NCBI RefSeq assembly: GCF_030063195.1
Contig: NZ_JASISS010000001.1
Span: forward strand, 124,001-188,000
Reading direction: 5' to 3'
Origin: Cryobacterium sp. PH31-AA6
Lineage (GTDB): Bacteria; Actinomycetota; Actinomycetes; Actinomycetales; Microbacteriaceae
DNA: 64,000 nucleotides
Below are positions 1 through 64,000 of this stretch, piece by piece. The notes below the pieces were generated by a model that saw nothing but the letters and a program-made list of their open reading frames with translations, was not told where the DNA came from and did no database searches. A program made the position numbers and the translations under genes. Position 1 is the stretch's first letter. Every line of letters starts with the position of its first letter.

Positions 1-633
1 GTCGGCGAGCTCGCGACGCCGGCGGATCGCCCGTCGGTGGCCACCCTCGTCACCCTGCACCCACTGCCAACCCACGGCGGTTTCATGGACTCGCACATCC
101 TGAGGAAGGCTGCCGGGCGCCTGCCTGCCCTGGCCGACCTCGCGGTGCTGCGCTTCAACACCCGCGGGACCACCTCGCCGCGCGGCACGAGCGACGGCAC
201 GTTCGGCCAGGGCGACGCCGAGCGAGCCGACGTTGCCGCTGCCATGGCCTTCGTTGCGGAGCGCGGCCTACCGAATCCGTGGCTGGTCGGCTGGTCCTTC
301 GGCACGGAACTCGCGGTCAAGTACGGTCTCGAGCATCCGATCCGCGGGGCCATCCTGCTGTCCCCACCGCTGCACCGGGCGACGGATGCCGAGTTGGCGG
401 CCTGGGCGGGCAACGAGCGCGAACTCGTGGCGATCATCCCGGAGCACGACGATTACCTGCGCCCGGCCGAGGCGAGGCAACGGTTCGCGAGCGTGCCGGG
501 GACCCGGTTCATCGCGGTCGACGGGGGCAAGCACCTGTGGGTGGGGGAGAGCCAGACCCGGCGCATCCTGGACGAGATCGTCGCCGTCGTCAACCCGTCC
601 GCGGCCCCGCTGCCGACCGCCTGGGCCGGCTGA
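1..633 (+). CDS. alpha/beta hydrolase, 5' end outside window
   Basis: The frame is open from the first base, so the true start lies upstream; a GTG at 37 is only an internal candidate. The 210 visible residues look like a small serine hydrolase of the dienelactone-hydrolase/KANL3-like type. There is an early HPLP..GGFMD segment typical of the oxyanion region, a nucleophile elbow GWSFG (bases about 289-303), a late Asp in EHDDYLRP and a His in GGKHLW, which together would form a Ser-Asp-His triad. No signal peptide is visible. The substrate cannot be named. It converges on the permease gene downstream with an 18-base gap. Confidence 0.75.
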   Translation, partial: VGELATPADRPSVATLVTLHPLPTHGGFMDSHILRKAAGRLPALADLAVLRFNTRGTTSPRGTSDGTFGQGDAERADVAAAMAFVAERGLPNPWLVGWSFGTELAVKYGLEHPIRGAILLSPPLHRATDAELAAWAGNERELVAIIPEHDDYLRPAEARQRFASVPGTRFIAVDGGKHLWVGESQTRRILDEIVAVVNPSAAPLPTAWAG

Positions 634-651
634 ACCTCTGGTCGAACCGGG

Positions 652-1701
652 TCAGAGTTCGTTCTGGCGCGGGACGACGACCTGCTTGATGATCATGATC
701 ACCGAGGCGGCGACGGGGATCGCAATGAGCGCACCGAGGATGCCCAGCAGCGAGCCGCCGGCGAGAGCCGCGACCACGACGACGGCGCCCGGAACCGATA
801 CGGCGCGATTCATGATGTTGGGGCTGAGCACGTACGCCTCAACCTGCATGTAGATGAGGTAGTAGATCGCGGCGACCAACGCGGTCAGTGGGGAGCTGCC
901 GATCCCCGGAATCAGGCAGGTCGCGACGATGATGACCGAGCCGCTGATCGTTCCGACCAGGGGGATAAGGGAGAGCAGGAACGCGATCAGGGCGAGCAGC
1001 GCGGGGAACGGCGCCCCGATGATCGAGAGGAAAGCGAAGCTCAGCACGCCGTTGCACAGGGCGAGGGCGGCCTGACCGACGACGAAGCGTCCGACGGCGG
1101 TCGTGATCTGCTCGCTCAGATCGGCGAAGCGCTCCCGCTTCGAGGCCGGGACCAGCTGGTAGGTGGCTCTCTTGATGCTGTGCAGGGACGCGGTGAAGTA
1201 GAGCGAGAGGATGAGGATGATCAGCCCGCCGAAGAGCCCGCTCACCAGGGCCAGTCCGGACTGGATCAGGGTCGTGGTGATCGTGGTCAGATTGCCGCCG
1301 AGATAATCGGTGATGGACGTGACGATCTCGTTCACCTTGAGGCCGGGGTACTGTGCCTGAATGTCCGCGAGGAATGTCGACGAGTTCACCGACTTGACCA
1401 GGTCGGGGATCGCCTTGGACAGGTTGGCGACCTGGGCGACGATGATCGGCACGATCGCGAAGACCACGCCGGTGAGCACGCCGAGAACGGCGACGAGCAC
1501 GGTGAGGATCGCGGCCCAGCGAGGGAAGCGCTTCTTCTCCAGCCAGGACACGGCCGGGTCCAGGCCGAGGGAGATGAAGAGCGCCGCGCCGACGTAGGTG
1601 ATGATCGTCTGCAGGGTGACCACGGAACTGATGATGAGCAGGCCCAGGCCGACACCCAGCGTGCCGACCAGCCCGACCTGGAACGCGTTCTTGATCTTCA
1701 C
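652..1701 (-). CDS. AI-2E family (PerM/YdiK-type) transporter
   Basis: The 349-residue protein has the layout of the AI-2E exporter family (formerly UPF0118). Paired hydrophobic helices lie at the N terminus, followed by a long loop with NLSKAIPDLVKSVN-type amphipathic sequence, and then a C-terminal block of five to six helices including SIIGAPFPALLALIAFLLSLIP and the conserved late GALIAIPVAA helix. Length matches the family. The start is a GTG preceded by AGGGGG. Family members export autoinducer-2 or act as Na+/H+ antiporters, and the sequence does not say which applies. It lies 24 bases downstream of the DivIVA-like gene on the same strand, so the two may be cotranscribed. Confidence 0.85.
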   Translation of the reverse strand: MKIKNAFQVGLVGTLGVGLGLLIISSVVTLQTIITYVGAALFISLGLDPAVSWLEKKRFPRWAAILTVLVAVLGVLTGVVFAIVPIIVAQVANLSKAIPDLVKSVNSSTFLADIQAQYPGLKVNEIVTSITDYLGGNLTTITTTLIQSGLALVSGLFGGLIILILSLYFTASLHSIKRATYQLVPASKRERFADLSEQITTAVGRFVVGQAALALCNGVLSFAFLSIIGAPFPALLALIAFLLSLIPLVGTISGSVIIVATCLIPGIGSSPLTALVAAIYYLIYMQVEAYVLSPNIMNRAVSVPGAVVVVAALAGGSLLGILGALIAIPVAASVIMIIKQVVVPRQNEL

Positions 1702-1725
1702 TCTGAGGTTCCCCCTGCTTCGTTG

Positions 1726-3339
1726 CTAGTCGTCCGCGGCCGTGACCCTCTCCGCCTGGGTGAGGAGGCCGCGCAGGCTTTCGAAGTAGCCGGCAACCGA
1801 GTCGCGCTCAATTCTAATCTGAGAGAGGCGTTCTTCGGCGTCGGTGACGAGGGCGCGTGTGCGCTGTTCGGTCTCGGTCAGCAGGGCGGCGGCCCTGGCC
1901 TCCGCCTCGTGCACGATGTGCTCGGCCTTGTCCTCGGCGGTCTTCTTCGCGATCTTGGCGTCGCTGCGGGCGCCGGAGTCCAACTGCTCGTTCAGCGCGC
2001 GCAGTTCCGTGGTCCTTTTGTTCGTGTCGGCGAGCTGGCGCGCAGCCTCGTCGAGGAACTTCTGGGTCTGGGCCACTGCCTCCTGGTGCCGGGAAAGGTG
2101 CCCCTGCTCTGCCTCGTCCCGTCTGGCCTTGAGCTCGATCTCCAGGTCTGCCCTGGTCTGGTCGATCTCCCGCCGGAGCCTCGCGGCCTCGTGTTCGCCG
2201 CGCTTCCGTGCGGCGGTGAGCTGATTGTCCAGGTCGATCCGCAGTTGCTCGCTGTCGGCCGTGAAGTCCGCGCGGGACTGCTCGTTGTCGCGGGCCTGGT
2301 CGGCGTGGGACTGTTCGATCTCCCCGGCGAGGTCGGCTCGGGCCTTCTCGATCTCGCGGGCGAGGGAGACCCGCTGACGGTCGAGGTCCCGAGTCAGGTC
2401 GGTCAGGGCCTGTTCTCGCTCGATGGCCAGATCCGCCTGCGCGAGATCGATCTCCCGAGCCAGGTCGATCCTGGCCTGTTCGATCTCGATGGCCAGCTCG
2501 GAGCGGGCCAGCTCGCTCTCGTGGGCCAGGTCGATCCTGGCCTGTTCGGTCTCGTTGGCCAGGTCGACGCGGTCCTGTTCGGTCTCCGCGGCCAGGTCGA
2601 TCCTGGCCTGTTCGGTCTCCCTGGCCAGGTCGGCGCGCTGCTGGTCCAACTCGTGCGCGACCTCGGCCCGGGTGAGCTCGGTCTCGCGGGTGAGGCCGGC
2701 CGCGATCTCGCGTGCCTCCGTGGCCTCGCGCTGCGCCACGACGCGCACCTCCGCGGCCTCCCGGTCGGCCTCCGAGCGGATGGCCGCGACCTCGCGCTTG
2801 ACGGTGGCGCGCAACTCGGCCGCCTCGGTGGCGACAGCGCCACGGATCCCGGCGGCCTCCTGCACGGCGTCCTGGGTGAGCGTGGTGTAGTCGTCGTGGG
2901 CGCGGGCGAGCAGGTCGTCCGCCTCGACGATGGCGTCTTCCAGGATGTGTTCGGCCTTCACCGCGGCATCCGACAGGATGCGTTCGGCGTGGTCGGCCGC
3001 CTCACGGCGGAGGGTGTCGACCTCGGACGCGGCGGAGGCACGGAGGCGCTCGGCGTCGATGTCGGCCTGCGCGATGACCCTGGTGGACTGCTCCTCGGCG
3101 ACGCGGAGGGTGTTTTCCAGCTTGGTGCCGAGGCCGGAGAAGGTGGGACTGCCCACTTCCTCGATTTCGGCGTTGAGGTCGTCGATGTGCGCCGTCAGGC
3201 GCTTGATCTCCTTGGCCGCCTCCGTGCTCTGGCTGTTCGCCTGGATCAGGTCCCGGCGCAGCCCCTGGAGGGCCTTGTCGACCTCCTCCTTGTCATAACC
3301 ACGGAAAACCTGGGTGAAATCAGCTTCGTCGGTCGGCAC
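1726..3339 (-). CDS. DivIVA/Wag31-like long coiled-coil protein with 11-residue repeat
   Basis: The start is the GTG at 3339, because GAGGAG lies a few bases upstream and the protein then opens with DFTQVFRGYDKEEVDKAL, which resembles the membrane-binding N-terminal DivIVA motif. The remaining roughly 500 of 537 residues are almost pure charged alpha-helix. Residues 219-372 consist of 14 perfectly phased 11-residue units (consensus ExEQARxDLAx), encoded by 33-bp units at 2224-2685. Hendecad repeats favour a straight or slightly right-handed coiled coil rather than the usual heptad form. Family knowledge points to polar growth, septum or cytoskeletal scaffolding at the membrane. The specific role is inference. 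The C terminus resembles other DivIVA-domain proteins (DAEERLSQIRIERDSVAGYFESL). Confidence 0.75.
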   Translation of the reverse strand: MPTDEADFTQVFRGYDKEEVDKALQGLRRDLIQANSQSTEAAKEIKRLTAHIDDLNAEIEEVGSPTFSGLGTKLENTLRVAEEQSTRVIAQADIDAERLRASAASEVDTLRREAADHAERILSDAAVKAEHILEDAIVEADDLLARAHDDYTTLTQDAVQEAAGIRGAVATEAAELRATVKREVAAIRSEADREAAEVRVVAQREATEAREIAAGLTRETELTRAEVAHELDQQRADLARETEQARIDLAAETEQDRVDLANETEQARIDLAHESELARSELAIEIEQARIDLAREIDLAQADLAIEREQALTDLTRDLDRQRVSLAREIEKARADLAGEIEQSHADQARDNEQSRADFTADSEQLRIDLDNQLTAARKRGEHEAARLRREIDQTRADLEIELKARRDEAEQGHLSRHQEAVAQTQKFLDEAARQLADTNKRTTELRALNEQLDSGARSDAKIAKKTAEDKAEHIVHEAEARAAALLTETEQRTRALVTDAEERLSQIRIERDSVAGYFESLRGLLTQAERVTAADD

Positions 3340-3570
3340 GCTATCTCCTCGTAATGGGACTCTGACCCCATTTTCGGTTGTCTCAGGGCAGGGCCGTGAT
3401 AATTTTAGTCTGTTCGGGCGACACGGGCACATCCCAGGTTCAGGGGGACTATTAGGTGCCTTTCAGGGGCACCCAGTATCGTGAGACGTCCTGTCTGCTG
3501 CTGCCCGGGCTCGAATCCGGGTGGTGCACGCGAGCGTGCACCCGGCGGCCGGCGACACAGGAGGGTTTAC
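3340..3570. promoter_or_regulatory. divergent intergenic region with hairpin-rich leader
   Basis: This 231-bp gap separates two divergent genes and holds no gene. An AT-rich patch (AATTTTAGTC near 3401) could carry promoter elements for either side. Toward the rightward gene there are three successive inverted repeats: GGTGCC/GGCACC (3455-3473), CCCGG/CCGGG (3504-3521) and GTGCACGC/GCGTGCAC (3524-3541). They sit just before the ribosome-binding site at about 3559-3566. If transcribed they would make a structured 5' leader. I recognise no known riboswitch family. Confidence 0.45.
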
Positions 3571-5439
3571 GTGCGTTTTGTTCTTGCCATTGTGGCACTC
3601 GTCCTCGCGGGCGCGATGATCGTTCTCGGCATCGCACAGCGGACGGTCTTTCTCGAACCCGCTTCCACGAGCCTCAGCACCACGATCACGGACGATGTCC
3701 GGTTCGCGGTCATCGAGCCCGGTGCGCTCTCCGCGTATCCGGGCAGCCAGACGATCACGATCTCCGGCGCCGACACCGTTTTCGCGGCGTACGGCCGGAC
3801 CGGTGACGTCAAGGCCTGGATCGGCAACGAGGCGTATGCTGACATCCGCCAGGTCAAGAACACCGCCAAGTTGAGCAACAAGCTCATCGAGGCGCCGCCC
3901 GCCGAGGTTCCCCCCGCCGAGGTTCCGCCCGCCGAGGTTCCGCCCGCCGAGGTTCCCCCCGCCGGCGAGACGCCGACGGACGCCCCGGTCGTCGCCCCCG
4001 AGGCCCCGCCAAGCACCGACCCGGTCGGCTCCGACCTGTGGTTGCAGGAGTACGGCGGCAAGGGTTCGCTGACCAAGACCATCAACGTGCCCGCGGGCAT
4101 CTCGGTGATCGTCGCCTCCGACGGCACGAAGCCCGTCCCGACGGAGATCACCCTGACCTGGCCGATCGACAACTCGACCCCGATGGCCGGCCCCCTGATC
4201 GCCGGTGGCGGGGCACTCTTCGTCGTCGGGCTGATCCTCTACCTGTGGGCGCTCATCCACCTGCGCCGTTCGCACGGTCCACGCCGGAACCTGCCGAAGG
4301 GACCTCGGATGCCGCGGCTGCCCAGGGCGCCCCGCCCCAAGTCAATCAAGGCGAGCGAGATTACCGGTCCGCGCCGCGCGATCACACGCAAGTTCGTCGC
4401 CACCGTTCCCGTGCTCGTCGTGACCGGGCTCGTACTCAGCGGCTGCTCGGCCGAGTTCTGGCCGAGTCCGGCCGCCTCACCGGGTGCCAGCGCGACCCCG
4501 GATGCGACCAGCGTGGCCAAGACGGTCAAGGATGTTCCGCCGCCGGCGGTCACGGTGCCGCAGCTCGAACGCATCGTTTCGCGGATCGCCGCTCTGACCG
4601 CGGACGCCGACGCGAAGCTCGACGGGGACGCCCTCGCCGCCCGCTTCACCGGCCCGGCCCTTGAGCAACGATTGGCCAACTACAAGATCCGGGCTGCCGT
4701 CGCGGACTATCCGGCGCTGCCGGCGCTTCCCGCTTCGCCGCTCACGCTGACGCTGCCGCAGCAGTCGTCGACCTGGCCGCGGGTGGTGATGACCGTGATT
4801 CAGAACGCGGACGACGCTGCGGTCGCCCCGACGGCGATCGTGCTGAGGCAGGAATCTCCCCGCGCCAAGTATCTCGTCGAGTATGCGGTGCAGCTGGAAG
4901 CAGCGGCGAAGGTGCCCGATGTCGCCCCGGCAACGATCGGCGCACCGATCATCGCCCCCGACTCGAAACTGCTGCTCCTGCCGCCGGGCGGAGTGGCCGC
5001 GGCCTATGCGGACATCCTGTTGCAGGGCGAAGCGAGTCCGTCCTTCGGACTGTTCGAGGCCACGGGGGATACCTTCCGCACCCAGGTCGGTCTCGACAAG
5101 AAGAACGAGAAAAGGGCGGCCCTGCCCACAACGGCCTCGATCGACTTCGCGGCCGCCGTCGGCACGGGGACGCCGGTAGCGCTGGCAACCAACGACTCCG
5201 GCAGCATCATCGCCGTGAGCCTCACCGAGACGGAGACCGTGAAACCGGTCGACGCGGGTGCGACGGTCAGCCCCGAGGGCGCGAGCAAAGCCCTGTCCGG
5301 TGTCTCCGCCACGGCCAAGGGCATCCAGAGCACCTACGGCGACCAGCTCCTCTTCCACGTGCCGGCCGCGGGTTCAACCGAAAAAATCGTCCTCCTTGGC
5401 TTCGCCCAGGGACTGATCTCATCCACGGAGCTTCCATGA
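3571..5439 (+). CDS. membrane protein with Pro-rich repeat and internal lipobox
   Basis: The start is the GTG at 3571, preceded by AGGAGGG. The 622-residue protein opens with an N-terminal membrane helix (FVLAIVALVLAGAMIVLGIA), followed by an outside domain with five tandem PPAEV units (3895-3962). A second helix lies near residues 205-230, followed by a basic Arg/Pro-rich cytoplasmic stretch and a third hydrophobic segment ending in LVLSGCSAEF, which looks exactly like a lipoprotein signal with a lipidatable Cys. The last 330 residues are a soluble Ala/Thr-rich domain. An in-frame ATG at 4309 with AAGGGA upstream could start the lipoprotein half separately. I do not recognise the family. The stop overlaps the thioredoxin gene start (ATGA), so the two are probably one operon. 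Confidence 0.7.
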   Translation: MRFVLAIVALVLAGAMIVLGIAQRTVFLEPASTSLSTTITDDVRFAVIEPGALSAYPGSQTITISGADTVFAAYGRTGDVKAWIGNEAYADIRQVKNTAKLSNKLIEAPPAEVPPAEVPPAEVPPAEVPPAGETPTDAPVVAPEAPPSTDPVGSDLWLQEYGGKGSLTKTINVPAGISVIVASDGTKPVPTEITLTWPIDNSTPMAGPLIAGGGALFVVGLILYLWALIHLRRSHGPRRNLPKGPRMPRLPRAPRPKSIKASEITGPRRAITRKFVATVPVLVVTGLVLSGCSAEFWPSPAASPGASATPDATSVAKTVKDVPPPAVTVPQLERIVSRIAALTADADAKLDGDALAARFTGPALEQRLANYKIRAAVADYPALPALPASPLTLTLPQQSSTWPRVVMTVIQNADDAAVAPTAIVLRQESPRAKYLVEYAVQLEAAAKVPDVAPATIGAPIIAPDSKLLLLPPGGVAAAYADILLQGEASPSFGLFEATGDTFRTQVGLDKKNEKRAALPTTASIDFAAAVGTGTPVALATNDSGSIIAVSLTETETVKPVDAGATVSPEGASKALSGVSATAKGIQSTYGDQLLFHVPAAGSTEKIVLLGFAQGLISSTELP

Positions 5440-6401
5440 GTCTTGTGCCACCGTCCGGCGTCAACATGCGCGGAGCCGTCGACCTCTCGTCACTGGTGAA
5501 TCGTCCCCCGGCAGTCGCGCCCGGTGCGCCCGCGGTGGCGGACGGGGCCGCCACGGGCCCGGTTCCGGTGCCGAGCCTCACGCTCGTCGGCACCGACGCC
5601 AACTTCGGCGAGGTCCTGGAACTGTCCATGACGGTTCCGGTCATCGTCGACCTGTGGGCGGAGTGGTGCGAGCCGTGCAAGCAGCTCACCCCCATCCTCG
5701 AAAAGCTCGTTGCCGAGTACGCGGGCATGTTTGTGCTGGCCAAGGTGGATGTCGACGCCAACCCGCAGTTGACCCAGGCCTTCCAAGCCCAGTCGATTCC
5801 GACCGTTGCGGCCGTCATCGGCGGCCAGCCCGTGCAGCTCTTCAACGGGGCGATCCCGGAAGGCCAGGTGCGGGAGGTCCTCCAGCGGGTGCTCCAGCTG
5901 GCCGCCGAGCACGGCGTCACCGGTGTCGCCGTCGCCCCGGAGCAGACTGAGGAGCCCACCGAGGCCGAGACGCCGGTCGAGCCGGAGCTGCCCCCACTCC
6001 ACCGCGAAGCATACGAGGCCATCGAACGCGGCGACTACGCCGCCGCGATCACCCTGTACAAGACCGCGGTCGCCCAGGACCCGCGCGACCAGATGGCCAT
6101 TGCCGGCCTCGCCCAGGTCGGCCTCCTCGCGCGGCTGCAGGGTAGAACCATCGCCGAGATCCGTTCCGCGGCTGCCGCGTCGCCCGACGACCTCGACGCG
6201 CAGCTCCTGGTCGCCGACCTGGACCTGTCCGGAGGGCACATCGAGGACGCCTTCGATCGTCTGCTCGAGCTCTTCCCGAGCCAGGACCCGGCGGGCAAGA
6301 ACAGGATCCGCGAGCGCATCCTGGACCTGTTCGAGGTCATCGGCCGCGACGACCCGCGGGTTGCGCCCACCCGCTCCCGCCTCACCGCCCTCCTCTACTG
6401 A
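5436..6401 (+). CDS. thioredoxin-fold and TPR co-chaperone-like protein (YbbN/CnoX type)
   Basis: The 321-residue protein has a roughly 45-residue Pro/Ala-rich N terminus and then a thioredoxin domain with DLWAEWCEPCKQL, giving a CEPC redox motif at residues 78-81. The cis-Pro is seen in AQSIPTVAA. After an acidic linker, the C-terminal half (about residues 190-321) shows tetratricopeptide-like helices. This order matches the CnoX/YbbN co-chaperone family, which protects proteins from oxidative aggregation and passes clients to chaperones. Most actinobacterial members keep the CxxC, as here. It overlaps the preceding membrane-protein gene by four bases. Cytoplasmic location is inferred because no signal peptide is present. 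Confidence 0.88.
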   Translation: MSLVPPSGVNMRGAVDLSSLVNRPPAVAPGAPAVADGAATGPVPVPSLTLVGTDANFGEVLELSMTVPVIVDLWAEWCEPCKQLTPILEKLVAEYAGMFVLAKVDVDANPQLTQAFQAQSIPTVAAVIGGQPVQLFNGAIPEGQVREVLQRVLQLAAEHGVTGVAVAPEQTEEPTEAETPVEPELPPLHREAYEAIERGDYAAAITLYKTAVAQDPRDQMAIAGLAQVGLLARLQGRTIAEIRSAAAASPDDLDAQLLVADLDLSGGHIEDAFDRLLELFPSQDPAGKNRIRERILDLFEVIGRDDPRVAPTRSRLTALLY

Positions 6402-6432
6402 CCTTCCCCCGCCCCCGTAACTCGCGGTGGGG

Positions 6433-8727
6433 TCAGGGGCGCAGGCGCAACCACAGACCGGCGAGCGGGGGCAGGGTGAGGGTGGCGGATGCCGGACGGC
6501 CCGCCCATGGCTCGTCGACCGCGATCACGGCGCCGAGATTGCCCACGCCCGAGCCGCCGAAGATCTCGGCGTCCGTGTTGACGATTTCCTCCCACACACC
6601 CGCGAAGGGCAGCCCGACCCGGTAGCCGGTGTGCGGCTGACCGGAGAAGTTGAACAGGCAGGCCATGGGGTTGCCGTCGTTGTCCCAGCGGAGGAACGAG
6701 ATCACGTTCTGGGCCGCCGCGCCGCCGTCGAGCAGCTCGAATCCGCCCGGCTCGTTGTCGCGCGCCCACAGGCTCGGGTTGTCCCGGTAGGTGCGGTTGA
6801 GGGCGCCGACGAGGTCGAAGAGTCCGCGGTGGGCCGGCTGGTCCAGCATCCACCAGTCGAGGCCGCGGGACTCGCTCCACTCCGACCGCTGGCCGAACTC
6901 CTGACCCATGAAGAGGAGCTGCTTGCCGGGGTGGGCCCACATGAACGACAGGTAGGCGCGCACATTCGCGAGTTGCTGCCAGGAGTCACCCGGCATCTTC
7001 GCCACCAGGGAGCCCTTGCCGTGCACGACCTCGTCGTGGCTGATCGGCAGCAGGAAGTTCTCGCTGAATGCGTAGACGAAGGAGAAGGTCATCTCGTTGT
7101 GGTGGTAGGTGCGGTACATCGGGTCGACGTGCATGTACTCGAGCGAGTCGTGCATCCAGCCCATGTTCCACTTGAAACCGAAGCCGAGTCCGCCGCCGGA
7201 GGTCGGAGCGGTCACCCCGCCCCAGTTCGTGGACTCCTCGGCGATCATCACGGTTCCCGGGTTGCGCTTGTACGCGGTCGCGGTGATCTCCTGCAGCAGG
7301 CTGATCGCCTCGAGGTTCTCGTTGCCGCCGTAGATGTTCGGCTCCCACTGGCCGTCTTCGCGGGAATAGTCGAGGTAGAGCATGGATGCGACGGCGTCGA
7401 CCCGCAGGCCGTCGATGTGGAATTCCTCGAGCCAGTAGAGCGCGTTCGCGACGAGGAAGTTGCGCACCTGCTTCTGACCGAAGTCGAAGACGTAGGTGCC
7501 CCAGTCCATCTGTTCGCCGCGCCGCGGGTCGGGGTGCTCGTAGAGGGCCTGGCCGTCGAACCTGGCCAGGGCGAAGTCATCCTTCGGGAAGTGGCCGGGA
7601 ACCCAGTCCATGATCACGCCGATGCCGGCCTGGTGCAGCCGATCGATCAGGTAACGCAGGTCGTCGGGGTGGCCGAATCGGCTGGTCGGGGCGTAATAGC
7701 CGGTGACCTGGTAGCCCCAGGAGCCGCCGAAGGGGTGCTCGCACAGCGGCATGAACTCGACGTGCGTGTACGCGAGTTCCTCGAGGTAGGCGATGAGTTC
7801 GTCGGCGAGGTCGCGGTAGCCGAGTCCGGGCCGCCACGAGCCGACGTGCATCTCGTAGATGCTCATCGGCCGGTTGTGCTGGTCGGTGGCGCTGCGGGCG
7901 GTGAGCCAGGCGGCATCAGCCCACTCGTAGGAGGTCTCGCCGATGACCGACGCCGTTTTCGGCGGGACCTCGGTGTACCTGGCCATCGGGTCGGCCTTGC
8001 GCACCCAGTCGCCGGCCTGGGTGAGCATCTCGAACTTGTAGTTGGAGCCGGCGGCGAGCCCGGGAACGAAGAGCTCCCAGACGCCCGTGCTGCCCATGTT
8101 GCGCATGGAGTGCAGCACGCCGCTCCAGCCGTTGAAGTCGCCGATCACGCGCGCCGCCCTGGCGTGCGGTGCCCAGACCGAGAAGGAGGTTCCGGTCGTC
8201 GCGCCCATGGCGCCCGCGTGCGGACGGTAGTGCGCGCCGAGCACGTCCCAGAGGCGTTCGTGGCGGCCCTCACCGATGAGGTGCAGGTCGAGTTCGCCGA
8301 GGGTGGGCAGGAACCGGTACGGGTCGTCGACGATCCAGGTCGGGGCGTCGCTGTAGCGCGCCTCCAGCGTGTAGTCCTGCAGCCCCAGGGTGCTGACCCC
8401 CTGCCAGATTCCGTGGCCCAGGTGCGCCAGTTCGATGTGGGCACCGGTGGACAGGATGGCGAAGACCTCGGTGGCGAGCGGGCGCAGGGCACGGATGACC
8501 GTGAGCGGGTCGCTGACGGCGTTGCCCACGGCTCCGGGCTGCTGCAGCAGGTGCTGGCCGAGCACCTCGTGCGGGTTGTAGTACCGGCCCTCTGCGACCG
8601 CCTCCAGGACCGACGCCGGGAACAGCGGCAGCACCACGGCCGGGGGAGCCGTCGGTGGGCTCACGGGCGGGACTGATGGTGTGGGCGGGACTGCTGCTGC
8701 GGCCGGGTTCTCGTGGGCGTGCTTCAT
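6433..8727 (-). CDS. glgB: 1,4-alpha-glucan branching enzyme GlgB
   Basis: The start is the ATG at 8727, overlapping the glgE stop by four bases; the reading frame happens to stay open further upstream but that part is glgE in another frame. The roughly 764-residue protein has an N-terminal CBM48-type domain and a GH13 barrel. It carries [19 protein letters not shown] and the nucleophile Asp in [18 protein letters not shown]. The acid Glu is in MIAEEST and the transition-state His-Asp in [10 protein letters not shown]. GlgB makes alpha-1,6 branches in glycogen-like glucan. The first 40 residues are a Pro/Ala-rich extension. Being directly downstream of glgE supports a GlgE-pathway glucan synthesis unit. 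Confidence 0.95.
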
Positions 8728-10835
8728 GAGACTTGTCCCTTCACGTGCAGGATGTGCACCGGTTCGGTGAATGCGTCGAGGCGCACGAAATTGTCGGCGG
8801 CCCAGGTCCAGGTGGCCCCGGTGATCAGGTCCTCCACCTCGAACGACCCACCCTCCGGGATGCCGAACCGGGTGACGTCCAGGTGCACCACCGTCTGCCG
8901 CACCGAGTGCGGGTCGACGTTGGCGACGACGATCAGGGCATCCGGCTTGCCCGTGCCGGTGAAGGGCGCGTCGAGGAACTTGCTGTAGACGAGGATCGCC
9001 TCGTCCTCGCTGGCGTGGATGTCGAGGTTGCGCAGCTGGCCGAGCGCCGGGTGCTTCGCCCTGATCCGGTTGAGCACCGTGAGGTAGGGCGCCAACGAAG
9101 CGCCCTGCTTCTCGGCCGCGGCGTAATCGCGCGGACGGTACTCGTACTTCTCGTTGTCGATGTTCTCCTCCGCGCCGGGCCGGGCCACGCTCTCGTAGAG
9201 CTCGAACCCGCTGTACATGCCCCAGGTGGGCGCGGCGGTGGCGGCGAGGGCCGCGCGGATCTTGAACGCCGCCGGGCCGCCGAACTGCAGGTACTCGGAG
9301 AGGATGTCCGGGGTGTTCACGAAGAGATTCGGGCGCATGAAGTCGGCCGTCTCGTGGGAGAGCCCATCGAGGAACTCCTCGAGTTCCTCCTTCGTGTTCC
9401 GCCAGGTGAAGTAGGAGTAGGACTGCTGGAAGCCGACCTTGCCCAGTGCCTGCATGAGCGCCGGCCTGGTGAACGCCTCGGCCAGGAAGAACACGTCCGG
9501 TGCCTCCTCGGCGACCGCGGCGATGAGCCACTCCCAGAAGTCGAGCGGTTTGGTGTGCGGGTTGTCGACGCGGAAGATCGTGACTCCCGCGGCGATCCAG
9601 TGCCGCACGATCCGCAACACCTCGGCGCGGATCCCCGCCGGGTCGTTGTCGAAATTGACCGGGTAGATGTCCTGGTACTTCTTCGGCGGGTTCTCCGCGT
9701 AGGCGATCGACCCGTCGGGGAGGGTGGTGAACCACTCCGGATGCTCGGTGACCCACGGGTGGTCGGGAGAGGCCTGGAGTGCCAGGTCGATCGCGATCTC
9801 CACCCCGCTCTCCTTCGCCGCGTCGAGGAAGAAGGCGAAGTCCTCGAGGGTGCCCAAGTCGGGGTGGATGGCGTCGTGGCCGCCGTCGGCCGACCCGATC
9901 GCCCACGGAGACCCCGGGTCACCCGGTCGGGCATTGAGCGTGTTGTTCGGCCCCTTGCGGAAGGCGAGGCCGATCGGGTGGATCGGCGGCAGGTAGACCA
10001 CGTCGAAGCCCATGGCGGCCACGGCGGGCAGGCGCTTCGCGGCGGTGCGGAAGGTGCCGCTCTGCCAGGACCCGTCCTCGAGGAGCAGTGCCCCTTCGGA
10101 GCGCGGGAAGAACTCGTACCAGGAGCCGACGGCGGCGCGAGTGCGTTCGACCAGAATTGTGCGCGGCTCAGAGATCGTCTCCAGGCCCGTGATCGGCCGC
10201 ACTGCGACGGCGGCGAGCAGCTTGGGGTCCGAGAGCACGGCGAAGCGGGTGTGGGCGGATGCGGTGGCATCGCCGAGGAGCTTCGCCGCAGCCGTGAACA
10301 GGCGGCGTTCGGCAATGGGTCGGCCCTTGTCGGTGCCGGCGGCGGTGAGCAGCTTCGTGCCGATCAGGTACATCAACTCGACGTCGATCCCCGCGGCGAT
10401 CTTCACCGAGGCGTTGTGGTGCCAGGTTGCCCACTCGTCGGCGTAGGCCCGCACGCGGTACTGCCACCGCCCCTGGCTGCCCAGGAGCACCTCGGTCTCC
10501 CAGCGGTCCGTCCCGGGCGCGCCGGGGCGCATCGGGTGCCGGCTGAGCGTGCCGTCCGGGCTGGTCAACAGCAACATGACTCCGATGAGGTCATGGCCCT
10601 CCCGGAATGCCGTCGCGCCAAAAGGGACGACCTCGCCGGCGAACGCCTTGACCGGCCACAGGTTGTCCGGAATCTGCGGGGACAGGTCCAGGATCGGGAT
10701 GCGCCCGATCGCGGTCGAAGCCGGTGGCATCGCCGCGGCTGCCGCCGGCGGCTTCACCGGGGTCGTCTTCGGGACGGTCCGGGTTGTTCCGGGGGATTCG
10801 GGAGTCGCGCCTGCGCGTTTCACTGTCTTAGCCAC
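8724..10835 (-). CDS. glgE: alpha-1,4-glucan:maltose-1-phosphate maltosyltransferase GlgE
   Basis: The protein has 703 residues including a 45-residue Pro/Thr/Ala-rich N terminus. An in-frame stop directly precedes the GTG at 10835, so translation cannot begin earlier. GH13_3 features include [13 protein letters not shown], the nucleophile region [19 protein letters not shown] and the acid/base Glu in [10 protein letters not shown]. GlgE extends alpha-1,4-glucans with maltose from maltose-1-phosphate. The usual suppliers of that donor (TreS with Pep2 maltokinase, or GlgM) are not in the window. It is divergent from glgP across 81 bases and translationally coupled to glgB. Confidence 0.94.
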
Positions 10836-10903
10836 CTAATGACCGTAGCGCGAAACCTTGGCGCGGTGCTGTCCGGATTACAGCGTGCGACCCGCATCGG
10901 CCC

Positions 10904-10909
10904 TAGGCT
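10904..10909 (+). promoter_or_regulatory. -10 box for leaderless glgP
   Basis: TAGGCT lies seven bases upstream of the glgP GTG, the spacing expected when transcription starts at or next to the start codon. No Shine-Dalgarno sequence is visible. No convincing -35 box is seen. Confidence 0.45.
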
Positions 10910-10916
10910 TAGGTCC

Positions 10917-13502
10917 GTGAAGGCGATCCGCAAATTTACCGTCCGTACCGTCCTGCCCGAGTCGCTTGCCGCGCTCGATGAGCTGGCGGGCAACCTGCGT
11001 TGGTCCTGGCATGAGCCGACCCGCCAGCTGTTCGAGCACATCTCACCGGAGCTGTGGCGTGAGATCGGCGCCGACCCGGTCAGGCTGCTCGGTTCCGTCG
11101 ACCCGGCCAGGCTCGAGTCGCTGTCCAGGGACCACGACTACGTGTCCTGGGCCAACTCCACCCTCGGCAACCTCAGGGACTACCTCGAGCAGCCGCGCTG
11201 GTACCAGGGCCTCGAGGGCGAGAAGCCGGAGGCCATCGCGTACTTCTCGCCCGAGTTCGGCATCGCCGCCGCACTGCCGCAGTATTCCGGTGGCTTGGGC
11301 ATCCTCGCCGGAGACCACCTGAAGAGCGCCTCCGACCTCGGTGTGCCCCTCGTCGGCGTCGGCCTGTTCTACCGTGCCGGCTACTTCAGCCAGGCGATTT
11401 CGCCGGACGGCTGGCAGATGGAGAGCTACCCGCTCCTCGATCCCGACGGGCTGCCGCTGTCCGTGCTGCGCCGCGCCGACGGCTCCGCCGTTCAGGTATC
11501 GCTGGCCCTGCCCGACAACCGCACCCTGCACGCGAGGGTCTGGCAGGCCATGGTCGGCCGGATCCGCCTGCTCATGCTCGACACCGACATCCCGGAGAAC
11601 CCGGATGACCTCCGTCTGGTCACCGATCGGCTCTACGGCGGCGGCGGCGAGCACCGCCTGCTGCAGGAGCTGCTCCTGGGCATCGGCGGCGCCCGCGCCG
11701 TGAAGCTCTGGAGCAATCTCAACGGGCGCCCGGACCCGGAGGTGTTCCACACCAATGAGGGCCACGCCGGATTCCTGGGCCTGGAGCGCATCTCCAGCCT
11801 GATCGGTGAGGGACTGAGCTTCTCCGAGGCACTGCAGGTCGCCCGCGCCGGCACCGTCTTCACCACCCACACGCCCGTCGCGGCCGGGATCGACCGCTTC
11901 GATCGCGGCCTGGTGCGGCGCTACTTCGAAACCGACCTGCTGCCCGGTGTCGCGGTCGACGACCTCCTCGCCCTCGGCGCCGAGAACTACCAGGACGGGT
12001 CCCCGGACGTCTTCAACATGGCCCTGATGGGCCTTCGGCTCGGGCAGCGCGCCAACGGCGTGTCCAAGCTGCACGGCGAGGTCAGCCGGCGGATGTTCAA
12101 GGGCCTCTGGCCGGGCTTCGACGCCGACGACGTGCCGATCGCGTCGATCACCAACGGCGTGCACGCGCCGACCTGGACCGATCCCGCGCTCCTCGCGCTC
12201 GCCCAGAACCGGCTCGGCACCAGCGACACCTCCGAGGCGGACTGGGCCTCCGACGCCGTCTCTGACGACGACCTCTGGCAGGTGCGCGGCCAGATGCGGC
12301 TCCAGTTCGTCGAGGACGCCCGCCGACGGATCGCGGCCGCCTGGCTCGTGCAGAACCCGGGCGGGATCGTGCCGTCCTGGATCGGCAAGGTCTTCGACCC
12401 GAACGTGCTCACGATCGGTTTCGCCCGCCGGGTGCCGACCTACAAGCGGCTCACCCTGATGCTGCACGACCCGGAACGGCTCCGTGCCCTCCTGCTGCAC
12501 CCGGAACACCCGATTCAGATTGTGATCGCCGGCAAATCGCACCCCGCCGACGAGGAGGGCAAACGCCTGATCCAGAAGGTCGTGCAGTTCGCGTCGGACC
12601 CTGAGCTGCGCACGCGGATCGCGTTCCTGCCCGATTACAACATCGGGATGGCCCAGCTGATGTACCCGGGCACGGATGTCTGGCTCAACAACCCGCTGCG
12701 GCCCCTCGAGGCCTGCGGCACGTCCGGGATGAAGGCCGCCCTGAACGGGGCGCTCAACCTCTCGATCCTCGACGGCTGGTGGCCGGAATACTTCGACGGC
12801 AAGAACGGCTGGGCGATTCCGTCCGCCGACGCCGCGGGGGACTCCGCCGAGCGTGACCGGCTCGAGGCCGATGCGCTGTACGAACTGCTCGAGCACCACG
12901 TGGCGCCCCGGTTCTACGACCGCAACGCCGATAACGTTCCCGAGCGGTGGGTCTCCTCGATTCGGCACACCCTCGCCGGGCTGTCGCCCGAACTGAACGC
13001 CGGCAGGATGGTGCGCGAGTACGTGCAGCGGCTCTACCGGCCGGCCGGCCAGGCCGAGGCCAGGCTCTCCGCCAACAACTACCGCGCCGCGCGCGAGCTG
13101 GCGGTCTGGAAGGGCCGGATCGTCGACGCCTGGCCCGGTGTGGCCGTCGCCCACGTCGAATCGGGCGGGGTCGCAACCGTTCCCAAGGTCGGTGACGAAC
13201 TGCACCTCCGCGCCCACGTGCACCTGAACGGCCTCGACCCGAGTGATGTGACCGTGGAGGTCGTTTACGGGAAGAGTCTGGGCAACGACGAGCTGAGCGA
13301 CGTCAACAGAATGGCCCTGGCGCCGGCGGTCGGCCCCGATCAGGAGGCCGCGAGCGGTACCACCGCGGGAGCATCGACACTGTTCACCGGCACGGTCCAG
13401 TTGGATCGCGGCGGCGCGTTCGGCTACACCGTGCGGGTCGTACCCCGCAACGACCTGCTCCTCAGCCCGGCCGAGATGGGACTGATCGCCGTAGCCGGGT
13501 AA
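10917..13502 (+). CDS. glgP: alpha-glucan (maltodextrin) phosphorylase GlgP
   Basis: The GTG at 10917 starts an 861-residue protein opening with KAIRKFTVRTVLPESLAAL. It carries the actinobacterial DUF3417-type N-terminal domain (LRWSWHEPTRQLFEHI), which is typical of the GT35 subgroup found in these genera. The glucan phosphorylase core includes YFSPEFGI, HTNEGHAGF and HTPVAAGIDRF. The pyridoxal-phosphate lysine region is GTSGMKAALNGALNLSILDG. The enzyme releases glucose-1-phosphate from alpha-glucan ends. It is divergently transcribed from glgE-glgB, so synthesis and breakdown could be regulated from the same short intergenic region. Confidence 0.94.
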   Translation: MKAIRKFTVRTVLPESLAALDELAGNLRWSWHEPTRQLFEHISPELWREIGADPVRLLGSVDPARLESLSRDHDYVSWANSTLGNLRDYLEQPRWYQGLEGEKPEAIAYFSPEFGIAAALPQYSGGLGILAGDHLKSASDLGVPLVGVGLFYRAGYFSQAISPDGWQMESYPLLDPDGLPLSVLRRADGSAVQVSLALPDNRTLHARVWQAMVGRIRLLMLDTDIPENPDDLRLVTDRLYGGGGEHRLLQELLLGIGGARAVKLWSNLNGRPDPEVFHTNEGHAGFLGLERISSLIGEGLSFSEALQVARAGTVFTTHTPVAAGIDRFDRGLVRRYFETDLLPGVAVDDLLALGAENYQDGSPDVFNMALMGLRLGQRANGVSKLHGEVSRRMFKGLWPGFDADDVPIASITNGVHAPTWTDPALLALAQNRLGTSDTSEADWASDAVSDDDLWQVRGQMRLQFVEDARRRIAAAWLVQNPGGIVPSWIGKVFDPNVLTIGFARRVPTYKRLTLMLHDPERLRALLLHPEHPIQIVIAGKSHPADEEGKRLIQKVVQFASDPELRTRIAFLPDYNIGMAQLMYPGTDVWLNNPLRPLEACGTSGMKAALNGALNLSILDGWWPEYFDGKNGWAIPSADAAGDSAERDRLEADALYELLEHHVAPRFYDRNADNVPERWVSSIRHTLAGLSPELNAGRMVREYVQRLYRPAGQAEARLSANNYRAARELAVWKGRIVDAWPGVAVAHVESGGVATVPKVGDELHLRAHVHLNGLDPSDVTVEVVYGKSLGNDELSDVNRMALAPAVGPDQEAASGTTAGASTLFTGTVQLDRGGAFGYTVRVVPRNDLLLSPAEMGLIAVAG

Positions 13503-13510
13503 CCCGGGGC

Positions 13511-14005
13511 TCAGGCGCGGGCGATTGCCGCGAACACCGCGCCGGTCATCCCGGCGAGGTCAGCGGGCGTGAGCTCGATGTCGAAGCCCCGGCGGCCGCC
13601 GGATACGAAGACGGTGTCGAAGAGTTGGGCATCCTCGTCGATGACCGTCGGCAGCGCGGTCTTCTGCCCGATCGGGCTGATTCCGCCGACGACGTAGCCC
13701 GTTTTGCGTTCCGCGGTCTTCGGGTCGGCCATCACGGCCTTCTTCGCACCGACGGATGCCGCCAGCGCCTTGAGGTCGAGCTGGCGGGTCACCGGGACGA
13801 GGCCGACGACAAGGGTGCCATCCGCCTCGGCGAGGAGGGTCTTGAACACCCGGGCCGGGTCGAGGCCGAGCTTCTCCGCCGCTTCCAGGCCGAAGCTGGT
13901 CGCCTGGGCGTCATGCTCGTAGAGGTGCGGAGCGAACGTGATCCCGGCCTTCTCGAGCGCGAGCGTGGCCGGCGTGCCCGCACCGTGTTCCGCCCGTTTG
14001 CCCAT
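13511..14005 (-). CDS. ybaK: YbaK/EbsC-type Cys-tRNA(Pro) deacylase
   Basis: The 164-residue protein matches the YbaK/ProX editing family in length and in key segments: ATSFGLEAAEKLGLDPARVFKTLL, the conserved Lys of FKTLLA, DLKALAASVGAKK and a GYVVGGISPIGQK loop that closes the active site. Members hydrolyse cysteine mischarged onto tRNA-Pro. The protein is cytoplasmic. It converges with glgP (eight-base gap) and lies 17 bases downstream of glgX on the same strand, so cotranscription with glgX is likely but functional linkage is not implied. Confidence 0.92.
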   Translation of the reverse strand: MGKRAEHGAGTPATLALEKAGITFAPHLYEHDAQATSFGLEAAEKLGLDPARVFKTLLAEADGTLVVGLVPVTRQLDLKALAASVGAKKAVMADPKTAERKTGYVVGGISPIGQKTALPTVIDEDAQLFDTVFVSGGRRGFDIELTPADLAGMTGAVFAAIARA

Positions 14006-14022
14006 CTCTGGTCTGTCCGCGG

Positions 14023-16065
14023 TCAGTGCGCCCGGAAGAGCTGCATCGACGCGCCGGGCACGAGCAGCCGCGCACCGGGGGCATGTTCGATCACGGCGTC
14101 GCTGATGTCGTCGTGGCTCGAGTCCCAGAGCAGCGTGTACGAGCCCACTCCCGCATGCTCGGGCAGGGTCACCGTGACATCCGCTTCCCGGCCCTGCACG
14201 ATCAACAGGATGCGGTTGAAGTCCTCTCGCTCCGGAGTGCTCGCCGCGACGTACTGCAGCGTGCGCTCGTTCGACGAGTTCCAGTCCTCCTCGGACATCG
14301 ACTCGCCCAGGGCGTTGTACCAGTCCATCTCGCTGGCGCTCAGGGTTGTTTCGCCGGGGCGGCCGAACCGAACCGGCCTGAGGGCCGGATTCTGTTGGCG
14401 CAGCTCGAGCAGTCGCCGACTGACCCGGTGCAGGTCGACCTGCCAGTCGTCCAGATCCCAGTTCAACCAGGTGAGTTCACTGTCGTGGCAGTACGCATTG
14501 TTGTTGCCGCGCTGGCTGCGGCCGAATTCGTCGCCCGCGGTGATCATCGGCACCCCGGCCGAGAGCAGCAGCGTCGCGAGGAGGTTGCGCATCGCCTTGC
14601 GCCGAGTGGTGAGGATGGTCGTGTTCCGGGTGGGACCCTCGACGCCGTGGTTGAAGGAGTTGTTGCCGTCGGTGCCGTCACGGTTCGACTCGCCGTTGCC
14701 GACGTTGTGCTTGACGTTGTAGGCGGTGAGGTCGGCCATCGTGAAACCGTCGTGGGCGGTGATGAAGTTCAACGAGGCGAGCGGCCCGCGCTCCTGAGAG
14801 AACGTGTTGGACGACCCGGACAGGCGGGCGGCGAAGCGGCCGATCCCGCTGCCGGCGTGCCCATCGCGCGCCGCGGCGAGGTCGGTCAGCCAGAACGAGC
14901 GCATCCGGTCGCGGTAGCGGTCGTTCCACTCGATCCAGCCGTCGGCGAAATTGCCGGTCTGCCAGCCGCCCATGCCGATGTCCCACGGCTCGGCGATGAG
15001 CTTGACGTCGGCCAGCTCAGGGTCGGCCTGGATCGCCGCGAGGAGTGGGTGGTCACGCTGGTACTCCACGTTGGCGTCACGGCCGAGCGTGGCCGCCAGG
15101 TCGAAGCGGAAACCGTCGATCTGGACCTCGTTCGCCCAGTAGCGCAGCGAGTCGAGCACCAGGCGGTGCGGCACGTCGTGCGAGACGTTGAGGGTGTTGC
15201 CGCAGCCGGTGACGTCGATGTAGGCTCCGGCATCGTTCTGTCGATAGTAGGTGGCGTTGTCGATACCGCGCAGGCTACTGACGGGTCCGTTCGGGCCCTC
15301 CTCGGCGGTGTGGTTGTACACCACGTCGAGGATGACCTCGAGGCCGGCCTCGTGCAGGAGTTTGACCATGCCCTTGAACTCGCGGAGCACTGCCTCAGGG
15401 CCGGCGGATTGGGACGCCATGGTGGCGTAATCGGCGTGCGGCGAGAAGAAATTGAAGGTGTTGTAGCCCCAATAGTTGGTCAGGCCCTGTTTGATCAGGC
15501 GCTGTTCCGACACGAAGGCGTGCACGGGAAGCAACTGGACCGAGGTGACGCCGAGGTTCTTCAGGTAGTCGATGGTGGAGGAGTGGGCCAGACCGGCGTA
15601 GGTTCCGCGGAGGTCGGCGGGCACGGCCGGGTTGAGCTTGCTCAGCCCCCGCACGTGGGCCTCGTAGACGACGGTGTGGTCGAGCGCGACCTTCGGTTTG
15701 ACCGACCCGGCCCAGTCGAAGTCACCGTCGATGACGGACGACTGCCACTCGTCGGGGCCGACCCGAACGAGTCCCCGGGAATACGGTTCGATCAGTGTTT
15801 TCTCGGGGTGGAACGAATTGCGCGCGGAGGCAGGGCCGGAGACCCGGATGCCGTACCGGCGGCCGGGGGAGAGAGTGCGGGATTTCCCCGACCACACGTC
15901 GTTCGCGTCCCGGGTCATCGGCACGGTCTTGACGATCCAGTTCGGGTCGGTGTCGTCGAAAATGCACAGTTCCATCGAATCGGCATTTGTGGACCATACG
16001 CGCAGCTCGCCGCCGTTGGCCCCTACCCGGACGCCGAGGTTGCGTAGGGGGTCAGCGGAAGTCAT
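14023..16065 (-). CDS. glgX: glycogen debranching enzyme GlgX
   Basis: The 680-residue GH13_11 enzyme has an N-terminal CBM48-like domain and a barrel with LLPVHAFVSEQ and DVVYNHTAEEG. The nucleophile Asp is in DGFRFDLAATLGRD, the acid Glu in LIAEPWDIG and the late His-Asp in ITAHDGFTMADL. These are the usual isoamylase/GlgX landmarks. The enzyme cuts alpha-1,6 branches of limit dextrins, complementing GlgP. The ATG is preceded by a TACTCT box and no ribosome-binding site, suggesting a leaderless transcript. It is divergent from the cysteine desulfurase gene. Confidence 0.94.
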   Translation of the reverse strand: MTSADPLRNLGVRVGANGGELRVWSTNADSMELCIFDDTDPNWIVKTVPMTRDANDVWSGKSRTLSPGRRYGIRVSGPASARNSFHPEKTLIEPYSRGLVRVGPDEWQSSVIDGDFDWAGSVKPKVALDHTVVYEAHVRGLSKLNPAVPADLRGTYAGLAHSSTIDYLKNLGVTSVQLLPVHAFVSEQRLIKQGLTNYWGYNTFNFFSPHADYATMASQSAGPEAVLREFKGMVKLLHEAGLEVILDVVYNHTAEEGPNGPVSSLRGIDNATYYRQNDAGAYIDVTGCGNTLNVSHDVPHRLVLDSLRYWANEVQIDGFRFDLAATLGRDANVEYQRDHPLLAAIQADPELADVKLIAEPWDIGMGGWQTGNFADGWIEWNDRYRDRMRSFWLTDLAAARDGHAGSGIGRFAARLSGSSNTFSQERGPLASLNFITAHDGFTMADLTAYNVKHNVGNGESNRDGTDGNNSFNHGVEGPTRNTTILTTRRKAMRNLLATLLLSAGVPMITAGDEFGRSQRGNNNAYCHDSELTWLNWDLDDWQVDLHRVSRRLLELRQQNPALRPVRFGRPGETTLSASEMDWYNALGESMSEEDWNSSNERTLQYVAASTPEREDFNRILLIVQGREADVTVTLPEHAGVGSYTLLWDSSHDDISDAVIEHAPGARLLVPGASMQLFRAH

Positions 16066-16072
16066 GGGTTCT

Positions 16073-16078
16073 AGAGTA
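16073..16078 (-). promoter_or_regulatory. -10 box for leaderless glgX
   Basis: Read on the minus strand this is TACTCT, ending seven bases before the glgX ATG. The spacing fits transcription starting at the start codon. No ribosome-binding site is visible in the short gap. Confidence 0.45.
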
Positions 16079-16146
16079 ATGAGTAGAGACGGTCGGTTTT
16101 GACCACGCTCTCACGTGCCGACCCCGAAAGCCTGCGGAGGATCCCC

Positions 16147-17334
16147 ATGGCGGTCTACCTGGACCACGCCGCAACCACCCCGATGCTTCCCGACGCCATC
16201 AGGGCGTTTACCGAAGCGATGACGGTCGTCGGCAACCCGGCCTCGATCCACAGCCAGGGCCAGCTCAAAAAACGGATGCTCGAGGAGGCCAGGGAAATCG
16301 TGGCAGCCGGTGTGGGAAGCGATCCGATCGAGGTCGTCTTCACCGCCGGCGGCACCGAGTCCATCAACCTCGGCATCAAGGGCCTGTTCTGGGCGAGGGC
16401 GCCCCGCCGGCGCATCCTCGTGCCCGGCGGCGAACACCACGCCACCGTCGACACCGTCGAGTGGCTCGAACGCCACGAGGGCGCGGTGGTCGACTGGCTG
16501 CCGCTGGACGAGCACGGGAGAGTCGAGCCGGCCGCCGTCGCCGCCGCGATCGCCGCCCACCCGGACGAGATCGCACTGGTCACCCTGCTCGCCGCCAACA
16601 ACGAGGTCGGCACGCTCCAGCCCGTCGCGGAGATCGCCGCGCTCGCGGCGGCCCACGGCATCCCGGTCCACGTCGACGCGGTTGCGGCCTACGGGCACAT
16701 GCCGATCGACTTCCGCGCTCTCAGCCGCACCGGCGTTTCCGCGATCAGCGTCTCGGCGCACAAGATCGGCGGCCCGGTCGGCATCGGCGCGCTCGTGCTC
16801 TCCCGCCGGGCGACCGTTGAGCCGCTGCTGCACGGCGGCGGGCAACAGCGGCAGGTGCGCAGCGGCACCCAGGATGTCGCGGCCGCCGTGGCCTTTGCCG
16901 TCGCGGCCGCGGCGGCCGGTGACGACCTGCCCGGCGAGAACGCCAGGGTCGCCCGGCTGCGGCAGGCTGTCGTGGACGGGGTGCTCGCTGCCGTGCCGAC
17001 GGCGCGCCTGAACGGCGACCCCGACCCGGCCGGGCACCTGCCCGGAACCGCCCACTTCACCTTCCCGGGCTGCGAGGGCGATTCGCTTCTGTTCCTGCTC
17101 GACGTCGCCGGCGTCTGCGTGTCGACCGGCTCGGCCTGCCAGGCGGGCATTCCCGAGCCCTCGCACGTGCTCCGGGCCATGGGGCGCAGCGAGGCGGAAG
17201 CCCGCGGGGCCCTCCGGATCACCCTGGGCCGCAGCTCGACCATGGCCGACGTCGACGCCCTGCTGGCGGCGCTGCCCGCCGCGCACGCCCAGGCCGCCCG
17301 CGCCGGCATGGCCGACCGTGTCCCCGGGCGCTGA
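16147..17334 (+). CDS. cysteine desulfurase (NifS/IscS family)
   Basis: The start is the ATG at 16147 because GCGGAGG lies six bases upstream and the protein then begins AVYLDHAATTPM, the invariant opening of this class V aminotransferase family. The 395 residues include the PLP region with HVDAVAAYGHMPIDF, the Schiff-base Lys in SVSAHKIGGPVGIGAL and the active Cys in STGSACQAGIPEPSHVL. The enzyme donates persulfide sulfur from cysteine. Its position immediately upstream of mnmA suggests it supplies sulfur for tRNA 2-thiouridine. It might also serve Fe-S clusters or the molybdenum cofactor, which this genome region uses heavily. Confidence 0.93.
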   Translation: MAVYLDHAATTPMLPDAIRAFTEAMTVVGNPASIHSQGQLKKRMLEEAREIVAAGVGSDPIEVVFTAGGTESINLGIKGLFWARAPRRRILVPGGEHHATVDTVEWLERHEGAVVDWLPLDEHGRVEPAAVAAAIAAHPDEIALVTLLAANNEVGTLQPVAEIAALAAAHGIPVHVDAVAAYGHMPIDFRALSRTGVSAISVSAHKIGGPVGIGALVLSRRATVEPLLHGGGQQRQVRSGTQDVAAAVAFAVAAAAAGDDLPGENARVARLRQAVVDGVLAAVPTARLNGDPDPAGHLPGTAHFTFPGCEGDSLLFLLDVAGVCVSTGSACQAGIPEPSHVLRAMGRSEAEARGALRITLGRSSTMADVDALLAALPAAHAQAARAGMADRVPGR

Positions 17335-17368
17335 CCCCGCGGGCCGGGTTCCGGCGCCCAGTCTCGCG

Positions 17369-17397
17369 TTGGCCATTCGCGCTGACCCGATTACACT
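17369..17397 (+). promoter_or_regulatory. promoter of mnmA (-35 TTGGCC, -10 TACACT)
   Basis: TTGGCC at 17369-17374 and TACACT at 17392-17397 are separated by 17 bases. The -10 box ends six bases before the mnmA GTG, consistent with a leaderless message. This is the best-formed promoter in the window. Confidence 0.6.
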
Positions 17398-17403
17398 CGT
17401 CAG

Positions 17404-20821
<3,418 letters not shown>

Positions 20822-21028
20822 GGGGCTTGGCAAGAAACAATTTGGCCGAATTCGCACCCCTTTATGGGGGGAAGGCGACCGGTTTTCCGGGGCTCGGGTT
20901 CAGTAGGCTGGAAGAGCAAGCCTTGTGTTTCACGTCGAGCAAACAAACAGCTCGGTGTTCGTGAGGGGACGTACCCGAGTTTGCTTTTGACCGCAGCGAC
21001 ATTGATATCGGCCTCATTGACCTTCTCC

Positions 21029-22516
21029 ATGGTCAGTGAGCCCTTCGAGATGCGCTCGATCTCCTTCCCGGTGGCCACCGCCCGGACCGCGATCGCCCCG
21101 CCCCGGGTCACGTCGGCTCGGACTGCCCTCCAGCCCGGTGTCGTCATCGTCGCCGCGCCGTTGTGGCTCGACCTCTCGTCGTCGACGGGAACGTCGGCGA
21201 CCGTGCCGCTGGCGGCCCTCGGACTGTCGTCCAACCCGTCCTCCGGTCGTGGTTCCAGCGTGGCTTCCCCGGTCTCCGCGGTCGGGGTCGGCACGGCCGG
21301 TGAACCCGGGGTCGCGGCGCAGCCGGTGGCCGTGGTGGGCGGAGTGGACGCCGGCCTCGATTCGGTGCGGCGGATGTCCGGGGTCAGCCTCCTGGCCGGC
21401 CTGTCACAGTTGTCCATCGGCGACATCTCCACCTTCGTCGGCGAGTTCCCCGGCCAGGTGGATTCCCTGCTGGCCGTCCCACCCGCGGCGACCGAGGTCA
21501 CCGGCTGGTGGACGGGGCTCGGCGGCACCGAACGTTCCTCCCTCCTCGCCGCGGCACCCCGGCTGGTCGGCAACCTCGACGGCATCCCCTTCCGCGAACG
21601 GGGGCGGGCCAACGCGCGTTTCCTGAGCCAGAGCCTCGCCGACGTCGACGAACGCCTCTCCGGCACCATCGACGACGCCTCCAGGGAGGCGCTCACCCGG
21701 GAACTCGCCGTTCTGACCCAGGTCGAGGCCGCCCTCCGTTCGAGTGTCGACGGGCCGCACCGGTCCCTGATCATTCTCGACACCGTGGCCGGCGGCCGGG
21801 CCGCCATTGCGCTCGGGAACCCGGACACCGCGGCGTTCGTCAGCTACCTCGTGCCGGGCATGAACTACGCGGTGGAAGCTCAGATCGTGAACTGGACCGC
21901 GACGGCGGATGCCCTGTACGCCGAACAGCGCACAGTGCTCGCAGAGCGGGCCGGGAACGGCGGGCGCTCCGCGGCCGCGAGCATCGCGGTCGTGTCCTGG
22001 ATCGGCTACGAAGCCCCGGACCTGTTCAGCGTCGGCGGACTCGACCACGCCGTTGTCGGTGCCGACTTCCTTGAGAAATACTCCCAGGGCCTCCGCTCCG
22101 ATCGAGTCGGCCACCAGCCGTTCGTCTCCCTGTTCGCGCATTCCTACGGCTCGACCGTCGCGCTCACGGCGCTGTCGCGCGGGTCGTTCGAGGTCGACGC
22201 GCTCGTCCTGGTCGGCTCGCCCGGCAGCCAGATCCAGTCCGTCGACAGCCTCAGCGTGGCAGGCGGCAACGTCTTCGTCGGGAAGGCCGACTGGGACCCC
22301 GCGGTCAACAGCGCCTTCTTCGGCAGTGACCCCGGCGCCGCCTCCTACGGCGCGCGCCCCCTCGGCGTGTACGGTGCGCACGACCGGCTGACCGGAACCT
22401 GGCTCACCGGGTCGCTCGGCCACAACGCCTATTTCGACCGGGGCAGCGAGTCCCTGCACAACATGGCCCTGGTCGGAACGGACAACGCGGATCTGGTCAC
22501 CAACGGCTCCGAATAG
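21029..22516 (+). CDS. DUF1023-type alpha/beta hydrolase
   Basis: From about 21500 onward the protein reads as the actinobacterial DUF1023 alpha/beta hydrolase family. It contains the segment SSLLAAAPRLVGNLDGIP and the nucleophile elbow FAHSYGS (bases near 22135-22155). A late Asp in GKADWDP and a His near GHNAYFD would complete a triad. The substrate is unknown; family members are presumed esterases or lipases. The N terminus is uncertain. The frame is open back to 20864, a hydrophobic stretch precedes the ATG at 21029, and no good ribosome-binding site is visible. The opposite strand is also open there with the same wobble column, so only the part after about 21300 is secure. About 200 bases between ligA and this start hold no clear gene. 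Confidence 0.7.
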   Translation: MVSEPFEMRSISFPVATARTAIAPPRVTSARTALQPGVVIVAAPLWLDLSSSTGTSATVPLAALGLSSNPSSGRGSSVASPVSAVGVGTAGEPGVAAQPVAVVGGVDAGLDSVRRMSGVSLLAGLSQLSIGDISTFVGEFPGQVDSLLAVPPAATEVTGWWTGLGGTERSSLLAAAPRLVGNLDGIPFRERGRANARFLSQSLADVDERLSGTIDDASREALTRELAVLTQVEAALRSSVDGPHRSLIILDTVAGGRAAIALGNPDTAAFVSYLVPGMNYAVEAQIVNWTATADALYAEQRTVLAERAGNGGRSAAASIAVVSWIGYEAPDLFSVGGLDHAVVGADFLEKYSQGLRSDRVGHQPFVSLFAHSYGSTVALTALSRGSFEVDALVLVGSPGSQIQSVDSLSVAGGNVFVGKADWDPAVNSAFFGSDPGAASYGARPLGVYGAHDRLTGTWLTGSLGHNAYFDRGSESLHNMALVGTDNADLVTNGSE

Positions 22517-22519
22517 AAT
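22514..22519 (+). promoter_or_regulatory. candidate -10 box for gatCAB
   Basis: TAGAAT overlaps the 3' end of the preceding hydrolase gene and lies 33 bases before the gatC ATG, which has GGAG at 22544-22547. This would give a short leader for the gatCAB operon. A -35 box is not obvious. Confidence 0.4.
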
Positions 22520-22552
22520 TGGGGAATCCACCTCGACGATAATCGGAGCAAC

Positions 22553-22849
22553 ATGTCTGAAATCACGGCCGAGCAGGTAGCGCATTTGGCCAACCTCGCC
22601 CGGATCGACCTCAGCCCGGAGGAGATCAACCGCCTCACCACCGAACTCGGCCAGATCGTCGATTCCGTCGCAAAGGTAGCCGAAGTGGCGACGCCGGACG
22701 TGCCGGCGACCAGCCACCCGATGCCGCTGACCAACGTTTTCCGCCCCGACACGGTCGTTCCCTCGCTCACCGTCGAACAGGCGCTCTCCGGCGCGCCCGA
22801 CCACGACGGCGACAAGTTCAAAGTGCCCGCGATCCTGGACGAGGAGTGA
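22553..22849 (+). CDS. gatC: Asp/Glu-tRNA amidotransferase subunit GatC
   Basis: The 98-residue protein matches GatC in length and in its opening [23 protein letters not shown] and closing [10 protein letters not shown]. GatC wraps around and stabilises the GatA-GatB interface in the complex that converts Glu-tRNA(Gln) or Asp-tRNA(Asn) to the amidated form. It is the first gene of gatCAB, followed by gatA after two bases. Confidence 0.96.
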
Positions 22850-22851
22850 CC

Positions 22852-24399
22852 ATGACCAACCTGATCAAGCTGTCCGCCGCCGATTTGTCCGGCCTGCTGG
22901 CCGACCGCTCGGTGAGCTCAGTGGAAGTGACCCGCGCCCACCTCGACCACATCGCGGCCATCGACACCGATGTGCACGCCTTCCTGCACGTGGCGGGGGA
23001 TGCCGCCCTCGCCACCGCGGCCCGGATCGACGCCCGCCGCGCGGCCGGCGACACGCTCGGCCCGCTCGCCGGCGTGCCGATCGCCATCAAGGACGTGCTC
23101 GCCACCCAGGACATGCCGTCCACGGCCGGATCGAAGATCCTCGAGGGCTGGATTCCGCCCTACGACGCCACCGTCGTCAGGCGCGTGCGCGATGCGGGAC
23201 TCATCTTGCTCGGCAAGACCAACATGGACGAGTTCGCGATGGGTTCGTCGACCGAGTTCTCCGCGTACGGCCCGACCCACAACCCGTGGGACCTCGACCG
23301 GATCCCCGGTGGATCCGGCGGCGGCTCCGCCGCGGCGGTGAGCTCCTTCGAGGCGCCCCTCGCCCTCGGCAGCGACACCGGCGGATCGATCCGCCAGCCG
23401 GCCGCCGTCACCGGTTCCGTCGGCGTCAAGCCGACCTACGGTGGGGTGTCCCGTTACGGGTCGATCGCCCTCGCATCCTCCCTCGACCAGGTTGGACCGG
23501 TCACCCGCACGGTCTACGACGCGGCACTGCTGCACGATGTGATCGGCGGCCACGACCCTCTCGACTCGACCTCCCTCACCGATTCCTGGCCGTCGATGGC
23601 TGCGGCCGCCCGTGCCGGCCTGGCCGACGGTGCCCTGAAGGGCGTGCGCGTCGGTGTGATCAAGGAGCTGGCCGGCGACGGCTTCCAGCCCGGCGTCACG
23701 CAGCGCTTCGATGAGACCCTGGCCCTGCTCTCCGCCGCAGGGGCGGAGATCGTGCAGGTCAGCGCGCCCAACTTCGAGTACGCGATCGCCGCCTACTATC
23801 TGATCCTTCCCGCCGAGGCCTCGAGCAACCTGGCCAGGTTCGACTCGGTGCGTTTCGGTATCCGAGTCAACCCGGCCGATGGACCGCTCACCAGTGAACG
23901 CGTCATGGCGGCAACCCGCGACGCCGGGTTCGGTCCGGAGGTCAAGCGCCGGATCATCCTCGGCACCTACGCACTGAGTGCCGGATACTACGACGCCTAC
24001 TACGGCAGCGCCCAGAAGGTGCGCACGCTCATCCAGCGCGACTTCGACGCGGCCTTCGCCCAGGTCGACGTGCTGGTGTCGCCCAGCGCCCCGACCACGG
24101 CGTTCAAATTCGGTGAGAAAATGACCGACCCGATGGCGATGTACCTCAACGACGTGACGACCATTCCGGCGAACCTCGCCGGGGTGCCGGGCATGAGCCT
24201 GCCGATGGGGCTTGCCCCGGAGGACGGGCTCCCCGTCGGCCTGCAGATCATGGCACCGGCGAAACTGGATGCCCGCCTCTACACCTTCGGCGCCGCCGTC
24301 GAGCGTCTGCTCGAGGCAAGCTGGGGGCACACCCTGCTCAGCCGGGCGCCCGAGCTCGCGCCCACCGAAATGTTCGCCAGCGAAGAGGGAGTCGTCTGA
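22852..24399 (+). CDS. gatA: Glu-tRNA(Gln) amidotransferase subunit A
   Basis: The start is the ATG at 22852, five bases after GAGGAG; a GTG six bases earlier is less likely. The 515-residue amidase has the Ser-cisSer-Lys triad landmarks: the Lys in [12 protein letters not shown], the Gly/Ser-rich [13 protein letters not shown] and the nucleophile Ser in [16 protein letters not shown]. GatA releases ammonia from glutamine for transamidation. Its stop overlaps the gatB start by one base, indicating translational coupling. Confidence 0.96.
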
Positions 24400-25904
24400 T
24401 GAAAAAGGCCGAACTGATGGACTACGACAAGGCCCTGGAGCTGTTCGAGCCGGTGCTCGGCTTCGAGGTGCACGTCGAACTGAACACCAAGACCAAGATG
24501 TTCTGCGGCTGTGCCAATGAATTCGGGCAGGGTGCCAACACGAACACCTGCCCGACCTGCCTGGGCCTGCCCGGCGGCCTCCCGCAGGTGAACGCGAAGG
24601 CGATCGAGTCGAGCATCCGGCTCGGCCTCGCTCTCGGCTGCGAGATCGCCGAGTACTCCCGCTTCGCCCGCAAGAACTACTTCTACCCGGATACCGCGAA
24701 GAACTTCCAGACCTCGCAGTATGACGAACCGATCGCCTTCAACGGCCAGCTCACGATCGAACTCGAAAGCGGCCGACTGGTCACGGTCGACATCGAGCGG
24801 GCGCACATGGAGGACGACGCCGGCAAGCTCACCCACGTCGGTGGGGCGACCGGGCGCATCCAGGGTGCCGACTATTCGCTCGTCGACTACAACCGCGGCG
24901 GGGTGCCGCTGGTCGAGATCGTCACCCAGATGATCGAGGGCGGCGAGGCGGACTCACCCGAGATCGGGCGCACCTACGTCGCCGCGATCCGCGAGATCGT
25001 GAAGGCCCTCGGCGTGTCAAACGCGAGGATGGAAGAGGGCAACGTGCGCTGTGACGCCAACGTCTCCCTCCGCCCCCGCGGGTCGAACATCCTGGGCACC
25101 CGCACCGAGACCAAGAACGTGAACTCTCTGCGTTCGGTCGAACGCGCCGTACGTTACGAGATCCAGCGCCAGGCCGCGCTCCTGGCCGCGGGTGGAACCA
25201 TCACCCAGGAGACCAGGCACTGGCACGAGGACACCGGCATCACCTCGGCCGGACGGCCCAAGTCCGACGCCGACGACTACCGTTACTTCCCCGAGCCCGA
25301 CCTCGTGCCCGTCGCTCCCTCACGCGAATGGGTGGAGGAGCTTCGCGCCACACTGCCGGAGCCCCCGGCCGCTCGGCGCAAGCGGCTTCAGGCCGACTGG
25401 GGCTTCGCCGACCTGGAATTCCAGGACGTCGTCAACTCCGATCTTCTCGACGCGGTCGAGGCCACCATCGCCGCAGGCTCGGCCGCGCAGGCTGCCCGCA
25501 AGTGGTGGACCGGCGAGGTCGCCAGGCTCGCGAACGTCGCCGGTGTGACCGCAGACTCGCTCGTGCAGCCCGTGCAGGTGGCCGCGCTGATCGAACTCGT
25601 CGTGGCCGGCACGCTCACCGACCGACTGGCCCGCCAGGTTCTCGAGGGCGTCATCGCGGGCGAAGGAACCCCGCTCGAGGTCGTGGAGCTCCGCGGCCTC
25701 GCGGTGGTCTCGGACGACGGTGCGCTGATCGCGGCGATCGACGAGGCCCTCGCCGCCCAGCCCGACGTGCTCGCGAAGATCCGCGATGGCAAGGTCCAGG
25801 CGGCCGGTGCCGTCATCGGCGCCGTGATGAAGGCCATGCGCGGCCAGGCGGATGCCGCCCGGGTGCGCGAACTGGTGCTGGAGCGAGCCGGAACGGCCGA
25901 GTAA
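24399..25904 (+). CDS. gatB: Asp/Glu-tRNA amidotransferase subunit GatB
   Basis: The 501-residue protein has the GatB opening [16 protein letters not shown] and the zinc-region cysteines in CGCAN and CPTCLGLPG. It also shows the conserved [14 protein letters not shown] and [13 protein letters not shown] segments. The helical tail and YqeY-like domain (about residues 350-501) bind the tRNA. GatB phosphorylates the misacylated tRNA and accepts ammonia from GatA. It ends one base into the next small gene. Confidence 0.96.
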
Positions 25905-26203
25905 TGGCAATCCGGAAGAGGCAGCAGCCCGCCGAACCCGGGCGAACCGGCTTCGGCATCGGGGTGCAGGTCGTGGTGCGCCTCGACCGCAGCAGCCATC
26001 CTGAGGCCATGGACGAAGACCCGAGCGGCGTAATCGTGGCCGCCGGCGAGATGGAGGGGGCGGCCCTGTACGCCCCGATCTCCGGACGGGAGGCGGTCTG
26101 GGTGGTGCAGTTCGACGAACCGTTCTTCGGCCTCGACGGATCGGGCCCACACGAGTCCGCCCGGGTCGCGCAGAGCTCGCTCGCCGCGGCCCCGGAAGAG
26201 TGA
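25904..26203 (+). CDS. conserved hypothetical 99-residue protein behind gatB
   Basis: The start ATG overlaps the gatB TAA, so the gene is tightly coupled to gatCAB. The protein begins with a basic tail (AIRKRQQP). A small predicted beta-rich region follows (GIGVQVVVRLDRSS, GVIVAAGEMEG, EAVWVVQFDEPFFGLDG). There is no signal peptide or membrane helix. I do not recognise the family. Its stop overlaps the start of the VIT-family gene, so it sits between translation and metal-transport genes without an obvious role. Confidence 0.65.
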   Translation: MAIRKRQQPAEPGRTGFGIGVQVVVRLDRSSHPEAMDEDPSGVIVAAGEMEGAALYAPISGREAVWVVQFDEPFFGLDGSGPHESARVAQSSLAAAPEE

Positions 26204-27300
26204 GCGTGGGCGGCGTGCGTCAGGCCGGCGCCGCCGACATCCGGCGCTGGCGGCAGTACCTGGCCGACGAGCAGGCCGAGGCCGCGGTCTACCGCGACCT
26301 GGCCGCGCGCAGGACGGGCGAGGAGAGGGAGATCCTGCTCGCCCTCGCCGAGGCGGAAGGGCGCCACGAGGCGCACTGGCGGGATCTGCTCGGCGACCAG
26401 GCGGGGGCACCCCGGCGGGGCGCCATGCACACCCGGTTCCTCGGTTTGCTGGCCCGCCGTTTCGGCTCGGTCTTCGTGCTCGCACTGGCCCAGCGGGCCG
26501 AATCCCGCTCGCCGTACGACAACGATGCCGATGCCACGAGCACGATGGCGGCGGATGAGCGAATCCACGAGGAGGTCGTGCGCGGCCTGGCGGCCCGAGG
26601 CCGACTGCGGTTGGCCGGAACCTTCCGCGCCGCCGTCTTCGGGGTCAATGACGGGCTGGTGAGCAACCTGGCCCTGGTGCTCGGCATTGGGGCGACCGGC
26701 GTTCCCGCGACCACGATTCTGTTCACCGGTCTGGCCGGACTGCTCGCCGGGGCCCTGTCGATGGGGGCGGGCGAGTACGTGTCCGTGCGCTCCCAGCGGG
26801 AGCTGCTCGAGGCGTCGACCCCGATCCCGGCGACCCGCACGGTGCTCTCGCACCTCGACCTCGCGGCCAATGAACTGACCCTGGTCTACCGGGCCCAGGG
26901 CATGACCGTGGAGCGGGCAGAGGTGCATGCGCGCGAGGTCCTCCGCACGGTGGCCATCGCCACCGGGCCGGTTGATCTGGCATCCCCAGGCGAGCTCGCA
27001 CCGTCGGACGATGAGCACCAGGCGATCGGCACCGGTCTCGGCGCGGCGACGTCGAGCTTCTGTTTCTTCGCCTCCGGGGCCGTGTTGCCCGTGCTGCCCT
27101 ACCTCTTCGGACTCAGCGGGCCGGCGGCGATAATCGTGGCGGCCGTGCTGGTCGGCCTGGCCCTCCTCGCCACGGGCGCGATTGTCGGACTGCTCTCCGG
27201 CGGCCCGCCCCTGCGCCGTGCCCTCCGGCAGCTCGTGATCGGCTTCGGCGCCGCGGGCGTCACCTACCTGCTTGGACTGATGTTCGGCTCAGTCGCGTAG
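26200..27300 (+). CDS. VIT1/CCC1-type transporter with ferritin-like N-terminal domain
   Basis: The 366-residue protein starts with GTG, overlapping the previous stop. Residues about 10-130 form a rubrerythrin/ferritin-like helical bundle with Glu/His pairs (EQAEAAVYRDLA, EAEGRHEAHWRDLLG, ADERIHEEVV) that could bind a di-metal site. The rest is a VIT1/CCC1 channel with FRAAVFGVNDGLVSNLALVLG, the hallmark AGALSMGAGEYVSVRSQRE and three further membrane helices. Family members move Fe2+ or Mn2+ across membranes, and the fused domain is thought to sense or deliver metal. It is probably the last gene of the gat operon. A short GCGGGC/GCCCGC hairpin follows its stop. Confidence 0.88.
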   Translation: MSVGGVRQAGAADIRRWRQYLADEQAEAAVYRDLAARRTGEEREILLALAEAEGRHEAHWRDLLGDQAGAPRRGAMHTRFLGLLARRFGSVFVLALAQRAESRSPYDNDADATSTMAADERIHEEVVRGLAARGRLRLAGTFRAAVFGVNDGLVSNLALVLGIGATGVPATTILFTGLAGLLAGALSMGAGEYVSVRSQRELLEASTPIPATRTVLSHLDLAANELTLVYRAQGMTVERAEVHAREVLRTVAIATGPVDLASPGELAPSDDEHQAIGTGLGAATSSFCFFASGAVLPVLPYLFGLSGPAAIIVAAVLVGLALLATGAIVGLLSGGPPLRRALRQLVIGFGAAGVTYLLGLMFGSVA

Positions 27301-27435
27301 GCGCGGGCCGCCCGCCCGGTGATTGCGCCTGTCGAAATCACTCCACGTCTACCCTCCACAATGCGGGTTTGATCAGGTTATCCACACCCCTCGGTTGGCG
27401 TCATGGTGCGGGCTGGGAATGTCGGTGGCTGGTCG

Positions 27436-27441
27436 TAGTGT
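27436..27441 (+). promoter_or_regulatory. -10 box for leaderless DUF222/HNH gene
   Basis: TAGTGT ends six bases before the ATG at 27448, the same geometry seen at mnmA, moaA and moaE in this window. No ribosome-binding site is present. Confidence 0.45.
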
Positions 27442-27447
27442 TCGGGT

Positions 27448-28719
27448 ATGGCCACCCCGGTGAGTACCTCCCAACAAGAGCTCGGACGGCTCTTCGACGC
27501 GGTCGCGGCAGCCGAGAAGGCGATCGCCCAGTGCTTCGCGTCCCGGGCCGAGGCTGTCGACCGGGCCCGCCGGTTCAGCGCCGCGCATGCCGCGGGGATT
27601 CCGCTGAGCCTGCAGGCGCGGTGGACCCGGGAGGAGATCGCCGAGCGGGAGCTCTCCAGTGAGCTGGCCGCGACCCTGCGGATCCCGGAGCGCACCGCGG
27701 AGAACCTGCTCGCGGAGAGCCGGACTCTGGCCGATGACCTGCCCGGCACCCGGGCGGCGTTGGCGGCGGGGCGGATCAGCTACCGGCACGCGCAAACGGT
27801 GGTGCAACAGTCCTGGTCGATCCCGGTCGACGGGCTCGCCGCCTTCGAACAGGCGTTATTGCCCGCGGCGGAGAAGCTCACCGTGGCCAAACTCAAGCAC
27901 AAGGCCCGCCTGTTGCGGGAGCGGCTGCACCCGGAGACGATCACCACCAGGCGGGAGAAGTCGATCGGGGACCGCACCAGCGGGGTGGTCCCCGAGCACG
28001 ACGGGATGGCGACGCTGTACGTGACGACGGGGGCGGAGCTGGTGCAGGCGATCTTCCACCGGGCCACCGACCTCGCCACCAGCCTGCAGGGCCCGGGCGA
28101 GAAACGCACGCTCAGCCAGATCCGCACCGATGTGCTCAGCGACCTGCTGATCGACGGGGTCACCCCCACCGGGGTGGGCGCGGGAGTGAAAGCGAGCGTG
28201 CAGGTGACCGTGCCGGTCATGACGCTCCTGGGCCACAGTGACGAGCCCGGCTACCTCGAGGGGTACGGGCCGATCGACGCCGACACCGCCCGGGACCTCG
28301 CCTCGCGGGCGCCGAGCTTCACCCGGCTACTCACCCACCCCGAAACCGGGGTGATCCTCTCCGTCGGCCGAGACCGGTACAAGGTCCCCAAACGCATGCG
28401 CCAATTCCTCCGCCTCCGCGACGAAACCTGCCGTTTCGTGGGCTGCAACCGGTCCGCACGCAACGCGGAACTCGACCACACCCATGACTGGGCGCTGCTG
28501 GGCATGACCGCAGCCGACAACCTCGCCCACCTCTGCACAGCCAGCCACGCCCTGAAAACCCAAACCCGCTGGACCGTCGCCCAACAACCCGGCGGCATCC
28601 TCACCTGGACCTCACCCACCGGGCGCGACTTCACCACCGAACCCGCCACCACGCTCCCCACCGAACCACCGAGCGGACGGCACGCGCCCAGCGGGAGCGG
28701 AGACGACCCGCCGTTCTGA
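27448..28719 (+). CDS. DUF222 / HNH endonuclease domain protein (13E12-type)
   Basis: The 423-residue protein has the helical DUF222 region (about residues 20-310, with FSAAHAAGIPLSLQARWTREEIAERELS and RISYRHAQTVV). A C-terminal HNH nuclease motif follows: CRFVGCNRSARNAELDHTHDW ... NLAHLCTASHALKT. Actinobacterial genomes carry many such genes, related to the mycobacterial 13E12 repeat family, and they are often called mobile or repetitive. The function is not established. The gene marks the left edge of the rearranged accessory stretch. Its 3' end becomes less GC-skewed and Pro/Thr-rich. Confidence 0.88.
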   Translation: MATPVSTSQQELGRLFDAVAAAEKAIAQCFASRAEAVDRARRFSAAHAAGIPLSLQARWTREEIAERELSSELAATLRIPERTAENLLAESRTLADDLPGTRAALAAGRISYRHAQTVVQQSWSIPVDGLAAFEQALLPAAEKLTVAKLKHKARLLRERLHPETITTRREKSIGDRTSGVVPEHDGMATLYVTTGAELVQAIFHRATDLATSLQGPGEKRTLSQIRTDVLSDLLIDGVTPTGVGAGVKASVQVTVPVMTLLGHSDEPGYLEGYGPIDADTARDLASRAPSFTRLLTHPETGVILSVGRDRYKVPKRMRQFLRLRDETCRFVGCNRSARNAELDHTHDWALLGMTAADNLAHLCTASHALKTQTRWTVAQQPGGILTWTSPTGRDFTTEPATTLPTEPPSGRHAPSGSGDDPPF

Positions 28720-28738
28720 CCGGCCGGCTACCGGGCGA

Positions 28739-28892
28739 CTACCGGGCCGGGGCCGGGGGCAGCGCCACGTCGCCGCGCAACGATGCACGGTGTGCCCGCA
28801 CCATGAAGTTCACCGACCGCACAGCGATGCTTCCGATCAACAGGGTGACCGCCGCCAGCACCATCAGGAGGCCCCAGGCCTGCTCGTGCCGT
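28739..28892 (-). pseudogene. 3' fragment of a TehA/SLAC1-family channel gene
   Basis: On the minus strand the segment reads EQAWGLLMVLAAVTLLIGSI followed by AVRSVNFMV and ends in a TAG at 28739. This is clearly homologous to the last 50 residues of the intact channel encoded at 29653-30666 (EQAWGLLILAAVTLLIGSIA). There is no upstream portion. The remnant was left by duplication and deletion around the neighbouring secreted-protein gene. Confidence 0.8.
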
Positions 28893-28951
28893 CACGACGC
28901 ACGCTGCATCGCCTCGGACTCGAAGGTCACGACCCTGGGCCTGGAGACTCG

Positions 28952-29515
28952 TTAGTCCTCGCTGCCCGAGTCGCTGCCGTGGCCGGAGGAACCGCGGTCG
29001 GCCATTTTCTTGCTGTCGTCTTTCAGGTCTTTCACGGTGCGGGTGGCCGGGACGGCCGGGGTGGCCGGAGTCGCAGCGCGGTGCTCGCCGTCTTCGTTGT
29101 GCGCCGGGGTGGCGGGAATGGCCGGGGTCGCGGCGTGCGTAGAACCGTTCTGCCTGGGGTCCTTCTGCTTGGTGTCCTTCTGCTTGGTGTCCTTCTGCTT
29201 GGTGTCCTTCTGCTTGGTGTCCTTCTGCTTGGTGTCCTTCGACTTGGTGTCCTTCGACTTGGTGTCCTTCTGCTTGGTGTCCTTCGACTTGGCGGTCCCT
29301 TCGTCGGCGTCATCGCCTGACTCGGGCGCTGACGAGTCCTCGTCGCTCACGCCGACTTGGCTATCGCTGACGGGCTCGCTGAACGTAGGAGCGGGGGTGG
29401 GGTCGATGCTGCCACGTCCAGGGTCGGCCTGAGCGGCGACGATGCCGATTGACATCAACCCGGCAATGCCCAGTGACGCAAAGACGATGGAGCGCTTCTT
29501 TGTCCTCTTCGACAT
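28952..29515 (-). CDS. secreted low-complexity protein with KDTK repeats
   Basis: The 187-residue protein starts with a basic n-region (SKRTKKR) and a hydrophobic core (SIVFASLGIAGLMSIGIVAAQA), a clear Sec signal peptide. An acidic Ser/Asp/Glu segment is followed by nine tandem five-residue units (eight KDTKQ/S, one KDPRQ). A conserved block follows (HAATPAIPATPA ... AATPATPAVPA), then a polar Ser/Asp tail. GAAAGG precedes the start. The Ala-Thr-Pro block is shared with the paralogue at 31470-31973, while the flanking repeats differ completely. The protein is predicted to be secreted and unstructured, with unknown function. Confidence 0.7.
   Translation of the reverse strand: MSKRTKKRSIVFASLGIAGLMSIGIVAAQADPGRGSIDPTPAPTFSEPVSDSQVGVSDEDSSAPESGDDADEGTAKSKDTKQKDTKSKDTKSKDTKQKDTKQKDTKQKDTKQKDTKQKDPRQNGSTHAATPAIPATPAHNEDGEHRAATPATPAVPATRTVKDLKDDSKKMADRGSSGHGSDSGSED
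29154..29291 (-). repeat. 15-bp coding minisatellite (KDTKx)
   Basis: About nine head-to-tail copies of a 15-bp unit (plus strand GTCCTTCTGCTTGGT) encode the KDTKQ/KDTKS units of the secreted protein. Copies are nearly identical, with Gln/Ser alternation from CTG versus CGA changes. This points to recent slippage expansion, so copy number probably varies between strains. Confidence 0.9.
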
Positions 29516-29652
29516 GAACGGGCCTTTCGTAAGCGCCGGATGGGCCGACGGCTGGAAGCGCTGGACTTCTCGCTACGCCCATACTGTCGGTTCCTGGCAG
29601 GAAACGGGCAGAAATATCGGTGAGATCAGTTCTGGACTTGCCGGTGGCATAA

Positions 29653-30666
29653 CTAACTGGCGCGGACCGGTGCCGGGCGCCCGTCGCCGCGAAGCGACGC
29701 CGCGTGCGCGCTCACCATGAGGTACACCGACCGCACGGCGATGCTACCGATCAACAGGGTGACCGCCGCCAGTATGAGGAGTCCCCAGGCCTGCTCGCCG
29801 GGAGCCTCGGCCAGGTCCAGCCAGTGCATTGCGTAGGTGCCGCTCGACGCGGCCGTGAACGTGAAGGCCCAGAAGCCGAGCGTGAACGACAGCCGCCAGT
29901 AGGTGACGATCATGGCCAGCTGCACGCCGATGAGCAACACGAAGGTGCCGACCAGCAGGTGCTGCATGGTGTCGAGCCGGCCCCCGTTCACCGCGAACCA
30001 GGCGTTGCCGGCGACGGCCGGCGGGGCAGACCAGATCGCGAACGTGGGGCGGAGCGGGGCGGGCAACGCGTGGCGGAAGGCCGTTCGACCGAGGATGATC
30101 GTGCCAAGGATCACCCAGAAGAGCAGGCCGACCCCGACCCCCGCCATGCCGGCCTCCGGCCAGCCCAGGATCGCGGCGGACTGGCCGGCGATCAGGAAGG
30201 CGGCAACGGTGGGCAACAGGTAGCCGGCGTGCACGGCGTCGAGATTGTTCTCGCGCACCGCCAGCTGGGCCAGGAAACGTGAGCCGAGCACGAGCACCAG
30301 GGCGATGCAGACGAGGATGAGCGGCCGGGCGACGAGCGGGTAGTCAGCGGCGAAATGGGCGCCGATAAGCATTCCCGTCGTCGGTGCGAGGGAGGCGAAT
30401 GGTCCCTGGATCGAGTCGTCGATGTCCCCGAGAATCCGCCCACCGCGGTTGTGGCTGCGCACGAGGTAGTTGCCGATGGCTAACACCCAGACGATGAGCG
30501 CAAGGAGCCACAGCGCCTCGCCGACCTCGGGCGGCGTGTGCAGGGTGGCGACGGCCATCGTCCAGGTTCCGGCCAGGCCGGAAAGGCCGAATGGGATTCC
30601 CAGGCTGGTCAGGGGTGCGCGTCCGGTGGTGGCCACGCGTCGGAAAGACCATGATCGTTCGGTCAC
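29653..30666 (-). CDS. TehA/SLAC1-family (TDT) membrane transporter
   Basis: The start is taken as the GTG at 30666 because GAGGAG lies about eight bases upstream; the frame continues to 30699. The 337-residue protein is almost entirely membrane helices, about ten, with family-like segments: IPFGLSGLAGTWTMA at the first helix, FASLAPTTGMLIGAH and AFTFTAASSGTYAMHW late in the protein. SLAC1/TehA proteins are anion channels or tellurite/sulfite-type transporters. Here an anion such as nitrite could be the cargo, given the denitrification neighbours, but that is inference. A broken copy of its 3' end lies at 28739-28892. Confidence 0.82.
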   Translation of the reverse strand: MTERSWSFRRVATTGRAPLTSLGIPFGLSGLAGTWTMAVATLHTPPEVGEALWLLALIVWVLAIGNYLVRSHNRGGRILGDIDDSIQGPFASLAPTTGMLIGAHFAADYPLVARPLILVCIALVLVLGSRFLAQLAVRENNLDAVHAGYLLPTVAAFLIAGQSAAILGWPEAGMAGVGVGLLFWVILGTIILGRTAFRHALPAPLRPTFAIWSAPPAVAGNAWFAVNGGRLDTMQHLLVGTFVLLIGVQLAMIVTYWRLSFTLGFWAFTFTAASSGTYAMHWLDLAEAPGEQAWGLLILAAVTLLIGSIAVRSVYLMVSAHAASLRGDGRPAPVRAS

Positions 30667-30770
30667 AACGGGCGCTCCTCGGTTTGTTCGACCGCGCATC
30701 AGACTGGTTCACGACCACCGACAATGCTCCGGGACCACCGGGTGCCAGGGCCGCGGCGGACTCTGGTGAT

Positions 30771-31217
30771 GTGGAATCAGTGCGCACGACAGACCCGGCC
30801 CGGATCAACGAGGTCACCGAGCAGCCGTTGGACATCCCGGCGCACGTCAGCGCCGTGTCGACCGGCGCGTGCGGCGCGGTGGTCACCTTCATCGGCCAGG
30901 TGCGCGACCACGATCCCGACGCCGCCGGTCAGGTCACCGGCCTCGACTACAGCGCCCACCCGGATGCCGGCCGCATCGTCGCCGAAATCGCCGCCCGGTT
31001 CCGCGCCGAGTTCCCGCAGGTCAACCTCGCCGTGAGCCATCGGATCGGCCATCTCGACGTCGGCGACCTCGCCCTCGTCGCCGCGGTCGCGAGCGCGCAC
31101 CGGGGTGTCGTATTCCAGGTCTGCGAGAGTCTCGTCGAGGCCGTCAAGGCCGAGGTTCCGATCTGGAAGAAGCAGTACGAGGTCGACGGCTCCCACGCCT
31201 GGGTCGGTCTGGGCTGA
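30771..31217 (+). CDS. moaE: molybdopterin synthase large subunit MoaE, copy 1
   Basis: The 148-residue protein has the MoaE landmarks GACGAVVTFIGQVRDHD, a conserved ALVAAVASAHR stretch and the catalytic Lys region PIWKKQYEVDG. MoaE, with thiocarboxylated MoaD, inserts the dithiolene sulfurs into precursor Z. The GTG at 30771 aligns with the start of copy 2. At the promoter position it has GACTCT where copy 2 has the better -10 box TACTCT, so copy 1 may be poorly expressed from this site. From 30800 onward it is nearly identical to copy 2 at 32626-33099. Confidence 0.92.
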   Translation: MESVRTTDPARINEVTEQPLDIPAHVSAVSTGACGAVVTFIGQVRDHDPDAAGQVTGLDYSAHPDAGRIVAEIAARFRAEFPQVNLAVSHRIGHLDVGDLALVAAVASAHRGVVFQVCESLVEAVKAEVPIWKKQYEVDGSHAWVGLG

Positions 31218-31272
31218 GCGCACACGAAGCATCCGTTTATTAAACGAACGTGTACCCTCTTAATTAGCGAGG
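30800..31272 (+). repeat. 473-bp direct repeat, copy 1
   Basis: This segment matches 32682-33154 with a constant offset of 1882 bases and about six or seven mismatches, roughly 98.5% identity. It spans most of moaE, its stop, a palindrome and an AT-rich TTAATTAGCGAGG block. Similarity ends abruptly after GAGG. The high identity in non-coding sequence points to recent duplication or gene conversion. Confidence 0.92.
31234..31246. promoter_or_regulatory. palindrome CGTTTATTAAACG, copy 1
   Basis: A 13-bp inverted repeat (CGTTTA-T-TAAACG) lies 17 bases after the moaE stop in an AT-rich island. It has the form of a repressor operator. Here it precedes only the response-regulator fragment; the second copy precedes an intact operon. 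Confidence 0.45.
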
Positions 31273-31309
31273 CGGTTTCCGGCGGCCTCAGTGCGGGTGC
31301 GCATTGAGC

Positions 31310-31435
31310 CGGGTCTGGGGCTATGACTTCGACCCCGGATCGAACATCGTGGATGTCTACGTCGTCTACCTACGGGCGAAGTTCGGCGCCGCGCGGATCG
31401 AAACGGTCAGAGGAATGGGCTACCGGCTGCGCTGA
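31310..31435 (+). pseudogene. C-terminal fragment of an OmpR-family response regulator
   Basis: The translation contains [20 protein letters not shown], then [20 protein letters not shown] and a TGA. This is the recognition-helix and wing portion of an OmpR/PhoB winged-helix DNA-binding domain. No receiver domain or start exists upstream; the moaE repeat abuts it. It is the truncated tail of a two-component regulator gene, cut by the duplication event. Confidence 0.8.
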
Positions 31436-31449
31436 GCCGGTAGCCCATT
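31414..31449 (+). terminator. perfect 14-bp stem-loop after response-regulator fragment
   Basis: AATGGGCTACCGGC pairs perfectly with GCCGGTAGCCCATT around an eight-base loop that contains the fragment's TGA stop. The stem uses coding sequence for its left arm. It could still end transcription from moaE copy 1 and, being symmetric, from the opposing secreted-protein gene. Confidence 0.7.
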
Positions 31450-31469
31450 TCCGTGGAGCTGGGGACAGG

Positions 31470-31973
31470 TCAGTCGTCGCTGCCGTCGTCGCTGCCGTCG
31501 TCGTCGTCACTCGCGTCGTGGCCGTCTTTCACGTCTTTCTCGTCGTGGGCGGCCGGGACGGCAGGGGTGGCCGGAGTCGCCGCGTGGTCTTCGCCGTCTT
31601 CGTGGTTCGCCGGCGTGGCGGGAATGGCCGGGGTCGCGGCGTGCTCGGAGCGCTCGTGCTCGGCGTCCTCGCCTGCCTCGTCCGTCGCCTGCTCATCCTC
31701 GCTCACCTCTACCTCGGGGGTTGAGGTGCTGCTGTCATCGGCGGCGTCATCGGCGACATCATCGGCGACATCGGCGACATCATCGGCGACATCGGGGGTG
31801 TCCGTTTCGTCGACCGCGTCGTCGGTGACCGATTCACTCGACGTGGCCACCGGGGTGAGATCGACGCTCCCGTGGCCGGGGTTCGCCTGGGCCGCGACGA
31901 TGCCGACCGACATCAGGCCGGCGAGACCAAGGGAGGCAAGGACGATGGAGTGCTTCTTCGTCATCTTCAACAT
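31470..31973 (-). CDS. secreted acidic low-complexity protein
   Basis: The 167-residue protein opens with MLKMTKKHSIVLASLGLAGLMSVGIVAAQA, a signal peptide nearly the same as that of the 28952-29515 paralogue. The mature region is strongly acidic, with DVADD-type repeats, and then the shared block HAATPAIPATPA ... AATPATPAVPA. The tail is Asp/Ser-rich (DASDDDDGSDDGSDD). GAAAGG precedes the start, as in the paralogue, and upstream DNA is also similar. A cation-binding or hydrated cell-surface role is conceivable but unproven. Confidence 0.7.
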   Translation of the reverse strand: MLKMTKKHSIVLASLGLAGLMSVGIVAAQANPGHGSVDLTPVATSSESVTDDAVDETDTPDVADDVADVADDVADDAADDSSTSTPEVEVSEDEQATDEAGEDAEHERSEHAATPAIPATPANHEDGEDHAATPATPAVPAAHDEKDVKDGHDASDDDDGSDDGSDD

Positions 31974-32107
31974 GAACGGGCCTTTCGTTAGCGCCGGATG
32001 AGCCGGCGGCTGGAAGCTGGTGGAATCTCGTTACGCTCTTACTCTCGGTTGTCAGGATAAGGCGTGAAGGAGAAAATCGTGAGAGGTTTCTTAGGTTCGC
32101 GTGTGGG

Positions 32108-32380
32108 TTAGTCGTTGCCGCCGGAATTGCCAAGGTCGACAGGGCGGTTGCTCTTGTCGCTCCTGCCGGTCCTCTCGCTCGTCGCGCTGCTGCCGTCCGA
32201 ATCGTCGTCGTGGTCATCGACGACGACCGGGGCAGGGGCGGGAACTAGAGCAGGGTCGGGCTGCACCGCGGACGATGACGAGTCCGTGCCCGACGTGTCC
32301 GAGTCTCCGCGCGGCGGGGCAGTGGGCTGGGACGCGGCACCCGCTTGCCCGGTGTCGTTGTGTTCACGCTCATCCTGCCC
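32108..32380 (-). pseudogene. remnant of an acidic Pro/Ser-rich open frame without a start
   Basis: On the minus strand an open frame ends in VDLGNSGGND and a TAA at 32108. It has Asp/Ser-rich composition (VVVDDHDDDSDGSS) like the neighbouring secreted proteins. No usable start codon or signal peptide is found upstream, although the frame stays open for several hundred bases. It may be the tail of a third member of the family. The rest of the gap to moaE copy 2 (32381-32610) shows nothing recognisable. Confidence 0.35.
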
Positions 32381-32613
32381 TCCACGATTCGGCCCGCGGG
32401 GCCGCAGTGTCGTGGGGGCTGCAGTGTCGCGGCCGGATCGGTGCTGTGCGCAGGCCTGGCTTGATCCGAGGAGAAGCGCGCGAAGCGCGCATGAGAGTGT
32501 TCTTAGCCACGAACCGGGCGCATTGCCGTCGCCAGCGTGGCCCGTCCGCCGACCGCGCAGTCAGTCGGCGCACGCCGCCGCCGATTCTCCGGAACACCGT
32601 GCCTGCCCTGGCG

Positions 32614-32619
32614 TACTCT
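32614..32619 (+). promoter_or_regulatory. -10 box for leaderless moaE copy 2
   Basis: TACTCT ends six bases before the GTG at 32626. The equivalent site in copy 1 (30759-30764) is GACTCT, which loses the key first T of a -10 box. Confidence 0.5.
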
Positions 32620-32625
32620 GGTGCT

Positions 32626-33099
32626 GTGGATTCAGGACGCACGACCGAACAAGCCTCGATGGCAGGGCCTTCCGACGCGGGCCGGATCAACGAGGTCACC
32701 GAGCAGCCGTTGGACATCGCGGCGCACGTCAGCGCCGTGTCGACCGGCGCGTGCGGCGCGGTTGTCACCTTCATCGGCCAGGTGCGCGACCACGATCCCG
32801 ACGCCGCCGGTCAGGTCACCGGCCTCGACTACAGCGCCCACCCGGATGCCGGCCGCATCGTCGCCGAAATCGCCGCCCGGTTCCGCGCCGAGTTCCCGCA
32901 GGTCAACCTCGCCGTGAGCCATCGGATCGGCCATCTCGACGTCGGCGACCTCGCCCTCGTCGCCGCGGTCGCGAGCGCGCACCGGGGTGTCGCATTCCAG
33001 GTCTGCGAGAGTCTCGTCGAGGCCGTCAAGGCTGAGGTTCCGATCTGGAAGAAGCAGTACGAGGTCGACGGCTCCCACGCCTGGGTCGGTCTGGGCTGA
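32626..33099 (+). CDS. moaE: molybdopterin synthase large subunit MoaE, copy 2
   Basis: This 157-residue copy has the same MoaE core as copy 1 (FIGQVRDHD, AHRGVAFQVCESLVEAVKAE, PIWKKQYEVDG). Within the shared region only two or so residues change, such as PAHVS to AAHVS and VVFQ to VAFQ. Its N terminus is longer by about nine residues. The leaderless -10 box is intact, so this may be the main expressed copy. The partner moaD and other cofactor genes lie 21 kb away at 54105-58432, so moaE is uncoupled from them. It precedes the denitrification operon on the same strand. Confidence 0.93.
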   Translation: MDSGRTTEQASMAGPSDAGRINEVTEQPLDIAAHVSAVSTGACGAVVTFIGQVRDHDPDAAGQVTGLDYSAHPDAGRIVAEIAARFRAEFPQVNLAVSHRIGHLDVGDLALVAAVASAHRGVAFQVCESLVEAVKAEVPIWKKQYEVDGSHAWVGLG

Positions 33100-33154
33100 G
33101 CGCACACGGAGCATCCGTTTATTAAACGAACGTGTATCCTCTTAATTAGCGAGG
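32682..33154 (+). repeat. 473-bp direct repeat, copy 2
   Basis: This is the partner of 30800-31272. After the repeat ends, this copy continues into the leader of the DUF2249-nirK operon, whereas copy 1 continues into a response-regulator fragment. The downstream element of the repeat is therefore probably native to this copy. Confidence 0.92.
33116..33128. promoter_or_regulatory. palindrome CGTTTATTAAACG, copy 2, upstream of the nir operon
   Basis: The same 13-bp inverted repeat as at 31234 lies 91 bases before the DUF2249 ATG. Candidate promoter elements TATCCT (33135-33140) and TTAATT (33142-33147) follow immediately, so a protein bound here could block or aid transcription of the DUF2249-nirK operon. 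It does not match the FNR consensus TTGAT-N4-ATCAA. The regulator is unknown. Confidence 0.5.
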
Positions 33155-33219
33155 TGGAAACGCCACGCCAATTAGAGCGTCGAACCCATTAGATCGCCAC
33201 GCCAACGAGGAGGACCACC

Positions 33220-33552
33220 ATGGCCGCCGAACCCATCACCCTGAGCGCCCAGCGCACCGGACACCCGGAGGCGGCCGACAGCGCCGCGCCGGAGCACGAC
33301 TGCCAGTGCGGCCACGATGAGGCCGAGACGATCGTGCTCGACGGGCGCACCATCCCGCACGCGGTTCGCCACGCCGCGATCTTCGGCGCCCTCGAAGCGA
33401 TCCAGCTCGGCTTCGCCCTCGACCTGATCGCACCGCATGACCCGCTGCCGCTGATCGCGCAGTTGGAGAAGGCGCGACCGGGCGCATTTGCGCTGTCCTA
33501 CGTCGAGCGCGGCCCGGAGGCCTGGCAGGTGCGTTTCACCCGCGTCGCCTAG
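33220..33552 (+). CDS. DUF2249 domain protein
   Basis: The 110-residue protein follows a strong GAGGAGGA ribosome-binding site. After a His/Cys-bearing N terminus (EHDCQCGHDE), residues about 35-110 form a DUF2249 domain with VLDGRTIPHAVRHAAIFGALEAI, the PHDPLPLIAQLE segment and the closing Y-V-E-R-GPEAWQVRFTR. DUF2249 proteins occur next to nitrite and nitric oxide reductase genes and hemerythrin-type proteins in denitrifiers; the biochemical role is unsettled. It is the first gene of the nirK operon. Confidence 0.85.
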   Translation: MAAEPITLSAQRTGHPEAADSAAPEHDCQCGHDEAETIVLDGRTIPHAVRHAAIFGALEAIQLGFALDLIAPHDPLPLIAQLEKARPGAFALSYVERGPEAWQVRFTRVA

Positions 33553-33613
33553 CCACCCCTCGCTCGCGCAGCCGGTCCCGACCGGCCAGCTCAGGAAACA
33601 ACCGGACACCACC

Positions 33614-34837
33614 GTGAGAAGCTCCACCCCCGCACCGCAGGACGCCGGCCGCCCCGCGCGCAGCACCGTTACCGCCGCACCGAGGCGCACCGTGGGTCGT
33701 CTCATCCTGTTGCTGGCCGGGGGCATCTCCCTGCTGGCCGGGCTCGACGGGGCGCTCCTGCTGCTCGGGCTTTCCGCTCCGGTCGTGAGCTCCCGCCTGG
33801 CCGATGTGCATGGGCCCCTGATGGTCTTCGGTTTCGTCGGCACCGTCGTGGTGCTCGAGCGGGCGGTCGCGATCCGGCGGCGCTGGGCCTTCCTGGCACC
33901 CGCGCTGCTCGGTGCCGGCGGCCTGGCCCTGCTGTCGCCGCTTCCCCTCCCGGTCGGCCAGCTGGCCTTCGTGGCCGGTTCGGCCCTGTTGCTGCCGATC
34001 TACCGGGTGATCTGGCGGCGGGCGCCGTCCACCTCCACCGCGGTGCAGGCACTCGGCGCCCTGCTCGGGCTGATGGCGACGGTGCTCTGGGTGGGCGGGG
34101 TGCCCACCCCGCGCCTGATCCCGGCGATGAGCCTCTATCTCGTGCTCACGATCGCGGGGGAGCGGCTCGAGCTGGCCCGGATCTCGCCGTCGGTCGACGA
34201 TCGTGCCGAGGCCCGGCTGCTCGGGGTGTCCCTGGCGATGGTCGCCGGAGTCGTCGTCGCCCTGTTCTGGCCGCCGATCGGCTACCCGCTGCTCGGGATC
34301 GGGATGTTGGCCCTCGTCGCCTGGCTGTTCCGGCACGACGTGGCGACCCGGCTGATCAGGTCCCGAGGACTGCCCCGGTACATGGCCGCTTGCCTGCTGG
34401 CCGGCTACGGCTGGCTGGTCGTCGCAGGGGCAAGCTGGCTCATCCTCGGTCCGATCTTTTCGGGACCGGCCTACGATGCCGTGCTGCATTCGATCTTCCT
34501 CGGCTTCGTGGTATCGATGATCATGGCGCACGCCCCGACGATCCTGCCCGCCGTTCTGCGCCGGCCGTTGCCCTACCGCCCGGTGATGTACGGCCCGGCG
34601 GTGCTCCTGCACGTCTCTCTCCTCGCGCGGATCCTGCTCGGTGACGCCCATGGCCTGGCCGGACTGGTCGAGTGGGGCGGCGTGGTCAACATCGTTGCCG
34701 TGCTCTCCTTCGTGGTCGTCGCCGTCGCCTCGGTGCTGCTCGGGATGCCGCGGCCTCCCTCTGCCGAGCCGTCCGCCCCTCGCTCGACAACAACATCGAC
34801 ATCAGCATCGACAACAGCATTGGACGTTCCCCGATGA
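33614..34837 (+). CDS. NnrS-like multi-spanning membrane protein
   Basis: The start is placed at the GTG at 33614, since the frame upstream overlaps DUF2249; a weak AGGAAA precedes it. The 407-residue protein has about eleven to twelve hydrophobic helices. Conserved-looking His positions within membrane segments include DVHGPLMVFGF, LHSIFLGFVVSMIMAHAPTILPAVL and LHVSLLARILLGDAHG. These resemble NnrS, a haem/copper membrane protein linked to NO stress in denitrifiers, but the match is by eye only. The stop overlaps the nirK start (ATGA), showing tight coupling. It may work with the membrane half of the NirK fusion, which has similar architecture. Confidence 0.65.
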   Translation: MRSSTPAPQDAGRPARSTVTAAPRRTVGRLILLLAGGISLLAGLDGALLLLGLSAPVVSSRLADVHGPLMVFGFVGTVVVLERAVAIRRRWAFLAPALLGAGGLALLSPLPLPVGQLAFVAGSALLLPIYRVIWRRAPSTSTAVQALGALLGLMATVLWVGGVPTPRLIPAMSLYLVLTIAGERLELARISPSVDDRAEARLLGVSLAMVAGVVVALFWPPIGYPLLGIGMLALVAWLFRHDVATRLIRSRGLPRYMAACLLAGYGWLVVAGASWLILGPIFSGPAYDAVLHSIFLGFVVSMIMAHAPTILPAVLRRPLPYRPVMYGPAVLLHVSLLARILLGDAHGLAGLVEWGGVVNIVAVLSFVVVAVASVLLGMPRPPSAEPSAPRSTTTSTSASTTALDVPR

Positions 34838-37434
34838 GCCGCAGGCTCTGGCACATTCTCACCGGCGTCCTCGTGCCGGCCTGGCTCTTCCTCACCCTCA
34901 TCGCCGTGCTGATCCATCGTTTTCTGCCCGTGGCCCCCTGGCTGATGGTGCACCTGCTCTTTCTCGGCGCGGTCAGCAGTGCCATCCTGATCTGGAGCCA
35001 GCACTTCGCGGACACCCTTCTTCGGCGCCAGGCCGCCGGCGGGCGGACGTCCCTCGGCCTCCGACTCGCGGCGCACACCGTGGGGGCGATCCTCGTGATC
35101 ACCGGCATCGTCGGCGGCTGGTGGCCGGTCGTCCTGGTCGGCGGCAGCCTGGTCGCGGGCAACGCGGTGGCCCATGCGGCGATCCTCCTGGCCCAGTCGA
35201 AGGGTTCTCTCCCCGGCCGGTTCGCCCCCCTGGTCCGCTACTACATCGCCGCCGGCGTCGCGCTGGCCCTCGGTGTGACCGCCGGGGTGCTCATGGCCCG
35301 CACCGACGTCGACGGCGAACCCTTCGAGCGCCTGTTCATCGCGCACATCGGACTGAACCTGCTCGGCTGGGTCGGCCTGACCGTGGTCGGCACGGTGGCC
35401 CTGCTCTGGCCGACCGTGCTGCACGCCAGGGTGCAGACGACCAGGGCGTCGGCACCCGGCACGCTGTCCCTCTTCCTCGGCGGGCTTTCCCTGCTCGTCG
35501 TCGGCTGCCTCGCCGACCTCCGCCTGGTCACCGCGCTCGGAGTCGCCGTCTACCTGGTCGGTCTCGTCCTCGTCATGATCGAGGTCGTGCGCCTCGGGCG
35601 CGCTTCCCCGGCGGTGACCTTCGCCGGCTGGAGCCTCGGCTCGGCTCTGGCCTGGTTCGCCCTGTGCGTGCTCGGCTTCGGCCTCCTCGTGGCGCTCGCC
35701 CCCGACTGGGTCGGCGCGGCCGACCGGCTCGATCAACTCATCCCCGTCTTCGCGGTCGGCTTCGCCGCCCAGATCCTGCTCGGTGCCCTCAGCTATCTGC
35801 TGCCCGTGGTGCTCGGCGGTGGCCCCCGGGTCGCGAAGGCCACCGCCCGCGAGCTCGACCGCGGCGGGCTGTTCCGGGTGATCGTGGTCAACCTGGGCCT
35901 GGTCGTCTACCTGCTCCCGGTCACCAGTCCGGTCAAGGTCACGCTCTCCCTCCTCGTGGTCGGCACCCTCGCCTCATTTCTCGTTCTGATGACCCGCGCC
36001 ATGCGGGTGAACCGACGGCTGCGAGCGGACATCGACCCCTCCGTTCCGCCCCCGCCCGCCGCGCCCGCGGCCACCCCTCCGCGCCGCACCGGCGCCGTCC
36101 TCGCGGCGACCGGGGTCCTTCTCCTCGCCGTCACCGGCGGGGTGGCCCTTGACCCGGCGGCCGCAGGACTCGCGGGCACCGCGGCATCCGTGCCGTCGAC
36201 CGGCCACACGACCACGGTCGACGTGGTGATGAAGGACACCCGGTTCACCCCGGACTCGGTCACGGTGCCGGTCGGCGACACCCTGGTGATCAACTTGAGC
36301 AACGAGGACGACATGGTGCACAACCTCGTCCTGGAGAACGGCGTGCTGTCGGGGTCGGTCGTTCCCGGAGCCAGCACGACGGTCGATGTCGGCGTCGTCG
36401 GCGCGGACATCGCCGGGTGGTGTTCGATCGCCGGGCACAAGCTCCTCGGGATGGTGTTCGATGTCGTCGTGGAGCGCACCGCCGCCGGCACATCCTCGGA
36501 GTCGAGCGACCACGGCGGGATGACCGAGCCGCCGGGCGGGCCGTCCGCCGCCGAGGACCTCGACCTGATGAAGGCACCGCCCGCCGCCTTCGCCGCGCGG
36601 GACGCCCGGCTGGAGCCCGCGACCGCGGAGACCGTGCACACGCTCACCATGCGCGTCACGAATACGGAGACCGAGGTGTCGCCCGGCGTCACCCAGACCC
36701 TGTGGACGTACAACGGCACCGCTCCGGGGCCGACCCTGCACGGCCGGGTCGGCGACGTGTTCGACATCACCTTCGTCAACGACGGCACCATGGACCACTC
36801 GATCGACTTCCACGCCGGCGCGCTCGCCCCCGACAAGCCGATGCGCAGCATCGGCCCGGGGGAGAGCCTCTCCTATCGCTTCACGGCCACCCGCTCCGGC
36901 ATCTGGCTCTACCACTGCTCCACCATGCCCATGTCGGTGCACATCGCCAACGGCATGTTCGGCGCGGTCATCATCGACCCGCCCGGCCTGCCCGCGGTCG
37001 ACGAGGAGTACGTGCTGGTGCAGTCCGAGCTCTACCTCGGCGCGCAGGGCGGTGAGGCCGACGGCGACCGGGTGGTGACCCAGAACCCCGATCTGGTGGT
37101 CTTCAACGGTTACGCCAACCAGTACGGGGCCAGGCCTCTCGTGGCCCGAGTCGGTGAGCGGGTGCGCATCTGGGTCCTGGATGCCGGACCCAACGTCGGC
37201 AGCTCGTTCCACGTTGTCGGGGGTCAGTTCGACACCGTGTTCAAGGAGGGCGACTACTCGCTGAAAGACGGCGGCAGCACCGGCACCGGCGGCTCCCAGG
37301 TGCTCGACCTTGCGGTCGCGCAGGGCGGCTTCGTCGAGCTCAGCTTCCCCGAGGCCGGACACTATCCCTTCGTCAGCCACATCATGTCCGATGCCGAGAA
37401 GGGCGCTCGCGGAGTCGTCTCCGTACTCCCGTGA
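34834..37434 (+). CDS. nirK: copper nitrite reductase NirK fused to membrane and extra cupredoxin domains
   Basis: The 866-residue protein has three parts. Residues 1-395 form about eleven or twelve membrane helices resembling the NnrS-like neighbour. After a Pro-rich linker and another helix (418-440), residues 455-550 form a cupredoxin with a complete type 1 copper set: His496, Cys530, His535, Met540. Residues 600-866 are a two-domain NirK with type 1 ligands His655, His694-Cys695, His703 and Met708 (ligand His655, Cys695, His703, Met708). Type 2 ligands are His660, His694 and His849, and catalytic Asp658 and His793. All catalytic residues are therefore kept. It reduces nitrite to NO outside the membrane. 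The extra cupredoxin may replace a soluble electron donor. Typical NirK has about 340-380 residues. Confidence 0.9.
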   Translation: MSRRLWHILTGVLVPAWLFLTLIAVLIHRFLPVAPWLMVHLLFLGAVSSAILIWSQHFADTLLRRQAAGGRTSLGLRLAAHTVGAILVITGIVGGWWPVVLVGGSLVAGNAVAHAAILLAQSKGSLPGRFAPLVRYYIAAGVALALGVTAGVLMARTDVDGEPFERLFIAHIGLNLLGWVGLTVVGTVALLWPTVLHARVQTTRASAPGTLSLFLGGLSLLVVGCLADLRLVTALGVAVYLVGLVLVMIEVVRLGRASPAVTFAGWSLGSALAWFALCVLGFGLLVALAPDWVGAADRLDQLIPVFAVGFAAQILLGALSYLLPVVLGGGPRVAKATARELDRGGLFRVIVVNLGLVVYLLPVTSPVKVTLSLLVVGTLASFLVLMTRAMRVNRRLRADIDPSVPPPPAAPAATPPRRTGAVLAATGVLLLAVTGGVALDPAAAGLAGTAASVPSTGHTTTVDVVMKDTRFTPDSVTVPVGDTLVINLSNEDDMVHNLVLENGVLSGSVVPGASTTVDVGVVGADIAGWCSIAGHKLLGMVFDVVVERTAAGTSSESSDHGGMTEPPGGPSAAEDLDLMKAPPAAFAARDARLEPATAETVHTLTMRVTNTETEVSPGVTQTLWTYNGTAPGPTLHGRVGDVFDITFVNDGTMDHSIDFHAGALAPDKPMRSIGPGESLSYRFTATRSGIWLYHCSTMPMSVHIANGMFGAVIIDPPGLPAVDEEYVLVQSELYLGAQGGEADGDRVVTQNPDLVVFNGYANQYGARPLVARVGERVRIWVLDAGPNVGSSFHVVGGQFDTVFKEGDYSLKDGGSTGTGGSQVLDLAVAQGGFVELSFPEAGHYPFVSHIMSDAEKGARGVVSVLP

Positions 37435-37730
37435 CAATGCCCGGAGTGCTCTGGGAAAACGCTGATCGCGGCGTGTCGCACCCGGCCGTGAATTGGTCCG
37501 GTCGAATCCCGTTCCGTCGGGCTGCTGCACAAATATCGAGTCTGACCATGTTTTTATCCGTTCGTATATCGGACCGTCCGCGGATCTAATTCCATTTGTA
37601 ACTACGATCATAATTTTAAAAACGTGGTAGCTTTCAAACACCCCGCGTGACCTATCCGGGGGAGGGAACGCGGCCGCGACACTTCGGCAGTACGGCGACC
37701 TTGATCCAGGCAACAGGGAAAGGGGCCTCC
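37435..37730 (+). promoter_or_regulatory. AT-rich regulatory region upstream of norB
   Basis: This 296-bp gap contains no gene. Bases 37545-37630 are much richer in A/T than their surroundings. A CATAAT -10 candidate lies at 37609-37614, and an interrupted repeat (TATATCGGACCGTCCGCGGA) at 37565-37584. A separate promoter for norB, probably NO- or oxygen-controlled, is likely. I cannot match the elements to a known NsrR, FNR or NorR site. Confidence 0.5.
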
Positions 37731-40136
37731 GTGGTCCGATTGAAATCCAGTGCGCGGAATCTGCGTTCGGAGTTGATGGTTTCCAAGGGCTGGCTGCAGG
37801 GCGTCGCCCTGGTGATGATCTTCGGCTTCGCGGTGATGGGGTTCCTTGCCGCGATGACCTACACCGACTCGATGCCGCAGCCCAGGCAGGTCGTCGATGC
37901 ACAGGGCGCCGTCGTCTTCACCGGTGCGGAGATCACCGCGGGGCAGCAGACCTTCGTGGCGCGCGGCCTGCAGGAGTACGGCTCCATCGTCGGCCACGGC
38001 GGCTACCTCGGCCCGGACTACACCGCCGACTACCTCCGCCGCTCCGCGACCTTCGTACTCGACGCGCTGACCGAATCGGGAATCCAGGACCCGCACGGCG
38101 CCCTCGTCGAGATGATGCGCACCAACCGGTACGACAAGGACACCGGTGACCTCGTCTTCACCGATCTTCAGATCCAGGCCTTCGAGGCCGTACAGCAGCA
38201 CTACGCCGACTTCTTTGGCACTCCGACGACGGAGAACGGCCTGCTCCCCAGCGTCATCACCGATCCGGCCGACATTCACAACCTGACCGCGTTCATCGCG
38301 TGGACCTCGTGGGGCGCTGTCGCGGAACGGCCCGGACACGACTATTCGTACACGAACAACTGGCCGGCCGAGCCCCTCGTCGACAACGGCCCGACGGCGG
38401 ACATCATCGTCTGGAGCGGACTGTCCCTGGTCTCCCTGATGGTGGCCCTCGGAGGCCTGTTCGCACTGTACGGGCGTTGGAGCAAGCGGATGGGCTGGCA
38501 GCACGGCGAGGAAACCCCGCCGTTGTCCTTCCGCCAGCCCGGAACGGTCAAGGTGACGCCCGCGCAATCGGCGACAGCCTGGTTCTTCTTCGTGGTCGCG
38601 CTGATGTTCCTCGCGCAGGCCTTCCTCGGTGCCGCGGTGGAGCATTACCGGGTCGATCTGGAGGGCTTCTTCGGGCTCGACCTGGCGCAGCTGCTGCCGA
38701 TCAACCTTGCCCGCACCTGGCACGTTCAGCTCTCCCTGCTCTGGACCGCCGCCTCGTTCCTCGCCGCCGGAATCTTCCTGGCCCCGTACATCTCCGGCCA
38801 TGAACCCAAGAGACAGCACTGGCTGGCCTATGGCCTGCTCGGCGCGCTCGCCCTCGTCGTGGTCGGTTCGCTGACCGGCGAGGCCCTGAGCATCTTCGGG
38901 TTCCAGGGCGCCAAGGATTCTCCGTTCTGGGGCATGCAGTGGGAGTACATCGACTTGCCGAAGTTCTGGCAGGGGCTGCTGACCGTGGGTCTCTTCCTCT
39001 GGATCGCGATCATCTACCGGGGGATCCGTGCCCGGCTGAAGTCGGAACACCGGTTCAACCTGCCGTGGTTGTTCTTCTACTCCGGCCTGGCCATCCCGGC
39101 CTTCTACGCGGTCGGCATGCTCGCCGGCACCGAGGTCACCCTCAGCGTCGCCGAGTTCTGGCGGTTCTGGGTCGTGCATCTCTGGGTCGAGGACTTCCTC
39201 GAACTGTTCACCACGGTGATGGTGGCCTACATCTTCGTCATGCTCGGCGTGGTGCACCGCAAGATCGCGATGCAGATCATCCTGCTCGACGTGATTCTGT
39301 ATTCCGCCGGCGGCATTCTGGGCACCATGCACCACCTGTACTTCTCCGGCACCCCGGTCGAGCACATGGCGCTGGGTGCGTTCTTCTCCGCTCTGGAGGT
39401 CATTCCGTTGACCTTCCTGACGGTCGAGGCCTGGAGCTTCCTGCAACTCGGGGCCAGGCAGCAATCGCGCAGCTCCGCCCCGTTCCCGCATCGCTGGTCG
39501 GTCATGTTCCTCGTGGCCGTCGGCTTCTGGAACTTCCTTGGCGCCGGCGTCTTCGGGTTCCTGATCAACCTGCCGATCGTCTCCTACTACGAGATCGGTA
39601 CGGCCCTCACCGCCAACCACGCGCACGCCTCCATGATGGGCGTCTACGGGATGATGGGCGTCGGCCTGTCCTTGTTCGCCCTGCGCTACCTGATTCCGGC
39701 CAAGCGCTGGCCGGACAGGCTGGCCAAGATCTCGTTCTGGTCGCTCAACATCGGGTTGGCCTGGATGACCTTCGCCACCCTGTTGCCGCTCGGTGTGCTG
39801 CAGTTGTGGCACTCCGTGAACGATGGCTACTTCGAGGCCCGAAGCATGAACTTCATCACGGGCACCGGTAACACGGTGCTGGAGTGGTTGCGGATGCCTG
39901 GTGATCTGGTCTTCATCTTCGGGGGAGTCGTTCCGTTCGTCTGGATCGCCTGGCTCGGCGTGCGGTACCGGATCAAGGGCACCACCCAGGACGTCCCGAT
40001 GGAGGCGCTGTTCGTGGAGGAGCAGCCGGTGCCGGCCGTCGGCGTGGACGACGCGCCCGACTCCGGCTACGGGGCGCTCTATCGGCCCCGCAGCACCGAC
40101 GAGGCCGGCGGACCGGGCCCGATCGGGGGCGCATGA
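37731..40136 (+). CDS. norB: quinol-dependent nitric oxide reductase (qNOR)
   Basis: The GTG at 37731 follows AAAGGGG and starts an 801-residue protein. The N terminus has one membrane helix and a periplasmic cytochrome-c-like fold lacking a CxxCH haem motif, as in qNOR (GQQTFVARGLQEYGSIVGHGGYLGPDYT). Fourteen or so helices follow, including NLARTWHVQLSLLW, HLWVEDFLELFTTVMVAYIF, GTMHHLYFSG and NHAHASMMGVYGMMG, which supply the haem and FeB histidines and the conserved Glu residues. It reduces NO to N2O using quinol directly, so no norC is needed. It is the first gene of a four-gene unit. Confidence 0.95.
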   Translation: MVRLKSSARNLRSELMVSKGWLQGVALVMIFGFAVMGFLAAMTYTDSMPQPRQVVDAQGAVVFTGAEITAGQQTFVARGLQEYGSIVGHGGYLGPDYTADYLRRSATFVLDALTESGIQDPHGALVEMMRTNRYDKDTGDLVFTDLQIQAFEAVQQHYADFFGTPTTENGLLPSVITDPADIHNLTAFIAWTSWGAVAERPGHDYSYTNNWPAEPLVDNGPTADIIVWSGLSLVSLMVALGGLFALYGRWSKRMGWQHGEETPPLSFRQPGTVKVTPAQSATAWFFFVVALMFLAQAFLGAAVEHYRVDLEGFFGLDLAQLLPINLARTWHVQLSLLWTAASFLAAGIFLAPYISGHEPKRQHWLAYGLLGALALVVVGSLTGEALSIFGFQGAKDSPFWGMQWEYIDLPKFWQGLLTVGLFLWIAIIYRGIRARLKSEHRFNLPWLFFYSGLAIPAFYAVGMLAGTEVTLSVAEFWRFWVVHLWVEDFLELFTTVMVAYIFVMLGVVHRKIAMQIILLDVILYSAGGILGTMHHLYFSGTPVEHMALGAFFSALEVIPLTFLTVEAWSFLQLGARQQSRSSAPFPHRWSVMFLVAVGFWNFLGAGVFGFLINLPIVSYYEIGTALTANHAHASMMGVYGMMGVGLSLFALRYLIPAKRWPDRLAKISFWSLNIGLAWMTFATLLPLGVLQLWHSVNDGYFEARSMNFITGTGNTVLEWLRMPGDLVFIFGGVVPFVWIAWLGVRYRIKGTTQDVPMEALFVEEQPVPAVGVDDAPDSGYGALYRPRSTDEAGGPGPIGGA

Positions 40137-40954
40137 TGGGCCCGATCGACCCGGAAGTCTGGTTCGCGCTGGCCTACGGCGGCTTCCTGCTGCTCGTGGC
40201 CCACACGCTCGACATCCTGGCCCGGCGCACGGCGACGAGCACCACCAGTGCTCGTTCCGGCGGGTTCAGCTACCACGAGGACCATGACGCATGGAAGTGT
40301 TCAGAGGACCAGTGGCTCTGGCCGATCTCCTTCGACCCGGAAAACCGGGTGACCCGCTATCGCGCGTCGCCCACGGTCTGCAATCCGTGTCCGGTCAAGT
40401 ACGGCTGCACTACCGGCCACTCAGGGCGGGAGGTCGTGCGCAATATCGACTCCTGGCCCAGCTCGGAGGCGGAGCGATTCCACCGCGGGATCGCCTGCGC
40501 CGTGGTGGTGCTCGGAGTCGTCTGGCCCCTCGCCGTCATGTTCCAGGGGCGAAGCCCCCTGGAGCTGACGGTGCTGGGGGCGGCGGCGGTCGCCATTCTG
40601 GCGGGAAGCTGGCCGCTCTGGTCACACCTGCGCCGTGCCCCAGCACGGTTCCCCGACCACCTGAAGACCGAGGGCCTCGACGAGAGCGTCGCGGCCCGCG
40701 CAATCACGGCCGCTGCTGAACTCGCCAGGCAGAGCGGGTACGGCAGCATCAGGAAGACGGGACCGCGACCGGTACAGATCGAACCGTACGCGAGTTCCAG
40801 ACCGGCATCGGACGACGATTCCGGATCAGGCACGACGAAGGGAAACACAGTGCGCGCCGCATTCTCGGCCCGGTGGGCCGAACTCGAGAAGGAAGCCGAC
40901 CCGGCAGGCACCGTGCCCACCGACGACTGGAGCCGAAGGGTGAACCCATCATGA
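40133..40954 (+). CDS. uncharacterised membrane protein with four-cysteine motif, behind norB
   Basis: The 273-residue protein overlaps norB by four bases. A first helix (residues 8-28) is followed by a soluble loop with aromatic- and Cys-rich sequence: Cys56 in DAWKCSEDQWLWPISF, then Cys83, Cys86 and Cys92 in TVCNPCPVKYGC, followed by His96. Two more helices lie near 118-138 and 142-165, with a soluble tail. Four cysteines in C-x26-C-x2-C-x5-C spacing could bind an Fe-S cluster or zinc. I recognise no named family. Coupling to qNOR suggests a maturation or electron-transfer role, which is inference. Confidence 0.75.
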   Translation: MMGPIDPEVWFALAYGGFLLLVAHTLDILARRTATSTTSARSGGFSYHEDHDAWKCSEDQWLWPISFDPENRVTRYRASPTVCNPCPVKYGCTTGHSGREVVRNIDSWPSSEAERFHRGIACAVVVLGVVWPLAVMFQGRSPLELTVLGAAAVAILAGSWPLWSHLRRAPARFPDHLKTEGLDESVAARAITAAAELARQSGYGSIRKTGPRPVQIEPYASSRPASDDDSGSGTTKGNTVRAAFSARWAELEKEADPAGTVPTDDWSRRVNPS

Positions 40955-41757
40955 CCCCGTGGCTGATCGTGCCGGTCGTGCTCTTCGTTCTCCTGGTCGT
41001 CTGGCTGCTGGCATCCTTCAAGATCCTCCAGGAGTACGAGCGAGGGGTCACCTTCCGCTTCGGTCGGCTCCGGCCCGTTCTCCAGCCCGGGGTGCAGCTG
41101 ATCTTTCCCGGCATCGACAAGATGGTGCGGGTCGACCTCCGGATCGTGACGCTGACGATTCCGCCGCAGGACGTCATCACCAAGGACAATGTGCCGGCGA
41201 GGGTCAATGCCGTGGTGCTCTTCCAGGTCACCGACCCGGTGCGATCGGTGATGGCGGTCGAGAACCATGCCGTCGCCACCTCGCAGATGGCGCAGACCAC
41301 CCTGCGCTCCGTGGTGGGCCGTGCCGATCTGGACACGCTGCTGGCCCACCGTGCCGACCTGAACGAGGACCTCGCCCGCAGCATCAATGCCCAGACCGAA
41401 CCCTGGGGCGTGCAGGTCAAGGTCGTCGAGATCAAGGACGTCGAGATTCCGCAGGCGATGCAGCGGGCCATGGCGCGTGAAGCTGAGGCCGAGCGCGAGC
41501 GCAGGGCCAAGATCATCAACGCTCGCGGTGAGCTGCAGGCGTCGGAGGAGCTCGGTCAGGCGGCGGAGATCCTCAGCCGCAATCCCGCCTCGCTCCAACT
41601 CCGCTACCTGCAGACGCTGCTCGAGCTCGGCGCCGACCACAACTCCACGGTGGTGTTCCCGCTCCCGATGGACATCATCGGACCGTTCCTGAACAAGGTT
41701 CCGCAGTGGCTCGACCAACAGGGGGCCGCCACCCAGAAAACGGAGATGAAGCCATGA
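40951..41757 (+). CDS. SPFH/band 7 (slipin/stomatin-like) protein
   Basis: The start is the ATG at 40951, overlapping the previous stop. The 268-residue protein has an N-terminal membrane anchor (PWLIVPVVLFVLLVVWLLASF) and a band 7 domain (residues about 25-200). Characteristic segments are EYERGVTFRFGRLRPVLQPGVQLIFPGID, TKDNVPARVNAVVLFQVTDP and ALARA-like MQRAMAREAEAERERRAKIINA. Slipins form large membrane-attached oligomers that organise or protect membrane complexes. Placement directly after norB and the Cys-motif protein suggests scaffolding of the NO reductase. Neighbours overlap on both sides. Confidence 0.9.
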   Translation: MTPWLIVPVVLFVLLVVWLLASFKILQEYERGVTFRFGRLRPVLQPGVQLIFPGIDKMVRVDLRIVTLTIPPQDVITKDNVPARVNAVVLFQVTDPVRSVMAVENHAVATSQMAQTTLRSVVGRADLDTLLAHRADLNEDLARSINAQTEPWGVQVKVVEIKDVEIPQAMQRAMAREAEAERERRAKIINARGELQASEELGQAAEILSRNPASLQLRYLQTLLELGADHNSTVVFPLPMDIIGPFLNKVPQWLDQQGAATQKTEMKP

Positions 41758-42017
41758 CTGACGCCGAAGTGACTGACACCCAGGTGCTGGACCGCGCCCG
41801 CTGCATCCGCTGGATGCTGATCGGAGCGTTCGTGGGCATCTTCGCCCCGATCGCCGGCTTCCTCGGCGGCTCCACCGTCAGCGCCGACCGGCTCGTGGCC
41901 GGCCTGGAGCCGTTGTTCGTCTGGCTGTTCGTCGGCATGATGGTCGGCGGCATCGGCGTGGTCATCGGCGTCATCGGCGCCCTGCGCTGGGTGAAGGGCA
42001 AGTACCACCTCGAGTGA
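41754..42017 (+). CDS. small two-helix membrane protein of the norB operon
   Basis: The ATG at 41754 overlaps the SPFH gene stop by four bases. The 87-residue protein has a short soluble N terminus with one Cys (RARCIRWML) and two hydrophobic helices (LIGAFVGIFAPIAGFLGG and FVWLFVGMMVGGIGVVIGVIGAL). It ends in a basic, hydrophilic tail. I know no family for it. Its size and position fit an accessory subunit of the membrane NO reductase or its SPFH partner. Confidence 0.75.
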   Translation: MTDAEVTDTQVLDRARCIRWMLIGAFVGIFAPIAGFLGGSTVSADRLVAGLEPLFVWLFVGMMVGGIGVVIGVIGALRWVKGKYHLE

Positions 42018-42041
42018 TCATGTCGACACCGCGTGAAGGAC

Positions 42042-42075
42042 GAAGGGCCCGACCGGATATCCGGCCGGGCGCTTC
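42042..42075. terminator. bidirectional terminator between norB operon and radical SAM gene
   Basis: GCCCGACCGG (42047-42056) and CCGGCCGGGC (42061-42070) pair around an ATAT loop with one mismatch, extended by GAAG/CTTC arms. It lies between convergent genes and so can serve both. Confidence 0.75.
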
Positions 42076-42092
42076 TGCGTGAGCCGAACTGC

Positions 42093-43247
42093 TCAGGCGA
42101 TGCTGGGCTGATAGCCGCAGCTGGGGTCCTCGGCGAGGGGATCCCCGGTCACGGCGTACGCGTGCGACCGGGAGCCGCCGCAGACGGTGCGGAACTCGCA
42201 CTGACCACACCGGCCCCCGAATAGATCGGGAGTGCGCAGCTCCTGGAGTAGCTGCGCCTCCCGATAGATTTCGGGGAAGGGCTTGTCGTGAACAGACCCT
42301 ACGGAGACGGGCAGGAACCCGCTCGGGTAGACGAGGCCGACATGGTCGACGAAGGCGAAGCCGCGACCGGAGTTCACGTCGATCGGCGGCCGTGGCTTTC
42401 GCCGTCGGGGCTCGTCCCCGGTCAGCAGCCCCTCGGCGGCTGCCCGCAGGGCGGCGCGGAGTGGACCGACCGGGAATGCGGCATCCAGGTCATCGACCCC
42501 TGCCCGCTGAAGGGCGATGCGCCGGTAGTGCGGCGCCTCGGTGGTCTTGATCGCGACCAGCTCGGAAACGTCGTGCAGCCAGTGCAGAACCTCCTCCTCC
42601 TCGTCAGCGGTCAGGGCGTTCAGGAGCTTGCCCCGGCCGGTCGGCACCAGGAAGAAGACGCTCCACAGTGTGGTGCCGAGCTCGAGCACGGTCTTGAGAA
42701 TGCCCGGCAGTTCGTGCACGGTGTCCCGGGTGACGGTCGTGTTGATTTGCAGGCGGTAGCCGACGTCGCGCACCATCCTGGCCGCGATCATGGTGTCATC
42801 GAAAACACCGTTCACGCCACGGAACGCATCGTGGGTGGCGGCGGATGCGCCGTCGAGCGAGAGCGAGACCGCCTTGGCGCCGGCCTCGTGCAGCAGGGCC
42901 AGCACCTCCCGGGTCAGGCGCGGGGTGACCGAGGGGGACAGGGCCATGCTCAGGCCGAGACCCGTGCCGTGGGCGACGAGCTCGGGCAGGTCAGGGCGTT
43001 CGAACGGATCACCACCGGTGAGCACGACCAGCGGGCGCGGAGTGCCGAACGAGGCCAGGTCGTCGAGGAGTTTGTAGCCCTGCTCGGTGCTCAGTTCGAA
43101 CGGGTTGCGGCTGCGGATCGCGTCGGCCCGGCAGTGCGTGCAGACCAGCTGGCAGGCGCGGGTGACCTCCCAGATCACAATGAAGGGGCGTTCGCCGGCA
43201 TCGTGATGCATGAGCCGGATCGGTCGTTTGGCTGGTGACAAGGTCAC
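42093..43247 (-). CDS. radical SAM/SPASM enzyme
   Basis: The start is taken as the GTG at 43247 (VTLSPAKRPIRLMHHDAGERP), with AGAGGA upstream, giving 384 residues; the frame stays open further. The radical SAM cluster motif is Cys32, Cys36 and Cys39 in TRACQLVCTHCRADA, followed by LTGGDPFERPDL. The C terminus is a SPASM-type Cys cluster (GGRCGQCEFRTVCGGSRSHAY ... DPSCGY). It resembles the TIGR04053-type and NirJ/AhbD haem-pathway enzymes. A haem d1 pathway is not expected because nitrite reduction here uses NirK, so haem or peptide modification is possible. It is divergent from the first regulator gene. Confidence 0.82.
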   Translation of the reverse strand: MTLSPAKRPIRLMHHDAGERPFIVIWEVTRACQLVCTHCRADAIRSRNPFELSTEQGYKLLDDLASFGTPRPLVVLTGGDPFERPDLPELVAHGTGLGLSMALSPSVTPRLTREVLALLHEAGAKAVSLSLDGASAATHDAFRGVNGVFDDTMIAARMVRDVGYRLQINTTVTRDTVHELPGILKTVLELGTTLWSVFFLVPTGRGKLLNALTADEEEEVLHWLHDVSELVAIKTTEAPHYRRIALQRAGVDDLDAAFPVGPLRAALRAAAEGLLTGDEPRRRKPRPPIDVNSGRGFAFVDHVGLVYPSGFLPVSVGSVHDKPFPEIYREAQLLQELRTPDLFGGRCGQCEFRTVCGGSRSHAYAVTGDPLAEDPSCGYQPSIA

Positions 43248-43372
43248 GGGTGTCCTCTGCTCTGGGTCGGCCGCGAGGCCGCCGATGGTGCTGCGGAGGA
43301 GAAATGGGTGGTGTCGAGCGCGTCGGGGTCTCCTGACAGGTCTGCGCCAGAGGCGGAATCCCGCCCTCATTT

Positions 43373-43398
43373 GTTTTTACCATACTTATAGGGAAAAC
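43373..43398. promoter_or_regulatory. candidate operator between radical SAM and regulator genes
   Basis: GTTTTTACC and GGGAAAAC form an imperfect inverted repeat around ATACTTATA in a low-GC patch just before the regulator ATG at 43406. It could be an autoregulatory site for the cysteine-containing regulator. The divergent position would also affect the radical SAM gene. Confidence 0.4.
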
Positions 43399-43405
43399 TA
43401 ATTTC

Positions 43406-44128
43406 ATGCCGACCCAAGCGATCGATCCCCGCACCCACGCCGTGCTGTCCGGGATCAGCCGGGTGGCCGTTCTCGAGGTCCTTCGGGCCGGGACCGAGCC
43501 GCTGGACGTGTCGGCCATCGCGGGCCAGGTGGGGCTCCACCCCAACACGGTTCGATCACACCTCGACCGGCTGGTGAGCGTCGGGCTCGTGGAGGAGGCC
43601 GCCGAAGCGCGCGTGAGACCCGGCCGGCCCCGGCTGCTCTACAGGGCAACGGTGCCGGTGGAGGAGGCCCCCGAGGACTCCTACCGGCTGCTGGCCGGCA
43701 TCCTCGCGGGTGGTCTGGCCGGCGGCCCCGCGTCGGGCGCCGAGGCCGCGGTGGCCGCGGGGCGGCGCTGGGGTGGCGGGCTTGTCCTCGAGCCGCTCGC
43801 GCCCCTCGAGGCGGACGCGGCAACCCGGCGCATCGTCGAGATTCTCGGCGAGGTCGGCTTCTCGCCGAAGGTCGGCGAGCGGCAATCGACGCCGGAGGCC
43901 GACGTGGACGCAGGTTCGCACGTCCTGATCGAACTCCACCGCTGCCCGTTCCTCGATGTGGCCAGGGAACACCCCGACATCGTCTGTTCGGTGCACCGAG
44001 GACTCATGGAAGGCGCCCTCGAGCGCCTGCAGGCGCCCGGAGTCGGCGTGACCCTCGAACCGTTCGCGCGGCCCAGCGTCTGCCTCCTCCACCTCACCAC
44101 ACCCGCGGCGATCCCCACCGACGGGTAG
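43406..44128 (+). CDS. HTH regulator with SufR-like cysteine motif, first of two
   Basis: The 240-residue protein has an N-terminal winged helix-turn-helix (residues about 15-80) of the MarR/ArsR/SufR kind, with VSAIAGQVGLHPNTVRSHLDRLVSVGLVEE and an RPGRPRLLY wing. The C-terminal domain carries Cys180 and Cys194 in HRCPFLDVAREHPDIVCSVHRGLMEG and Cys226 in PSVCLLHL. In SufR-type regulators three such cysteines hold an Fe-S cluster that senses oxygen, redox or NO. It is encoded just before a paralogue and narG, so control of nitrate or NO respiration is likely (inference). Confidence 0.82.
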   Translation: MPTQAIDPRTHAVLSGISRVAVLEVLRAGTEPLDVSAIAGQVGLHPNTVRSHLDRLVSVGLVEEAAEARVRPGRPRLLYRATVPVEEAPEDSYRLLAGILAGGLAGGPASGAEAAVAAGRRWGGGLVLEPLAPLEADAATRRIVEILGEVGFSPKVGERQSTPEADVDAGSHVLIELHRCPFLDVAREHPDIVCSVHRGLMEGALERLQAPGVGVTLEPFARPSVCLLHLTTPAAIPTDG

Positions 44129-44161
44129 CGGTTCACCATCTGAAAAGGAGATGATTGCGCA

Positions 44162-44839
44162 ATGACGTCGACTCACCCCGCGTCGAGCTACCGCACGCTC
44201 GCCTCGTTCAGCAGGATCCAACTGCTGTTCTTCCTGCAGCAACGCGGAACCATGACGGTGGGTGACCTGGCCGAGGCCAGTGGGCTGCACCACAACACGA
44301 CCCGGGAGCACCTGCACCGATTGATCGGTGACGGTTTCGTCACCTGCACGCCCGAGGCCAAGGACTGCAAGGGGCGTCCGAGGATGCTCTACAGCGCCTC
44401 GGCCGGCCAGGCCGACGGCGACGACCCCGTTCGGGCGCAGAAGGCCGAGGCCGCCGAACTCCACGGCGACCAGGTGCGCCGGATGCTGCGGGTCGAGGCC
44501 GTCATCCACTCGCCGCTGCAACGGCAGCTGGACGCCCTCGACGACCACCTGGACGAGTCAGGATTCGACGCGACCCTCGATGTCGACGGAGAACACGTGC
44601 ACCTGCACGAATGCCCGTACATCGACATGGTCAGGCTGCATCCCGAGGTTTGCCGCGTGCACTTCGGACTGCTGAAGGGCCTGCTCGAGGTGACCCGCGG
44701 TCCGCTCAGCGCGGACGCCCTGCACCCGCTGGTCGAAGAGAACACCTGCACCCTCGACCTGCACCGGTCCGACGAGGAACCGGTATTCGCACCCCGACCG
44801 GAGCCGGCAATCATTTATCACGGTGTTTCCGGCTTGTAG
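44162..44839 (+). CDS. HTH regulator with SufR-like cysteine motif, second of two
   Basis: The 225-residue protein follows a strong AAAAGGAG site. Its winged helix (MTVGDLAEASGLHHNTTREHLHRLIGDGFV and KGRPRMLY) parallels the first regulator. Cys151 and Cys164 lie in ECPYIDMVRLHPEVCRVHFGLLKG and Cys196 in ENTCTLDL, the same arrangement with one residue less between the first two. Two extra Cys (62, 69) sit near the wing. It reads directly into narG 78 bases downstream, making it a probable cluster-based switch for narGHJI. Confidence 0.82.
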   Translation: MTSTHPASSYRTLASFSRIQLLFFLQQRGTMTVGDLAEASGLHHNTTREHLHRLIGDGFVTCTPEAKDCKGRPRMLYSASAGQADGDDPVRAQKAEAAELHGDQVRRMLRVEAVIHSPLQRQLDALDDHLDESGFDATLDVDGEHVHLHECPYIDMVRLHPEVCRVHFGLLKGLLEVTRGPLSADALHPLVEENTCTLDLHRSDEEPVFAPRPEPAIIYHGVSGL

Positions 44840-44916
44840 CCCTTTTTCCGGCCGGTGAGACTGAACCCCAAGGTGGTTGTCGCCGTGGCGACCCCGGGCA
44901 GTGCAAGGGGTACGCA

Positions 44917-47900
44917 GTGAAACCACTCAAGGATTCCGCCTTCTCAAAGCCGGCCAGGCCGGCGAAGCCGGGGATCGACGGCCCGATCGACGACACGATC
45001 CTGAAACTCGGACGCTTCCTGCGCCGCGGCAAGGCCTCGCCCGACCTGCGCTCGGTCTTCCTTACGGGCGGCCGGGACGCCGACACGTTCTACCGTGACC
45101 GCTGGACCCATGACAAGGAGGTGCGGTCCACCCACGGCGTGAACTGCACCGGCTCCTGCTCCTGGAAGGTGTACGTCAAGGACGGCATCATCACCTGGGA
45201 GACCCAGCAGACCGACTACCCCACCGTCGGCCCCGACTCTCCCGAATACGAACCGCGCGGCTGCCCGCGGGGCGCCGCCTTCAGCTGGTACACCTACTCA
45301 CCCACCCGGGTGAAGTACCCGTACGTGCGCGGGGTGCTGCTCGACCTCTACCGCGCGGCGAAGGCCCGCACCGGCGACCCGGTGCTCGCCTGGGCCGAAG
45401 TCACGGGTGACCCGGAGAGTGCGCGTGCCTACAAGAGCGCCCGCGGCAAGGGTGGCCTGGTGCGGGCCAGCTGGGATGAGGCGGCCGAGATCGTCGCCGC
45501 GGCGCACGTGCACACCATCAGGAAGTACGGTCCGGACCGCATCGCCGGATTCTCGCCCATTCCCGCCATGTCGATCGTGTCGCAGGGGGTGGGCAACCGG
45601 TTCATCTCCATGCTCGGCGGCACCATGCTCTCCTTCTACGATTGGTACGCCGACCTGCCCGTCGCGTCCCCGCAGGTGTTCGGCGATCAGACCGACGTGC
45701 CGGAGTCGGCCGACTGGTGGAACTCGTCCTACCTGATCATGTGGGGGTCCAACGTGCCGGTCACCCGAACCCCCGACGCGCACTTCATGGTCGAGGCCCG
45801 CTACCGGGGACAGAAGGTCATCACCGTCTCACCCGACTACGCCGACAACTCCAAGTTCGCCGACGAATGGCTGGCCGTGCACCCCGGCACCGACGGTGCG
45901 CTCGCGCTGGCCATGGGTCACGTCGTGCTCAGGGAGTTCCTGGTCGACCGGCGCACCCCCCGCTTCGTCGACTACATGAAGCGCTACAGCGACTCCGCCT
46001 ATCTGATCAGCCTGACCAAGCGCGGCGACGCCTGGGTGCCCGGCAAGTTCGTCACCGCGGATGCCCTGCCCGGCATGGCCGCGACCGTCTCGAGCGCGGC
46101 GTTCAAGCCCGTGCTCCTCGACCAGGACGGCCAGGTCGTCGTGCCAGGCGGCTCGATCGGCCACCGATTCTCCGAGGCCGACGTCGGCAAGTGGAACCTC
46201 GACCTCGAGGGTGTCGACCCGCTCCTGTCGATCGCGGATGCCCCCGACTACGACCAGGCATCCGTCGCCATCGACATGCCCAGGTTCGATCTGGCACCCG
46301 AGACCGACGAGGTCGGCGAGCAGCACGCGGGAGGCGCGGGCATCATCCGTCGCGGCGTACCCGTGCGGATGGTGGCCGGCCAACTGGTCACGACCGTGTT
46401 CGACCTGCTGCTCGCCCAGTACGGCGTGGGCCGCCCCGGCCTGCCCGGCGTCTGGCCGACCGGGTACGACGACGCCTCCTCGCCCGGCACCCCCGCCTGG
46501 CAGGAAGCGATCACCTCGGTGCCGAGGCAGGCCGCCGAACGGATCGGCCGGGAGTTCGCCCAGAACGCCGAGGACTCCGGCGGCCGCTCGATGATCCTGA
46601 TGGGAGCGGGCACCAACCACTGGTTCCACTCCGACACCATCTACCGCGCGTTCCTCGCCCTGACCACCATGACCGGGTGCCAGGGCGTCAACGGCGGCGG
46701 CTGGGCGCACTACGTCGGCCAGGAGAAGGTGCGCCCGCTCACCGGCTACGGCCAGTACGCCTTCGGACTGGACTGGGTGCGACCGCCCCGCCAGATGATC
46801 GGCACCGGCTTCTTCTACCTCGCCACCGACCAGTGGCGCTACGACGGTCTCTCCGCCGACACCCTGTCCAGCCCCCTCGGCGCCGGATCCTTCACGGGCC
46901 GCACCACCGCGGACTGCCTGGTCGAATCGACCAAGCGCGGCTGGATGCCCGGGTATCCCACCTTCAACCGCAACTCGCTCGACCTCGTCGACGACGCGGT
47001 CGCCGCCGGTGTCGACCCGGCCCAGTACGTCGTCGAGTCCCTCGGCGACGGCACCCTCGAATACGCGGTGGAGGACCCCGACGCCCCGGAGAACTTCCCC
47101 CGGGTGCTCGTGGTCTGGCGGGCCAACGTGATCGGCTCCTCCGGCAAGGGCAACGAATACTTCCTCAAGCACCTGCTCGGCACCACGAGCGCCGTGCGGG
47201 CGCCGGAGTCGCCGCCGGAGAAGCGACCCAAGACCATGAAGTGGCACGAGACCGCCCCTGAGGGCAAGCTCGACCTGATGGTCACCAGCGACTTCCGGAT
47301 GACGTCGACCACCATCTTCAGCGACGTGGTGCTGCCGCCGGCCACCTGGTACGAGAAGAACGACCTCTCGACGACGGACATGCATCCGTTCATCCACTCG
47401 TTCAACCCGGCGATCACCCCGCCGTGGCAGGCCAAGACCGACTTCGATATCTTCCACATCCTCGCCGAGAAGATTTCCGAGATGTCGGTCGACCACCTCG
47501 GGGTGCGCCAGGACCTCGTCGCCGTGCCGTTGCTGCACGACACCCCGGATGCGATGAGCGCCCCACACGGCATCGTCGAATACGACCAGGTGCTGGTGCC
47601 CGGCGTCACCATGCCCAAGCTCGTCGTGGTCGAACGCGACTACCCGGCCTTCGCGGCCCGGCTCGGCGCACTGGGCCCGCTCACCGAGAAGCTTGGCATG
47701 GTCACCAAGGGCGTCAAGTTCAACCCCGACGTCGAGGTTGCCTACCTTGCCAAGAAGAACGGGCTAGTGGAGAGCGGCCCCGCCGCGGGCCGGCCACAGC
47801 TGAAGACCGCCATCCAGGCCTGCGAAATGGTGCTGGCGCTGTCCGGCACGACCAACGGTCGCCTCGGCACCCAGGGATTCCGGCAGATGGAGGAGCGCAC

Positions 47901-48696
47901 GGGCATGAAACTGGCGCACCTGGCCAGCGACAACGAGGGCAGACGGTTCTCCTACCCTGATGTTCAGGGTGCGCCGGTCCCGGTGCTCACCTCACCGGAA
48001 TGGTCGGGCAGCGAGCACGGCGGCCGCCGTTACAGCGCGTTCACGATCAACGTGGAGCACCTCAAGCCCTGGCACACCCTGACCGGGCGGCAACACTTCT
48101 ACCTCGACCACGACTGGATGATCGAGCTGGGGGAGACCCTGCCGATCTTCCGGCCGCCGCTGGACATGCACCGCCTGTTCGACGATTCGATCGTCGGGTC
48201 CACCGCGGCGACCGGGGCGACCGGCTCGAAGGGTCGGGCCGAGGTGGCCGTGCGCTACCTCACTCCGCACTCGAAGTGGTCGATCCACTCCGAATACCAG
48301 GACAATCTGATGATGCTCTCGCTGTCCCGCGGCGGCCCCACCATCTGGATGTCCCCGCTCGACGCCGACAAGATCGGCGTGCGCGACAACGAGTGGATCG
48401 AGTCCTACAACCGCAACGGTGTCGTCGTCGCCAGGGCGATCGTCTCGCACCGGATGCCGGAGGGCACCGTGTACATGTACCACGCGAAGGATCGCACGAT
48501 CAACGTGCCGATCGCGGAGACCAGCGGCATGCGCGGTGGCACGAATAACTCGCTCACCCGGATCCTGCTCAAGCCCAGCCACCTGATCGGCGGCTACGCC
48601 CAGCTGTCCTTCGCCTTCAACTACCTCGGCCCGACCGGGAACCAACGCGACGAGGTCACCGTGATCCGTCGACGCAGCCAGGAGGTTGAGTACTAA
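44917..48696 (+). CDS. narG: respiratory nitrate reductase alpha subunit NarG
   Basis: The start is the GTG at 44917, seven bases after AAGGGG, giving 1259 residues (E. coli NarG has 1247). The FS0 [4Fe-4S] ligands are His73, Cys77, Cys81 and Cys116 in STHGVNCTGSCSW and RGCPRGA. The molybdenum-ligand Asp region FYDWYADLPVASPQVFGDQTDVPESADWWNS is present, as are conserved GGGWAHYVGQEKVRP and HSKWSIHSEYQDN. It reduces nitrate to nitrite on the cytoplasmic side using a bis-MGD cofactor. The absence of a twin-arginine signal fits NarG rather than a periplasmic or archaeal-type enzyme. Confidence 0.97.
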   Translation: MKPLKDSAFSKPARPAKPGIDGPIDDTILKLGRFLRRGKASPDLRSVFLTGGRDADTFYRDRWTHDKEVRSTHGVNCTGSCSWKVYVKDGIITWETQQTDYPTVGPDSPEYEPRGCPRGAAFSWYTYSPTRVKYPYVRGVLLDLYRAAKARTGDPVLAWAEVTGDPESARAYKSARGKGGLVRASWDEAAEIVAAAHVHTIRKYGPDRIAGFSPIPAMSIVSQGVGNRFISMLGGTMLSFYDWYADLPVASPQVFGDQTDVPESADWWNSSYLIMWGSNVPVTRTPDAHFMVEARYRGQKVITVSPDYADNSKFADEWLAVHPGTDGALALAMGHVVLREFLVDRRTPRFVDYMKRYSDSAYLISLTKRGDAWVPGKFVTADALPGMAATVSSAAFKPVLLDQDGQVVVPGGSIGHRFSEADVGKWNLDLEGVDPLLSIADAPDYDQASVAIDMPRFDLAPETDEVGEQHAGGAGIIRRGVPVRMVAGQLVTTVFDLLLAQYGVGRPGLPGVWPTGYDDASSPGTPAWQEAITSVPRQAAERIGREFAQNAEDSGGRSMILMGAGTNHWFHSDTIYRAFLALTTMTGCQGVNGGGWAHYVGQEKVRPLTGYGQYAFGLDWVRPPRQMIGTGFFYLATDQWRYDGLSADTLSSPLGAGSFTGRTTADCLVESTKRGWMPGYPTFNRNSLDLVDDAVAAGVDPAQYVVESLGDGTLEYAVEDPDAPENFPRVLVVWRANVIGSSGKGNEYFLKHLLGTTSAVRAPESPPEKRPKTMKWHETAPEGKLDLMVTSDFRMTSTTIFSDVVLPPATWYEKNDLSTTDMHPFIHSFNPAITPPWQAKTDFDIFHILAEKISEMSVDHLGVRQDLVAVPLLHDTPDAMSAPHGIVEYDQVLVPGVTMPKLVVVERDYPAFAARLGALGPLTEKLGMVTKGVKFNPDVEVAYLAKKNGLVESGPAAGRPQLKTAIQACEMVLALSGTTNGRLGTQGFRQMEERTGMKLAHLASDNEGRRFSYPDVQGAPVPVLTSPEWSGSEHGGRRYSAFTINVEHLKPWHTLTGRQHFYLDHDWMIELGETLPIFRPPLDMHRLFDDSIVGSTAATGATGSKGRAEVAVRYLTPHSKWSIHSEYQDNLMMLSLSRGGPTIWMSPLDADKIGVRDNEWIESYNRNGVVVARAIVSHRMPEGTVYMYHAKDRTINVPIAETSGMRGGTNNSLTRILLKPSHLIGGYAQLSFAFNYLGPTGNQRDEVTVIRRRSQEVEY

Positions 48697-50364
48697 ATGC
48701 GCGTTATGGCTCAAATGTCGATGATCATGAATCTCGACAAGTGCATCGGCTGCCACACCTGTTCCGTCACCTGCAAACAGGTCTGGACCAACCGCACCGG
48801 CGTCGAATACGTCTGGTTCAACAACGTGGAGACCAAGCCGGGCGTCGGCTACCCGCGCCGCTATGAGGACCAGGAGAAGTGGAAGGGCGGCTGGATCCGC
48901 AACAAGCGCGGCCGGCTGAAACTGCGCTCCGGCGGCCGGCTCAAGCGCCTGGCCACCATCTTCAACAACCCGGACCTGCCCGTGATCGACGACTACTACG
49001 AGCCGTGGACCTACGACTACGACATGCTCACCAAGGCCCCGCTCAGCACGGAGAGTCCCGTCGCCCGGCCCAAGTCGCTGCTCACCGGCAAGAACATGGA
49101 CATCAAGTGGTCCGGCAACTGGGACGACAACCTGGGCGGCTCGCAGGAGACCGCGGCCGACGACCCCATCCTCGCCACCATGAGCGAGCACGTGAAGATG
49201 GAGTTCGAGAACACCTTCATGTTCTACCTGCCGCGCATCTGCGAGCACTGCCTCAACCCCGCCTGCGTCGCGGCCTGCCCGTCCGGCGCCATGTACAAGC
49301 GCGAGGAGGACGGCATCGTCCTCGTCGACGAGGACGGCTGCCGTGGCTGGCGGATGTGCGTCTCGGCCTGCCCGTACAAGAAGGTCTACTTCAACCACAA
49401 GACCGGCAAGGCGGAGAAGTGCACGCTCTGCTATCCGCTGATCGAGCAGGGTAAACCCACCATCTGCTCGGAGACCTGCGTCGGCCGGCTGCGCTACCTC
49501 GGCCTGATGCTCTACGACGCCGATGCGGTCCTGGCGGCGGCCAGTATCGAGAACGACCAGGATCTGCTCGACGCGCAACGCGGAGTGTTCCTCGACCCGT
49601 TCGACCCGGCGGTCATCGCCGCGGCGAAGGCCGAGGGGATGGAAGACGACTGGATCCTCGCGGCCCAGAACAGCCCCATCTACAAGCTCATCTCCGAGTA
49701 CAAGGTGGCCCTGCCGCTGCATCCGGAATACCGCACCATGCCCATGGTCTGGTACATCCCGCCGCTGTCCCCGGTGGTCGACGTCATCTCGACCACGAAC
49801 AACGACGGGGAGGATGCGCGCACCCTCTTCGCCGCCATCGACAAGCTCCGGATTCCGGTCGAGTACCTCGCCGGCCTGTTCTCCGCCGGCGACGTCGTGC
49901 CCGTCGAGTCCTCGCTGCGCAAGCTCGCCGCCATGCGCTCGTACATGCGCGACATCAACCTGGGTCGCGACCGCGACGAGTCGATCCCTGAGGCGGTCGG
50001 CATGACCGGCACCGAGATCGAGGCGATGTACCGTTTGCTGGCGATCGCCAAGTACGAGGATCGCTATGTGATCCCCAAGGCGCACGTCGAAACGGCTCGT
50101 GACCTGGAAGAACTGGCCTGCTCGCTCGACACCGACGGCGGGCCCGGTATGGGGGGACCCACCGCATCCACCGCGTCCGGGCCATCCGGGAAGACTCCGG
50201 GCATGCCCCTGAACGGAACGGTCGACAACTACAACGAGATGGTCGGCAAGGGCGGGGAACGCACCAAACCGACGACGCCCGGCCGGGTCAACCTGCTCAA
50301 CTGGACCGGCGGAGGCGTGCCGGATGGCATGTTCCCGCCCAAGGCAACCGGGGGCCCGGCATGA
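48697..50364 (+). CDS. narH: nitrate reductase beta subunit NarH
   Basis: The ATG immediately follows the narG TAA. The 555-residue protein has four ferredoxin-like clusters: CIGCHTCSVTCKQVW near the N terminus, CEHCLNPACVAACPSGAMYKR and CRGWRMCVSACPYKKVYFN, where a Trp replaces one Cys and gives the [3Fe-4S] site typical of NarH. The fourth is KCTLCYPLIEQGKPTICSETC. It passes electrons from NarI to NarG. The tail is Gly/Pro-rich and about 40 residues longer than in E. coli. Its stop overlaps narJ. Confidence 0.97.
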   Translation: MRVMAQMSMIMNLDKCIGCHTCSVTCKQVWTNRTGVEYVWFNNVETKPGVGYPRRYEDQEKWKGGWIRNKRGRLKLRSGGRLKRLATIFNNPDLPVIDDYYEPWTYDYDMLTKAPLSTESPVARPKSLLTGKNMDIKWSGNWDDNLGGSQETAADDPILATMSEHVKMEFENTFMFYLPRICEHCLNPACVAACPSGAMYKREEDGIVLVDEDGCRGWRMCVSACPYKKVYFNHKTGKAEKCTLCYPLIEQGKPTICSETCVGRLRYLGLMLYDADAVLAAASIENDQDLLDAQRGVFLDPFDPAVIAAAKAEGMEDDWILAAQNSPIYKLISEYKVALPLHPEYRTMPMVWYIPPLSPVVDVISTTNNDGEDARTLFAAIDKLRIPVEYLAGLFSAGDVVPVESSLRKLAAMRSYMRDINLGRDRDESIPEAVGMTGTEIEAMYRLLAIAKYEDRYVIPKAHVETARDLEELACSLDTDGGPGMGGPTASTASGPSGKTPGMPLNGTVDNYNEMVGKGGERTKPTTPGRVNLLNWTGGGVPDGMFPPKATGGPA

Positions 50365-51053
50365 GGCTCCCAGGGCTCCCGCCGCGCCGGGTGAATGCCC
50401 TCGCGCTGTCCGCCGAAGACGGCCGGATGGCGCACATGGCGGCATCCATTCTGCTCGACTACCCCACCGAGGAGCGCCGGGCGCGGTTCACGGCCGTTGC
50501 CGCGTCGGTGGCGTTGTTGCCGGACCCGCTCCGGAACGCGTTCGGCGCGTTTCTGGCCGCGGCGGAGGCGATGAGCCAGCAGGAGCTGGAGATCCATTTC
50601 ACGGCGACCTTCGACCTCAAACGCAAGTGCTGCCCGTACCTCAGCTACTACGCCGCGGGCGACACCCGGCGTCGGGGGATGGCGCTCGTGCGTTTCGTGG
50701 AGGCCTACCGCGCTGCGGGATGGGAGGTTGCGGCGGACGAGTTGCCCGACTACCTGCCGATGGTGCTCGAATTCTCCGCGCTCAGCGACTCGCCGATCGC
50801 GCAGGAACTCCTCGCCGCGCACCGGGACGGAATCGAGGTGCTCCGCACCGCCCTCGAGGCCGTGCCGAGCCCGTACGCGCACGTCGTGGAGGCGGTGTCC
50901 CTGTCGCTCCCGGCGATCGACGAGGAGACCCGCCAGCGCTACCTCAACCTCGTCAACGAGGGGCCGCCGACCGAGACGGTCGGCATGACCTTCCTCGGCA
51001 ATCTCAAACCGTTCTCGCCGTCCGGCGTTTCCAGTGAGGACCTCAGGGTATGA
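50361..51053 (+). CDS. narJ: nitrate reductase assembly chaperone NarJ
   Basis: The 230-residue protein overlaps narH by four bases and narI by four. It has the NarJ/TorD-family helical sequence with ASILLDYPTEERRARF, the substrate-binding-like ELEIHFTATFDLKRKCCPYLSYYAAGDTRRRG and LPDYLPMVLEF. NarJ inserts the molybdenum cofactor into NarG and is not part of the final enzyme. The first 25 residues are variable; an alternative start near the ATG of MAHMAASILL is possible. Confidence 0.94.
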   Translation: MRLPGLPPRRVNALALSAEDGRMAHMAASILLDYPTEERRARFTAVAASVALLPDPLRNAFGAFLAAAEAMSQQELEIHFTATFDLKRKCCPYLSYYAAGDTRRRGMALVRFVEAYRAAGWEVAADELPDYLPMVLEFSALSDSPIAQELLAAHRDGIEVLRTALEAVPSPYAHVVEAVSLSLPAIDEETRQRYLNLVNEGPPTETVGMTFLGNLKPFSPSGVSSEDLRV

Positions 51054-51823
51054 ATCCGATCGACTTCCTGCTCTGGGTGGCGTTCCCCTATGCGGCCATG
51101 GCGGTTTTCGTCGTGGGCCACATTCTCCGCTACCGGCACGACCAGTTCGGTTGGACCTCCCGGTCGAGCCAGACCTACGAGAACCGGTTGCTCCGGTGGG
51201 GATCGCCGATGTTCCATTACGGCATCCTGATGGTGCTCGGCGGACACGTCGTCGGGCTGCTGGTGCCCAAGGAGTGGCTGGAGTTCTTCGGCGTCACCGA
51301 GCAGATTTACCACATCGGTGCCACCTGGCTCGGCAGCGTGGCGGCCGCGCTCACCCTGGCCGGCCTGGCCATCCTGATCTATCGCCGCCGGCTGAACTCG
51401 CGGGTGCTGCTGGCCACCACGGTGATGGACAAGGTCATGTACCTGCTGCTGGGGGCGACCCTGGCCTTCGGGACGACCGCCACGGTGCTCTTCCAGGTGC
51501 TGGGTGCCGGCTACGACTATCGGGGCACGATCTCGCCGTGGGTGCGCGGGCTGCTCTTCGCCCAGCCCGATCCGTCGCTGATGAGCGACGTGCCCTTCTT
51601 CTTCCAGTTGCACGTGTTGACCGCGACCCTTCTGTTCCTGCTCTGGCCCTTCACCCGGCTCGTGCACGTGTTCTCCGCGCCGCTGGCGTACTTCGTGCGG
51701 CCGTACATCGTCTACCGGTCGCGTGACGCGCACCGCGGTTCGGGATCCCGCAAGCCTCGACGCGGCTGGGAGAAGAGCGAGCTGCCCGGGAGCGCCGGGA
51801 ACCGCCAGGACACCCACCGGTAG
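51050..51823 (+). CDS. narI: nitrate reductase gamma subunit NarI
   Basis: The 257-residue membrane protein has five helices and the haem b histidines of NarI: FVVGHILRYRHDQFGW in helix 2, MFHYGILMVLGGHVVGLL and FQLHVLTATLLFLLWPFTRLVHVFSAPL. The final FVRPYIVYRSR matches the family C terminus. NarI oxidises quinol and sends electrons via two haems b to NarH. The start overlaps narJ. After its stop, 153 bases precede the next gene and contain no obvious element. Confidence 0.96.
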   Translation: MNPIDFLLWVAFPYAAMAVFVVGHILRYRHDQFGWTSRSSQTYENRLLRWGSPMFHYGILMVLGGHVVGLLVPKEWLEFFGVTEQIYHIGATWLGSVAAALTLAGLAILIYRRRLNSRVLLATTVMDKVMYLLLGATLAFGTTATVLFQVLGAGYDYRGTISPWVRGLLFAQPDPSLMSDVPFFFQLHVLTATLLFLLWPFTRLVHVFSAPLAYFVRPYIVYRSRDAHRGSGSRKPRRGWEKSELPGSAGNRQDTHR

Positions 51824-51976
51824 TCGCCCGCCTCGTCGCTGCCGGATTCACCGGGTCGCGGAGGCGGGTGCCCTCCCGACAGGGCAGGCTGCCCTGTGTG
51901 GACCGCCGGGGCGAGAATGCCTAGCATGAGGGTGGCGGGTACCGCACGGCGTCTGCCCGGTAACCCTGGGAGACTC

Positions 51977-52456
51977 ATGTTCGACACATTTTTCGGCCTG
52001 CCCGCGCACCCCCTGATCGTGCACGCGACCGAGGTCATCGTCCCCGCCGCGGCGGTGATCGTCGTCCTCGCGGCGCTGTGGCCGCGTTTCCGCCGCTGGG
52101 CGGGGCTGCTGCCGCTCGGCCTGGCAGTGGCGGCCCTCGTTCTCGTGCCGCTCTCCGAGCAGTCGGGGGAGAGTCTCCAGGAACGGGTTCCGGAGTCGAG
52201 CCTGGTCGAGACGCACGTGGAGCTCGCCGAGGGGCTGCTGCCCTGGGTCATCGGCCTGGTCGTCGTCGCCGCCGTGCTGTTCTGGTGGAACCACCGGGAA
52301 CGCGCGGAGCGCCGTGCGCCCCGCTGGATCGCCATCGCCCTGATCGCGGCCGCGCTCCTCGCCGGGACGGGAACGAGCGTGCAGGCCATCCGGATCGGTC
52401 ACAGTGGTGCCGCCGCCGTCTGGTCCACCACCGTCACCACCCCCTCCGGAGACTGA
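51977..52456 (+). CDS. DUF2231-type membrane protein
   Basis: The start is the ATG at 51977, four bases after GGGAGA; the frame is open upstream. The 159-residue protein has four hydrophobic helices and the family-like opening FDTFFGLPAHPLIVHATEVIVPAA, with a His pair in the first helix and THVELAEGLLPW later. DUF2231 proteins are of unknown function and sometimes accompany haem or redox genes. It follows narI on the same strand. Confidence 0.78.
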   Translation: MFDTFFGLPAHPLIVHATEVIVPAAAVIVVLAALWPRFRRWAGLLPLGLAVAALVLVPLSEQSGESLQERVPESSLVETHVELAEGLLPWVIGLVVVAAVLFWWNHRERAERRAPRWIAIALIAAALLAGTGTSVQAIRIGHSGAAAVWSTTVTTPSGD

Positions 52457-52471
52457 CCCTCCCCTGAACCA

Positions 52472-52532
52472 CGCGAAAGTGCAGTTTTCGCCCCTTCAGG
52501 TCGCCTGAAGGGGCAAAAACTGCACTCTCGCG
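52472..52532. terminator. 29-bp-arm inverted repeat, bidirectional terminator; dispersed element copy 1
   Basis: Arms at 52472-52500 and 52504-52532 match at 27 of 29 positions around a TCG loop. It sits between convergent genes, so it can end transcription from both sides. Its outer portion (CGCGAAAGTGCA and CTCTCGCG) recurs at 54029-54089, marking a dispersed repeat family. Confidence 0.8.
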
Positions 52533-52557
52533 GGCAGGATGCGCGGGGTCGGGGTGG

Positions 52558-53883
52558 TCAGCCGGGGAAGGGGGCGCCCGGACGGGCGTAGTAGTGCCAG
52601 GCGAGGGCGGTGCAGAAGACGCAGAAGACGGCGCAGCCGATGAAAAACGCGGTCGGGCTGATGGCCGTGAGTGAGATCCCCACGATGAACGGTCCGAAGG
52701 CGGCGATGGCGGAGGTCCAGGCGATGGCGCCGCCGGCCTGGCGCTTCGGGAAGATCATCGGCATCTGCTTGAACGTGCCGGCGTTGGCCATGCCGGAGAA
52801 GAAGAAGATCACGATCATCCCGGTCAGGAATCCCCAGAACTCCTCCACCCTGGTCGGGTTCAGGAAGAACGCGGTGAAGACCGTGCCGGTCACCATCCCG
52901 ACGCCGCCGATGAAGGTGAAGATCGCCCCGCCCCAGCGGTCGCAGCCCGGTCCGCTCGCGGCGCGCACCAGGGCGCCGACGACCGGGCCGATGAAGGCGA
53001 AGGCCAGCGGATTCGGGGCATCCGGGAAGTCCCCGTAGACGTTGAGGATGATCAGGCCCATCTGCGCGGCCAGGCCGCTGTACGCGCCGAAGCTCATCAG
53101 GTAGATCGCGGTCATGATCCAGGTGTGCTTGATCCGGAAGATGTCCATCTGCTCGCGGAAGTTCGCCTTGACTGGCACCCGGCGCAGGTAAATCATCGCC
53201 AGCACGGTGCCGAGGAGCGCCCAGGGGATGAGGACCAGGCCGCCGTTGTGCAGCCAGACCAGGTCGCCCCTTGCGCTGCTCTGCGGGGTGAGCGCGGCGG
53301 TGCCGAGCAGGCCGAAGCCGACCACCCAGGGGAGCAGGAGCTGGATCAGTCCGATGCCGAAGTTGCCGAGGCCGGCCTGCAGGCCGAGGGCCGTGCCGGC
53401 GAGGCGCTTCGGAAAGAAATAGCTCGTCGAGGCCATGAAACCGGAGAAGGTTCCGCCGCCGATGCCCGCCGCGAAGGCGAGGGAGAGCAGCACCCAGTAC
53501 GGGGTGGACGTGTCCCTGGCCGCGATGGTCCAGCCCAGCATGGGCAGCACCAGCATGGCCGAGGACATGGCGACGAGGGCGCGGGTGCCCATGATCGGGG
53601 GGAGGAACATGAAGACCAGGCGCAGCAGGCCGCCGGCCAGGCCGGGCAGGGCGACGAGCCAGTACAGCTGCGCCGGCGCCAGGGAGTAGCCGATGTCGTT
53701 GAGGCGGGGGGCGATCGCGCTGACCAGGTACCAGGCGGCGAAGCTGAGCGTGAGGACGTAGGTGGTGATCCACAGGGTGCGCCAGGCCAGCCGGGAGTCC
53801 CAGGTTTCTTCATGCTCCGGATCCCAGTTCGACAGGTCCGGATTGAGCTGCGTGGACACGGGCGGTGAAGAGGCGACTGACAT
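52558..53883 (-). CDS. narK: nitrate/nitrite transporter NarK
   Basis: The 441-residue major facilitator protein has twelve helices. The first NarK signature region appears as GGGTFSGFMASTSYFFPKRLAGTALGLQAGLGNFGIGL, and the second as MANAGTFKQMPMIFPKRQAGGAIAWTSAIAAFGPFIVG. These Gly-rich segments line the anion path. An N-terminal soluble tail (WDPEHEETWDSRLAWRTLW) is typical of actinobacterial NarK. It imports nitrate and/or exports nitrite for NarGHI. It is transcribed opposite to narGHJI and toward it. Confidence 0.95.
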   Translation of the reverse strand: MSVASSPPVSTQLNPDLSNWDPEHEETWDSRLAWRTLWITTYVLTLSFAAWYLVSAIAPRLNDIGYSLAPAQLYWLVALPGLAGGLLRLVFMFLPPIMGTRALVAMSSAMLVLPMLGWTIAARDTSTPYWVLLSLAFAAGIGGGTFSGFMASTSYFFPKRLAGTALGLQAGLGNFGIGLIQLLLPWVVGFGLLGTAALTPQSSARGDLVWLHNGGLVLIPWALLGTVLAMIYLRRVPVKANFREQMDIFRIKHTWIMTAIYLMSFGAYSGLAAQMGLIILNVYGDFPDAPNPLAFAFIGPVVGALVRAASGPGCDRWGGAIFTFIGGVGMVTGTVFTAFFLNPTRVEEFWGFLTGMIVIFFFSGMANAGTFKQMPMIFPKRQAGGAIAWTSAIAAFGPFIVGISLTAISPTAFFIGCAVFCVFCTALAWHYYARPGAPFPG

Positions 53884-54028
53884 ATGCTTCCTTGGCCTGG
53901 GCGTATGGTCGGGCGCCGACGGCCCGCGTAACTACCACCCTGACCGTGCACGCGCGCGGCGACAACGCGGGAACACCGTGAAAAATCACCATTTCCCCGG
54001 CAGCGGGGGCTCGGGCGGGTTCACCGCC

Positions 54029-54089
54029 CGCGAAAGTGCACTTTTCGCCCCCTCGGCTCGGCGATAGGGGCGTAAAGTGCACTCTCGCG
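54029..54089. terminator. inverted repeat after moaD; dispersed element copy 2
   Basis: CGCGAAAGTGCACTTTTCGC (54029-54048) pairs with the reverse of GCGTAAAGTGCACTCTCGCG (54070-54089) with few mismatches. It lies 16 bases beyond the moaD stop on the minus strand and can terminate the moa-mob-moe operon. It resembles the hairpin at 52472-52532 but has different inner bases with compensating changes. Confidence 0.65.
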
Positions 54090-54104
54090 GTGGGGGTGGG
54101 GGCT

Positions 54105-54344
54105 TCAGCCGCCGGCGAAGGGCGGGAGGACGTCGACGGTGTCGGTCGGGGTGAGGGCGACCGCGTCATCCGTCGCCCGGGTGCCGTTGACCAGGAGCGA
54201 ACAGAGCCCGAGGATGCGGTCAAACTCGGCGCCGAAGCGGACCGTGAGCTCCGAGCGCAATTCGCCGATCGTGCCGGCGTCGATCGCGGCCCCGTCGGCG
54301 GCGGCGGCCTCGGCGGCGGCGGCGAAAAACCGCACCGTGGCCAT
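54105..54344 (-). CDS. moaD: molybdopterin synthase small subunit MoaD
   Basis: The 79-residue ubiquitin-like protein has VRFFAAAAEAAA at its N terminus, SLLVNGTRATDDAVALTPTDTVDVLPPFAGG at its end and the terminal Gly-Gly that becomes thiocarboxylated. MoaD donates sulfur to MoaE-bound precursor Z. Its start overlaps the DUF6457 gene by one base. The activating enzyme is probably the MoeZ encoded at 57221-58432. Confidence 0.94.
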   Translation of the reverse strand: MATVRFFAAAAEAAAADGAAIDAGTIGELRSELTVRFGAEFDRILGLCSLLVNGTRATDDAVALTPTDTVDVLPPFAGG

Positions 54345-54631
54345 CAGCGCCCGGCCTGCGGGTGGTCGTCGGCCCAGCTGAGGGCGAGTCCGGTCGCCAG
54401 GGCGGCGGCCCGTTCGATGTCCGCCGCGGTGCCGCCGTTCCGGGCGGCAGCGAGCCCGACCAGGAAGGTGCTCAAGGGGGCGGCCGGCCTGGCCACCCCG
54501 TGGGCGACGTCACGAGCCACGTCGAGCAGTCGGCCGACGGGGATGTCGGCCGGGTCGAGGTCGAGGGCGGCGGCGAGGGCGGCCAGCCAATCGTCGAGGG
54601 CTTCCGGGGGAAGCGGGGCCTGGCTGCTCAT
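54344..54631 (-). CDS. DUF6457-type small protein
   Basis: The 95-residue protein has a helical pattern with LDDWLAALAAALDLDPADIPVGRLLDVARDVAHGV and TFLVGLAAARNGG, and ends near LSWADDHPQ. This matches the small actinobacterial DUF6457 proteins often encoded beside mobA or moaD. The function is unknown. It lies between the mobA-like gene and moaD with overlapping ends, so a role in cofactor assembly is likely by context only. Confidence 0.7.
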   Translation of the reverse strand: MSSQAPLPPEALDDWLAALAAALDLDPADIPVGRLLDVARDVAHGVARPAAPLSTFLVGLAAARNGGTAADIERAAALATGLALSWADDHPQAGR

Positions 54632-55395
54632 GTGACGTCACTCTTCCGTGGGGTGCTCCGCGACGGGGTCAGAAGCGCGGTGCTCTGCTCAACATCCTGC
54701 CACGTGTCCACGTCGCTGCCCGCGTGGCCGGCATCCCGGATGCCGCGGAGCGAGAGGCCGGTCAGAAGCTGCCGCACGCTCGCTCCCCGTGCTTCGCTCC
54801 CGAGCCGGCGCACCCCGGCCCGGAGCGCGTCGCCGCGGTAGATCCCGGCGAGCCACTGCTCCCGGCCGTCGGCGTCGACCAGGTGGAATCCGTCGAGTTG
54901 CCCTGGCCCGTCGAGTTGCCCTGGCCTGTCGAGTTGCCCTGGCCTGTCGAGTTGCCCGGGCCCGTCGCGTTGCCCGGGTGCGCTGGCCGCAACGATCAAC
55001 AGCCCGGCGGCATCCGCCGCCCAGGGCAGGTCGCAGGCGAGCACGAGCAACCAGGGGTTCCGGGCCAGGCCTGGTTCTACCTCGGCCGCGCAGTCGAGTG
55101 CCGCGAGACCGGCGACGATGCCGGCGACCGGGCCTCCGAACGGCGGATCCTCCAGCGCCCAGAGCAGACCGGCGGGCTGCGGGCCTGCCGCCTCCCGTGC
55201 CGAATCCGGCCCGACGACGACGACGCGGTCCGCGAGCCCTCTGGCATCCAGCACCCGGGAGAGCAGGGTGCGACCGGCCACCTCCACGGCCGGTTTCACC
55301 GCGCCGCCGAGCCGGCTGCCGCGGCCTCCGGCGAGCACGATCAGGTCAGCGATGGGCGGTACGGCCGGGCTCGGAGGCGGAACGGGGAGCGACAT
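54628..55395 (-). CDS. mobA: MobA-like molybdenum cofactor nucleotidyltransferase with PGQLD repeat insert
   Basis: The 255-residue protein has the nucleotidyltransferase loop LAGGRGSRLGGAVKP at residues 21-35 and the conserved VVVGPDS and LACDLPW (metal-binding Asp) segments. MobA attaches GMP to molybdopterin, giving the MGD needed by NarG and formate dehydrogenases. A run of five six-residue PGQLDR/G units interrupts the middle of the domain, encoded by an 18-bp tandem repeat (about 54890-54980). It overlaps DUF6457 by four bases. Confidence 0.85.
   Translation of the reverse strand: MSLPVPPPSPAVPPIADLIVLAGGRGSRLGGAVKPAVEVAGRTLLSRVLDARGLADRVVVVGPDSAREAAGPQPAGLLWALEDPPFGGPVAGIVAGLAALDCAAEVEPGLARNPWLLVLACDLPWAADAAGLLIVAASAPGQRDGPGQLDRPGQLDRPGQLDGPGQLDGFHLVDADGREQWLAGIYRGDALRAGVRRLGSEARGASVRQLLTGLSLRGIRDAGHAGSDVDTWQDVEQSTALLTPSRSTPRKSDVT
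54890..54980 (-). repeat. 18-bp in-frame tandem repeat inside mobA
   Basis: About five copies of an 18-bp unit (plus strand CGTCGAGTTGCCCTGGCC) encode PGQLDR/G. The unit keeps the reading frame and so only lengthens a surface loop. Copy differences are single C/T or A/G changes, which points to recent expansion. Confidence 0.85.
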
Positions 55396-55397
55396 GG

Positions 55398-55895
55398 TCA
55401 GCCGTCGCTGCGGTGCCAGTCGCCGGACTTGCCGCCGGTCTTGGTGAGCAGGCGCACGTTCTCGATCAGTACCGATTTGTCCATGCCCTTGACCATGTCG
55501 ACGACGGCCAGCGCGGCGATGGAGACCGCGGTCAGCGCCTCCATCTCGACCCCGGTGCGGTCAGCGGTGCGAACGGTGGCGGTGACCCGCACACCCTCGT
55601 CCTCGATCGCGAGGTCGACGGCGGCGCCGTGTACCCCGATGACATGGGCGAGGGGGAGCAGGTCGGCGCACTTCTTGGCACCCTGGATGCCCGCGATGCG
55701 CGCCACCGCCAGCACGTCGCCCTTGGGGGTGCTGCCGTCCCGGAGCGCGGCAACGACCTTCGGGCCGCAGCGCACGAACCCGGCCGCGGTCGCGCTGCGC
55801 ACGGTGGGCTGCTTGTCGGTGACGTCCACCATCCGGGCCTGACCGGCCGAATCGAGGTGGGTGAACGGGTGCGGGGTCACGGGAGTTGAGGTCAC
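55398..55895 (-). CDS. moaC: cyclic pyranopterin monophosphate synthase MoaC
   Basis: The 165-residue protein has the MoaC sequence order: [47 protein letters not shown] and the C-terminal [43 protein letters not shown]. The usual pair PLCHP is changed to PLAHV in this copy, a departure from the consensus around a functionally important His, so activity merits checking. MoaC with MoaA forms precursor Z from GTP. It overlaps moeA by four bases. Confidence 0.9.
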
Positions 55896-57217
55896 GACAA
55901 CAGCATGACAGTCAGGAGGTCACCCTCGTCAATCCGGGTGACGTCCTCCGGTACGAGGGCGAGCCCGGTGGCCTGGCCGAGGCCGGCCACGAGGTGCGAG
56001 CCCGAGCCGCCGGCGGCCGCGGGGCGCACCAGCGTGCCCGTTCCCGTGCGCTCGATCGTCACCGGCATGTACTGGGCGCGTCCGGCCGGCGAGTTCCAGC
56101 CCTGCGCGGCGGATGCGGTAACCGTGGGCCGGAGCAGCTCGGTGTGCCCGGCCAGCCTGCGCAGGGCGGGCCGCACGAAGACCTCGAACGAGACGAAGGC
56201 GCTGACCGGGTTGCCGGGCAGCGCGAAGATGACCGGCCCGGGCGCGTCGTCGTCGGTCGTCCATCGGCCGAAGCCCTGCGGTTTACCGGGCTGCATCTTG
56301 ACCGGGCCGAAGGTCATCGTCGGCAGGGGCGCGAGTACGGCCTTGACCACGTCGTAGACGCCGACGCTGACCCCGCCGGAGAGCACAATCGCGTCGACGG
56401 TGTCGGCGAGGGTCGTGATGAGATCCCGGAGGGTGTTCTCGTCGTCGGGTACCGCTCCGATCCTGATCGGCACGCCGCCGGCCTCGGCGACGGCCGCGGC
56501 CAGGAGGTAGGAGTTGGAGTCGGGGATCTGCCCGCGCCGGGGGACCTCGCCGGGGGTGACCAACTCACTGCCGGTCGAGATCACGGCCACCCGTGGGGCG
56601 GGCTGGGCCAGCAGCGACGATCTGCCCGCGCTCGCCGCGGCGGCGAGGCGGGTGGGCCAGAGCACGGATCCGGCGGTGAGCACGATGTCGCCGGCGCGGG
56701 CGTCCTCTCCGGCTCGACGGATGTGCGCGGCCGGCTCCGGCTCGCGCAGCACGGAGGCGAAATAGAGGCCGCCGTGGTCGGTGTCCTCGATCGGCACGAC
56801 GGCGTCCGCGCCGTCGGGGAGAGGGGCGCCGGTCATGATCCGTGCGGCCTGCCCCGGGTCCAGGGCAGGATTCTCGCTCGTCCCGGCGGCGAGGTCGGCG
56901 ACGACCTGCAGGGATATGGGGTTCCGCGCCGAGGCGCCGAGCAGGTCGGCCCGGCGCACGGCGTACCCGTCCATTGCCGAGTTGTCGAACGGGGGCGTCG
57001 CGGTGGCGCTGTGGATGTCTTCGGCCAGTACCAGACCGTGGGCCGCGTCGAGGGAGGTGAGCGCGGGGGCGAGGGGAGCGGCGATCTGGAGCACGGCGGC
57101 AAGGTGCTCGGCCACGGTCTCGGCGTCGGCCGGGGCGGCGCAGGCATCAGGGGCGGAATGCCCGTGCGCCCGCTCGTGCTCTCGCGCCTGCTGGTCCGCT
57201 GTCCCGTTGTGGCGCAT
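55892..57217 (-). CDS. moeA: molybdopterin molybdenumtransferase MoeA
   Basis: The 441-residue protein has the MoeA domains: [51 protein letters not shown], the [16 protein letters not shown] substrate segment, [17 protein letters not shown] and [23 protein letters not shown]. MoeA inserts molybdate into adenylylated molybdopterin. Its partner MogA/MoaB, which makes the adenylylated form, is not in the window. The N-terminal 45 residues are His/Ala-rich and variable. It overlaps moaC and follows moeZ by three bases. Confidence 0.95.
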
Positions 57218-57220
57218 CGG

Positions 57221-58432
57221 TCAGTTCCCGTTCGAGAGGGATTCGGCCGCGGCCCACTTGCTTCCCGAGCCGGGCGCGGTGCCGGCGGCCACCGCGGTGT
57301 CCCAGGCGACGATGCCACCCGAGAGCACGGACAGCCCGGTGAATCCGGCCAGGTGCAGGGCGGTTGCGGCGGTCTGGGCCCGGGAACCCTGGTGGCAGTG
57401 CAGCACGAGCGGAACATCCGTCGGCAGGGAGGCCAGGCCCTCCTCGGTGAGGAGGCTGCCCAGTGGCAGCAGCACCGCGCCGGGCACCGCGCTCTCGGCG
57501 TGCTCGTCGGGTTCGCGCACGTCGACGACGAGGAACGGGTCGCCGCCGGCGGCCAGCGCGGCCAGGCGGTCGGCGAGCTCGGTTGCAGTGACCACCGGCC
57601 AGGCGGGGACCGGGGCGGCGTCGACCGGGGCCGGCCGGGGGTCGGTCGCGGCGATGCCGGTACCGACCAGCGGCACCTCACTGAAACGACCGGACAGGGC
57701 GTCGATCACCAGGATGCGCCCGATCAGCGGGGTGCCGATCCCGGCGATGAGCTTGATCGCCTCGGTGGCCATCAACGAGCCGACCTGGCCGCAGAGGGCG
57801 CCCAGCACGCCGGCCTCGGCGCAATTGGGCACCTCGCCGTCGGCGGGTGGGGTCGGGAAGAGGTCCCGCAGATGCACCCCGACGAGTCCGCTGTCGGCGG
57901 GGGGCGTGGCCCAGAAAACCGAAAGCTGGGCGTCGAAGCGCAACACGGATGCCCACACCAGCGGCAGCCCGAGCGCGGCGCAGACATCGTTCACCAGGAA
58001 CCGGGTCGGGAAGTTGTCCGTGCCGTCGATGACCACGTCGTAGCCGCCGATGATGGTCGCCGCATTGTCGGCGGTGAGCCGTTCGGCGTGCTGCACCACT
58101 CGCGCCTCCGGCGCGATCGCCGCGATCGACTCCGCCGCGCTGACCACCTTGGGCCGGCCCACGTCCTCGGTTCCGTGCACGATCTGACGCTGCAGGTTGC
58201 TGGGCTCGACATCGTCACTGTCGACGATACCGATCGTGCCGACCCCGGCAGCTGCGAGATAGATCAGGGCGGGGGAGCCCAGACCCCCGGCGCCCAGCAC
58301 GAGTACCCTCGCGTTCGCGAGGCGGCGCTGGCCGAGCTCGTTCAGCTGGGGAAGACGGCGTTGGCGGGCTGTGCGAGCGGACTCGGCGGCGCTGAGCTGC
58401 GCCACGGGCTCGACGAGAGGGGAAAGGGCCAT
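57221..58432 (-). CDS. moeZ: adenylyltransferase/sulfurtransferase MoeZ (ThiF-rhodanese fusion)
   Basis: The 403-residue protein has an E1-like ThiF/MoeB domain (LGAGGLGSP at residues 47-55, SNLQRQIVHG, DGTDNFPTRFLVND). Its attacking Cys is in GEVPNCAEAGVLG. A C-terminal rhodanese domain carries the persulfide Cys in VLHCHQGSRAQTAA. MoeZ activates the MoaD C terminus by adenylation and adds sulfur. It may also serve ThiS or CysO-like carriers. It is the promoter-proximal gene of the moeZ-moeA-moaC-mobA-DUF6457-moaD operon. Confidence 0.93.
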   Translation of the reverse strand: MALSPLVEPVAQLSAAESARTARQRRLPQLNELGQRRLANARVLVLGAGGLGSPALIYLAAAGVGTIGIVDSDDVEPSNLQRQIVHGTEDVGRPKVVSAAESIAAIAPEARVVQHAERLTADNAATIIGGYDVVIDGTDNFPTRFLVNDVCAALGLPLVWASVLRFDAQLSVFWATPPADSGLVGVHLRDLFPTPPADGEVPNCAEAGVLGALCGQVGSLMATEAIKLIAGIGTPLIGRILVIDALSGRFSEVPLVGTGIAATDPRPAPVDAAPVPAWPVVTATELADRLAALAAGGDPFLVVDVREPDEHAESAVPGAVLLPLGSLLTEEGLASLPTDVPLVLHCHQGSRAQTAATALHLAGFTGLSVLSGGIVAWDTAVAAGTAPGSGSKWAAAESLSNGN

Positions 58433-58607
58433 ACTCCCACGCTAGGCGCTGATTCGGGGGTTCGGCTGCGGATCGGTGAATCCCCTTGTATTCTCAGGGT
58501 TTTTGTTGTCGAGTGGTAGGGCACCAACTAGAAATCCCCTGCAATCTCGCGCGACCGAAGGGGCCGCGTTTCGAGAAATGACGACAAGGAACTAGGAAGG
58601 TACTTTC
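58433..58607. promoter_or_regulatory. divergent promoter region moeZ / formaldehyde dehydrogenase
   Basis: This 175-bp gap holds no gene. A TATTCT box at 58489-58494 is a -10 candidate for the rightward gene, whose ribosome-binding site AGGAAGG lies seven bases before its ATG. No recognisable operator is seen. Confidence 0.4.
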
Positions 58608-59822
58608 ATGACGGGGAACAGAGCAGTTGCCTACAAGAGCCCGGGTCACGTCGAGGTCATCGACATCGACTACCCGAGCTTCGAACTGAAGGACGGGCCG
58701 GGCGTGAACCCGGCGAACGTCGGCAGGAAGGTGCCGCACGGCGTCATCCTCCGCACGGTCACCACGAACATCTGCGGCTCGGACCAGCACATGGTCCGCG
58801 GTCGCACGACCGCACCGATGGACCTCGTCCTCGGGCACGAGATCACCGGTGAGGTGGTTGAGACCGGGCCAGACGTGGAGTTCATCAAGGTCGGGGACAT
58901 CGTCTCGGTGCCGTTCAACATCTCCTGCGGGCGGTGTCGGAACTGCAAGGAGCGCAAGACCGGGATCTGCCTCAACGTCAACCCCGACCGCCCCGGCAGC
59001 GCCTATGGCTATGTCGACATGGGTGGCTGGGTCGGCGGACAGGCCGAGTACGTGCTGGTGCCCTACGCGGACTGGAACCTGTTGAAGTTCCCGGACCGCG
59101 ACCAGGCGCTGGAGAAGATCATGGACCTCACCATGCTCTCCGACATCTTCCCGACCGGCTATCACGGTGCGGTCAGCGCGGGTGTCGGAACGGGGTCCAC
59201 GGTGTACGTCGCCGGGGCCGGACCGGTCGGCCTGGCGGCCGCGGCATCCGCGCACCTGCTGGGCGCCGCCGTCGTGATCGTCGGCGACCTCAACGAGGAG
59301 CGGCTGGCGCAGGCCCGCAGCTTCGGCTGCGAGACCATCGACCTCCGCAAGGGCGACCCGCAGGACCAGATCGAGCAGATCCTCGGGGTTCCCGAGGTCG
59401 ACGCCGGTGTGGACGCGGTCGGCTTCGAGGCACGCGGACACGGCCAGAGCGCGGGGGAGGAACGGCCGGCAACCGTACTGAACTCGCTGATGACGATCAC
59501 GGCCGCCGGTGGCGCCATGGGCATCCCCGGGCTGTACGTCACCGGTGACCCGGGCGGGGTCGACGAGGCCGCGAAGGTCGGTTCCCTGTCGATCAGGCTG
59601 GGCCTCGGCTGGGCAAAGTCGCTGTCCTTCACCACCGGACAGTGCCCGGTGATGAAGTACAACCGGCAGCTGATGATGGCGATCCTGCACGACAAGGTGC
59701 AGATCGCGAAGGCGGTCAACGCCCAGGCGATCACCCTCGAGGATGCCCCGCGCGGGTACGCCGAGTTCGACGCCGGCGCGGCCACGAAGTATGTCCTCAA
59801 CCCGAACGGCTACGTGAAGTAA
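58608..59822 (+). CDS. fdhA: glutathione-independent formaldehyde dehydrogenase
   Basis: The 404-residue zinc-dependent alcohol dehydrogenase matches the Pseudomonas putida formaldehyde dehydrogenase type in length and sequence. The catalytic zinc ligands are Cys56 (NICGSDQHMVRG) and His77 (GHEITGEVVE), and the structural zinc site is Cys107, Cys110, Cys113 and Cys121. NAD is bound through GAGPVG at residues 203-208. The long insert around residues 235-290 (RKGDPQDQIEQILGVPEVD) is typical. It oxidises formaldehyde to formate, which the FdhF-like enzyme at the window end could use. The ribosome-binding site AGGAAGG is strong. Confidence 0.93.
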   Translation: MTGNRAVAYKSPGHVEVIDIDYPSFELKDGPGVNPANVGRKVPHGVILRTVTTNICGSDQHMVRGRTTAPMDLVLGHEITGEVVETGPDVEFIKVGDIVSVPFNISCGRCRNCKERKTGICLNVNPDRPGSAYGYVDMGGWVGGQAEYVLVPYADWNLLKFPDRDQALEKIMDLTMLSDIFPTGYHGAVSAGVGTGSTVYVAGAGPVGLAAAASAHLLGAAVVIVGDLNEERLAQARSFGCETIDLRKGDPQDQIEQILGVPEVDAGVDAVGFEARGHGQSAGEERPATVLNSLMTITAAGGAMGIPGLYVTGDPGGVDEAAKVGSLSIRLGLGWAKSLSFTTGQCPVMKYNRQLMMAILHDKVQIAKAVNAQAITLEDAPRGYAEFDAGAATKYVLNPNGYVK

Positions 59823-59839
59823 GCGGCGCCGCTCACCGG

Positions 59840-59876
59840 CCGGCCTGTCGGGATCCGCGGATCCCGCGGGCCGGCT
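59840..59876 (+). terminator. terminator after formaldehyde dehydrogenase
   Basis: GCCGGCC-tgt-CGGGATCC pairs with GGATCCCG-cg-GGCCGGC, giving a long GC-rich stem with a small internal bulge, 17 bases after the stop. A short A-rich tail follows. Confidence 0.75.
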
Positions 59877-59920
59877 CCCAAAACCGGGATCTCGACAAGC
59901 TCGATCACCGCGTGCGAGTC

Positions 59921-60190
59921 GAGCCATGCGGTGGTCGAGCCATGCGGTGGTCGAGCCATGCGGTGGTCGAGCCTGTCGAGACCCGGCGGCCTCTCCTTCA
60001 GGTTTCCCGGTGGTCGAGCCTGTCGAGACCCGGCGGCCTCTCCTTCAGGTTTCCCGGTGGTCGAGCCTGTCGAGACCCGGCGGCCTCTCCTTCAGGTCTC
60101 CCGGTGGTCGAGCCTGTCGAGACCCGGCGGCCTCTCCTTCAGGTTTCCCGGTGGTCGAGCCTGTCGAGACCCGGCGGCCTATCGTTCCCG
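59921..60190 (+). repeat. 16-bp x3 and 47-bp x5 tandem repeats with the GGTCGAGCCTGTCGAG motif
   Basis: Three copies of GAGCCATGCGGTGGTC (59921-59968) lead into five copies of a 47-bp unit starting at 59962, 60009, 60056, 60103 and 60150, the last incomplete. Each unit contains GGTGGTCGAGCCTGTCGAGA, in which TCGAGCCTGTCGA is palindromic. A related GATCTCGACAAGCTCGATCA lies at 59888-59907. There are no variable spacers, so this is not CRISPR. All reading frames through it are open by chance and are not genes. Confidence 0.9.
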
Positions 60191-60201
60191 GCCGGCGCGA
60201 T

Positions 60202-60207
60202 TAGTGT
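60202..60207 (+). promoter_or_regulatory. -10 box for leaderless moaA
   Basis: TAGTGT ends six bases before the moaA ATG at 60214. The matching -35 position falls within the end of the 47-bp repeat array, so the array may influence moaA transcription. Confidence 0.45.
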
Positions 60208-60213
60208 GGTGAC

Positions 60214-61332
60214 ATGACCGGTGCCGAAAATCAGGAACCCGTCCCCAGGTTCTACAGTTCCCTGGCGGACCTCCCCGCGGTGACCGAAACCGCGACGGGC
60301 CGGGTCGCCGACACGCTCAACCGGCCGCTGCACGACCTGCGGATCTCCGTCACCGACCGCTGCAACTTCCGCTGCGTCTACTGCATGCCGAAGGAGGTCT
60401 TCGGCAAGGACTTCGCCTTCATGGAACGCGACGAACTGCTCTCCTTCGAGGAGATGACCAGGCTGGCCAGGATCAGCGTCGCCCACGGGGTCGAGAAGAT
60501 CCGTCTCACCGGCGGGGAACCGCTGCTGCGCAAGGGCCTCGAGGAACTCGTCGCCATGCTCGCCGCCCTCCGCACCCCCGACGGGCGACCCGTCGACATC
60601 GCCCTGACGACGAATGGGTCGGCGCTCGCCGTGAAGGCGCAGGCGCTGAAGGATGCCGGGCTCACCAGGGTGACCGTGTCGCTCGACTCTCTCGACGACG
60701 CGACCTTCCGAACGATGAACGACGTGAACTTCCCGGTGGCGAAGATCTTGAACGGGATCGACGTGGCGCACGAGGTGGGCCTCGGCCCGATCAAGATCAA
60801 CATGGTGGTCAAGCGTGGCCAGAACGAGCACGACATCGTGGCCATGGCCCGGCACTTCAAGGGCACCCCGTACATCCTCCGCTTCATCGAATTCATGGAC
60901 GTCGGTTCCAGCAACGGCTGGGAAATGGGCGCCGTCGTGCCGTCCCGCGAGGTGCTCGACCTGATCAACGCCGAACTGCCGTTGGAAGAGGTGGCCCCGA
61001 ACTACGACGGCGAGACCTCTCGCCGCTGGCGGTATCGCGACGGGAGCGGCGAGATCGGCGTGATCTCCAGCGTCACCCAGTCGTTCTGCCATTCCTGTTC
61101 CCGGGCGCGGGTCTCCACCGACGGCAAACTGTTCACCTGCCTGTTCGCCACCGACGGTCACGACCTGCGCGCCCTGATGCGCGGGGGTTGCACCGACGAA
61201 CAGCTCACCAGCGTGATGGCGCAGATCTGGCGGGAACGCACCGACCGCTACTCCCAGCTGCGCAGCGCCAAGACGATCCAGCTGCGGGCGGCCGGCAAGA
61301 AGAAGATCGAAATGTCCTACATCGGAGGTTGA
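60214..61332 (+). CDS. moaA: GTP 3',8-cyclase MoaA
   Basis: The 372-residue radical SAM enzyme has Cys50, Cys54 and Cys57 in [15 protein letters not shown]. The second Fe-S site is in [23 protein letters not shown], and the C-terminal GG follows IEMSYI. The glycine-rich [16 protein letters not shown] is conserved. It starts molybdopterin synthesis with MoaC by converting GTP to the cyclic intermediate. The first 35 residues are a variable extension. It is followed six bases later by fdhD on the same strand, so both are expressed together. Confidence 0.96.
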
Positions 61333-61338
61333 GACCTG

Positions 61339-62220
61339 ATGAGCAGAATCACCGCCCGGCGCAAGGTCGTGCGACTGACGACCGGGCATCCGCCCACCAG
61401 CCGTGAAGACGTGCTCGCCGTGGAGGAGCCCCTGGAAATACGGGTGAACGGTCGTTCCCTGGCCGTGACGATGCGCACGCCGGGCAACGATTTCGACCTG
61501 GCCGCCGGCTTCCTCGTCTCCGAGGGCGTCATCACAACGGGGGAGCACTTCTTTGCCGCCCGCTACTGCGCCGGCGCCACCGTCGACGGGCTCAACACCT
61601 ACAACGTGCTCGACGTGTCGCTCGCCCCGGGGGTTGCGCCGCCCGACCCGAGCCTGGAACGGTCATTCCTCACCACCAGCTCCTGCGGCCTCTGCGGCAA
61701 GGCCAGCATCGACGCCGTGCGCACGAAGTCCTCGTTCCCGGTGGTGGATGATCCGGTGCGAGTCGACGCGGAACTGCTCACGACTTTCCCTGACCGGCTA
61801 CGCGCTGAGCAGACCGTGTTCGAGAAGACCGGGGGAATCCACGCTGCCGCGTTGTTCGACGCCGCCACCGGGCGGATGCTCGTGCTGCGGGAGGACGTGG
61901 GCCGCCACAACGCGGTCGACAAAGTCATCGGCTGGGCGGTCAAGGAGAACCTGCTGCCCCTGACGGGCACGGTGCTCATGGTGTCGAGCCGGGCCAGCTT
62001 CGAGCTGGCCCAGAAAGCGATGATGGCCGGCATCCCGGTGCTCGCCGCCGTCTCGGCGCCGTCGTCGCTGGCGGCCGAGTTCGCGGCCGAGGTGGGCATG
62101 ACGCTTGTCGGCTTTCTCCGGGGCGATTCGATGGTGATCTACACCGGCGACGAACGGATCGTCGAGAGCGAACGGGCCGAGAGCGAACGGGCCGAGAGCG
62201 CTCAGCGCACCACGGTGTAG
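61339..62220 (+). CDS. fdhD: formate dehydrogenase sulfurtransferase FdhD
   Basis: The 293-residue protein contains the FdhD core: [36 protein letters not shown], the paired-Cys loop [14 protein letters not shown], and [34 protein letters not shown]. FdhD delivers sulfur from a desulfurase to the molybdenum centre of formate dehydrogenases. The C terminus ends in [14 protein letters not shown], a short duplication. The last 19 bases overlap the opposing RibD-like gene. Its presence supports the downstream oxidoreductase being a formate-dehydrogenase-type enzyme. Confidence 0.95.
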
Positions 62221-62735
62221 CGTTCCTGGACCATCCCGCCGCCGATCGGGGCGGCGGCCAGGGACTCGAGCCGGACATCCGCCGGCAGCGCCCCGAACAG
62301 CGGCAGCCCGGCGCCGAGCAGCACGGGGACCCGGGTGATCACCAGGTCGTCGATGAGGCCCGCGGCGAGGCAGGACGTGATGACCCGGCCGCCGTCGACG
62401 TACACGCGCTCGGCACCGGCGTCGGTGAGGAAGTCGACGGCGTCGTCGAGGCTGCGCACAACGGTGACGCGGTCGTCGTCCGTGCTGAGCGTGCTGCTGA
62501 GCACGACGACCCTCATCCGCGAGTACGGCCAGGGGTCGAAGGCGGCCACCGTCTCGTAGGTGCCGCGGCCCATCAGCAGGTGATCGATCGCGGCCGTGAA
62601 CTCTGAGTAGCCACCGTCGCCGTCGGGCGCCGGCCCGTCGGTGAGCCAGTCCAGCCCACCGTCCGGCCTGGCGATGTAGCCGTCGACGCTCGTCGCGATG
62701 AAGACGTGGCCGGTCCAGGTGCGTGGCGTGGTCAT
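62202..62735 (-). CDS. RibD C-terminal/dihydrofolate-reductase-like protein
   Basis: The 177-residue protein has the fold signature of this family: [82 protein letters not shown]. Related proteins use NADPH to reduce pteridine- or riboflavin-like substrates, but the physiological substrate of these stand-alone members is unknown. It overlaps the end of fdhD on the opposite strand. About 127 bases separate its start from the FdhF-like gene and show no clear element. Confidence 0.88.
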
Positions 62736-62862
62736 GGTGATCCTCCGTGGGGTGTCGGCCCAGTGTCGCAGGGCTGTCTCGCCGCGCCCGAAACCGCAGC
62801 CCGCGACCGCGGCGGAGGGCGCGGGCTGCGGAAAGGGGCGCGGCGGCGCGGGGCGGGGCGGG

Positions 62863-64000
62863 TCAGCTGAGCTGCGGGACCTCGACCGGTTCGTGCGCGA
62901 TGAAACGCACGGCCATCGCCTTGAAGCCGGGGGTGTTCGACTCGCGGGCGACGAGTTCCCGATGCATCAGGGCGTTCGCCTCGGGGAAGTACGCCGCCGC
63001 GCAGCCGCGCGGGGTCGGGTAGAACACCAGCCGGAACTCGTTCGCCCGGCGCTCCTCGCCCCGGAAGGTGCTGATCACGTCGACGACGTCCTGGTTGGCG
63101 AAGCCGAGCTCCGCGGCATCCTCCTCGTGGATGAGGATCACCCGGCGGCCGTTGGAGACGCCGCGGTAACGGTCATCGAGCCCGTAGATCGTGGTGTTGT
63201 ACTGGTCGTGGCTACGGATGGTCTGCAGGATCAGGTGCCCGGCCGGCGGGGTGAGGTACTCCAACGGGCTGACCGTGAACCGGGCCCGGCCGATATCGGT
63301 GGCGAAGCTGCGGCTGTCGCGCGGGGGATTGGGCAGCACGAAACCGTTCTTCGTTCTGAGCCGCGTGTTGAAATCGGCGAAGCCGGGCAACACCCGGGAG
63401 ATGTGGTCACGGATCACGTCATAGTCCTCCGCCATCGCCTTCCAGTCGACCATGTGGTCGTCGCCGAGGGTTGCTGCGGCCATCCGCGCCACGATGACGG
63501 GCTCGGCGAGCAAATGGTCGGACACCGGTTCCAGCCGACCCTGCGTCGAGCGCACGACCGACATCGAGTCCTCGATCGAGAGCAGCTGACGGCCGCCCGG
63601 ATGCTTGTCGTCGGTGTCCGTGCGGCCGAGGGTCGGCAGGATCAACGACGTCATCCCGTGCTTGACGTGCGAGCGGTTCGGCTTGGTCGACACGTGCACG
63701 GTGAGCCCCACCCGCTGCATCGCGGCCTCCAGGGCCACGGTGTCCGAGCACGCCGACGCGAAGTTGCCGCCCATCGAAATGAACACGTCGACGTCGTCGT
63801 TCTCGAACGCCTCGACCGTGTCGACGGAATCGAACCCGTGCTTGCGCGGCGCCTCGATGCCGAATTCCTTCTCCAGGGCGGCGAGCATCCACTCGTGCGG
63901 CTTCTCCCAGATGCCCATCGTGCGGTCGCCCTGCACATTGGAGTGACCGCGCACCGGGCAGGCTCCCGCGCCGGGTTTGCCGAAGTTGCCCTGCAGCAGG
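62863..64000 (-). CDS. FdhF/YdeP-type molybdopterin oxidoreductase, N-terminal part outside window
   Basis: The gene enters from the right end of the window and is read leftward. The visible C-terminal 378 residues include LQGNFGKPGAGACPVRGHSNVQGDRTMGI at the window edge and FISMGGNFASACSDT. MGD-binding segments follow (NPPRDSRSFATDIGRARF and LQTIRSHDQYNTTIYGLDDRYRG), then the closing VEVPQLS. This resembles the YdeP/FdhF-alpha group (TIGR01701-like), which is formate-dehydrogenase related but often of unproven substrate. Adjacency to fdhD, moaA and formaldehyde dehydrogenase supports a formate-linked role. The catalytic Cys/SeCys region lies outside the window. Confidence 0.88.
   Translation of the reverse strand, partial: LLQGNFGKPGAGACPVRGHSNVQGDRTMGIWEKPHEWMLAALEKEFGIEAPRKHGFDSVDTVEAFENDDVDVFISMGGNFASACSDTVALEAAMQRVGLTVHVSTKPNRSHVKHGMTSLILPTLGRTDTDDKHPGGRQLLSIEDSMSVVRSTQGRLEPVSDHLLAEPVIVARMAAATLGDDHMVDWKAMAEDYDVIRDHISRVLPGFADFNTRLRTKNGFVLPNPPRDSRSFATDIGRARFTVSPLEYLTPPAGHLILQTIRSHDQYNTTIYGLDDRYRGVSNGRRVILIHEEDAAELGFANQDVVDVISTFRGEERRANEFRLVFYPTPRGCAAAYFPEANALMHRELVARESNTPGFKAMAVRFIAHEPVEVPQLS

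Follow-up and report, generated by a model that had tools for sequence, protein, structure and literature searches.

Electron supply to a membrane-anchored nitrite reductase

The usual electron donor of NirK is a soluble cytochrome c or an azurin-type protein, and for this reason the supply of electrons to NirK in Gram-positive bacteria is poorly settled. The window analysed here (the whole stretch of 64,000 nucleotides from Cryobacterium sp. PH31-AA6) raises the question of how a NirK that is joined in one chain to a membrane domain obtains its electrons. The fused gene and its main neighbours are the following.

33220..33552, plus strand: DUF2249 protein, a recurrent neighbour (matched somewhere in 59 of 80 fusion loci)
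33614..34837, plus strand: NnrS-like membrane protein of 407 aa with invariant H66, H292 and H306, upstream of the fusion with a 4-base overlap
34834..37434, plus strand: fused gene of 866 aa (membrane domain, cupredoxin and NirK)
37647..40136, plus strand: quinol-type nitric oxide reductase (qNOR) by its domain make-up (NorB cytochrome c-like and COX1), the next pathway step
44611..48696, plus strand: NarG, respiratory nitrate reductase alpha chain, with the ORF taken from its first start codon

A SLAC1-type channel, two MoaE genes and the DUF2249 gene lie 5′ of the NnrS-like gene, and the fusion is followed on its 3′ side by the qNOR-type gene, a 273-aa gene of no assigned family, a Band 7 protein, a radical SAM protein, two HTH regulators and NarG. 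The neighbourhood looks like a nitrate-to-N2O cluster. Because the NarG ORF overlaps the preceding HTH gene, its true start is probably later than 44611. The start codon of the fusion sits inside the stop codon of the 33614–34837 ORF (ATGA), an overlap suggesting that the two genes are probably translationally coupled. Cryobacterium provides the nearest named kin of both the fusion (P0001) and the upstream NnrS-like protein.

The fused ORF is uninterrupted over 866 aa and is divided as follows.

34834..36033, plus strand: 12-helix domain with a predicted haem-copper oxidase subunit I fold, residues 1–400
36088..36150, plus strand: predicted 13th transmembrane helix (TM13) leading to the outside domains, residues 419–439, from the structure model and the K+R distribution
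36181..36477, plus strand: cupredoxin (PF13473) with one type 1 copper ligand set, H496, C530, H535 and M540, residues 450–548
36553..37431, plus strand: two-domain copper nitrite reductase with type 1 (T1), type 2 (T2) and catalytic residues, residues 574–866

Pfam and NCBIfam gave a cupredoxin match at residues 450–519 and a nitrite reductase match at 574–863, and the copper ligands of the cupredoxin are kept in 45–46 of 46–48 ungapped alignment rows. The NirK part has the two-cupredoxin CuNIR fold and contains H655, D658, H660, H694, C695, H703, M708, H793 and H849, which we take, from general knowledge and the listing in PMC4770552, to provide the complete T1 site (two His, Cys and Met), the T2 site (three His) and the catalytic Asp and His. 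CuNIR is a homotrimer whose T2 copper lies at the subunit boundary; the models used here are of the monomer. Its score of 162.8 bits against the TIGR02376 equivalog is below the curated cut-off of 296.3, which is a naming threshold and not a biochemical criterion. Lysine and arginine number 11 in the inside loops versus 2 in the outside loops, and we therefore predict an N-in topology of 13 helices with the cupredoxin and NirK outside.

The fusion is a known and widely conserved architecture

The three-part architecture is not new, because PMC4770552 describes a long NirK from Propionibacterium acnes of about 900 aa with a 400-aa N-terminal membrane domain, a CX4HX4M cupredoxin and NirK. The chain in the window has each of these parts at about these lengths, and we found no architectural difference from the protein as it is presented in the relevant sections of that paper, which attribute neither a function nor a fold to the membrane domain. 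What is new is the predicted identity of the domain together with the haem and quinol prediction, so that a domain printed as lacking a known function gains a predicted fold and two candidate haem ligands. A literature search returned no report of an oxidase fold, or of any fold, for this domain; subscription papers were mostly outside its coverage and an earlier assignment is possible. The best PDB sequence match, over residues 472–863, is the three-domain NirK of Hyphomicrobium denitrificans (2dv6, 6tfd), where a cupredoxin likewise precedes NirK but the membrane domain is missing. Whole-chain alignment with this protein gave an rmsd of 10.6, indicating that the cupredoxin is placed differently in the fusion model, although the linker there is poorly predicted.

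Conservation of the fusion was followed in two samples. A full-length, stop-free match was present in 47 of 394 genomes of a class-wide sample (its own genome included), and three further genomes (G060, G618 and G579) have the match as two pieces of one frame. A scan of genome contigs gave at least 528 relatives, of which the best 80 were retained, and this second sample is therefore skewed to close kin; it includes Cryobacterium, Cellulomonas, Microbacterium, Mycobacterium, Rhodococcus, Streptomyces, Nocardioides and Brevibacterium. All three parts share one open frame in 79 of these best 80, the exception being L073, where a stop splits off NirK. An NnrS-like homologue lies upstream in 69 of the best 80 loci, with the exact 4-base overlap in 38 and a spacing within 60 bases in 27 more, and was not found in the other 11, one of which has merely 122 upstream bases. 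We conclude that the fusion is widely conserved across actinobacteria and that the original prediction was right to describe a complete type 1 cupredoxin and a NirK with all T1, T2 and catalytic residues in frame with a membrane domain: the three-part chain is real.

The membrane domain has a predicted oxidase subunit I fold

A fold search with the whole chain was filled by NirK chains, and a model of the domain alone was therefore used. The modelled domain has the 12-helix fold of subunit I of the haem-copper oxidase superfamily, and its structural alignment with the oxidase fold is unshifted across the whole domain. The original prediction, which likened this part to the NnrS-like protein, missed this predicted fold.

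Among 240 listed homologues, PF00115 matched the membrane part in 4, the best at E 1.3e-8 with 34.6 bits (cut-off 34.8). A scan of 60 genomes with this profile gave two stand-alone family members, G001:C10 (E 4.5e-6) and G013:C629 (E 2e-5), both scoring under the cut-off. At E 0.1 the profile matched none of the 51 family members that had been chosen on grounds other than a known PF00115 annotation, and the matches of P0064 and P0093 fall at different offsets. We regard the PF00115 matches as a weak independent signal for the oxidase fold. A PHROGs search gave no match. In hhalign, the membrane profile scored 29.0 against CtaD, compared with 21.7 for the best of 40 column shuffles; reversing one of the two profiles gave 21.0 and 23.7. 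As a single comparison the match is modest (probability 4.9, E-value 0.008). Reversal of both profiles, which is expected to resemble the true comparison, gave 26.0.

In the CtaD alignment, H171 pairs with the leading His of HFH in TM10. TM1–4 and TM5–8 of the domain form an internal repeat (E 1.2e-5; score 35.5 versus 18.3 for the best of 60 shuffles) whose register sets H40 at residue 173, two past H171 and thus in the register of the second His, and the stand-alone rows reproduce this register on their own. When single inner helices were compared by global hhalign, a register was obtained only for TM6 with oxidase TM10 and for the domain's own repeats. This method did not bring TM2 into direct register with any inner helix of the oxidase, so that the placement of H40 depends on the internal repeat; nor did the oxidase helices give a register with one another, so that for the haem His on oxidase TM2 the register depends solely on a proline 22 residues on. 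The sequence matches to oxidases are shifted by one or two pseudo-repeats whereas the structural alignment is unshifted, and we take the shifts as repeat similarity and not permutation. A permuted alignment was also tried and rejected, since cyclically shifted membrane profiles returned the same local match to CtaD and thus offered no proof of permutation.

Two invariant histidines mark a candidate haem site

The domain contains two histidines that are kept in every ungapped row and in every distant stand-alone relative.

34951..34953, plus strand: His40, a predicted haem ligand in TM2, placed in the outer half by the topology prediction (84 of 84 ungapped rows; 14 of 14 distant stand-alone relatives)
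35344..35346, plus strand: His171, a predicted haem ligand in TM6, placed in the outer half by the topology prediction and aligned by the hhalign register with the first His of the oxidase TM10 HxH (86 of 86 rows; 14 of 14 stand-alone relatives)

Both are predicted to lie on the cupredoxin side. H114 is kept in 82 of 85 rows and H57 in 75 of 85. All 14 distant stand-alone relatives (about 29–38% identity) also share R129, Y137, G178, T187, W274, G309, Q313 and P324 with the fusion; H114 occurs in 1 of them and H57 in 5. Oxidase subunit I carries six His ligands, in TM2, TM6, TM7 (two) and TM10 (two). This set is incomplete here, with no His in TM7 (208–226) or TM10 (292–327). Thus, in contrast to cbb3 CcoN and NorB, the domain has neither the TM7 HH nor the TM10 HxH and is expected to have no catalytic centre, although it retains H40 and H171. 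The two histidines of the oxidase HxH motif face opposite pockets. In oxidases and NO reductases they ligate different haems, one high-spin and one low-spin, according to the account of these enzymes in PMC10256718. One His per register on successive repeats would by the same geometry face across TM2 and TM6, which points to a putative haem site for H40 and H171 between these helices; the two may instead occupy different pockets.

A possible quinol route to NirK

Since a membrane part predicted to resemble the oxidase core, a cupredoxin and NirK share one chain, electrons likely come directly from the membrane and not from a soluble partner. We tentatively favor, with a little less than even confidence, the reading that the chain is a one-protein quinol:nitrite oxidoreductase made up of a membrane domain of predicted oxidase fold, a type 1 cupredoxin and a complete NirK. 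An oxidase-like ancestor would have lost its oxygen- or NO-reducing site, leaving TM7 without His and TM10 without HxH, and a single low-spin haem b would be held by H40 (TM2) and H171 (TM6) near the outer face, in a pocket that would be a pseudo-threefold relative of the usual low-spin haem pocket. Menaquinol would reduce this haem, and electrons would pass to the type 1 copper of the cupredoxin, placed where oxidases have subunit II, and on through the type 1 to the type 2 copper of NirK, where nitrite would become NO, which the qNOR encoded next door would then remove. Quinol-dependent NO reductase, as described in PMC10256718, is likewise a single-chain quinol enzyme of denitrification, but it has its own haem/iron active centre and no copper NirK. 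The extra cupredoxin of Hyphomicrobium NirK is reported in PMC4770552 to be too far away and not needed, which counts against the proposed electron path.

In its fullest form, the proposal is that an oxidase/NOR subunit I without its catalytic centre, with its single haem relocated to a third and normally empty pseudo-symmetric pocket (H40/H171, TM2/TM6), was rebuilt as the quinol-oxidising arm of a fused NirK, giving the first NO-forming quinol:nitrite oxidoreductase and bypassing bc1 and cytochrome c. This is a possibility that we hold as doubtful; if true, the core of an oxidase would have found a second use, with its haem moved, as the module through which electrons enter. Quinol oxidation and a haem b are suggested by the conserved His pair and by bc1-free genomes.

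These genomes emerged from a census of the bc1 cytochrome b. PF13631 (QcrB type) was matched in 32 of 32, 33 of 34 and 31 of 33 members of three sets, with G650 in both of the latter, and overall in 96 of 98 distinct fusion-bearing handles tested, among which at least one genome seemingly stands under two handles and G799, G801 and G849 of the third set have partial fusion matches only. One of the matches is weak (G414, E 9e-12, a fragmented assembly). Donation from the bcc complex is therefore possible for most of these genomes, where the census does not discriminate. G650 and G820, both rated 100% complete, have the fusion and no PF13631 match. They belong to one genus, whose four other listed species have PF13631, so that two of six listed species apparently run the fusion without bc1 cytochrome b. 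Of the 26 residues checked in the G650 fusion, 25 are conserved, the exception being W179, which is replaced by F; the sole PF00115 match in this genome is a qNOR 53% identical to that of the window, and cytochrome bd is present. The search for cytochromes c in G650, made with the PF13442 profile only, finds none, and this profile gives two matches in the window's genome; the G820 search covered PF13631 only. A direct quinol route would explain the presence of the fusion in G650 and G820, although another donor is possible. The earlier idea of electron entry at the membrane, with quinol as a possible donor, is still the best explanation and is backed by these two genomes. The electron route of actinobacterial nitrite reduction is now directly testable.

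The census bears on a docking role, in which the membrane domain has no redox group of its own and anchors the cupredoxin and NirK to the bcc (cytochrome bc1) complex, so that the haem c of that complex can reduce the cupredoxin. Actinobacteria rarely have a free soluble cytochrome c, which together with the PF13631 matches in 96 of 98 handles favors such an anchor, but G650 and G820 have no PF13631 match, and mere anchoring would not require that H40, H171 and Q313 be conserved in 14 of 14 relatives of about 29–38% identity; we consider it rather unlikely. A role in handling nitric oxide in the manner of NnrS-type proteins, by binding or channelling what NirK produces or by shielding the enzyme, with electrons from elsewhere, seems improbable. 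NnrS proteins (PF05940) are likewise multi-helix membrane proteins with conserved His, but the catalytic metal ligands are absent here, PF05940 gave no match to the membrane domain at E 10 and none among 55 family members at E 0.1, and the upstream gene is not found in every fusion locus.

The proximity of stand-alone relatives to genes for copper-requiring enzymes (separate nirK-like genes in L034 and L035, a NosZ-like gene in L043) would fit a domain that aids copper or haem loading of the cupredoxin and NirK and takes no part in electron transfer. The domain has just two Cys (225 and 278) and no Cys/Met-rich motif by eye, and a chaperone fused to every enzyme copy would be unusual, which makes an assembly role hard to credit. 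Least probable is expression of the ORF as two proteins, one of them a separate soluble NirK. TM13 does resemble what was once a signal peptide, and some related genes encode a cupredoxin-NirK that lacks the membrane domain (L061–L065), but residues 393–436 contain no start codon, the starts up to residue 466 have no ribosome-site-like motif ahead, a later start would leave NirK without an export signal, and the fusion is widely conserved. The internal start near residue 440 that was named as grounds for doubting the fusion was thus not found. A point against the favored quinol:nitrite oxidoreductase is that some stand-alone relatives have no nirK neighbor, which shows that the membrane domain has some way of functioning independently of NirK.

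Origin of the fused gene

The original prediction proposed that the membrane domain arose when the NnrS-like gene upstream was duplicated and captured, an origin that we reject as unsupported. At 1e-3 in BLASTP no ORF was matched by both the upstream protein and the membrane domain, hhalign between the two was weak (a probability of 14 in one comparison, a score of 25.4 versus 17 reversed in another), and stand-alone homologues of the domain exist. The upstream family scored 21.5 against CtaD, not above shuffle level. Several kin of the upstream gene are named 'NnrS family protein' in UniRef, and 4 of 37 of its homologues match PF05940 weakly (best E 0.036); PF05940 gave 0 matches in the window's own genome, where its control likewise gave 0.

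The stand-alone domain homologues (about 29–38% identity) adjoin a separate nirK-like gene in L034 and L035, are near one in L033, adjoin an NnrS-like gene in L039 and form a cluster with the NosZ-like gene in L043; the remaining stand-alone loci show no clear denitrification context among the 20 neighbors scanned. In a 54-row tree, with a midpoint root used for drawing only, 13 of 14 distant stand-alone rows fall outside the fused class, and L036 joins it at a poorly supported fork. Another ten, nearer stand-alone rows are interspersed with the fused rows or adjacent to them, and the fused label requires at least five changes on well supported branches. The simplest reading is that a resident membrane protein became joined to a cupredoxin-NirK that was exported, its signal peptide turning into TM13, and that some later separations, repeated fusions or fragment predictions stand alongside that origin.

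Conserved residues in the fused and NnrS-like proteins

Four residues of the fused protein are kept in most fused rows and mostly absent from the distant stand-alone relatives of its membrane domain.

34993-35175: fused protein, residues 54-114, with conserved W54, H57, R77 and H114

Helix positions would place all four in the inner half of the membrane domain, and we consider this region a candidate quinol or proton site. The NnrS-like protein encoded upstream (33614-34837) has three invariant histidines, H66, H292 and H306 (37/37 rows), and an invariant P312 that lies 20 residues after H292, a spacing that matches the register of the low-spin haem histidine in oxidase TM10. Because H292 sits in this register, the sequence suggests that the NnrS-like protein may retain the canonical haem pocket via H292, with the fused domain using a different pocket.

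Neighboring genes

The fused gene is repeatedly adjoined by DUF2249 and an HTH regulator in many loci, with a DUF2249 match in 59 of the 80 best loci from at least 528 relatives; the two are perhaps a dedicated pair for regulation or sensing.

33220-33552: DUF2249, recurrent neighbor of the fused gene
40133-41757: 273-aa gene and Band 7 protein, after qNOR
30591-33099: two closely spaced MoaE genes near the nitrate/nitrite cluster

The qNOR of a second fusion-bearing genome (G650, locus L217), on a separate contig from its nirK, is likewise trailed by homologues of both the 273-aa gene and the Band 7 protein, whose products are possible qNOR accessory proteins. The cluster at L043:628-6684 combines a stand-alone oxidase-fold relative, a NosZ-like protein and an Rrf2 regulator; the membrane domain may serve N2O reductase too. 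If read from its first start codon, one of the MoaE genes carries an N-terminal extension of ~200 residues.
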